Below are positions 1-36,930 of a DNA stretch of 36,930 nucleotides, piece by piece (the first letter of the stretch is position 1; the number at the start of each line of letters is the position of its first letter). The notes below the pieces were generated by a model. It was not told the origin of the DNA, made no database searches, and saw only the letters and a program-made list of their open reading frames with translations. The DNA is from an uncultured Lentisphaeria bacterium (GTDB taxonomy: Bacteria > Verrucomicrobiota > Lentisphaeria > Oligosphaerales > Oligosphaeraceae). The translations under genes were made by a program, and so were the position numbers. Location of the stretch: the NCBI GenBank assembly GCA_945827525.1, contig CALZPA010000004.1, positions 1 to 36,930 on the forward strand. The letters are read 5' to 3'.

Positions 1-62
1 GTTACCCGGTAGGGTAAACAGCATTTCCAGTGCTGCACAATCGACCACTCTGTCATCTCTCC
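1..62 (-). tRNA. tRNA-Ser (anticodon GGA), 5' part, cut by window edge
   Basis: Read on the minus strand from position 62, the sequence folds as a class II tRNA. It has a 7-nt acceptor 5' half (GGAGAGA), a TG linker, a D arm with a 3-bp ACA/TGT stem and the GAGTGGTCGA core typical of tRNA-Ser, and an anticodon stem CAGCA/TGCTG. The anticodon loop is CTGGAAA, giving anticodon GGA (UCC/UCU codons). A long variable arm TTACCC-tacc-GGGTAA follows, which is the class II hallmark. The T arm and the acceptor 3' half lie outside the window. No tRNA-scanning tool was run. Confidence 0.9.
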
Positions 63-107
63 GCTACATGGCGGAATCTCTGTCATTGCTGACGGAGACT
101 TACTTTA

Positions 108-148
108 GCCGTCCCCGGCAGAATTGCAAGTCGGGGAGGCGTTTTTTT
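108..148 (+). terminator. intrinsic terminator-like hairpin with T7 tract
   Basis: GCC-g-TCCCCG (108-117) pairs with CGGGGAGGC (132-140) with one bulged G and a 14-nt loop. G and seven Ts follow (142-148), so the polarity is plus strand. No plus-strand gene ends before it in the window. It either closes a gene left of the window or acts as an attenuator in a long leader of the purF operon. Confidence 0.6.
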
Positions 149-187
149 CGCCAGTGACAAAAAATGTAACGGTCGGCGCGGACGATT

Positions 188-201
188 TTACAATTTTGTA
201 A
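188..201. promoter_or_regulatory. AT-rich inverted repeat TTACAA-tt-TTGTAA
   Basis: Two 6-bp arms separated by 2 nt sit in the most AT-rich part of the purF upstream region. A TAATAT hexamer (199-204) overlaps the right arm. The geometry suits a small operator or a -10 region, but no matching -35 is visible. Regulatory function is inference. Confidence 0.3.
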
Positions 202-268
202 TATTTCAGGGGCAATGGGCGTGTGGATTGGCGAACGTGTGGTGTCTGCCGGGTTATGGTGGCACTGT

Positions 269-299
269 TGTCCATTCTTGGCATGTTCTCTGCTAAGAT
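269..299 (+). promoter_or_regulatory. candidate promoter of the purF-carA-pyrG-carB operon
   Basis: TTGTCC (269-274) lies 19 nt before TAAGAT (294-299). The latter is preceded by TGC, giving an extended -10 (TGnTAAGAT). Transcription would start near 306, leaving a leader of about 120 nt before the ATG at 426. The spacing is longer than ideal, so the call is weak. Confidence 0.35.
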
Positions 300-352
300 G
301 AGACATCGAGGAGACTGAGGGATGTGTGTGGTGTGGGGGAGGTGGGAGTGGA

Positions 353-369
353 GGCCGGCTGGGCCGGCC
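353..369 (+). other. GC hairpin in the purF leader
   Basis: GGCCGGC-tgg-GCCGGCC is a perfect 7-bp stem with a 3-nt loop, about 55 nt before the purF-like start. There is no T tract, so it is not a terminator. The rest of the leader (300-425) is G-rich and shows nothing else recognisable until the GGAAGG ribosome binding site at 413-418. Confidence 0.4.
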
Positions 370-425
370 AACCCAGGGTATTGAGGCAACCGTGCACGGA
401 GAGCAGAGTTCAGGAAGGTTCAGGA

Positions 426-2150
426 ATGTCCGACGCGTTGAAGCATGAGTGTGCAGTGGCGATGCTGCGTTTGCGGAAGGGGAGGCAGTACTACGCCGAG
501 AAGTACGGGACGGAGGACTACGGGCTGAACAAGCTGATTCTGCTGCTGGAGAAGCAGCACAACCGCGGGCAGGACGGCGCGGGCGTGGCGTCGCTGCAGC
601 TTCATCCGCAGGCGGGGACGCCGAGCTACCATCTGGAGAAGTCGGCGTCCTCGTCGCCGCTGGCGGAGCTGATAGAGCGTGTGGACCGTCGGCACACGGA
701 GTTTGGGGGGGAGCTGCTGCTGGGTCATCTGCGGTACGCGACGTTTGGGCGGAACGACCTGTCGTGCTGCCATCCGTTTGTGCACGAGTCGACGTGTCTG
801 TCGCGTCTGCTGCTGCTGGCGGGGAATTTCAACCTGACGTCGAACCGCGAGCTGTTCGAGCGCTTCATCGCGTCGGGTCACTATCCGTCGAGCCGTGCGG
901 ACGGCTATCTGCTGCTGCAGACGATAGCGCACTATCTGGAGAAGGAGAACGACGCGCATCCTGGGGAGGTGTCCCTGGAGCGGATTCTGCGGCAGGCGCT
1001 GACGGGTCTGGACGGGGCGTTCACGCTGTGCGGGATGACGGGTTCGGGGGAGGCGTTCGCGATACGCGACGCGCATGGCATCCGTCCGGGCTACTACTAT
1101 GTGGACGACGAGGTGGTGTGCGTGGCGTCGGAGCGACCGGCGATCCAGGCGGCGTTTGACTGTTCGGTGGAGTCGGTGCGGGAGCTGCCTGCGGGTCAGG
1201 CGCTGCTGCTAGGCCGTGGGGGAGAGGTGAGCCTTCGCGGCTGCCTTCCGCCGGCGGAGGTTCGGCGGTGCGTGTTCGAGCGCATCTACTTCTCCCGGGC
1301 GAACGATGCGGAGATACACCATGAGCGGAAGGAGCTGGGTCGTCGTCTGGTGCCGGCGCTGCTGGAGGCGACGGGCCACGACTTCGCGCACACGCTGTTC
1401 AGCTACATCCCGAATTCGGCGCAGGTGAGCTTCCATGGGATGCTGGAGTGCCTGAACCAGGAGGCGTGCAGGCGCGGGACGTGCGTGAGGTTCGGCCAGA
1501 TCGCGGTGAAGGACGCCAAGTTCCGGACGTTCATCGCGGACGTCCAGCGGCGCAAGGAGCTGTACCAGCATGTGTACGACGTGACGTATGGCCTGGTGGA
1601 GCCGGGCAGCGACGCGCTGGTGGTGCTGGACGACTCGATTGTGCGCGGGAACACGATGCGGAACGCGATACTGCCGATGCTGGATCGTCTGGGGCCGCGG
1701 AAGATCGTGGTGGCGAGCTCGGCGCCGCCGGTGAAGTATCCGGACTGCTACGGGATTGACATGGCGACGGCGGGCGAGCTGGTGGCGTTTCAGGCGGCGA
1801 TCTCGCTGCTGGAGGGGGCGGGTCGCGGGGCGTTCATCCGGGAGACGATCGGGCGTGCGGCGGCGAGTCTGGAGGACGGGAGCTGCTGCGGGCACAACTA
1901 CATGCGCGACCTGTACGAGGCGGTCGGCGAGGGGGAGCTGGTGGAGGAGATTGCGCGTCTGCTGCGTCCTGCGGGGCTGCGGGCGGAGCTTCAGGTGGTC
2001 TTCCAGACGTGCGGGGACCTGCGGGCGAGCTGTCCGGAGCATCTGGGCGACTGGTACTTCACGGGGGACTATCCCACGCCTGGCGGGTTCAGGGTGGTGA
2101 ACCAGGCACTCGTGAACTATGGGAAACATTGCAACGAAAGAGCGTACTGA
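426..2150 (+). CDS. purF: PurF-family amidophosphoribosyltransferase (Bacteroidetes-type, 574 aa)
   Basis: Glutamine-PRPP amidotransferase family protein. The known reaction is PRPP + glutamine to phosphoribosylamine, the first step of purine synthesis, in the cytoplasm. The ATG at 426 is chosen because GGAAGG (413-418) stands 7 nt upstream and it puts the expected N-terminal nucleophile at Cys9, after a short propeptide ending in HE. The reading frame extends back to 324 but without homology. Residues about 9-260 form the Ntn glutaminase domain; the '[10 protein letters not shown]' segment is typical. The phosphoribosyltransferase domain follows, with the PRPP loop '[12 protein letters not shown]' at about residues 399-410. 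At 574 aa it is longer than classical PurF (about 460-510 aa) and resembles the second, Bacteroidetes-type PurF paralogue, which from memory also sits next to carAB. It may therefore be a paralogue rather than the housekeeping enzyme. A C487-C488 pair is present. The gene is followed 2 nt later by carA. Confidence 0.85.
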
Positions 2151-2152
2151 CG

Positions 2153-3253
2153 ATGATGCAGCATTGGAAAGAGCAGCGTGAGCGGAGGGCGTACCTGGCC
2201 CTGGAGGACGGGGCGGTGTTCCACGGCTATTCGGTGGGGGCACCGGTGGACGCGGTGGGCGAGGTCGTCTTCAACACGGGGATGACGGGATACCAGGAGA
2301 TACTGACGGACCCGTCGTATGCGGGTCAGTTCGTGGCCCTGACGTGTCCGGAGATCGGGAACTACGGGTGCACGCCGGAGGACGACGAGTCGCGGGACGC
2401 GTTTCTGCATGGTCTGCTGGTCCACGAGCTGAACGAGCCGTCGAGCCACCGGTCGCAGGAGTCGCTGACGTCGTTTCTGGCGCGGCACGGCAAGCCGGCG
2501 CTGGCTGGGGTGGACATCCGCGCCCTCACGCTGCTGATACGGACGAAGGGCAGCCTGAGGGCGCATCTTCATGTCGAGGACACGCCGCTGCCGGAGGCGG
2601 AGGCGGTGCTGCGGGCGCGGGCGTGGTGCGGCCTGGACGGGCAGGACTACGCGGGGCTGGTGACGACGCCGGAGCGCTACGAGCTGAATCCGGGCGGCGA
2701 GCTGCATGTGGTGGCCTACGACTTCGGGGTGAAGACGAACATCCTGCGCCAGTTGGCGGCGCAGGACATCCGGGTGACGGTGGTTCCGGCTCGGACGCCG
2801 GCGTCTGAGGTGCTGTCGCTGCGTCCGGACGGGGTGTTTCTGTCGAACGGCCCGGCGGATCCGTCGGCGGTGTCGTATGCGATTGAGAATGTGCGGCAGT
2901 TGCTGGGGCGGGTGCCGCTGATGGGCATCTGCCTGGGGCACCAGCTGCTGGGTCTGGCGTGCGGGGCGTCGTGCGGGCGTCTGAAGTTCGGTCATCACGG
3001 GTGCAACCATCCGGTTCGGGAGCTGGCGACGGGGCGCGTCGAGATCACGAGCCAGAACCACAACTACGCGCTGTCCGAGCTGCCGTCGCAGCTTGAGCTG
3101 ACGCATGTGAACCTGAACGACCAGACGGTCGAGGGCATCCGTCACCGGACGGAGCCGGCGTTCAGCGTGCAGTATCATCCGGAGGCGGCGCCCGGCCCGC
3201 ATGACGCGACGCGCCTCTTCGCGGACTTCAGGCGTCTGATCATGGCGCGGTAG
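2153..3253 (+). CDS. carA: carbamoyl-phosphate synthase small (glutaminase) subunit
   Basis: CarA hydrolyses glutamine and channels ammonia to CarB for carbamoyl phosphate, the precursor of pyrimidines and arginine. The product is 366 aa, normal for the family. The N-terminal CarA domain contains '[17 protein letters not shown]' near residue 45. The C-terminal class I glutamine amidotransferase domain has the nucleophile Cys260 in 'GICLGHQ' and the His342/Glu344 pair in 'YHPE'. Two ATGs lie side by side (2153 and 2156); the first is used here. The frame continues upstream to 2009 inside the purF-like gene, but that part is not CarA-like. The start is 2 nt after the purF-like stop and the upstream GAAAGAG is a weak ribosome binding site, so translational coupling is likely. 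Unusually, carA and carB are separated by pyrG. Confidence 0.97.
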
Positions 3254-3267
3254 GCAATCGGAGGACT

Positions 3268-4899
3268 ATGAAAACGAAGCATATCTTCATCACTGGGGGC
3301 GTGGTCTCCAGTCTGGGCAAGGGCATCACGGGCGCGGCGCTGGCGATGCTGCTGCAGCGCCGCGGGTACCGCGTGGCCATGCAGAAGCTGGATCCGTACC
3401 TGAACGTGGACGCGGGCACGATGAACCCCTATCAGCACGGCGAGGTGTACGTGACGGACGACGGCGCTGAGACCGACCTCGACCTGGGGCACTACGAGCG
3501 TCTGGCGGGCGTGAACTGCTCGCGGGCGAGCAACTACACGTCGGGCCGCATCTACAGCGCGGTGATTGCCCGCGAGCGGGCGGGCGAGTATCTGGGCGGC
3601 ACGGTGCAGGTCATCCCGCACATCACGGACGAGATCAAGGGGGCGATGCGGTCGCTGCACAGCGACGACGTGGACATCGCCATCTCGGAGATTGGCGGCA
3701 CGAGCGGCGACATCGAGAGCCTGCCGTTTCTGGAGGCGGCTCGTCAGTTCAAGCTGGAGGCGGCTCCCGGGGACGCGATCTTCATCCATCTGACGCTGGT
3801 GCCGTTCATCCGGGCGGCGAAGGAGCTGAAGACGAAGCCGAGCCAGCATTCGGTGGCGACGCTTCGCGGCATCGGCATCACGCCGGACCTGCTGATCTGC
3901 CGGACGGAGGTGCCGCTGGAGGAGGATCATCTGCGGAAGCTGTCGCTGTTCTGCAACGTGCCGCAGCGGTACGTGATCGAGGAGCAGGACGTGAAGCACT
4001 CGATCTACGAGGTGCCGCTGGAGCTGGCGGCGAACGGCCTGGACACGAGCGTGCTGGAGCTGCTGCGACTGGAGCCGCGCCACCTGGACCTGGACGGGTA
4101 CCGGCAGTGGCTGGAAGGCATCCTGCATCCGCAGGCGGAGTGCACCATCGCGGTCGTCGGCAAGTACATCCGTCACCAGGACGCCTACAAGAGCATCTAC
4201 GAGTCGCTGCACCACGCGGGCTTCAAGCATGGCGCCCGGGTGGTCTTCCGCAAGCTGGAGGCGGACGAGCTACCTCTGGACGACCTGGACAGCGTGTTCG
4301 CGGGAGTGGACGGCATCCTGGTCCCCGGCGGGTTCGGCAACCGCGGCGTCGAGGGCAAGATCGCGGCGGTGGAGTACGCGCGGACGCATGGCGTGCCGTT
4401 TCTGGGCATCTGCCTGGGGATGCAGTGCGCGGTCATCGAGGCGGCGCGGCATCTGCTGGGCTGGTCGGACGCGGACAGCAGCGAGTTCCGGCAGGACACG
4501 GCGCATCCGGTGATTGACCTGATGGAGGAGCAGCGTCACATCCACGACAAGGGCGGCACGATGAGGCTGGGCGCCTACGACTGCCGGCTGTTGCCGGGGA
4601 CGCTGGCGTCCTCCCTGTACGGCGCCGAGAGCGCCAGCGAGCGGCACCGCCACCGCTACGAGTACAACTCGGCGTTCCGCGAGGCGCTGGAGCAGCAGGC
4701 GGGTCTGCGCGTGGCGGGCGTGAATCCGCAGTCCGGGCTGGTGGAGATTGTGGAGCGGACGGATCATCCGTACTTCATCGGCTGCCAGTTCCATCCCGAG
4801 TACAAGTCGCGTCCGCAGCGTCCGCATCCCCTGTTCGACGGACTGGTCGCGGCGGCGCTGAAGAAGTCAGAAGGAGTCAACCATGCCGAAGCGCACTGA
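3268..4899 (+). CDS. pyrG: CTP synthase
   Basis: Converts UTP to CTP with glutamine as nitrogen donor and ATP hydrolysis, the last step of pyrimidine nucleotide synthesis. It is full length at 543 aa. The N-terminal synthetase domain begins with the P-loop '[10 protein letters not shown]' (residues 10-19, Lys18). The glutaminase domain carries the nucleophile Cys382 in 'GICLGMQ' and His509/Glu511 in 'FHPE'. GGAGG (3260-3264) lies only 3 nt before the ATG. The gene begins 14 nt after carA and its last 17 nt overlap carB. Placement between carA and carB puts three pyrimidine genes under one promoter. Confidence 0.98.
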
Positions 4900-7800
4900 T
4901 TTGCACAGAATTCTCATCATCGGCTCGGGGCCGATTGTCATAGGCCAGGGCTGCGAGTTCGACTACTCGGGCGTCCAGGCGTGCAAGGCGCTGAAGGGCG
5001 ACGGCTATGAGGTGGTGCTGGTGAACTCGAACCCGGCGACGGTGATGACGGACGCGGAGCTGGCTGACCGCACCTACATCGAGCCGCTGACGGTGGACAT
5101 CCTGCACGAGATTCTGCGCCGCGAGCGTCCGGACGCGATACTGCCGACGCTGGGCGGCCAGACGGCCCTGAACCTGGCGATGGAGCTGGAGGAGAAGGGC
5201 ATCCTGAAGCGCTACAACGTCGAGCTGATCGGCGCGAGCGCGCAGGCGATACGCCAGGCGGAGGACCGTCAGCTCTTCAAGGAGAAGATGCTGAGCATCG
5301 GTCTGTCGCTGCCGCGCTCGGGCTCGGCGCATTCGGCGAACGAGGCGAACGCGATTGCGAAGTCGATCGGCAGCTGGCCGCTGATCATCCGTCCGGGCTT
5401 CACGCTGGGCGGCACGGGCGGCGGCATCGCGCATGACCAGGAGGAGTTCGACCGGATTGTGCGTGGCGGCCTGGAGGCGAGCCTAAACCACGAGGTGCTG
5501 ATCGAGGAGTCGCTGCTGGGCTGGAAGGAGTTCGAGATGGAGGTGATGCGTGACCGTGCCGGCAACAGCGTCATCGTCTGCTCGATCGAGAACCTGGACC
5601 CGATGGGCGTCCACACCGGCGACTCCATCACCATCGCGCCCATCCAGACGCTGAGCGACCGCGAGTACCAGGAGATGCGCGACGACTCGCTGCGCGTGCT
5701 GGCGGCGATTGGCGTCGAGACGGGCGGCTCGAACGTGCAGTGGGCCGTGAACCCCACGGACGGACGCCGCATCATCATCGAGATGAACCCGCGTGTGTCG
5801 CGGTCGAGCGCGCTGGCCAGCAAGGCGACGGGCTTCCCCATCGCGAAGATCGCGGCGCGGCTGGCGGTGGGCTACACGCTGGACGAGCTGCGCAACGACA
5901 TCACGGGCTGCACGCCGTCGTGCTTCGAGCCGGCGCTGGACTATGTGGTGACGAAGGTGCCGCGCTTCACGTTCGAGAAGTTCCCGAGCGCGGACTCGAC
6001 GCTGGGCACGCAGATGAAGTCGGTCGGCGAGGCGATGGCCATCGGGCGCAACCTGAAGCAGAGCCTGCAGAAGGCGCTGCGGTCGCTGGAGACGGGGCGC
6101 GCCGGGTTCGGCGCCGACGGCAAGGACGGCAGGTTCGAGGGCGCCTCGGACGAGGAGCTGGCGCGGGAGCTGGCGCGTCCGAGCGCCGACCGGCTCTTCT
6201 ATGTGCGTGCGGCGTTCCGGCGCGGCTGGGACGTGGAGCGCGTGTTCGGGCTGACGGCGATTGACCGCTACTTCCTGCGCCATTTGGCGGAGCTGGCGGC
6301 GTTCGAGGACGAGATCGCGTCGGCGGGGACGGTGGAGGCTCTGGTGTCGGACGTGGCGCTGCTGCGTCAGGCGAAGGAGTTTGGGTACAGCGACCGCCAG
6401 CTGGCGTTTCTGCTGAGGTCGAGCGAGGAGACGGTGACACGCCTGCGGAAGTCGGCCGGCGTGGTGCCGGTGTTCGGCTCGGTGGACACGTGCGCCGGTG
6501 AGTTCGAGGCGGTGACGCCCTACTACTACAGCACCTACGCGGACTACGGCGAGGCGCCGCGCCCGCCCCGCGGGAAGGCGACCATCATGGTGCTGGGCGG
6601 CGGCCCGAACCGCATTGGCCAGGGCATCGAGTTCGACTACTGCTGCTGCCATGCGGCCTTTGCGCTGCGCAAGGCGGGCTACGAGGTGGTGATGGTGAAC
6701 TCGAACCCTGAGACGGTCTCGACGGACTACGACACGAGCGACAAGCTGTACTTCGAGCCGCTGACGCTTGAGGACGTGATGCACATCTACGAGCGCGAGC
6801 GCTGCTCGGGCGTCATCGTGCAGTTCGGCGGCCAGACGCCGCTGAACCTGGCGGAGGGCCTGAAGCGCGCGGGCGCTCGGGTGCTGGGGACGACCCCGGA
6901 GGACATCACGATGGCGGAGGACCGCGACGAGTTCGAGAAGCTGGCGGAGCGCATCGGCATCCGCCAGCCGGCGAACGGCATCGCGCACACGGTGGACGAG
7001 GCGCTGGCCATCGCGTCCCGCATCGGCTATCCGGTGCTGGTTCGTCCGTCGTTCGTGCTGGGCGGACGCGGGATGGTCATCGTGCACCAGGAGCGGAACC
7101 TGCGCCAGTTTGTGGCGGCGGCGGTCGCGGCCGGCGGCGGCTCCATCCTCATCGACCGCTTCCTGGAGAACGCCGTCGAGCTGGACGTCGACTGCATCTC
7201 GGACGGCGAGACGACGGTCATCGGCGCGATACTGGAGCATGTCGAGCCGGCGGGCATCCATTCGGGCGACTCGGCGAGCGTGACGCCGCCGATGACGCTG
7301 AGCCCGGTCATCCAGGAGCGGGTGCGGCGCTACGCGCACGACTTCGCGCGGGAGCTGCACGTCTGCGGCCTGATGAACATGCAGTTGGCGGTCAAGGACG
7401 GCGAGCTGTACATGATTGAGGTCAATCCGCGCGCGTCGCGGACGGTTCCGTTCGTGAGCAAGGCGATTGGCGTGTCGCTGCCGGGGCTGGCGGCGCGGTG
7501 CATGGTGGGCGAGCGTCTGCGCGACCTGGGGTTCGTCCAGGAGGTACGTCTGCCCTACATCGCCGTCAAGGAGGCGGTTTTCCCGTTCGTGAAGTTCCCC
7601 GGCGTGGATGTGGTGCTGAGTCCGGAGATGAAGTCGACGGGCGAGGTGATGAGCCTGGACCGCGACCGTGGCCTGGCGTATCTGAAGAGCCAGATCGCGG
7701 CGGGCAACCGCCTGCCGTCGGCGGGCAACGTCTTCCTCTCCGTCAAGGACGCGGACAAGCCGTTCATCGTGGACGTCGCGAGGCAACTGCAGCAGCTCGG

Positions 7801-8131
7801 CTTCACGCTTTACGCGACGCGCGGCACCTCGACGCTGCTCTACGACCACGGCATCCGCACGCGTCCCGTGTTCAAGATCTCGCAGGGCAGGCCAAACCTG
7901 CTCGACTTCATGCGTGACGGCGAGATCCAGTGGGTCATCAACACGACCGAGCCCGGCGAGGAGGCCATGGTCGACGAGGTGCAGATGCGCTCGCAGGCCG
8001 TCGCCTCCGGCATCCCCATCACCACAACCCTCGCCGGCGTCACCGCCGCCATCGAGGGCCTAGCCGACAAGATGGACTTCGGTCGCTTCGAGGTCTGCAG
8101 CCTCCAGGAGTACCATCGCCATCTAGCGTAG
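4883..8131 (+). CDS. carB: carbamoyl-phosphate synthase large subunit
   Basis: Makes carbamoyl phosphate from bicarbonate, two ATP and ammonia delivered by CarA. At 1082 aa it is complete. Two homologous halves are visible, each with an N-terminal pre-ATP-grasp segment ('[17 protein letters not shown]' near residue 12 and '[15 protein letters not shown]' near 573) and an ATP-grasp domain. Between them lies the oligomerisation region. The C-terminal MGS-like allosteric domain is at about 930-1075 ('[15 protein letters not shown]'). AAGGAG (4871-4876) is 6 nt before the ATG, and the start overlaps the pyrG end by 17 nt. Codon use changes inside the gene: most of it favours G-ended codons, but from about 7700 to the end C-ended codons prevail. 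The terminator at 8153-8190 ends the operon. Confidence 0.98.
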
Positions 8132-8152
8132 GGGGCGGTGGTGAAGACGAGA

Positions 8153-8190
8153 GCGCCCCGCCTCCGGAAGGGGGCGGGGCGCGCTTTTTT
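8153..8190 (+). terminator. intrinsic terminator of the purF-carA-pyrG-carB operon
   Basis: GCGCCCCGCC (8153-8162) pairs perfectly with GGCGGGGCGC (8173-8182) around a 10-nt loop. GC and six Ts (8185-8190) follow. It begins 21 nt after the carB stop codon and is oriented to the plus strand. Confidence 0.93.
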
Positions 8191-8202
8191 CGTCTCCCAT
8201 AA

Positions 8203-8326
8203 TCCTTTCCACAAACGACACAAAAGGCACGAAAGGCGCCTCGCTTTGCTCGGCGGAAATCGGTTGCGCCGCTACGCGGCGCGGGTCTTCCGCCCGCCGG
8301 CGGGGCGCCGTCGGGACAGGCGCCGG
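8203..8326. repeat. intergenic block of short tandem repeats and palindromes between convergent genes
   Basis: Three degenerate 9-nt repeats (CACAAAcga, CACAAAagg, CACGAAAgg) start at 8210, 8219 and 8228. They are followed by a perfect 7-bp hairpin GCGCCGC-tac-GCGGCGC (8266-8282), the palindrome CCCGCCGGCGGG near 8293, and GGCGCC...GGCGCC arms reaching the dsbD stop. No stem is followed by a T run on the minus strand, so none is a standard terminator for dsbD. The arrangement resembles a modular dispersed intergenic element, but other copies cannot be seen in this window. Confidence 0.45.
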
Positions 8327-9925
8327 TCATTTTCTGGGGTTAAGGAGGATGAAGGTGGGGAAGCCCCTGACGGCGTGGCGGGCGAGGACGGCCTGGGCGA
8401 GCGGGTCGTCGGGGTCATCGGCCTTGAATTTGACGCAGGTGACGTTCTGGAGCCGCCGGACGACGGCGGGGTCGGGGAGGACGAGTTCGTCCATGAGGGT
8501 GCAGTTCTTGCAGGCGGTACCCCAGCAGTCGATGAGGAGGGGCTGTCCGGCGGCGCTGGCTGCGGACATGGCGGAGAGGAGGTCGCCGCGCCAGCCGAGC
8601 GGGAGGGCGCCGTCGGCGTCGGCGCCGGTGAACTGGCGTCGGCTGACGTTGGCGTAGTGGAGGGCGAGGACGAGCATGATGAGGGCGAAGAGCTGTCGGA
8701 TGCGCATCATCCAGGCGCCGGGGCGCGGGAGTCTGGCGAGTCCGGCGCCGAGGAGGGGCCAGGGGAGCGCCATGCCGACGCCGAGCAGGAAGGGGAGGAG
8801 CAGCCCGAGCGGGTTGCCGGCGCTGTGGAGGCCGGTCGCGAGGATGAGCGTCCAGATGAGGACGGGGGCGACGCAGGCGCCGGCGAGGACGGCGGAGAGG
8901 GCGCCCATCAGGAAGGCGCCGGCCAGCCGCCCGCGCTCGGGCTTCGGCAGAAGCGCGGCGCCGCGGAGACGGGTGAGGTCGATGGAGAGGACATCGAGCA
9001 TCGCCAGGGCCAGCACGAGGAAGACGGCGGCGACGGCGGCGTTGAACCAGGGGGAGGCGTTGAGGGCGCCGAACTGGCCGCCGGAGACGGCGACGGCGGC
9101 GCCGAGGGCGCCGTAGGCGAGGGCCATGCCGAGGCCATAGGCGAGTCCGAGGGCGAAGCCGCGTCCGCGCGTCTGGCCGTTCTTGGCGCCGGCGCCGAGG
9201 ACGGCCAGCGTGACGGGTATCATGGGGAGGACGCACGGGGTCAGGTTGAGGAGGAGCCCGAGCGGGATGAGGAGGAGGGCGGCGAGCAGGAGTCCGTGGC
9301 GGCGGAAGACGTTGGCGAGGAGATTGTCGTCGGGAGGGGCGCCACGGCCCTGCTGGGCGCGGTCGAGCCAGGCGATGAAGTCGTCGCGGTCGGCGAAGCC
9401 GGCGAGGGTGCCGGCGACGTCGAACTGGTCGGCGAGCTGCTCGAAGAGCTGGTGTGGGCTCGGCTGAGCCGTGGGCGGCGCGGGTGTGGTGTCGTTGGCT
9501 GGCTGGCTGTCGTCGAGTGTGAGAGTGAGCGTCTTGCGCTGGGGGAGAAGGCAGAGTCCGGAGGGGAGGCAGCCCTGGAAGGCGATGGTGGCGGTGAGGA
9601 TGTTGCCGGTGACGGGGGCGACGCGGTAGACGCGGGTGAAGCTGCGGGTGAAGAGCCGTTCGCCGTCGCGGTCGTCGGGCGGGTCGCCGTGGTCGAGGGT
9701 GACGGTGGTCCCCTCGACGGTGAGCGAGACGGACTCCTCGTAGAGGTAGGCGCCGGGGGCGATGGCGAACGCGACCGTGACGAGGGCGCCCTGCGGGTCG
9801 CGCTCGGCGGTCAGGCTCGGCGTGAAGGCGTCGTTGTCGTTGGCGGCGGTCAGGGGCAGTGCGGCGAGCAGCAGGGCGACGGCGAGGGGCAGAAGGAGGC
9901 GGAGTCGTTTCATGTGGGGCGGCAT
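8327..9925 (-). CDS. dsbD: DsbD-type thiol:disulfide interchange protein, short C-terminus
   Basis: Transmembrane reductase that carries electrons from cytoplasmic thioredoxin to proteins outside the cytoplasm. The 532-aa product has a signal sequence (residues about 5-28) and an N-terminal DsbD alpha domain with 'FQGCLPSGLC' (Cys119, Cys125). The DsbD/CcdA membrane domain has about eight hydrophobic helices (210-425), with redox cysteines Cys231 in 'TPCVLP' and Cys351 in 'GACVAP'. A thioredoxin-fold domain carries 'CKNC' (472-475). The protein stops right after 'GFPTFILLNPRK', so it lacks the last strand and helix that close a normal thioredoxin fold. Frames beyond the stop show no continuation, so a simple frameshift is not evident. 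The start may be MPPH (9925) or the Met four codons later; neither has a clear ribosome binding site. It is last in the glycan-degradation cluster. Confidence 0.9.
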   Translation of the reverse strand: MPPHMKRLRLLLPLAVALLLAALPLTAANDNDAFTPSLTAERDPQGALVTVAFAIAPGAYLYEESVSLTVEGTTVTLDHGDPPDDRDGERLFTRSFTRVYRVAPVTGNILTATIAFQGCLPSGLCLLPQRKTLTLTLDDSQPANDTTPAPPTAQPSPHQLFEQLADQFDVAGTLAGFADRDDFIAWLDRAQQGRGAPPDDNLLANVFRRHGLLLAALLLIPLGLLLNLTPCVLPMIPVTLAVLGAGAKNGQTRGRGFALGLAYGLGMALAYGALGAAVAVSGGQFGALNASPWFNAAVAAVFLVLALAMLDVLSIDLTRLRGAALLPKPERGRLAGAFLMGALSAVLAGACVAPVLIWTLILATGLHSAGNPLGLLLPFLLGVGMALPWPLLGAGLARLPRPGAWMMRIRQLFALIMLVLALHYANVSRRQFTGADADGALPLGWRGDLLSAMSAASAAGQPLLIDCWGTACKNCTLMDELVLPDPAVVRRLQNVTCVKFKADDPDDPLAQAVLARHAVRGFPTFILLNPRK

Positions 9926-9970
9926 GGCCTGGGGGAAGGGAGTGGAGTGGGAGTGGAGCGGGGCGTAGGC

Positions 9971-12900
9971 TCAGCGTGTCTGGAGGGCCTGCTGGAGTTG
10001 GACAATGAGGGTGGCCCAGCGTTCCTTCTGGGCGAGGATGGGGGCGAGCTCCTTGGTGTAGGCGGTGGGGGAGGCGACGATGGCGTCGGGGATGACGAGG
10101 GCCTCGGTGGCCTGCCGAATGAGGTCGGGGCTGGCGTTGGGGAGCTTGGCGTAGGCGTCGAGGCGTTGCTGGAGGATGGTTCGGTATTCCAGATCCTGGA
10201 GGCCGTCGCGGAGGTTCTTGAGACGGGTGGAGGGCCAGGGTGTCCAGTCGGGGCCTGGGTACATGAGGTTGCCGCCGCCGTTGGTGGCGGAGGGCGCGGC
10301 GTTCTTGTTGAAGACGCTGCGGAAGAAGGGGACCCAGGGGACTTCGGGCCAGCGGGCGCCGTTGCACATGCGCTCGCGGCAGTCGTCGGTCATCCACTGG
10401 AGGCCGTGGATGGCCTTCTCCTGCTCCTTGAGGCGGAGGTGTTCCTCTGCGTTGGTCTGCCATTCGCGGTTCAGGCCCCAGTAGAGGAGTCCGGAGATGT
10501 TGAGTCGTCGGGTCATCCAGGGGATGATGCGCGGGTCGATGCCGGGGGAGTCGAGGTTGAAGTTGGCGTAGGGGGCGGGCGGGTAGTCGGTGGGGTACCA
10601 CCAGACCTGTTCGCCGAGCTTGAGTCGGGCGTCGGCGTCCGTGGCGCTGAAGTGGTCGAAGAGGGGGCACCAGATGTCGACGTAGCCGAAGAGCCGTTCG
10701 TCGATGTGGGAGGTGTTGAGGCGTGGGATGTCGGGGAAGTCCTGCCTGGTCTGGCGGAAGGCGTCCTGCATCTGGGGGAGTTTGTCGGGGTAGCAGAGGA
10801 TTTCGTCGAAGCCGAAGGCGATGACGCGGTTTCTCCAGCCGTTGCGGTCGATGGGCTCGAGGTTGCGGGCCATGTTGTCGCGGTTTTTGGCGGCGTCGAT
10901 GATGGGGAGGTAGATGTTCTTCATGCCCCGCTTGAGGCAGTGCCGGATTTCGTCCTCGGAGAGGAAGGCTCGGTTGCCGCACCAGAGGTTCTGCGGGTCG
11001 AGATGGTGGTCGAGGATGAAGTCGAGGTAGCGGAGTCGCCTGTCCTGGGGCATGGGCTTGCCGTAGAAGGCGCTGGCCCAGGCGGGCGTGAAGCAGAAAG
11101 CGGTCGAGAGGGAGAATTCGTCGGGCAGGGCGAAGGGAAGGATGGTGACGTTGAGGGGCAGTGAGAGGTCAAGGGAGGGCTGTCCCTCGCGCCGGATGCG
11201 CGCCGTGAGGCGGAACGCGGCCTGGCCGGTGAGTCCGCGCGGGGCGGCGAGGTCGAGCCAGAGTCGGCTGAGGTGGGTGGCGGAGAAGGTATGGGAGGGG
11301 GCGGCGAGCGGGACGAGGACGTCGGGGACGTCATGCTGGACGGGGGCGTTCCGGAGACAGGTGCGGATGTCGCGGACCTCGAACGCGGAGACGGCGGGCA
11401 TGAGCTGGCGGGCGAGGTCGTCGAGTGGCTCGATGGCGAGCGTGACGTCGGCGGCGGGGAGGTGTCCGGGGATGATGGCGACGGTCTGGAGGGAGCCGGT
11501 CTCGCCCTGGGCGAGGACGAGTCTGCGGACGGGCTGGACATTGCCGCAGTAGGCGTCGGGGGCGACCTTGACGGTGGGCGCCTCGGTGAGGAGGACGCAG
11601 CCGTCGCGGTGTCCGGGCTTGCCGGGCGCGAAGAGCGCGGAGAAGCGTGAGATGTCGGCCTCGAGGGCGGCGAGGCTCAGGTTGAGCTGGGACAGGCGGT
11701 CGAGGGCGGCGAGGCGAGCGGCGAAGGGTTCGTCGGCGTCGCCGAGGATGTGGGCGAGGTGGTCGAACTGGGCGTGGCAGTCATCGAGGCGTTTCCGGAA
11801 GGGGTTGGGGTTGAGCTGCGGCAGTTGGCGGAGGCGGCTGGCGGTGTCGTCGAGGCGCATCTGGGGGAGGAAGCGCAGGCGGAAGAGTGCCTCCTCGAGC
11901 CGCGTGGTCTCGGGCTGGTCAGGTTCATAGTCGAGGAGGGCAGCGAGGGCGAAGCTGTCGGTGTGGTGGAACGACTGGGTGGGAGGCCAGGCGGCGACGT
12001 GGTGGGCTGGGTTGTTCTCGCGTCCGGCGAGGAGCTTCCAGACCTGTGCGTGGGAGGGTGTGGCGCCGAGAGGGCGGAGAGGGATGGTCATGGTGGCCGT
12101 CCAGCCGTGTTCGCCGTGCTTGACTGTGGCCGTCCAGCCGGAGTTGAAGCCGGGGTCGCGCTGTTTGGAGCCGACGGTGCAGGCGGCGTCGTAGCGGGTG
12201 CCGAGGGAGTTGACGGCGAAGTGGAAGTAGCGGTTGGAGGAGGGGTCTGGCATGAGCATGAGCTCGGCGCAGTCGTCGCGCCAGACTTTGCCGTCTGGGG
12301 TGGTTTCGCCCTGTTGGCGCCGTGCCAGGTCCGAGGCGAGGCAGGTGAACTGGGCGTGGAGGGCGCTGCGGGTGAGGAGGAGCCGGACGGTGGTCTGCTC
12401 CCGATGGGTGGGCAGGAGGGTGATGGCGGGTGCGGCTGACCAATCGTGGGAGGAAGGTGCGTCGTCGCTGGGCCTGATGGGGAGGGCGAAGGCGCTGAAG
12501 GGGGGAAGGGCAAGGGCGGGACGCGGGAAGCCGCGGCGTTCGGGGGCGGAGACGGTGATGTCGCCGAGGAGGGTCTCGGAGGGTTCGGTCTCGCTGCCCT
12601 CGATCCAGAGCGCGGCGGGCGTCTCGGCGTCGGGGTGCCGGAACTGGATGTCGGCAAGGGCGGGCTGGCTCATGTCATCGACGAAGATGCTGTAGGTGCG
12701 GCTGAGGGAGCTGATGACATAGCGGACATGGTGCCAGGTGTTGTGGGCGAGGGTGGGGCCGTCGAGCCAGCGTCCGTTGCTGTTTGGGGTGAGCTTGCCG
12801 TTGCGGAAGAGGACGGCGGCGAGCTGACGGCCGCGGGCGTCGCGGACGAAGAGCATGTAGCGCGCGGAGGGGGTGACGGGGTTGAGCCAGTAGTCGACGA

Positions 12901-13171
12901 GGGTGACGTCGGCGTTGGCCTGGCGGAGCTGGTCGCCGAAGGCGGGGCTCGTCCAGGAGGGCGTGTGGGTGTTGCCGCCCTTGGTGGTGACGAGGCGGAG
13001 GGCGTGGCGGACGGGCGCGTCGGCGGGGGGCGTGATGACCTCGCGGACGCCTCTGGTGGTCGGCTTGAGCTGCGCGTCGGCGAAGGCTTCGCGGTAGAGG
13101 ACGGTATGGCTGGCGGCATGGAGGGCGGCGCCCAGCGTGAGCAGGGCGATGGCGGTCAGAAACATCTTCAT
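9971..13171 (-). CDS. secreted multidomain DUF4091 (GH123-like) protein with sugar-binding domains
   Basis: The 1066-aa product has a clear signal peptide ('MKMFLTAIALLTLGAALHA'). The start at 13171 is supported by GGGAGAA 7 nt upstream; the longer frame upstream is non-coding. After the signal comes a beta-sandwich-like region (about 25-215), then a CBM9/DOMON-like segment (about 235-400, 'WRDDCAELMLMPDP'). A long middle part leads into a C-terminal DUF4091/GH123-like barrel. Its tail shows 'GGNLMYPGPDWTPWPSTRL' and 'LRDGLQDLEY', typical of DUF4091. The Asp789-Glu790 pair in 'GFDEIL' fits the Asp-Glu catalytic pair known for GH123 N-acetyl-galactosaminidases. Many DUF4091 proteins have no proven activity, so the substrate is unknown. 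Confidence 0.85.
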   Translation of the reverse strand: MKMFLTAIALLTLGAALHAASHTVLYREAFADAQLKPTTRGVREVITPPADAPVRHALRLVTTKGGNTHTPSWTSPAFGDQLRQANADVTLVDYWLNPVTPSARYMLFVRDARGRQLAAVLFRNGKLTPNSNGRWLDGPTLAHNTWHHVRYVISSLSRTYSIFVDDMSQPALADIQFRHPDAETPAALWIEGSETEPSETLLGDITVSAPERRGFPRPALALPPFSAFALPIRPSDDAPSSHDWSAAPAITLLPTHREQTTVRLLLTRSALHAQFTCLASDLARRQQGETTPDGKVWRDDCAELMLMPDPSSNRYFHFAVNSLGTRYDAACTVGSKQRDPGFNSGWTATVKHGEHGWTATMTIPLRPLGATPSHAQVWKLLAGRENNPAHHVAAWPPTQSFHHTDSFALAALLDYEPDQPETTRLEEALFRLRFLPQMRLDDTASRLRQLPQLNPNPFRKRLDDCHAQFDHLAHILGDADEPFAARLAALDRLSQLNLSLAALEADISRFSALFAPGKPGHRDGCVLLTEAPTVKVAPDAYCGNVQPVRRLVLAQGETGSLQTVAIIPGHLPAADVTLAIEPLDDLARQLMPAVSAFEVRDIRTCLRNAPVQHDVPDVLVPLAAPSHTFSATHLSRLWLDLAAPRGLTGQAAFRLTARIRREGQPSLDLSLPLNVTILPFALPDEFSLSTAFCFTPAWASAFYGKPMPQDRRLRYLDFILDHHLDPQNLWCGNRAFLSEDEIRHCLKRGMKNIYLPIIDAAKNRDNMARNLEPIDRNGWRNRVIAFGFDEILCYPDKLPQMQDAFRQTRQDFPDIPRLNTSHIDERLFGYVDIWCPLFDHFSATDADARLKLGEQVWWYPTDYPPAPYANFNLDSPGIDPRIIPWMTRRLNISGLLYWGLNREWQTNAEEHLRLKEQEKAIHGLQWMTDDCRERMCNGARWPEVPWVPFFRSVFNKNAAPSATNGGGNLMYPGPDWTPWPSTRLKNLRDGLQDLEYRTILQQRLDAYAKLPNASPDLIRQATEALVIPDAIVASPTAYTKELAPILAQKERWATLIVQLQQALQTR

Positions 13172-13308
13172 GCGTGGTTCTCCCGATGAGTGAGGGATGT
13201 CGCGAGGCCAATGGCTGGAGAGCGTTCGGGACGGTTGGTGGCGTCGTGCGTGTGGGGCGAGGGGCGGCTTCCCCTCCAGCCCGACGGCGAGGCGTCGACG
13301 GGTCAGAG

Positions 13309-13337
13309 GCCCCTTCGGCCCGTTTGGGCGAAGGGGC
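13309..13337. other. strong hairpin in the 236-nt spacer between the two DUF4091 genes
   Basis: GCCCCTTCG (13309-13317) pairs with CGAAGGGGC (13329-13337). A bulged G and an inner CCC/GGG extend the stem around a GTTT loop. There is no T tract on the minus strand. It lies in the largest gap inside the ten-gene cluster (13172-13407), which otherwise holds no gene. A role in processing or partial termination is inference. Confidence 0.5.
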
Positions 13338-13407
13338 ACTCTTCGGTTGCTCGCCGTGTGTTTTTCCGGGCGAGGGGGCTGTCCGCCGTTTCTGTGGCTG
13401 TGGCGGG

Positions 13408-15069
13408 TCAGCTGCGTCGTTGGTTGGCGGCGGCGATGGCGCGGTTGAGCCGTTCGCGGAGGTCGAGAAGCCACTGTGGGTCATGGGGATAGTGGCGCAT
13501 GTCGAGGGTGTAGTCGAGGCCGTCGTGGATGAGGGCGACGGTGGCGTCGCGACCGAGGAGGCGTTCGTGGAGCTGGAGGGCGCGGAGGTCCTGGAGTCCC
13601 TCGGTGAAGGACTCGAAGGCGATGGTGTCGATGGGGCCGTCGGGGCCGGGGAAGACGTTGAAGGAGCCGCCGCCGACGTGGGCGCGTGAGGCGGTGGTGT
13701 CCTTCCAGGGGTCGATGTCCCAGTCGAGCGAGAACTGCGAGAACCAGAAGTTGTAGCCCCAGTGGAGGAAGCCGTCCATGCGATAGAGGTAGAGGAGGAC
13801 GCCGATGATGCGGGTGCGGATGGATGGGACGCCGTACTGGCGGTTGGGGAGGTTGTCCTGGACATTGCCGCAGTAGTAGACCCAGCGCTGGGCGACGGGC
13901 TCGTCGCGGAACTGGTCGACGGTGACGGTGACGGGCACGGGGCGGCGCATCAGGCCGGTCCGGAAGAAGTCCAGGTCGGACATGGCGTCGATGATGGGGA
14001 ATTCCTCCTCGTCGATGAGGGCCTTGACGATGTCGGAGGCCTTGCGGTAGGAGTCGAGATGGACGAGCGAGGGCTCGTCGGAGATGTGGAAGTAGCATTT
14101 GCGGGAGAGGTTGCGGGAGCGCAGGAACTGGACGAGCTGCGGGAGGAGCTGTCCGAGGAAGTCCTGGTACTCGGGGCTGTCGGCGGCGACGTCCCAGCCG
14201 AAGCGGCGGGTGCCGTTGACGATGATTTTTGGGGTGAAGCGCGCTCCCCACTGGGTGAAGATGTGAGACATCTCGAAGAGTTCGATGCCATGCTGCCGAG
14301 CGAGGGCGATCCAGCGGTCGAGGTTGGAGAAGTCGAACTGGTAGTGTCCGTCGCGCTCGGTGATGTCGAGGAGCTGGGCGGTGGGGCGCTCGTGGCCAAC
14401 GCCGGTGTCGAGAGGGACGCTCCAGAGCGGCGTGTAGAGGACGTTGTTGCCGTGGGCGGCCATGTCGTCGAAGTAGCGTCCGAGGAGGTTCCAGAGGGGT
14501 TCGGTCCAGGGGGCGAGGCGGTAGTGGTGGGCGATGCAGTCGACGTAGAACCAGTTGATGTTGTGGAGGGTCTGCGGCGGTAGGGCGAAGGGGAGGATCT
14601 CCAGGGTGAGGGTGGCGGTGGCCTCGGGGAACTGCCGGGCGGGCCAGGGAAGGGTGGCCGGCGAGTCGGGGATGGCGCGGAAGGTGATGGGGAAGGTGCC
14701 GGGCGCGGCGTCTGCGGGCAGGTCGACGGTGACCCAGACGGCCATCCAGGCGCCCCACAGCGCGCGGAGCGGGCGGTCGTCGGCGGGGACGAGCGGTGCG
14801 GGGTAGAGGCCGGGCTCGGCGGAGATCTTGAAGGGGTCCGAGCGGACGGCCGGATAGTCGCAGGGGACGAGCTGGACTTCGCGGAGGGAGATGCGGTCGC
14901 GTAGGGGCGAGTCGGCGACGAGCCGGAAGCGGTCGTTGGCGTCAGAGCGGATGGCGACCTGGCAGGCGACGCGCTCGCCTGCGGCGGCGGAGAGGGCGGT
15001 CAGCGGGGCGGCCTCCAGCTCGGGGCGGGGCAGCACTTTCTCAAGGGAGCTGATGATGCGGATTTCCAT
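13408..15069 (-). CDS. DUF4091 (GH123-like) protein without signal peptide
   Basis: The 553-aa product starts directly with 'MEIRIISSLEKVLP' and has no signal sequence, so it should act in the cytoplasm. An N-terminal beta-sandwich region (about 1-160) is typical of DUF4091/GH123 proteins. A TIM-barrel-like part follows, with 'CYFHISDEPSLV', whose Asp331-Glu332 matches the Asp-Glu pair of GH123. The C-terminal signature 'GGGSFNVFPGPDGPIDTI...FTEGLQDLRAL' is classic DUF4091. It is a compact relative of the secreted downstream gene. The two may process the same glycan on either side of the membrane. No Shine-Dalgarno motif precedes the start. A glycosidase role is likely; beta-N-acetylhexosaminidase specificity is only a possibility. 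Confidence 0.85.
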   Translation of the reverse strand: MEIRIISSLEKVLPRPELEAAPLTALSAAAGERVACQVAIRSDANDRFRLVADSPLRDRISLREVQLVPCDYPAVRSDPFKISAEPGLYPAPLVPADDRPLRALWGAWMAVWVTVDLPADAAPGTFPITFRAIPDSPATLPWPARQFPEATATLTLEILPFALPPQTLHNINWFYVDCIAHHYRLAPWTEPLWNLLGRYFDDMAAHGNNVLYTPLWSVPLDTGVGHERPTAQLLDITERDGHYQFDFSNLDRWIALARQHGIELFEMSHIFTQWGARFTPKIIVNGTRRFGWDVAADSPEYQDFLGQLLPQLVQFLRSRNLSRKCYFHISDEPSLVHLDSYRKASDIVKALIDEEEFPIIDAMSDLDFFRTGLMRRPVPVTVTVDQFRDEPVAQRWVYYCGNVQDNLPNRQYGVPSIRTRIIGVLLYLYRMDGFLHWGYNFWFSQFSLDWDIDPWKDTTASRAHVGGGSFNVFPGPDGPIDTIAFESFTEGLQDLRALQLHERLLGRDATVALIHDGLDYTLDMRHYPHDPQWLLDLRERLNRAIAAANQRRS

Positions 15070-15136
15070 GGGACATCGGGGGGTGCTGGGTGATGGGATG
15101 GTGGCGGCGGGTGTGGTCGGTCAGTTGTTCAGTCAG

Positions 15137-18046
15137 TCAGTTGTCGCAGGGGACGAGTCGGAGCCAGTCGAGGTTGAGTCCGCGTCCGCAGTCGTTGGTG
15201 AGGGTGAGGGTGTGGGTGCCTGGCGTGAGGGTGAGGAGGACGGGCTGTCCCTTGAGCGCGGGGTAGACGTTTTGCCAGTCGTCCTTGGCGGAGCTCCAGC
15301 CGAAGGTGTTGGGGAAGGCGGTGCGCTGGGGGGCGTCGCCGTCGAGCGAGACGAGCCGGGTGGCGCCCTCGAGGTGGTCGCAGCAGGCGCGTGCCTGGAG
15401 GAGGTAGCGTCCGGCCTTGGGGACGGAGAAGGTCCAGGCGAGGGCGTGTCCCTCGCGGTCCCAGAGCTTGAACGCCTTGCCGTCGGCCCCGGGCTTGCCC
15501 TCGACGGAGACGCCCCGGCTGGGCGTGTCGCCCTCGGCGGTCTTGGGGAGCGTCTGTCCGGAGAAGTCCTCGGCCTGGATGATGATGGCGTCCTGGCTGC
15601 GCGGGGCGAGTCCGAGGGCCTTGAGGTCGGGCTGGCGGTACCCGCTGAGGAGCTCGTGGGGGACGTCGGTGACGCGGATGGTGAAGGTGATGGCGGCCTT
15701 GGTGACGGGCTGGTCGAGGGTGACGGAGAAGCGGTTGGGTCCGGGGCGGTCGAACTGCCTGATGACGCGCTCGGTCTTGGCGGTCCAGGGGCCGCCGTCG
15801 ACGGCGATGGCGATGTCGAGAGCCTGGCGTCCGTCGGTGACGATGAGCCGCTGCGGCTCGGGGCTGGCGACGGACGCGCCGCTGATGAGGGCGGAGGAGA
15901 AGGTCTGTGGGCTGGAGAATGCGACGCGGTCGGTGAGGGTGATGGTTTCGGCGGCGCGGTCGAGGACGACGGTGCGGGTGAGCGAGGTGAGCTCGGGGAC
16001 GTCGTAGGCGTCTGCGAAGTCGAGCGTGAGCTCGTCGCGCAGGTCGGAGAAGCTGGTGTGGATGAAGGTTCCCCGGGCGTTGCGTCCGGGGCGCTGGAGC
16101 TTGCCGGCGACGACGGGGACGGAGTGTCCGAAGGAGTTGAGGAGATTGAAGGTGTAGCGGAGGTTGCTGAAGGTCTGTCGGGTGTAGGTTTCGGCGCCCG
16201 GGTCGATGAGGAGTCGGCTGGAGTCGGCGGCGATGAGGAAGGAGCCGACGTCGTTGTGGTTGTGGTGTTCGCCGTTGTGTCCGCCCTTGATGGCGATGCC
16301 GAAGGGGATGCCTCTGGCGGTGGTGGAGCGGAGGAGATGGATGCCGGCGTCGGGGAAGGCGGAGCGGAGGGGGAAGGTGGCCTTGTCGGGGAGCTGCTGG
16401 TTGAGTCTGGCGGCGGCGTCGAAGGCGATGAGGGGCATGATGGGGAAGGCGGAGTTGAGGACGGAGGCGGGGACGGGTCTGCGGTTGAGCGCCTGGGGCC
16501 AGTGGCGGGCGATGAGGAGCGAGTAGTGGTCGGAGGGGCGGGCGTTGACGCCGCAGTCGGCGAACGCGGGCGCGATGCCCTCGGAGAGCTGGATGCGGGT
16601 GGCGAAGGCGGCGATGTTCGGCAGGCTGGGGTGGTCGAAGATGGAGAGCTTGCCGTTGGTCTCTTGGAGGATGTGCTCGCCCATGACGAGGAAGTGGCCG
16701 AAGCCGTAGAGCCAGTAGCCGATGCCCTCGCTGCAGTAGCCGTCGGGGGTGAAGCCGGCGAGGAAGCGCTGGTTGGAGAGTTCGGCGGTGGCGATGACCT
16801 CGGCGCGGATGGTCTTATCGGGGACGAGGGTGAGGATGCAGTTGACGAGGTTGCCGGTGCAGACGGCGTTCCAGTTGTGGGTGGCGCTCATCCAGCTATG
16901 GCCGGTCATGTCCTCGCCGCGGACGCTGCGGAGATAGGGGTCGATGGCGCGGCGGTGCGCCTCGCGCCGGATGGCGGCGCGGGTCTCCGGCTTCAGTCGG
17001 TCCTGGAACCAGTAGTCAACGGTCGCCAGGTCGGAGGCGCGCTCCGAGCAGAACAGGTCGACGTAGAATTTCCTCTGGTTGAAGTTGGAGAGGGAGGCGT
17101 CGTGCGCGGGGAGAAGCCAGCTCCTCTCGGCGAGGATGGCGGCGATGTCGCGCTCGAGCGCGGGGAGGAAGCGTCCGCGGTTCTCGAGGGCCTCGGCGAC
17201 GGCGAGGGTGTAGAGGCGCCGTCGCCTTTCGAAGTAGGGCCGTTCGTAGGTGGTGCGGTTGCCGGTTCTGTTGTAGAGGAGGTAGTCCTCGTCGCGGAGC
17301 TCGGGCGGCTCGGAGGCGGCGAATTTCTCGGCCTGGGCGAGGAGGGCTTCACGGCCGGTGGTGTTGGGGAGGCTGTCCCACTTGTCGCGGCGGTCGACGG
17401 GGAAGCCGAGGCCGCGTGGCTCGTCGTTGAGCAGGGCGGCGATGTCGGCGACGCGCTTGGGTGAGAGTGGCGGCAGGCCGGTGAGGGTGACGAGGGCGAC
17501 GCCCTTGGCCTCGTCGGGGCTGAGCTCCTCGAGGCGGAGGTCGTCGAGGGCGTCGTGGGCGAGGGCGCCGTTGGCGGAGTGGATCCAGATGCGCGCGGTG
17601 ACGGCCTTGGGGTCGCGGGGACAGAAATGGAGACGGTTCTCGCGCCAGTTTCGGGACAGCTCCATGGAGAGGACGACCTCGCCGGAGCGGCGGTCCAGGA
17701 GCATCTTGCCGTTGGCGTCGAAGTAGCGGATGTAGACGGAGGTCCCCTGGGAGGTCTCGTTGAGCCGGCGCGCCCAGAAGGAGAGGCGATAGACGGCGCC
17801 CTGGCGGACGGGGAAGGGTTCGGAGAGCAGGTCGGAGCCGACGGTCGCGGAGTCGTCGCGGATGACGAGTCCGAGCTTGCCCGAGTGCGCGGCGCGTGGC
17901 TCGGCGGTGCCCATGGCGTTGCGTGTGGTCCAGTGGGCGAGTCCCTGCTCGAAGTCGAGGTTGGGGACGTCGAGGAGCGTGGCGGCGGAGAGGGCGGTGC
18001 CTGTGAGCAGCAGCGCCAGCGGAGACAGAAGCGGCTTTGTGGTCAT
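15137..18046 (-). CDS. secreted heparinase II/III-family polysaccharide lyase with terminal sugar-binding domains
   Basis: The 969-aa product starts at 18046 with a signal peptide ('MTTKPLLSPLALLLTGTALSA'); a weak TGAGG lies upstream. Residues about 25-175 look like a CBM4/9-type beta-sandwich ('NLDFEQGLAHW'). An alpha/alpha-toroid region (about 230-530) follows. The heparinase II/III beta-sheet domain then begins at the hallmark around residues 588-603, with E593, H594, H595, N596, H597, N598 and D599. Residues about 820-969 ('IIQAEDFSG') resemble a CBM6/35-like module. Enzymes of this superfamily cleave uronic-acid-containing polysaccharides such as heparin, heparan sulfate or alginate by beta-elimination. 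The substrate cannot be read from the sequence. Confidence 0.88.
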   Translation of the reverse strand: MTTKPLLSPLALLLTGTALSAATLLDVPNLDFEQGLAHWTTRNAMGTAEPRAAHSGKLGLVIRDDSATVGSDLLSEPFPVRQGAVYRLSFWARRLNETSQGTSVYIRYFDANGKMLLDRRSGEVVLSMELSRNWRENRLHFCPRDPKAVTARIWIHSANGALAHDALDDLRLEELSPDEAKGVALVTLTGLPPLSPKRVADIAALLNDEPRGLGFPVDRRDKWDSLPNTTGREALLAQAEKFAASEPPELRDEDYLLYNRTGNRTTYERPYFERRRRLYTLAVAEALENRGRFLPALERDIAAILAERSWLLPAHDASLSNFNQRKFYVDLFCSERASDLATVDYWFQDRLKPETRAAIRREAHRRAIDPYLRSVRGEDMTGHSWMSATHNWNAVCTGNLVNCILTLVPDKTIRAEVIATAELSNQRFLAGFTPDGYCSEGIGYWLYGFGHFLVMGEHILQETNGKLSIFDHPSLPNIAAFATRIQLSEGIAPAFADCGVNARPSDHYSLLIARHWPQALNRRPVPASVLNSAFPIMPLIAFDAAARLNQQLPDKATFPLRSAFPDAGIHLLRSTTARGIPFGIAIKGGHNGEHHNHNDVGSFLIAADSSRLLIDPGAETYTRQTFSNLRYTFNLLNSFGHSVPVVAGKLQRPGRNARGTFIHTSFSDLRDELTLDFADAYDVPELTSLTRTVVLDRAAETITLTDRVAFSSPQTFSSALISGASVASPEPQRLIVTDGRQALDIAIAVDGGPWTAKTERVIRQFDRPGPNRFSVTLDQPVTKAAITFTIRVTDVPHELLSGYRQPDLKALGLAPRSQDAIIIQAEDFSGQTLPKTAEGDTPSRGVSVEGKPGADGKAFKLWDREGHALAWTFSVPKAGRYLLQARACCDHLEGATRLVSLDGDAPQRTAFPNTFGWSSAKDDWQNVYPALKGQPVLLTLTPGTHTLTLTNDCGRGLNLDWLRLVPCDN

Positions 18047-18069
18047 GGCTGTGGCCTCAGTTGGTGTGT

Positions 18070-18078
18070 GGGGGGGGG
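18070..18078. repeat. G9 homopolymer (C9 on the coding strand) upstream of a heparinase gene
   Basis: Nine consecutive Gs on the plus strand lie in the 44-nt gap between the MBL/SGNH fusion gene and the heparinase start, about 24 nt before the ATG. Tracts of this length can slip during replication. No reading frame crosses it, so any effect would be on the mRNA leader. Confidence 0.5.
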
Positions 18079-18090
18079 CGGAGTGAGGGT

Positions 18091-19581
18091 TCAGCGGTCG
18101 AGGAGCGGCTGGAGGCGTTTGGCCCAGACCGCGTAGCCGTCCTCGTTGAGGTGGCAGTTGTCGCGGAAGAGGGTGGTGTTGAGTTCGCCGTGGCGCATCA
18201 GGCTCGGCGTGAGGTCGACGAGGGTGATTTCGTAGCGGTTGGAGAGGCGCTGGCGGAGGAGCTCGTTGAGTTCGCTGATGGGCTTTCGGTAGGGTTCGTG
18301 GTTGAGTCCGCGCGGGAAGACGCACATGAGGATGATGTGGGTGTCGGGTGACTGGCGGAGAAGCTCGTCGATGATGGCGCGGATGCCCTGGAAGGTCTGT
18401 TCGGGCGTGTCGCCGGGGTAGTTGGGTGTGCGGGTGAGGTTGTTGGTGCCGATGTGGATGACGGCGAGTCGCGGGCGCTGGTTGGCGAATTCGCCGTTGC
18501 GGAGTCTCCAGAGGACGTTGCAGGTGCGGTCCCAGCCGAAGCCGAGGTTGAGGACGCTGCGCCCGCCGAAGAGCTTTTGGTAGGACTCGGGGCCGTGGGT
18601 GGTCTCCCAGAAGTGGGTGATGGAGTCGCCGATGAGGATGATGTCGTGGTTGCCGGCGTGGGCCTCCTCGAGCTTGCGGCGGTGACGCTCGTGCCAGTCG
18701 TAGCAGTCATCCTCGAGGCGGGGAGTTGGGATGCAGGCGGGCGGGAGGTCGGGGGGCGTGAAAAGGTTGACCTGGCCGGGGACGGGGATGGCGGCGTTGA
18801 GCCAGGGATACTTGAGCTGGAAGTAGCTGAGGAAGCGGTTGGGGTCCTCGGTGTTGCCGGGGAACATGTCGAAGTGTCCGGGGAGGGTGAGGGCTGGCTG
18901 GAGGAGTCCGGCGAGGTCGGCGGCCTCCTGGTAGGTCATGTTGCCGATGCAGCCGCGTCCGAGTCGCTCGGCGTCGCGGCCATTGATGGGGAGCATGACG
19001 GCCGTGAGGGGCATGAAGCGGCGGAGACGGCGCACCATGCCGTCGTAGAGGCAGGTGTCGCCGGCATGGAGGATGCGGACGCCGTTGCCCTCGATGACGT
19101 ACATGAGGCTGGGGTGGTTTCCGGTGACGGGATTGCGGCTGAGCGTCTCGTGGGCGGCGGCGATGGCGTGGATGGTGATGCCGTTGACTTCGGTGGACTC
19201 GCCGTCCTCGAGGCCATGAAGATGGCCTTCCGACAGTCCGATGGCCTTGCTGACGGCGTCGCGGCACTCGGCGGGCAAGAGGAAATAGAGGAAGGAGTGG
19301 ATTCTGATGAGTCTCTTCCAGGCGTCTCGGTCGATGTGGTCGGTATGGTCATGGGTGCCTAGTACCATGCTGACTGGATGGAACTGATCCAGGGTCATCT
19401 GGGGAGGGACGAGCCGCTTGGGCGAGGGGCTGAGATACGGGTCACAGGCGATGATGGTCTCGCCCAGCTTGAGCAGATAGCCCTGCTGGCCAAGATGGCA
19501 CCAGGCGAAATGGCCAAAGGGGACGTCGATGGCGTCAAGGGGAGACTGGAAAAGGGGGTTGTCGCTGAGATGTGTGAACAT
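18091..19581 (-). CDS. fusion of UlaG-like metallo-beta-lactamase and SGNH/GDSL esterase
   Basis: The 496-aa protein has two enzymatic halves and no signal peptide. Residues about 20-270 form an UlaG-like metallo-beta-lactamase domain with the metal motif 'HDHTDH' (77-82), His144, Asp175 and His236. Known relatives include L-ascorbate-6-phosphate lactonase and phospholipase D-like hydrolases. Residues about 310-496 form an SGNH hydrolase closest in pattern to PAF-acetylhydrolase Ib/acetylxylan esterase types. Block I is 'GDSIT' with Ser320, 'NLGFGWDRT' is block II, 'GTNN' (378-381) has Asn380, and 'DNCHL' has Asp474 and His477. Both active sites look intact. The linker (about 271-308) is proline-rich and then charged. 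A lactonase plus O-acetyl esterase acting on sugar products is inferred. The leader is C/A-rich without a Shine-Dalgarno site. Confidence 0.88.
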   Translation of the reverse strand: MFTHLSDNPLFQSPLDAIDVPFGHFAWCHLGQQGYLLKLGETIIACDPYLSPSPKRLVPPQMTLDQFHPVSMVLGTHDHTDHIDRDAWKRLIRIHSFLYFLLPAECRDAVSKAIGLSEGHLHGLEDGESTEVNGITIHAIAAAHETLSRNPVTGNHPSLMYVIEGNGVRILHAGDTCLYDGMVRRLRRFMPLTAVMLPINGRDAERLGRGCIGNMTYQEAADLAGLLQPALTLPGHFDMFPGNTEDPNRFLSYFQLKYPWLNAAIPVPGQVNLFTPPDLPPACIPTPRLEDDCYDWHERHRRKLEEAHAGNHDIILIGDSITHFWETTHGPESYQKLFGGRSVLNLGFGWDRTCNVLWRLRNGEFANQRPRLAVIHIGTNNLTRTPNYPGDTPEQTFQGIRAIIDELLRQSPDTHIILMCVFPRGLNHEPYRKPISELNELLRQRLSNRYEITLVDLTPSLMRHGELNTTLFRDNCHLNEDGYAVWAKRLQPLLDR

Positions 19582-19641
19582 GGCTGGTGTCTGTGTGTGG
19601 GAGGGATGCGGATGGAGCGGGAGGAGGCGCAGGGGCGTCTT

Positions 19642-20721
19642 TCAGGAGTAGCGGAGAAGGGTGTTCATGGCGTGGCTGTGGACGTCGTTGCGCCAGGGGA
19701 AGTAGCGCTTCTTGTCGGCGCGGTGGGGGTGGACGGCGTTGGAGAGGAGGATGACGGCGCATTGGGGTTCGGGGGCGATCCAGAAGGAGGTGCCGGTGAA
19801 GCCGGTGTGGCCGAAGAGGTAGGAGGGGAGGCGTCTGAATTGGCGCGGGCAGTCGGGGAAGGGCTGGAAGGGCGCCTGCCAGCCGAGGCAGCGGTCGCTG
19901 TCGGGAACGAGGCCGGCCCGCTGGGTGAAGAGCTGGATGACGTTGGGGTCGAAGGGGCCTATCGAGGGGTCGAGGAGGGCCTTGGCGAGCTTGGAGAGGT
20001 CATGGGCGGTGGAGAAGAGCCCGGCGTGTCCGGCGACGCCGCCGAGCCAGCGGGCGTTCTCGTCGTGGACGGTTCCCTGCCAGGGTCGAGGCGGGTCCAG
20101 CGAGTCGTCGAGCTCGGTGGGGACGCAGTGCGGCTGCCATTCGGGCGGCGGGCAGAAGGTGGTGCGGCGCATCTTGAGTGGCTTGAAGACAAGTGTCTTC
20201 GCCAGTTGGTCGAGGGGTGCGTCGGCGATGCGTTCGAGGATGAAGCCGAGGAGCATGAAGCCGATGTCGGAGTAGACGGTCTGGGTGCCTGGGGCGCAGA
20301 CGGCGGGGGTGGCGATGACGGCGGCCTTGCGGGCGTCTCCGGGCGGCGTGTCGGCGTGGGTGCTGTGGAAGGGGAGTCCGGCGGGGAAGCCGGCGCAGTG
20401 CGCGAGAAGCTGGCGGATGGTTGGCTGAGGCTGGTTGAGCGCTCTGCGTTCGGGGAGCCAGGTGTCGATGGTGGCGTCGAGGGAGAGGCGCTGCTGCTGG
20501 AGCAGGAGCATGGTGAGGGAGGTGGTGGCGATGACCTTGGTGAGGGAGGCGAGGTCGAAGAGGTCGTCGTGGCGGAGCCTGGGCGCGTCCTCGTCGTAGG
20601 TGTGCTGGCCGCAGGAGAGGGTGAGGATGACCGTTTTGAGCTTGAAGGCATAGAAGCGGTTGCAGGGCGTGATGCGTCTCTTGCGCGCGGTCTGCAGGAG
20701 AGTGCCAAGTGTGGCAGGCAT
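19642..20721 (-). CDS. serine hydrolase of the class C beta-lactamase/esterase family
   Basis: The 359-aa protein has the penicillin-binding-protein-like serine hydrolase fold. Its SxxK motif is 'SLTK' (Ser59, Lys62), the second motif is 'YSD' (Tyr150), and the third is 'HTG' (305-307). The segment 'DENARWLGGVAGHAGLFSTA' is common in the hydrolases that are fused to or placed beside GH3 enzymes in glycan clusters. No signal peptide is seen. The likely role is esterase or amidase on a glycan substituent rather than antibiotic resistance. GGGAG lies 9 nt before the ATG at 20721, making it one of the genes in the cluster with a normal ribosome binding site. Substrate unknown. Confidence 0.85.
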   Translation of the reverse strand: MPATLGTLLQTARKRRITPCNRFYAFKLKTVILTLSCGQHTYDEDAPRLRHDDLFDLASLTKVIATTSLTMLLLQQQRLSLDATIDTWLPERRALNQPQPTIRQLLAHCAGFPAGLPFHSTHADTPPGDARKAAVIATPAVCAPGTQTVYSDIGFMLLGFILERIADAPLDQLAKTLVFKPLKMRRTTFCPPPEWQPHCVPTELDDSLDPPRPWQGTVHDENARWLGGVAGHAGLFSTAHDLSKLAKALLDPSIGPFDPNVIQLFTQRAGLVPDSDRCLGWQAPFQPFPDCPRQFRRLPSYLFGHTGFTGTSFWIAPEPQCAVILLSNAVHPHRADKKRYFPWRNDVHSHAMNTLLRYS

Positions 20722-20763
20722 GGCGATGGCTCCCGTGAGGTTTGTGGGTGGGATGGGGGCGGT

Positions 20764-22797
20764 TCAGGTGAGGGAATAGGAGAGGAGGCACCAGGAGCGC
20801 GGGCGCGGCATCCGGAGCTGGAGGTGGCTGCGGTCGAGCATGACGAAGGCGACGTCGAGGCAGTTGGTGGCCTCCAGCGTGAGGGTTGCGGTCGGCGGGA
20901 GCGGCTCGGCCAGGGTGAGGACGGCGGTGGCCGACGGCGTGACCTCGCGGAAGAGGAGGAGGTGTCCGGCGCGAGGTGCGATGGCCTGGAAGCCGGTGTG
21001 GGCGCAGCCGTCGGGACGGTCGCCGAGGGGATGGATGTCCGCCTGGGCAAAGTCGTGGCGATGGCGGCGGTAGACGGCGATGACGTGTCGCAGCTCGTCG
21101 CGCTGCGGCTGGTCGAGGCTGGAGAGCTCCATCCAGGCGAGGGGGTTGGCGAGCATGACGGCGGCGAATTCGTAGTCGAGGGAGTAGGTGGCGGGTGCGA
21201 GCGGGTCGTTGCCGTAGCGGTCGGCGTTGCGGCGGTTGTTGAGGAATTCGAGCTGGAAGCGGTTGAGTGGGATGAGGTGAGCGAGGTCCCAGGCGTTGCG
21301 CAGGGTGGCGTGCGGGTAGTAGTTCTGCCAGTCGGTGTAGCGGTTCTCGACGAAGAGGGTGCCGAACGGGCGGCGGTAGAGGTATCCGAGGCGGCTTTGG
21401 GCGGTGATGTCGAGGTTGGTGCGGATGGCGTGGTGGGACTCGGTGGCGACGGCCTCCAGGAGGGCGAGGAAGTTGGCCTCGCCGCGCTTGGACTGGAGGT
21501 TGACGCCGTCGAGCTTGAACTGGGCGATGCCGAACTGCCGGTGGAGCCGGAGGAGCGTGTCGGCGTCGTCGCGCCAGTGGCGGAAGTCGTGGGAGGAGTC
21601 GGGCGAGAACCAGAGGCCCAGCTGGACGCCCAAGCGGCGGGCCTGCTCGGCGAGCGGCGCCAGCCCGCGAGGGAATTTCCGCGGATGGACATCCCAGAAA
21701 TGGGGGTCGCTGTCGTAGTACCCGGACCAGACGCCGTTGGCGGCGAGCTTCGAGTTGGCGGTGACGCCCTGCTGCCAGCCGTCGTCGATCTGGACGATGT
21801 CGATGCCGAGGTCATGGGCGGCCTGGATTTCGCCGAGCATGAAGGCCTCGGAGACGCGTGCGTCCTGGTTGCGGTCGCCCCAGGTGTTGGACATGATGAA
21901 CGTCTCGTGGCCGCCGGCGCGCGTCTGGCGGCGGTAGAGTCGGCGGAACTCGGTGAGGAGCGTGTGCACGTCGCCGACGCCGACCGTCGTGCCGTAGGCC
22001 TGGCGCCAGCCGTCCGACGGGGACGCCTCGCCGTCGGGCGTGGCGGGCTCGGCGCCGAGGGCGAGGAGGTCGTTGCCCTTGACGTAGGCGCTGACGCGCT
22101 TGGCGCAGAGCTGGCAGTTCGTGGTGGGGCAGTCGTTGACGGCGAGGATGGCGCGTCCCGAGAGGGGGTCGGAGACGAGGAAGAGGTTGCCGTGGACGTG
22201 TCCGGACGCATTCTGGTAGAGGAAGCGCTCCTCGGCGGAGACGAGGGTGTCGTTGGCGTCGGTCCGGTCATGGAGGCGGAACGCCTGGAGGCGGAGGTGT
22301 CGGCGTCCGAGTGGGACGACATCCGTGGTGCCGGCGGGTGGCGTGAAGCCGCTGGGGCGCTGCGGCGCTGCGGTCTCGATGCCGGTGGGTGCGGTCTCGC
22401 CGGCGTCGTGCGGGTGGTCGGCGGTGGCCGGCTGGCCGCGGAGCTGTCGGTCCAGGGAGATGAAGGGCGCGTGGGGGAAGACGGTGTAGGTGGTCTGGAC
22501 GAGCTGGCGGGCGGAGGCGACGGTGACGGTCAGCCGCAGATGCGGGTCGGTGAGGCCGCCGTCGTCGTCGAGGGCGGCCTCGGCCTGGAGGGCGGGCTTG
22601 TCGCCTGGCGCGGGCATCTCGGCGGGGAGGGGAGGCGCGGCGAGGCGCCAGACGACTCTGGCGTCCTTGTCGGTGAGGGTGAGGGGCAGCAGGTCGCCGT
22701 GTCGCCATACGAAGGTGCGTTCGATGCGGCTGTTGCCGAGGGTGAGCGTGTCGTCCTCGAGGAGGGCGTAGCAGTCCTGGAAGCGGAAGGGAAGCAT
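20764..22797 (-). CDS. GH36-like alpha-galactosidase family protein
   Basis: The 677-aa product resembles clan GH-D (GH36/GH27) alpha-galactosidases. An N-terminal beta-sandwich (1-285) precedes a TIM barrel (about 290-590) and a small C-terminal beta domain. In the barrel, 'FIMSNTWGDRN', 'IVQIDDGWQQG' (Asp338-Asp339) and 'FKLDGVN' match family motifs; Asp430 in KLD is the expected nucleophile. The acid/base is not certain; Glu484 or Asp489 near 'VENRYTDW' are candidates. No signal peptide is present, so it would act on imported fragments. The leader before the start is a C/A tract without a Shine-Dalgarno site. Confidence 0.82.
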   Translation of the reverse strand: MLPFRFQDCYALLEDDTLTLGNSRIERTFVWRHGDLLPLTLTDKDARVVWRLAAPPLPAEMPAPGDKPALQAEAALDDDGGLTDPHLRLTVTVASARQLVQTTYTVFPHAPFISLDRQLRGQPATADHPHDAGETAPTGIETAAPQRPSGFTPPAGTTDVVPLGRRHLRLQAFRLHDRTDANDTLVSAEERFLYQNASGHVHGNLFLVSDPLSGRAILAVNDCPTTNCQLCAKRVSAYVKGNDLLALGAEPATPDGEASPSDGWRQAYGTTVGVGDVHTLLTEFRRLYRRQTRAGGHETFIMSNTWGDRNQDARVSEAFMLGEIQAAHDLGIDIVQIDDGWQQGVTANSKLAANGVWSGYYDSDPHFWDVHPRKFPRGLAPLAEQARRLGVQLGLWFSPDSSHDFRHWRDDADTLLRLHRQFGIAQFKLDGVNLQSKRGEANFLALLEAVATESHHAIRTNLDITAQSRLGYLYRRPFGTLFVENRYTDWQNYYPHATLRNAWDLAHLIPLNRFQLEFLNNRRNADRYGNDPLAPATYSLDYEFAAVMLANPLAWMELSSLDQPQRDELRHVIAVYRRHRHDFAQADIHPLGDRPDGCAHTGFQAIAPRAGHLLLFREVTPSATAVLTLAEPLPPTATLTLEATNCLDVAFVMLDRSHLQLRMPRPRSWCLLSYSLT

Positions 22798-22848
22798 GGG
22801 GCGTGGGTGGGGGTGGGTGAGTGGGGTTGTCAGGTGGCTGCGGATGGT

Positions 22849-23727
22849 TCAGGCGAGGCGTTCGAGCCAGGCGATGACGGCGGTGGGGACGATTTCGTGG
22901 CCGCCCTCGAAGAGGGTGACGGTGGTCTGGTCGGCCTGGCGGCGGTAGAGCGCGTGGTGGTCGCCGAAGCCGGGAAGGTCGTCCTGGAGGCGAAGGCGGG
23001 AAGGGACGGCCTCGCCGTCGGTCATGGCGTCGATGTCCTCCTGGGGGATGCGCGCCTCGGGGAGGACGCAGGCGTTGAAGGCGTGGAGGGCATGGGAGAC
23101 GGGGACGGGGCCGCTGTGGCCGTCATGGATGCCGGCGTTGATGTCGATGACGCAGGGGAGATTGGGCTCGAGGTAGGTGAGCGGCGAGCGGTGGGCGGCG
23201 TTGGCCGCGGCGGCGGAGTCCGATTGTGGGTTGCCCCCGCAGACGGACTCGATATGGGCGGCGTAGCCGGCCTGGATGGCGGCGGGCTGGCGATGCCAGG
23301 CCACGAGGTCGGCGATGGGGACCCACGCGGAGACGCCCTTCCAGAGATGGGGATGGCGTCCGGCCATCAGGAGGGTGTGGAAGCCGCCGCCGGAGCAGCC
23401 GCAGAGGAAGACATTGGCGGGGTCGGCCTGGTAGGTGCGGATGGCGTGGGCCACGGCGTCGGCGATGTCCTGGACGGCGGCCTCGTGGCCACAGGACTGC
23501 GGGTTCCAGGACGGGCCGCGGAAGTGCGGCAGGATGAGGTTCCAGTCATGGCGGTCGCACCAGCGCGAGAGCTCCTGCGGCTCGGGCTGGCGGTAGCCCC
23601 AGCTCCAGGCGTGGAGATAGACGAGCAGCGGACGCCCGGGGCGAGTGGCCTGCAGGACGCGCGCGGGCTGCTCGCTCAGGTCGTAGGAACACGGGTAGGT
23701 GATGTCCTGGGTGATGAATTCGGTCAT
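22849..23727 (-). CDS. alpha/beta hydrolase, prolyl-oligopeptidase/esterase type
   Basis: The 292-aa product starts at 23727 (MTEFITQD). The open frame continues about 700 nt upstream, but only as a shadow of the next gene. It shows the alpha/beta-hydrolase fold with the nucleophile elbow 'CGCSGGG' (Ser112), an acid at Asp202 in 'IHDGHSG', and His277 in 'FEGGHEIV'. 'PHFRGPSWNPQSCG' after the oxyanion strand resembles S9-family peptidase/acyl esterases. No signal peptide is seen, and no Shine-Dalgarno sequence precedes the start. The gene sits 25 nt before the start-distal end of the heparinase gene at 23753. A deacylase or de-esterase acting on glycan fragments is inferred. Confidence 0.85.
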   Translation of the reverse strand: MTEFITQDITYPCSYDLSEQPARVLQATRPGRPLLVYLHAWSWGYRQPEPQELSRWCDRHDWNLILPHFRGPSWNPQSCGHEAAVQDIADAVAHAIRTYQADPANVFLCGCSGGGFHTLLMAGRHPHLWKGVSAWVPIADLVAWHRQPAAIQAGYAAHIESVCGGNPQSDSAAAANAAHRSPLTYLEPNLPCVIDINAGIHDGHSGPVPVSHALHAFNACVLPEARIPQEDIDAMTDGEAVPSRLRLQDDLPGFGDHHALYRRQADQTTVTLFEGGHEIVPTAVIAWLERLA

Positions 23728-23752
23728 GGTATGGTGCGCGTGGGGGGCGAGG

Positions 23753-26683
23753 TCAGTCTCCGTCGGCGAGGACGAGCTTGAGGCTCTGGCCGTCGAGGCG
23801 GAAGAGGGCGGCCCTGGCGTCACAGGCGATGCCGGCGGCGGCGAGGCGGCGGCGTGAGCCGTCCTGGGAGACGAGAAGGAGGTAGGTGTCGCCGTTGGCC
23901 TGGGCGCGGATGGCGGCGACGCCGGCGTCCGAGGGCAGCATCTCGACCGAGAGCTGTGGGGCGGGCTTGGCGGGGTCGCTGAAGGCGAACGCGGAGGCGA
24001 AGACGGCGCTGGGCGAGTCGACGCGGTTGAGGACGAGGCTGAAGCGGACGGTGGGCGGGTTGCCCTGGCCGCTGGCGCTGAGGAGAGTGCCAGGTGCGGA
24101 CGAGGCGTGCGCCATGGAGAGCCGGACGTCCTGGTGTCTCCAGACGGCTGTGGCGGTGCCGTCATGGGGGAGGGACTGCCAGTTCTTCGCCCAGGCGTAG
24201 CCGTCGCCCCTGGGCGCGTCGCAGGGCTGCTGTGTAGCGGGTGGCGTGTCGGTGCGTTCGCCTCGGGAGTGGAAGGCGTATTCGAGCCGCCGTGGGTTGC
24301 CGGTGGTGTCGGTGGCCCAGAGGAGGTCGAGGAGCGTGTCTCCGATGAGGGCAAGGGCCCGTCCGGCCTTGAGGTTGGGGTAGATGGGGCCGGCGTCGGC
24401 GACGATGAGGCTGGCGTCCGGGAAGGCGGCATAGGCGAGGCAGCGTCCGGTGGCGGGTGTCTGGCTCTTGCCGTCGACGACGAGGGTGTTGTGGGAGATG
24501 GTCTGGCGGTACCAGCCTTGGTGCGCGGGGTTGCCGTAGGCGATGCAGCCGGGGTCCTCGGCGAGGAGGGTTCCGTGTGCCCAGAGGACGAAGTTGAGCT
24601 TGTCGGGGTGTCCGTGTCCGCCGCCGTGCTCGCCGTAGTCGATGGCGACGTAGTTGGGCGGCATGGTGGCGGCGGCGGTTCCGGGCGTCTGGGAGCGGAG
24701 GACGGCGATGCCCGTCTCCAGGTAGTTCTCGGAGGAAGCGGGCTTGCTGGCGGACTCGATGGTGTCGCGTCCGAAGAGGGTGGCGTAGAGGTTGCGGCGG
24801 TCGGTCTGGGCGAGGACGGCGCCGTGGAGGGGGTCGCCCCAGAAGGCGTAGGCGAGTTCGTAGTGGGTGGCGTTGGCGCGCGGGTCGAAGCGGACGCGGG
24901 CGGTGTCGTGGAAGGCGGGGAGCTCGGAGGTGGGGGTGAGGAACTTGAGCGGGCCGTCGAAGAGGAGCTTGAAGCGGTCTGGGATGGGCGCGAGGCCGTT
25001 GAGGCGGATGGCGATGGCGATGGGTTCGAGGGCGGAGGTGGTGTAGAAGTGGTATCCCCAGGCGCGCTCGTACCACTGTCCGTCGGAGGTGACGCCCTTC
25101 TCGACCTGCCGGAGGAAGCCGTTGGGGCCGAAGATGGCGGCTCGGATGAGGTCGCCGCGGTTGTAGAGGAGTCCGGCGAGCCCGTAGGCGGAGGTGTGCC
25201 AGCAGCAGATGTTGTGGATGCCCCACTGGTGGTTCTTGATGTGGTAGGCGGCGGGGAGGATCATCTTTTCGCCGATGGCGCGGAAGTCGTCGTCGGAGAG
25301 GGTGTCGCGGATGGCGTCGGTTCCCTGGACGATGCTGATGAGCCAGATGGCCTCGTCGAGCGTCTGGGGGTGGACGTGTCCGCCGCCCTTGGTGGGCTTG
25401 CCGTGGATGTCGTGGAGCGGGTAGCCGAGATAGCGTTCGGCGTAGCCGAGGAGGATGTCGCGGGCCTTGTCGGCGTAGCGGCGGTCGCCGCTGATGAAGT
25501 AGGCGACGCCGAGGTCGCGGACGGCGTGCGCGAGCCGGTCATGGTCGCGGGAGAGGACGACATCGTCGTAGGGGTACCCGGAGTACTCGGCCTTGCAGGT
25601 GGGGCAGATATGGAGGGTGGGCGTCTTGGTCTTGAGGGAGGAGCCGCACTTCTTGCAGCTGTACCAGTGCCACCACTGGGCGCCGCGCGGCGGATAGGCG
25701 ATGTCGGCCTTGAGCCAGCCGTCCATCGCCTTGCGGTGGCTCTCCCACCAGAGGCGGGCGGGCTCGCGGTCACGGACGCGCCGGCGGATGTCGTCGCGGC
25801 AGTCGGCGTGGCAGAGCAGGGCGGGCGTGGGGAGGGGGCGCATCATGGGTGAGGCGGTCTCGGCCGTGACGGACTCGGCTGCAAGGCCGCCGTCTCCGAG
25901 GAGCTGGACGGAGAGGTCGAACGGCGTGAGCTCCGGCGTGCCCTCGGGCAGCTCGAACGCCACACGGAGCGGCGTGGTACCGCCGGCGGGCACCTGCAGG
26001 CGCTCGGGCAGGCCGCGGAACGACAGCCCAGCCAGGGACGCGGCGGTCCGGATGGGGATGTCGGCAGGCTGGTCAAGGCGGCTGGAAATCCGGAGGTCAA
26101 GATGGCCGCTGCGGGGCGAGGTCCAGCCGACGCCGTGTCCGGCCTGGGTGAGGGTGATGCCCTTGCGGACGTAGCGCAGCCGCGAGAGGCGGATGACGAC
26201 GGGCGAGGGCGTCTGGTTGTCGACGCGGAAATGGAGGGCGCGGAAGTTGACGGGGTTCTCGCCCCAGCGGAACATGGGGTTGCGGAGGTCGATGGCGGCG
26301 GTGTGCCAGGCCCTGTCGGCGCTCTCGGGAATCTGGAGCTGCCAGGTGGCCTGGTACCCGTCGGCCAGCGGCCTGTCCATGATTTTGCAGCCGAACCAGA
26401 CCTGTGGGTTGGAGATGGTGTACTCGAACCGCAGCTCATCGAAGTCGACGGCGCGCGGGGCCCAGTCGCCGAGGTCGAGCGGGACGGCGGTGACCTTGCT
26501 GTTGGCGGGGATGGAGAGGACGGCGACGCCGCCGCGCCGCGGGTCGCGCTCGAAGGAGATGAGGGGCGACTTCCAGGAGTCGCGGGGCGGGTCGAAGTCG
26601 TCGAGGACGTGCTCGGTGATGACGGACTGGGCGGCGGCCGCGAGAGGCAACAGCACGGTCATGGTGATGGCGAGGCGGCTCAT
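23753..26683 (-). CDS. secreted heparinase II/III-family lyase with Cys4 zinc-ribbon-like insert
   Basis: The 976-aa product has a signal peptide ('MSRLAITMTVLLPLAAAAQS'). Residues about 25-190 look like a carbohydrate-binding beta-sandwich, followed by an Ig-like region (about 195-300). The alginate-lyase/heparinase toroid (about 315-640) contains CxxC pairs at Cys343/346 and Cys360/363, a probable zinc ribbon. The heparinase II/III beta domain carries 'DYGEHGGGHGHPDKLNF', with Glu685, His686, His690 and His692. AAAGGA of its ribosome binding site overlaps the last codons of the M20 gene, only 7 nt away, so translation is probably coupled. An uronate-glycan lyase is likely, but its family number and substrate are open. 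It is clearly distinct from the other heparinase protein in the cluster. Confidence 0.88.
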   Translation of the reverse strand: MSRLAITMTVLLPLAAAAQSVITEHVLDDFDPPRDSWKSPLISFERDPRRGGVAVLSIPANSKVTAVPLDLGDWAPRAVDFDELRFEYTISNPQVWFGCKIMDRPLADGYQATWQLQIPESADRAWHTAAIDLRNPMFRWGENPVNFRALHFRVDNQTPSPVVIRLSRLRYVRKGITLTQAGHGVGWTSPRSGHLDLRISSRLDQPADIPIRTAASLAGLSFRGLPERLQVPAGGTTPLRVAFELPEGTPELTPFDLSVQLLGDGGLAAESVTAETASPMMRPLPTPALLCHADCRDDIRRRVRDREPARLWWESHRKAMDGWLKADIAYPPRGAQWWHWYSCKKCGSSLKTKTPTLHICPTCKAEYSGYPYDDVVLSRDHDRLAHAVRDLGVAYFISGDRRYADKARDILLGYAERYLGYPLHDIHGKPTKGGGHVHPQTLDEAIWLISIVQGTDAIRDTLSDDDFRAIGEKMILPAAYHIKNHQWGIHNICCWHTSAYGLAGLLYNRGDLIRAAIFGPNGFLRQVEKGVTSDGQWYERAWGYHFYTTSALEPIAIAIRLNGLAPIPDRFKLLFDGPLKFLTPTSELPAFHDTARVRFDPRANATHYELAYAFWGDPLHGAVLAQTDRRNLYATLFGRDTIESASKPASSENYLETGIAVLRSQTPGTAAATMPPNYVAIDYGEHGGGHGHPDKLNFVLWAHGTLLAEDPGCIAYGNPAHQGWYRQTISHNTLVVDGKSQTPATGRCLAYAAFPDASLIVADAGPIYPNLKAGRALALIGDTLLDLLWATDTTGNPRRLEYAFHSRGERTDTPPATQQPCDAPRGDGYAWAKNWQSLPHDGTATAVWRHQDVRLSMAHASSAPGTLLSASGQGNPPTVRFSLVLNRVDSPSAVFASAFAFSDPAKPAPQLSVEMLPSDAGVAAIRAQANGDTYLLLVSQDGSRRRLAAAGIACDARAALFRLDGQSLKLVLADGD

Positions 26684-26690
26684 GGCTTGC

Positions 26691-27995
26691 TTATCCTTTC
26701 TTGTGGTAGCTGAAGCGGGCAAGGGACTGGCGGTACTGCTCGACGGAGAGGCAGTCGGCCTTGTGCGCGGCGACGACGCGGCCGAGGCGGGCGTCGTCGG
26801 CGAGCAGCTCGACGCACATGAGGGCGAGTATCTGGGTGTTCTCGATGTAGGCTTTCTCCTCGTCGGCGACATGGTAGTTGACGGTGTGTCCGCCGCCTGC
26901 GGAGCCGGCGCAGGTGCCGTGGAGTGCGGGCATGATGGCGGAGACGTCGCCCATGTCGGTGCAGCCGTGGGAGAAGCCGCAGGGGACATGGGCGCTCCAG
27001 TCGGGACGGAGGCCATGGACGACGGAGGCGTAGGCGTCGCCGAGGAGATGGTCGTTGTGGAGCGGATAGTAGCCGGCGTAGGAGTCGATGTCGGCGGTGC
27101 AGCCGAGGGCGGCGGCGCAGCCGGTGACGGCGCGGTCGAAGGCCTCGGAGAGCCTGGCGACCACCTCGATGGTGCTGGCGCGGAGCTGGTACTCGAGCGT
27201 GACGGCGTCGGGGATGATGTTGACGGAGGTGCCGCCTCCGGCGATGATGCCGTGCATCCGGACGGAGGGCTCGACGGCGAACTTCTCGCGGAGCATGGCG
27301 AGTGCGGAGAGGGCGAGGGTGGCGGCGGAGAGGGCGTTCTGGGAGTCGCCGGGGTAGGCGGCGTGGGAGGCGCGTCCGCGGAAGGTGACGTTCTTGATGC
27401 AGAAGCCGTTGTGGTCGGCGGCGCCGTAGCCGCCTCCGGCGTGGTTCATGATGGCCATGTCGACGTCGTCGAAGACGCCCTCGAGGATGAGGGAGGCCTT
27501 GCCGCCGAGGGCGTGGATGCGTCCCTCGCGGAGGAGCTGGTCGCGATAGGCGAGCTCGATGCACTCCTCGGCGGGGGTGGCGATGAACGCGACCCTGCCG
27601 GCGAGGCTGTCCTGCGCGCCGGCCTCGCGGAGGGCGATGGCGGCCCCGAGCATGGCGGCGATGTGGGAGTGGTGCCCGCAGGCATGGACGGCGCCGGTCT
27701 TGGGGTCGCAGGCGGGATGGGTGGGCATGACCAGCGCGTCCAGCTCGCCGAGGACGGCGAGCGTCGGGCCGGGCATCGCGCCGTCCAGATTGGCGCGGAG
27801 CCCCGTCAGGGAGAGGCCGGTGGCGGGCTGGTACCCGTGCTGCCGCAGCGTCTTCTCGGCGAGCTCGGCGGTCTTGAACTCGCGGTATCCGGACTCGGGG
27901 TTCTCCCAGACGGTCCTGGCGAGGCTGACGATGGTGTCATGGTGGCGCCGGATGGCGTCCAGCACATCCTGCTTCAACTGCTCCTTGCTGCGCAT
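26691..27995 (-). CDS. M20 (M20D-like) amidohydrolase
   Basis: A 434-aa metal-dependent amidohydrolase of the peptidase M20 family, closest to AbgB/aminoacylase-type members. Ligand motifs include 'GELDAL' (Asp86), 'HACGHHSH' (104-111, with Cys106 and His108 as likely ligands) and 'PAEE' (141-144). The dimerisation domain begins near 'GRASHAAYPGD', and 'GGGTSVNIIPD' is typical of the family. AAGGTG about 7 nt before the ATG at 27995 supports this start. No signal peptide is seen. It is the first gene after the promoter at 28070-28098. Relatives cleave N-acyl amino acids or p-aminobenzoyl-glutamate; here removal of an amide-linked group from a glycan fragment is a possibility. Confidence 0.9.
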   Translation of the reverse strand: MRSKEQLKQDVLDAIRRHHDTIVSLARTVWENPESGYREFKTAELAEKTLRQHGYQPATGLSLTGLRANLDGAMPGPTLAVLGELDALVMPTHPACDPKTGAVHACGHHSHIAAMLGAAIALREAGAQDSLAGRVAFIATPAEECIELAYRDQLLREGRIHALGGKASLILEGVFDDVDMAIMNHAGGGYGAADHNGFCIKNVTFRGRASHAAYPGDSQNALSAATLALSALAMLREKFAVEPSVRMHGIIAGGGTSVNIIPDAVTLEYQLRASTIEVVARLSEAFDRAVTGCAAALGCTADIDSYAGYYPLHNDHLLGDAYASVVHGLRPDWSAHVPCGFSHGCTDMGDVSAIMPALHGTCAGSAGGGHTVNYHVADEEKAYIENTQILALMCVELLADDARLGRVVAAHKADCLSVEQYRQSLARFSYHKKG

Positions 27996-28069
27996 GCGAG
28001 TCACCTTGATGGATGGGAAGGTTGGGGTTTCGGCGGCGGCCTGCTCCTGGCCTCGGGCGGCCTGCCGCA

Positions 28070-28098
28070 AAAATAACTCCGTAACCGTCCGTTGTCCA
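28070..28098 (-). promoter_or_regulatory. sigma70-like promoter of the ten-gene minus-strand cluster
   Basis: On the minus strand, TGGACA (28098-28093) and TATTTT (28075-28070) are separated by exactly 17 nt. They match the consensus at 5 and 4 of 6 positions. Transcription would start near 28063 and give a leader of about 68 nt before the M20 gene. A second possible -35, TTTGAC at 28140-28135, has only a poor -10 partner. The rest of 28000-28230 holds no gene. Confidence 0.6.
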
Positions 28099-28154
28099 TT
28101 GTCCGCAGGGTATTTTTTGCCGTCCGTCCCGGGGTCAAAGGCGGTTTGAGGGTG

Positions 28155-28160
28155 TATATT
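28155..28160 (+). promoter_or_regulatory. candidate -10 element for the thiD cluster
   Basis: TATATT stands 71 nt before the ThiD-like start, and no good -35 is visible at normal spacing. A GCCGCC-gcgtg-GGCGGC stem (about 28170-28186) lies downstream of the presumed start site. No TPP riboswitch core was found in the leader. Confidence 0.3.
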
Positions 28161-28230
28161 GGGGGCGTTGCCGCCGCGTGGGCGGCGGAACTCGAAACGG
28201 AACCACAGCGAAGCGCAGGGAAACCAGGCG

Positions 28231-29043
28231 ATGACGGTGAAGAAGGCATTGACGATAGCGGGCTCGGACTGCAGTGGCGGCGCGGGCATTCAGGCGGATC
28301 TGAAGACGTTCCAGGAGCGCGACGTCTACGGGATGAGCGTGCTGACGGTGATGGTGGCGATGCGCCCGGAGAACTGGACGCACGTGGTCTTCCCCGTCGC
28401 GGAGGACGTCATCGAGCAGCAGTTTCGCACCATCCTGCCCGGCATCGGCTGCGACGCGCTCAAGACGGGAATGCTGCCGACCGCGCCCATCATCGACCTG
28501 GTCGGCCGACTGCTGAAGGAGGCCGACGCCCGACGCGTCGTCATCGACCCCGTCATGGTCTGCAAGGGCGGCGGCCTCCCGCTCTTCCCCGAGAACACCC
28601 AGGCGATGATCCGCAGCCTGATGCCGCTGGCCGAGGTCACCACCCCCAACACCTTCGAGGCCGCGCAGCTCGCCGGCATGGACGAGCTCCGCACCGAGGA
28701 GGAGCTCGTCGCCGCCGCCAAGGTCATCCACAGCCAGGGCGCCCGCCATGTCGTCATCAAGGCCGCGCGCGTCTTCGACGACGAGTCGGTCGACCTCCTC
28801 TACGACGGCGGCGAGCCGGTCTGGTGGCGCTCCAGCCGCCTGCGCACCACCTGGACGCATGGCGCCGGATGCTCGTTCTCGGCCTGCATCACGGCGGAGC
28901 TGGCCAAGGGCGCGTCCGTCCGCGAGGCCGTCACGACCGCCAACGCCTTCGTCCGCGCCGGGCTGGAGCAGGGCTTCCCCCTCAATGCGTTCGCCGGCCC
29001 CATCTACCACAAGGCCTACGCCAAGCAGACGGGAGGACGCTGA
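28231..29043 (+). CDS. thiD: ThiD-family HMP-P / pyridoxal kinase
   Basis: A 270-aa ribokinase-superfamily kinase. ThiD phosphorylates hydroxymethylpyrimidine (phosphate) in thiamine synthesis; close relatives are pyridoxal kinases. The N-terminal 'IAGSDCSGGAGIQADLKTF' (about 9-27) and the C-terminal anion-hole motif 'HGAGCSFSA' (210-218, Cys214) are diagnostic. The ATG at 28231 precedes the conserved start 'MTVKKALTIAGSD' and is preferred over the upstream in-frame ATG at 28159. The ribosome binding site is weak (CAGGGA). No other thiamine gene is nearby and no TPP riboswitch is visible, which keeps the pyridoxal kinase option open. The HNH gene starts 2 nt after its stop codon. Confidence 0.88.
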   Translation: MTVKKALTIAGSDCSGGAGIQADLKTFQERDVYGMSVLTVMVAMRPENWTHVVFPVAEDVIEQQFRTILPGIGCDALKTGMLPTAPIIDLVGRLLKEADARRVVIDPVMVCKGGGLPLFPENTQAMIRSLMPLAEVTTPNTFEAAQLAGMDELRTEEELVAAAKVIHSQGARHVVIKAARVFDDESVDLLYDGGEPVWWRSSRLRTTWTHGAGCSFSACITAELAKGASVREAVTTANAFVRAGLEQGFPLNAFAGPIYHKAYAKQTGGR

Positions 29044-29045
29044 CG

Positions 29046-29432
29046 ATGGAGGGCGACGGCCTCGACTTCGGCAGCTACTTCATCCCCGCCGACGACGAGC
29101 ATGTGCGCCGGGAGAAGGCAAAGGCGCGCGAGCTGCGCGCCTCCCAGTGGTGGAAGAACGAGCTGGGCAAGGGCGTCTGCCACTACTGCGGACGCCGCGT
29201 CCCGCCACGCGAGCTGACCATGGACCACATCGTCCCCATCATCCGCGGAGGCTTCACCCGCAAGGGCAACGTCGTCACCTGCTGCAAGGACTGCAACAGC
29301 AAGAAGAAGTATCTGCTGCCCGTCGAGTGGCAGGAGTATCTCGAGCAGCTCTCCAGGCCAAAGCCTGCCGCCCAGGCGACTCCAGACGGACAGGAAAAGG
29401 AACAGGAACAGGAGCATGAGCGCAAGGACTGA
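29046..29432 (+). CDS. small HNH endonuclease-domain protein
   Basis: A 128-aa protein with a complete HNH motif: 'CHYC' (Cys45, Cys48), 'MDHIVPIIRGG' (Asp60, His61), Asn75, then 'CKDCN' (Cys80, Cys83, Asn84). The four cysteines should bind structural zinc. The N-terminus is charged and helical-looking; the C-terminal tail is a low-complexity Q/E run ('EKEQEQEHERKD'). GGGAGG upstream gives a good ribosome binding site. It starts 2 nt after thiD and its last 17 nt overlap the Gfo/Idh gene, so it is embedded in the operon. It resembles free-standing HNH proteins of unknown role; no partner methylase, transposase or phage gene is nearby. Confidence 0.88.
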   Translation: MEGDGLDFGSYFIPADDEHVRREKAKARELRASQWWKNELGKGVCHYCGRRVPPRELTMDHIVPIIRGGFTRKGNVVTCCKDCNSKKKYLLPVEWQEYLEQLSRPKPAAQATPDGQEKEQEQEHERKD

Positions 29433-30327
29433 GCGTGAGGACGCGCTGCGCGTCGCCATCATCGGGCTGGACACCAGCCACAGCGTCGAATTCCCCCGCC
29501 TGATGCAGGCTCCGGAGGCGTCCGTGACGGGGATGCGCGCCGTCTCCTGCCTGCGCTTCCCGTCGGCGTTCCAGACGGAGGAGGGGCAGGATCGCCGCCA
29601 GGCGCAGCTGGAGGCGTGGGGCGTCCGCGTGACGCATGACGCCGACGAGGCGCTGGCGGACTGCGATGCCGTCATGGTGGAAATCAACGACCCGACGCTG
29701 CATCTGGAGTGGTTCGGTCGCGTGGCGTCGCTGGGATTGCCGGTCTTCCTGGACAAGCCGCTGGCGGGGACGCTGGCGGACGGACGCCGCATCGTCGAGA
29801 TGGCGCGCCGCCACGGCACGCGGGTGTGGAGCGGCTCGAGCCTGCCGTTCTCGCCGTCGCTGGCGGAGGCGCGCCGCGCGTTCGGCGCGGACGCGCCGGT
29901 CATCGGGCACTGCTTTGGCCCGTATGGGCAGGCGCCCGCCGGCGACTCGCTGGTCTGGTACGGCGTCCACACATTCGAGATGCTGCAGCGCGTGATGGGG
30001 CCTGGCGCCCGCCGTGTGCAGGCCAGCGACCACGGCTATGGCGTCGTCGCGACCGTGGACTACGGCGACGGCCGCTTTGGCGGCGTGGAGCTCATCCGCA
30101 ACCGCTGGTCCTATGGCGGTCGGCTGCAGCGCGATGGCCTGACCGTCCCGTTCGTGGTCGACGCGGGCCGCCTCTACCGCGACATGCTGCTCGTCATCCG
30201 CGACTTCTTCCTGGGCGGCGCGTCACCCGTCACGCTGGAGACGACGTTCGAGGGCCTGGCGACGATGGCCGCCGCCGGAGCCTCGCTCCGCCTGGGCGGC
30301 TGGCAGCCGGTCGAGACGCTCGGCTGA
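29416..30327 (+). CDS. Gfo/Idh/MocA-family oxidoreductase (303 aa)
   Basis: An NAD(P)-dependent sugar or cyclitol dehydrogenase candidate. The Rossmann strand is 'LRVAIIGLDTSH' (11-22), in which the usual GxGxxG is relaxed, and the catalytic lysine lies in 'LDKPLAG' (Lys114). The C-terminal alpha/beta domain contains 'VWYGVHTFEML', where the His fits the substrate-site histidine. It is slightly shorter than the usual 330-390 aa. AGGA lies 8 nt before the ATG, and the start overlaps the HNH end. The substrate is unknown. A sugar or uronate product of the neighbouring glycan enzymes is a reasonable guess. Confidence 0.88.
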   Translation: MSARTEREDALRVAIIGLDTSHSVEFPRLMQAPEASVTGMRAVSCLRFPSAFQTEEGQDRRQAQLEAWGVRVTHDADEALADCDAVMVEINDPTLHLEWFGRVASLGLPVFLDKPLAGTLADGRRIVEMARRHGTRVWSGSSLPFSPSLAEARRAFGADAPVIGHCFGPYGQAPAGDSLVWYGVHTFEMLQRVMGPGARRVQASDHGYGVVATVDYGDGRFGGVELIRNRWSYGGRLQRDGLTVPFVVDAGRLYRDMLLVIRDFFLGGASPVTLETTFEGLATMAAAGASLRLGGWQPVETLG

Positions 30328-30389
30328 GGGACGGCGGCACTTCTACAGGTTTCTTTATTCTTCACGAACAGGCACAAGGACGATATCCC

Positions 30390-31256
30390 ATGGACTTTGG
30401 CAGCGATGACCTCTGGCGCGAGCGCATGCTCGACTTGGTGACGGCAGTCTCGACGGACTTGCCCGACGATGTGGAGACCGCCTTGGCGGACGCCAGGGGG
30501 AAGGCCGACCACGGCAGCGTCGAACAGACGACGCTTGACACCATGCTGGCCAACATCGCGCAGGCCCGAAAGGTGCGTCTGCCAATTTGCCAGGACACCG
30601 GTACGTTGTTTCTGCTGGTCGAGGCGCCGGAGGACTTCCCGCGCCGCCGGTTCGCCCGTGCGGCCGAGGAGGCCATCGCCGAGGCCACCCGCCGCGGACT
30701 CCTCCGTCAGAACTGCGTCAACACCCTGACCGGACACAACACCGGCAACAACCTCGGCCTGGGCAGCCCCGTCCTCCATTGGCACGAGCATGACCGCAGC
30801 GAAGTGCGTGTCACGCTCATGCTCAAGGGCGGCGGCAGCGAGAACATGGGACGCCAGTACAGCCTACCCGACCGTGCGCTCGGCGCCGGCCGGAACCTGG
30901 AGGGCGTCAGACGCTGCCTGCTCGATGCGGTGACGCAGGCGCAGGGACAGGGCTGCGCGCCCGGCATCCTCGGCGTCTGCATCGGCGGCGACCGGGCCAC
31001 GGGCTTCGAGGAGTCCAAATTCCAGCTGCTGCGCCGCATCGGCGAGCGCAGTCCGGAGCCGGAGCTGGCGGCGCTGGAGCGTCGGGTGCTGGCGGAGGCG
31101 AACTCGCTGGGCATCGGCCCGATGGGCTGTGGCGGGCGGACGACGCTGCTCGACGTCTTCATCGGCTGGCGCTGCCGCCTGCCGGCGTCGTACTTCGTCT
31201 CGGTGTCGTACATGTGCTGGTGCAGTCGCCGTCGCACGGCGGTGTTCGCGCTGTAA
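30390..31256 (+). CDS. class I fumarase / tartrate-dehydratase-type alpha subunit, no beta subunit adjacent
   Basis: A 288-aa [4Fe-4S] hydro-lyase alpha domain. 'PICQDTGT' holds Cys67, 'QGCAPGILGVCIGGDR' holds Cys189, and Cys276 in 'VSYMCW' is the likely third cluster ligand. 'GHNTGNNLGLGSP' and 'LGIGPMGCGGRTT' are also family motifs. Two-subunit fumarases and L-tartrate dehydratases need a beta subunit of about 200 aa, usually encoded next door; here the next gene is a Gfo/Idh oxidoreductase. The start at 30390 has AAGGA about 10 nt upstream, and the frame upstream of it is non-coding. It could pair with a beta subunit elsewhere, or serve as a sugar-acid dehydratase subunit. The protein itself looks complete. 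Confidence 0.85.
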   Translation: MDFGSDDLWRERMLDLVTAVSTDLPDDVETALADARGKADHGSVEQTTLDTMLANIAQARKVRLPICQDTGTLFLLVEAPEDFPRRRFARAAEEAIAEATRRGLLRQNCVNTLTGHNTGNNLGLGSPVLHWHEHDRSEVRVTLMLKGGGSENMGRQYSLPDRALGAGRNLEGVRRCLLDAVTQAQGQGCAPGILGVCIGGDRATGFEESKFQLLRRIGERSPEPELAALERRVLAEANSLGIGPMGCGGRTTLLDVFIGWRCRLPASYFVSVSYMCWCSRRRTAVFAL

Positions 31257-31322
31257 GAGAGGCCCAGAAGGCCGGAGCTAAACCTAGGCAACCAACTCAT
31301 TCAAGGCAGAGGGGAAAGGGTC

Positions 31323-32585
31323 ATGCAGGAAATCAAAGTCGAAGAAGGTCAGGTGTCGATTGTGCTGGTGGGCATTGGCGGCTACGCGAACAGCTACATC
31401 AGCGCCTTGCTGGGACAGCGCGGGAAGCGTGACTGGTGCCTGGTGGGCGTGGTGGACCCGCTGGCGGAGAAGGCGCCCCGCTATGGCGAGCTCAAGGCGA
31501 TGGGGCTGCCGTTCTACAACTCGCTGGAGATGTTCTATGCGTCGGGCGAAACGGCGGACCTGGCCATCATCTGCTCGCCCATCCAGTTCCACTGCCAGCA
31601 GGCGTGTTGGGCCATGAAGCACGGCTCGAATGTCCTGTGCGAGAAGCCCGCCGCCGCCGTCATCGACGATGCGCTTGAGATGAAGTTCGTCAGCAACAGG
31701 ACGCATCGCTTCTGCGCCATCGGGTACCAGTGGTCCTACAGCCCGCAGATCCTGGCCCTGAAGGACGACATTCGGCACAAACGCTACGGCGCCGCCAAGC
31801 GCCTGCGCTCCCTGGCCCTCTGGGCCCGCAACGACGCCTACTACCACCGCAACAACTGGGCCGGCGCCCAGAAGACCGCCGACGGCGAGTGGATCCTCGA
31901 CAGTCCCGTCAACAACGCCACCGCCCACTACCTGCACAACATGCTCTTCGTCCTCGGCCCATCCATGAATGAGGCCGCGAGGCCCATCACCGTCCAGGCC
32001 GAGCTCTACCGCGCCAACCCCATCACCAACTACGACACCGCCGCGGTGCGCGTCTTCACCGAGGATTACGTCGAGCTGCTGTTCTACACGGCGCATCCCG
32101 TCCCCCTGGTCCGCGGCCCGGAGTTCATCTTCGAGTTCGAGCGCGGCGTCGTGACGTACAGCTCGCGCACGCGCCGTCTCACCGGCAGGCTGAACAGCGG
32201 CGAGGTCATCGAGTACGGCAATCCCGTCCAGGACGTCTCCTGCAAGCTCGCCGCCGCCATCCGAGCCACGAAGGAATACGACCGCAGCCACATCGTCTGC
32301 GACATCAACACCGCCATGATGCACACCATCGTCATGAACGGCGCCCAGCAGTCCGTGGAGAACATCGTCGAATTCCCCGCCCGGGACATCTACAAGATGG
32401 GTGTCCCCGGCGCCCAGGTCACGGTGATGGAGGGACTGGCGCAGCGCATGGTCAAGGCCTACGAGGCCGCCAGCATGCCGTTTTTGGTTGCGCGTGCGCC
32501 CTGGTCGCGCATCGGCAAAGTCATCTCGCTGAAGGATTACGACCACTTCCCGAAACGCGAACTTTTTCTGGACGACTGGCGCTGA
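31323..32585 (+). CDS. Gfo/Idh/MocA-family oxidoreductase (420 aa)
   Basis: A second NAD(P)-dependent dehydrogenase. The N-terminal Rossmann motif is 'IVLVGIGGYANSYI' (about 13-26) and the catalytic 'CEKPAA' contains Lys108. The conserved C-terminal domain includes 'WILDSPVNNATAHYLHNM', with a His at the expected substrate site. A strong purine-rich ribosome binding site (AGAGGGGAAAGGG) precedes the ATG at 31323. It shares only the family fold with the 303-aa paralogue and has a longer C-terminus. The role is likely sugar oxidation or epimerisation; the substrate cannot be assigned. Confidence 0.9.
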   Translation: MQEIKVEEGQVSIVLVGIGGYANSYISALLGQRGKRDWCLVGVVDPLAEKAPRYGELKAMGLPFYNSLEMFYASGETADLAIICSPIQFHCQQACWAMKHGSNVLCEKPAAAVIDDALEMKFVSNRTHRFCAIGYQWSYSPQILALKDDIRHKRYGAAKRLRSLALWARNDAYYHRNNWAGAQKTADGEWILDSPVNNATAHYLHNMLFVLGPSMNEAARPITVQAELYRANPITNYDTAAVRVFTEDYVELLFYTAHPVPLVRGPEFIFEFERGVVTYSSRTRRLTGRLNSGEVIEYGNPVQDVSCKLAAAIRATKEYDRSHIVCDINTAMMHTIVMNGAQQSVENIVEFPARDIYKMGVPGAQVTVMEGLAQRMVKAYEAASMPFLVARAPWSRIGKVISLKDYDHFPKRELFLDDWR

Positions 32586-32609
32586 CGCTTCCGCAGGAGA
32601 ATCCCCATC

Positions 32610-34979
32610 ATGCCGTCGCTGTTCCACCACTGTTCGCCGTCCGCCCGAATGGGGCGCCTGTGCCTGGCTCTGATGTTTCTGTTTGTTGCCGCGCGTCTGG
32701 GCGCGGAGCTGCCGCAGGGCTGGCGGGTGCGCCCGCGGCAGGACGACGGCAAGGGGGCGCTGACGGCGCCCGCGACGCTCCGTGACGGCGAGGCGCTGGC
32801 GCTGCCGGTGCGGCTGCCGTCCGGCTACGAGTATGTCGTCACCGAGCCGCAGAAGACGCTCCGGCTGGCGGAGTTCGCGCGCCTGACGCTGCGTCTGCGC
32901 CCGCCGCAGGAGCTGTCCGAGCGGACGACCCTCACCGTGTTCAGCAAGGACAGCGACTATCTCTGGCGCCAACTGCGCATGGGACTCTGGATGCTCCCCC
33001 GTGACGAGCAGGGAACCGTGACGCTGACCATCCCCCTCGCCGGCGACGAGGCCGTCCGAAGCTGGGAGCCCTGCGGACATGGACGTCCCTGGAACGCCCT
33101 CACCGCCGCGCAGCTCCTCGAATTCGGCTTCCGCTTCGAGCTCGACGGCGACACGGGCGACCCGCGCGACGCCGGTGTGGCCGAATTCCTGGAGGCCACC
33201 CTGGACGGCCAGGCCGCCGCGCCGCCGACGGCGTTCCGCGACGTCCAGGTCCGCGGCCTGACGACGACGCGGGTCGGCGACCGCCTGGAGCTGTCCTTCC
33301 GCCTCGACGGCTGGCTGCAGACGCCCTACGACTCCTCGCGACTCGTCATCGCCGCCGTCGTCACGCCCCCCGGCGGCGCCCCCTCCGAGACCGTCCGTGG
33401 CTACTACCACGAGGACTTCCTCTACGACGCGGCCAATCCGGACAAGGTGTCGTGCCTGACGCCGGCCGGCGAGCCGCTCTACCGCGTCCGCTACTGCCCG
33501 CGCCGTCCGGGTCGCCATACGATGGCCGTCACGGTGACCTGCGACGGCGCCCGCCTGGCGATGCCGCCGTTCGACTTCGAGGTCCAGCCCGCGCCGCCGG
33601 AGTACCGTGGCTTCGTCCGCGTCGACGAGAGGCACCGCAGCTACTTCCGGCTGGACGACGGCTCGGTGTTCGACGGCATCGGGATGAACGTGCGTTCGCC
33701 GTTCGACGACCGCTATTTCCATGTGGCGCCGTACTCGAGCTGGCGCGACCAGGGGCTGGCCGCCTACGACCGGCTGTTCGCCGAATACGGGCGGCTGGGC
33801 ATCAACGTCGTCGAGGTCTGGATGTGCTCGTGGTGGCTGGCGCTGGAATGGCGCAACGAGGCCCCCGGCTTCCATGGCGTCGGACACTACAGCCAGTACC
33901 GCGCCTGGATGCTCGACCATATCCTCGACCTCGCTGAGCGGAACGGCATCCGGCTCATCCTCGTGCTCAACAACCACGGCAAATTCGGCATGACCTACGA
34001 CACCGAATGGGCGTTCAACCCCTACAGCAAGGCCAACGGCGGCTATCTGGACAAGTGCGAGCACTACTTCTCCGACGCCCGCGCCAAGGCCGACTTCAAG
34101 CGGGTGGCCGACTACATCGTCGCCCGCTGGGGAGCCAGTCCCAACCTCCTGGCCTGGAAGCTGTTCACCGAGGTCGACCTCACCGGCCAGAACATCCAGG
34201 CCTATCTGACGGACCCCAACATCTCAAAATGGCACGCCGAAATGGGCGCCTACCTCCATGCCATCGACCTCTACCGGCATCCCGTCACCACCCACTGGAT
34301 GCTCAGCTATCACCGCATCGACCACCCCACCGCCTCCGTCAAGGAGCTCGACTTCCTCTCCACCGACGCCTACTACCAGGGCGGCGGCACCCAGCAGATG
34401 CTCGCCCTCATCACCGGCGCGACCGACTTCGGCAAGCGCTACGGCAAGCCGCTCGTCATCACCGAATTCGGCGGCTCGTCCTACGGCGACAGCATCTGGA
34501 ACCTCATGAACCAGGTGGAGGCCGGACTCTGGACCGGCTACTTCCACGAGATGGGCATTCTGCCGATGTACTGGTGGTTCGCCCTCGTCGAGGACAAGCG
34601 CCTCCAGCCCGTCTACGCCGCCCTCAAGGCCTTTTCCCAGGGCGAGGATCGCCGCGGCATGGCGCCCGCCACCCGCAGCACCTCCGCGGCCGGCGTCGTC
34701 GCCACGGAGCTGCGCTCCCCCGGCCGGCTGCTCCTCTGGGTCATGGATCAGAGCTTCTTCTTCCAGGCCCCCGAGAACGCCGTCCCGCCTAGCCGCGAGG
34801 GTCTGACCCTCACCGTGCCGCCGCTGTCGGAGCTGGGCGACTACCGGCTCGAATTCTGGAACACCGCCACCGGCGAGCGCTCGGACGGCCCGACAGTCAA
34901 GGCCGAGAAGGGCAAGCCGCTTGTCATCCGCCTCCCCGCCTTCCGGCGTAGTCTAGCCGTGAAGCTGGTCAGGCCGTAG
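32610..34979 (+). CDS. secreted GH5-like glycoside hydrolase with N-terminal beta domains
   Basis: A 789-aa exported protein. Residues 14-32 ('MGRLCLALMFLFVAARLGA') form the signal peptide core; a Met at 14 (32649) is an alternative start, but AGGAGA upstream favours 32610. Residues about 35-200 look like a sugar-binding beta-sandwich, and about 210-335 resemble DUF5060, an Ig-like domain often before GH5-type barrels. The TIM barrel (about 345-690) has Glu521 in 'LFTEVDLT' as probable acid/base and Glu619 in 'VITEFGGSS' as probable nucleophile, the clan GH-A arrangement. A C-terminal beta domain ends the protein. Beta-mannanase, glucanase or a novel specificity all remain possible. Confidence 0.85.
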   Translation: MPSLFHHCSPSARMGRLCLALMFLFVAARLGAELPQGWRVRPRQDDGKGALTAPATLRDGEALALPVRLPSGYEYVVTEPQKTLRLAEFARLTLRLRPPQELSERTTLTVFSKDSDYLWRQLRMGLWMLPRDEQGTVTLTIPLAGDEAVRSWEPCGHGRPWNALTAAQLLEFGFRFELDGDTGDPRDAGVAEFLEATLDGQAAAPPTAFRDVQVRGLTTTRVGDRLELSFRLDGWLQTPYDSSRLVIAAVVTPPGGAPSETVRGYYHEDFLYDAANPDKVSCLTPAGEPLYRVRYCPRRPGRHTMAVTVTCDGARLAMPPFDFEVQPAPPEYRGFVRVDERHRSYFRLDDGSVFDGIGMNVRSPFDDRYFHVAPYSSWRDQGLAAYDRLFAEYGRLGINVVEVWMCSWWLALEWRNEAPGFHGVGHYSQYRAWMLDHILDLAERNGIRLILVLNNHGKFGMTYDTEWAFNPYSKANGGYLDKCEHYFSDARAKADFKRVADYIVARWGASPNLLAWKLFTEVDLTGQNIQAYLTDPNISKWHAEMGAYLHAIDLYRHPVTTHWMLSYHRIDHPTASVKELDFLSTDAYYQGGGTQQMLALITGATDFGKRYGKPLVITEFGGSSYGDSIWNLMNQVEAGLWTGYFHEMGILPMYWWFALVEDKRLQPVYAALKAFSQGEDRRGMAPATRSTSAAGVVATELRSPGRLLLWVMDQSFFFQAPENAVPPSREGLTLTVPPLSELGDYRLEFWNTATGERSDGPTVKAEKGKPLVIRLPAFRRSLAVKLVRP

Positions 34980-34983
34980 TGGT

Positions 34984-35023
34984 GTCTGCCCTTCAGGCTG
35001 CCCCCATGGCGGCAGCTGGAGAC
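34984..35023. other. imperfect hairpin between convergent genes
   Basis: Inner arms GCTGCC (34997-35002) and GGCAGC (35011-35016), with outer GTCT/AGAC, lie just after the GH5-like stop. No T tract follows on either strand. The rest of 34980-35095 contains nothing else convincing. It may help end both convergent transcripts, possibly with Rho. Confidence 0.35.
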
Positions 35024-35095
35024 GGAACGTGACGCTCGGAGGGGGGACAAGGCTCCGCCGAAGACGTCACCGGTGTGAGATGGAGCTGCAGGCGT

Positions 35096-36295
35096 CTAGG
35101 GCTGCGGCGTAGGCTGCCCCTGGATGGGGCTGAGGATGCCGGCGCCCTGTCTGTCCCTGACCCTGGCCTTCCAGTAGGCGGCCATGACATGTGAATTGCG
35201 CACGAGACTGGTGGCGTTGGGGTTGGTCCGCTCAATGGCGGCGGTGAGGAAGGTCCCCAGCTCGGCGGCGTCGGTAAGGGTGGGCGCAAGAAGTCGGGCA
35301 AGCGCGAGCTCACCGTCCCAGCACATGCCGTAGGGGGGCTTCTTCGGGTTGGCCTTCTGTCCACGGCGGCGGGCGATGTCGGCGAAGGCATCCAGCGCCT
35401 GCCTGATTCTGGCCTCGCGCGGAGTGCCCTGCTCGAAGGCAAGAAGAAGCTCCAGGGAGGCATTGGCCTGATAGAGGGAATAGCAGGGCATCCTGGAGTT
35501 GATTTTGGAGATGGGAAGCGTCAGAAGCTCAAGGGTGCGGTCCAGGGCGGGGTCGATGTAGGTCTCGTAGCAGTCGCGCCAGTGCGGGTCCTTGGTGGCC
35601 ATGAAGGCGGCGGCGTAGATCATCGGAAGCCGTGCGGCCTCGTGAGGCCAGACATCGGGTCCCCACATGGTGCAGATGCCGCGCGGGTCGGGGCGCGACA
35701 GGTCGGCGACGCCGAAATTCCAGTTGTTCTTCTCGGTGACGCGCTGCTCCATGAATTCGGCGACGGCGACGATGTTCTCGCGGTAGAGCTCGACCAGCTT
35801 GGGGTCGGCCATGCCGGAGGTGACGTAACGCCAGAGCCCGTGAACCCAGTGGGTGTACTGGTCACGGCTGGAGAGGGAGATGGTGGTCTTGCCGTCGTTG
35901 CAGAGTCCGCGGGCGACGAAGCCGCGGTACCCATGGAGGATGGCGAGGTTGAGCAGCCCGCGGGCTACCGAGGCCGCCTCGGCTTTGACGGTCTCGTCGC
36001 CGGTGACGCTCCACTTGTCGCAGAGGCCGGCCAGGGCCGTGCCGGTGATGAGGGGGGCGTCGCCGACGCCCGGCGCACCCCAGCCCTTGACGTCCTCCTT
36101 GTGATAGAGGTTGTTCTTGGCGCAGGAGGGGACGGTGGCGCGTTTGGGGTCGCAGCCGTAGAGGACGCCCGTCGTGGGGCATTGCGTGGTCATGGACTTG
36201 GCCCAGGCGGCGTCGCATCGCTCCTGGAGTCGGTCAGCCGGGGCGGAGACGCAAAGGGCAGCCGTGCAGCTCATCAGCAGTGTCTTCAGCTTCAT
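35096..36295 (-). CDS. secreted protein of unknown function, Cys-rich, possibly alpha-helical toroid
   Basis: I do not recognise this 399-aa protein. The start at 36295 gives a signal peptide ('MKLKTLLMSCTAALCVSAPA'); the frame runs upstream to 36436 without signs of coding. The mature part is mostly helical in character, with repeated aromatic and charged patches ('WVHGLWRYVTSG', 'WGPDVWPHEAARLPMIYAAA'), and suits an alpha/alpha-toroid similar to GH88/GH105 or lyase helper domains; this is a guess from composition. About ten cysteines lie in the mature part, several near its N-terminus, and could form disulfides. It ends in a short Pro/Gln tail. No Shine-Dalgarno site is visible. Its promoter is probably at 36471-36499, which would make it a single-gene unit. 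Confidence 0.75.
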   Translation of the reverse strand: MKLKTLLMSCTAALCVSAPADRLQERCDAAWAKSMTTQCPTTGVLYGCDPKRATVPSCAKNNLYHKEDVKGWGAPGVGDAPLITGTALAGLCDKWSVTGDETVKAEAASVARGLLNLAILHGYRGFVARGLCNDGKTTISLSSRDQYTHWVHGLWRYVTSGMADPKLVELYRENIVAVAEFMEQRVTEKNNWNFGVADLSRPDPRGICTMWGPDVWPHEAARLPMIYAAAFMATKDPHWRDCYETYIDPALDRTLELLTLPISKINSRMPCYSLYQANASLELLLAFEQGTPREARIRQALDAFADIARRRGQKANPKKPPYGMCWDGELALARLLAPTLTDAAELGTFLTAAIERTNPNATSLVRNSHVMAAYWKARVRDRQGAGILSPIQGQPTPQP

Positions 36296-36470
36296 GGTAA
36301 AGGTCTGGTTGGAAGGGTTGTGCTGGGAGGTCAGTGACGTGGCCGGAACCGGCTCCGGAATGGCTGCGACAGCCAGACGCCGCCGGACGGCAACGCAGGT
36401 GCGCTGCTTCTCGGCCACATGGCTGCCTGCGAGCAAGGAGCCAGGTCAGGCAGACTGGAACATCGGGCAA

Positions 36471-36499
36471 AATATAGAACGGCCAGCCTTTTTTTTCCA
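36471..36499 (-). promoter_or_regulatory. promoter candidate for the secreted unknown gene
   Basis: On the minus strand, TGGAAA (36499-36494) and TATATT (36476-36471) are separated by exactly 17 nt. They match the consensus at 4 and 5 of 6 positions. An eight-base A tract on that strand (36496-36489) begins within the -35 hexamer and runs into the spacer. Transcription from near 36464 would give a leader of about 170 nt, in which no riboswitch was recognised. Confidence 0.55.
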
Positions 36500-36519
36500 G
36501 TGGCGTCACGGTCGGTTGA

Positions 36520-36572
36520 CGGGGGAAAGGCAAACCGGCCTCCGTCCGCTGTCATGGCGGTCGGAGGCCGGT
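36520..36572 (-). terminator. long hairpin terminator behind the repeat-tail gene
   Basis: On the minus strand, ACCGGCCTCCG (36572-36562) pairs perfectly with CGGAGGCCGGT (36544-36534). An inner CCGC/GCGG pairing extends it. TTTGCCTTT follows, a broken T tract. It lies 26 nt after the stop codon of the gene at 36598. Confidence 0.75.
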
Positions 36573-36597
36573 CTAGGTCAACTATTCCCTTCTGGCG

Positions 36598-36930
36598 TCA
36601 GTTGAAGTACCAGTTGGTGGGCGCGTCGTCGTGGCGCTTCTTGCCGGCCTTCTTGTCGAAGGGCTTGCGGTCGCCGTCCAGTGGCTTCTTCTTGGCGAAG
36701 GGCTTGTCACCGCCGCGGTCGAAGGCGGGACGGTCGCCGCCGTCGCGGTCGAAGCGCTTCTTGTAGGGGCGGTCGCCGTCACGGTCGAAGGCGGGACGGT
36801 CGCCGCCGTCGCGGTCAAAGCGCTTCTTGTAGGGGCGGTCACCGTCACGGTCGAAGGACTTGCGGAAGGGGCGGTCGCCGTCGCGGTCGAAGGCGGGACG
36901 ATCCTCGCGGTCGAAGGACTTGCGGAAGGG
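36598..36930 (-). CDS. C-terminal tail of a protein with FDRDG-type charged repeats (partial)
   Basis: The minus-strand frame is open from the window edge (36930) to the stop at 36598-36600, giving 110 codons without a start. It is built of modules such as 'FDRDGDRPYKKR' and 'FDRDGGDRPAF', then a Lys-rich part ending in 'APTNWYFN'. Strongly charged Arg/Asp/Lys tails like this occur in RNA-binding proteins, for example RluB-type pseudouridine synthases or DEAD-box helicases; the catalytic part is outside the window, so the family is unknown. The frame is chosen because the repeat is regular in it and a terminator follows. The competing frame with an ATG is a Thr/Ser/Pro-rich shadow. Confidence 0.8.
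   Translation of the reverse strand, partial: PFRKSFDREDRPAFDRDGDRPFRKSFDRDGDRPYKKRFDRDGGDRPAFDRDGDRPYKKRFDRDGGDRPAFDRGGDKPFAKKKPLDGDRKPFDKKAGKKRHDDAPTNWYFN
36721..36930 (-). repeat. in-frame tandem repeats encoding FDRDG modules
   Basis: The plus-strand string GAAGGCGGGACG recurs at 36721, 36787 and 36889, and GAAGGACTTGCGGAAGGG at 36853 and 36913. Spacings of 66, 102 and 60 nt are all multiples of three, so unit changes keep the reading frame. The copies at 36721 and 36787 are nearly identical over 66 nt. Confidence 0.85.

Follow-up and report, generated by a model that had tools for sequence, protein, structure and literature searches.

A predicted lactonase-esterase fusion of metallo-β-lactamase and SGNH domains in a glycan-degradation gene cluster of a Lentisphaeria bacterium

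An uncultured Lentisphaeria bacterium of a little-known gut type encodes a 496-residue protein in which a UlaG/UPF0173-type metallo-β-lactamase (MBL) domain and an SGNH/GDSL esterase domain of the PAF-acetylhydrolase-Ib type share a single chain. On balance, we favor its interpretation as a bifunctional enzyme of glycan breakdown that combines two chemistries, those of a lactonase and an O-acyl esterase. The domain combination is what is new here, as the enzyme kinds and their folds are already well known; in the open-access literature searched, nothing was found on the fusion or on an MBL-fold galactonolactonase. The initial annotation had proposed that one protein opens a lactone and removes an O-acyl group. 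This idea is reasonable and, taken as a whole, partly supported, and its lactonase side is strengthened by the gene contexts of stand-alone MBL relatives.

Domain architecture and conserved motifs

The fusion gene (18091..19581) lies on the minus strand of the window, the whole 36,930-nucleotide stretch of DNA analyzed, a point absent from the initial annotation. Its translated frame (18094-19581, minus strand) comprises 496 codons without a stop, starts at an ATG at 19581, and has no earlier in-frame ATG, GTG, or TTG start upstream of that position. Codon-position GC values of 0.64/0.42/0.88 fit a genuine gene of the source genome. Some long plus-strand frames in the window merely shadow genes on the minus strand, 8138-11164 and 14891-17464 among them.

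The MBL domain spans residues ~22-272 (18766..19518, minus strand) and matches Pfam Lactamase_B_2 (PF12706) at residues 44-237 with 72.7 bits against a cut-off of 27 (E 3.9e-20). Its metal ligands are H77, H79, D81, H82, H144, D175, and H236, the first four within the HDHTDH motif (residues 77-82; 19336..19353, minus strand); the motif and all seven ligands are invariant across 19 aligned MBL sequences. These ligands match the five-His/two-Asp consensus metal set of the MBL superfamily (PMC7846560). A short linker, placed by alignment at residues ~273-286 (18724..18765, minus strand), joins what resemble two complete stand-alone proteins. The SGNH domain follows at residues ~287-494 (18100..18723, minus strand) and matches Lipase_GDSL_2 (PF13472) at residues 317-485 with 86.8 bits against a cut-off of 32.9 (E 3.3e-24). 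Its catalytic set consists of S320, G347/G349, N380, D474, and H477. The nucleophile block GDSITH (residues 318-323; 18613..18630, minus strand), together with S320, G349, N380, and H477, is invariant in 14 aligned SGNH sequences. The catalytic residues of both halves are thus retained at the positions first assigned to them. An AlphaFold2 model built from a 30-row alignment covers both domains with a mean pLDDT of 89.7 and a pTM of 0.86, and both folds find Foldseek matches in the PDB, which bears out the claim of two folds on one chain. The Pfam E-values and the model also rule out chance domain matches.

A glycan-degradation gene neighborhood

The fusion sits within a tight minus-strand run. 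A promoter/terminator scan found no minus-strand terminator-like sites in 9500-28500, an uninformative outcome. Upstream are a heparinase II/III-type lyase (23753..27016; true start uncertain), an α/β-hydrolase esterase (22849..23721; start re-set to 23721), a 677-residue melibiase-like (GH36-type) protein (20764..22797), and, 60 bp from the fusion, a serine β-lactamase-fold hydrolase/esterase (PF00144; 19642..20721). Downstream, a secreted heparinase II/III-type protein with a carbohydrate-binding module (15137..18046) begins after 44 bp and is followed by a strongly matching GH123 protein of the β-N-acetylgalactosaminidase family (13408..15069) and a second, very divergent GH123-like protein (9971..13474; true start uncertain). 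The glycan cluster described at the outset is supported, with heparinase-type, melibiase-like, and GH123 genes flanking the fusion. A D-galactonate-dehydratase-family gene scores above its cut-off in the source genome (331 bits), suggesting that a use for galactonate is possible. Elsewhere in the window, a plus-strand run at 324-8131 encodes a glutamine-amidotransferase-domain protein, CTP synthase, and the carbamoyl-phosphate synthase large subunit, along with a 414-residue frame (2009-3253) without annotation.

Distribution and origin of the fusion

A genome-contig scan recovered full-length homologues, 56-57% identical, in five other species. These genomes (G021-G025) belong to one sister genus (g11) within the window's own family; their records include one Lentisphaeria genome, one Verrucomicrobia genome, and Victivallales bacteria sampled from the forestomach of water buffalo. 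All five encode the homologue without an intervening stop, which leaves neither chance nor loss of a stop codon as an explanation, and an artefact of two genes with a missed stop is ruled out by a frame common to five independent genomes. Searches extended to the order (48 genomes), the class (198), and the phylum (388) gave no further full-length fusions; they covered a sample and were scored on the whole protein, and could miss a very diverged fusion. Genomes outside this group carry one half only or both halves at separate places, and a plasmid search matched the MBL half alone, with 80% query coverage reached nowhere. Among the genomes searched, the fusion is known in only two genera of one Victivallales-type family, in keeping with the rarity first supposed.

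The six fusions form one group in the trees of both halves, with support of 100/94 for the MBL domain and 99/97 for the SGNH domain. The fusion therefore most likely has a single origin that predates the divergence of the two genera. An origin from neighboring genes was not traced, as no stand-alone locus places an MBL gene beside a close SGNH homologue.

Within g11, the fusion takes larger forms. Two loci (L004 and L007, both 6114-9485, plus strand) encode a 1123-residue protein with GH13, MBL, and SGNH domains in that order, and a third (L003, 2-2563, plus strand) holds a partial copy cut at the contig end. The 1123-residue protein begins with a signal-peptide-like segment, followed by a GH13 α-amylase-type domain whose Asp/Glu/Asp residues are at the usual positions (GFRCD at 329, AED at 360, and NHD at 439). 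The two remaining g11 proteins (L005 and L006) are two-domain forms of 515 residues with a predicted signal peptide, and the L005 fusion starts 14 bp after a GH5 gene. No signal peptide was found in the window copy; all signal-peptide calls combine a crude hydrophobicity score with inspection by eye. The same GH13 domain also precedes a different C-terminal part of ~650 residues without a Pfam assignment in two other g11 genomes (L149, 2312-6163; L150, 2-3613, cut; both plus strand). Close SGNH relatives likewise occur as C-terminal modules of other proteins, on an α/β hydrolase (L106, 7988-9643), on a right-handed β-helix protein (L107, 3609-6632), and in a tandem SGNH protein (L011, 7308-8690).

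Stand-alone MBL relatives in probable sugar-oxidation operons

The contexts of stand-alone MBL relatives agree with a lactonase step in oxidative sugar breakdown. We sampled 20 Verrucomicrobiota-type stand-alone MBL loci longer than 5 kb. In half of them (L008, L009, L071, L075, L076, L079, L083, L086, L088, and L090), a dehydrogenase pair lies directly upstream of the MBL gene. Its first member is a zinc dehydrogenase that is conserved at 68-90% identity to its L009 counterpart; its second, between the first and the MBL gene, is another zinc dehydrogenase in six loci and a glucose/xylose-1-dehydrogenase-type SDR in four. Some of these cassettes adjoin an FGGY kinase or a GH35 β-galactosidase. 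The arrangement likely represents an oxidative sugar pathway with an unrecognized MBL-fold lactonase. The MBL half of the g11 fusion is 50-56% identical to a cassette MBL.

A Christensenellaceae locus (L010, 5086-10247) carries a sugar-acid kinase of the 2-keto-3-deoxy-galactonate type, a KDPG-type aldolase, a D-galactonate dehydratase (an equivalog match with 601.7 bits against a cut-off of 311), the MBL gene, and an α-L-fucosidase. Here the MBL occupies the position of the galactonolactonase in the De Ley-Doudoroff galactose route. More distant relatives at 31-36% identity come from annotated plasmid records. In Thermomicrobium roseum, the MBL gene lies near sugar ABC genes, 11 bp downstream of a mandelate-racemase-family (acid-sugar-dehydratase-family) gene; the Shinella gene belongs to a sugar operon that also includes an SDR and two zinc dehydrogenases. 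Association with a sugar 1-dehydrogenase or acid-sugar dehydratase is thus seen for stand-alone proteins in 10 of the 20 loci and in L010, L152, and L153, and for the fusion in none. The other ten Verrucomicrobiota loci lack sugar-oxidation partners, as do most other Clostridia-class loci inspected (L133-L137), one of which has an α-L-rhamnosidase. A further relative at 31% identity, encoded on a Klebsiella pneumoniae plasmid (L155, 7001-7855), has genes for TonB, a TonB-dependent receptor, and an MFS transporter in its vicinity and recurs on many plasmids of Klebsiella and one of E. coli.

The cassette zinc dehydrogenase is present in all five genomes of the window's family with a stand-alone MBL and missing from all six fusion genomes. 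Its absence suggests that the physiological role may have shifted, the fusion having moved away from the dehydrogenase pathway and into polysaccharide breakdown.

Proposed function and alternative explanations

In the proposed mechanism, the two-metal center of the MBL domain (5 His + 2 Asp) would activate water to hydrolyze a sugar lactone and so yield the open acid, with aldono- or uronolactones as the most likely substrates. The SGNH domain, with Ser320/His477/Asp474 and a predicted oxyanion hole around Asn380 and Gly349, would take off an O-acyl group, probably O-acetyl. Fusion would keep two 'trimming' hydrolases close together and at equal dose within a polysaccharide-degradation operon. 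The lactonase activity is probable from the fold and the context of stand-alone relatives, and the deacetylase activity is probable from the fold and conserved residues. By their co-fusion, the two halves may share a substrate, for which the acetylated aldonate or uronate lactones first suggested are candidates. The sugar-lactonase role first proposed thereby gains backing from gene context. More broadly, and only tentatively, the MBL clade may constitute an unrecognized, widespread aldonolactonase family of oxidative sugar pathways that was also captured in one Victivallales-type family as a lactonase-deacetylase module, in some cases behind a secreted GH13 domain, for trimming an acetylated, lactone-bearing glycan. 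Several points count against the favored interpretation: the dehydrogenase missing from fusion genomes, the stand-alone loci that lack sugar-oxidation partners, the promiscuity of UPF0173-type MBLs, and the predicted signal peptides of the g11 fusions, since an exported protein would not meet an intracellular aldonolactone.

These signal peptides also feature in an alternative in which both domains deacylate the decorations of extracytoplasmic polysaccharides, so that the fusion would serve glycan-degrading enzymes as an accessory module instead of taking part in sugar oxidation. The SGNH domain would remove acetyl groups, and the MBL domain would now act as an esterase or open uronic- or sialic-acid lactones in the glycan. 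The joined GH13 domain in two complete and one partial case, the GH5 gene 14 bp ahead of the L005 fusion, and the heparinase-type and GH123 genes around the window copy are all in line with this alternative, as are the missing dehydrogenase partner in fusion genomes and the fusion of the same SGNH family to an α/β hydrolase (L106) and a β-helix protein (L107). We nevertheless regard it as somewhat doubtful, since the window copy lacks a signal peptide and the pocket motifs of the MBL domain (PINGRD, CIGNM, and the metal ligands) are the same as in the stand-alone cassette enzymes.

Two further explanations depart from glycan chemistry or from coupling altogether. Lipid remodeling, with the MBL domain as a phosphodiesterase, phospholipase, or nucleotide hydrolase (of the NAPE-PLD, cyclic-nucleotide, or UPF0173 type) and the SGNH domain as a PAF-acetylhydrolase-like lipid deacylase, is suggested by structural matches that include NAPE-PLD (4qn9) and a cAMP-bound UPF0173 protein (7e3w), and by PAF-AH Ib as the best SGNH match. 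It is unlikely, however, as UlaG ranks above both NAPE-PLD and 7e3w, the neighborhoods of stand-alone relatives are sugar-oxidation operons rather than lipid ones, and the window and g11 neighbors are glycan enzymes. A neutral gene join would leave two independent cytoplasmic hydrolases with uncoupled substrates on one chain. Both halves are widespread as complete stand-alone proteins, the linker is short, and no stand-alone locus has the MBL gene and a close SGNH gene adjoining; yet the fusion has been kept across at least ~43% sequence divergence and two genera with all catalytic residues retained, and the whole of it was taken into a larger GH13 protein, which makes neutrality very unlikely.

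If the lactonase assignment is true, many genes named only 'MBL fold metallo-hydrolase' would gain a testable function as the lactonases of oxidative sugar breakdown. The fusion would then suggest that a single glycan is the joint target of lactone opening and deacetylation, and rumen bacteria would possess, in the secreted GH13-MBL-SGNH protein, an unusual chain of three enzymes.

Comparison with known systems

The MBL half was initially described as UlaG-like, which holds for the nearest fold but not for orthology. Foldseek matches it to UlaG-type structures (2wyl, 2wym, and 3bv6, including the cholerae homologue) at E ~1e-17 to 1e-18 with a target-normalized TM up to 0.74, and UlaG is its top profile match in the PDB (1.5e-23). 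The two share the MBL fold and an HxHxDH motif, and sugar-lactone chemistry is plausible. In contrast, the MBL half is ~20% identical to UlaG, scores 24.1 bits against an NCBIfam cut-off of 306, has no close match to UlaG's N-terminal extension, and is joined to an SGNH domain at a locus where no ula operon is seen. It also keeps the second-site His144, whereas UlaG binds a single Mn2+ (PMC7846560). UPF0173 proteins (Igni18, 6hrg; TM1162, 3x2z; 7e3v) share the five-His/two-Asp binuclear site and a similar core size, with a target-normalized TM of 0.80-0.85, but differ in gene context, in the PINGRD and CIGNM motifs of the MBL half, and in its SGNH partner; the score of 50.4 bits falls below the cut-off of 144 (PRK00685, NF001911). 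Both curated cut-offs are thus missed, which rules out UlaG or UPF0173 orthology and places the MBL half on a separate branch. UPF0173-type MBLs are promiscuous; the activities of Igni18, for one, include those of a lactonase, a lipase, and a phosphodiesterase, among others (PMC7846560).

For the SGNH half, the closest solved relative is PAF acetylhydrolase Ib (phmmer 2.1e-26, profile 1.6e-44), with Foldseek aligning 1wab at a TM of 0.90, 2.1 Å, and 31% identity. All SGNH catalytic residues are common to the fusion, PAF acetylhydrolase Ib (1wab, 3dt6), and bacterial PAF-AH-like esterases. Unlike PAF acetylhydrolase Ib, the fusion is bacterial, lies in a glycan operon, carries SGNH as its C-terminal half, and has no LIS1-type partner. 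The bacterial sialate O-acetylesterase, which removes acetyl from sugars, shares the SGNH fold, but the Phocaeicola vulgatus enzyme (6njc/7pzg) is a weaker match (6.9e-16 versus 1.6e-44). With PAF acetylhydrolase Ib as the nearest solved relative, family membership points to acetyl as the likely leaving group.
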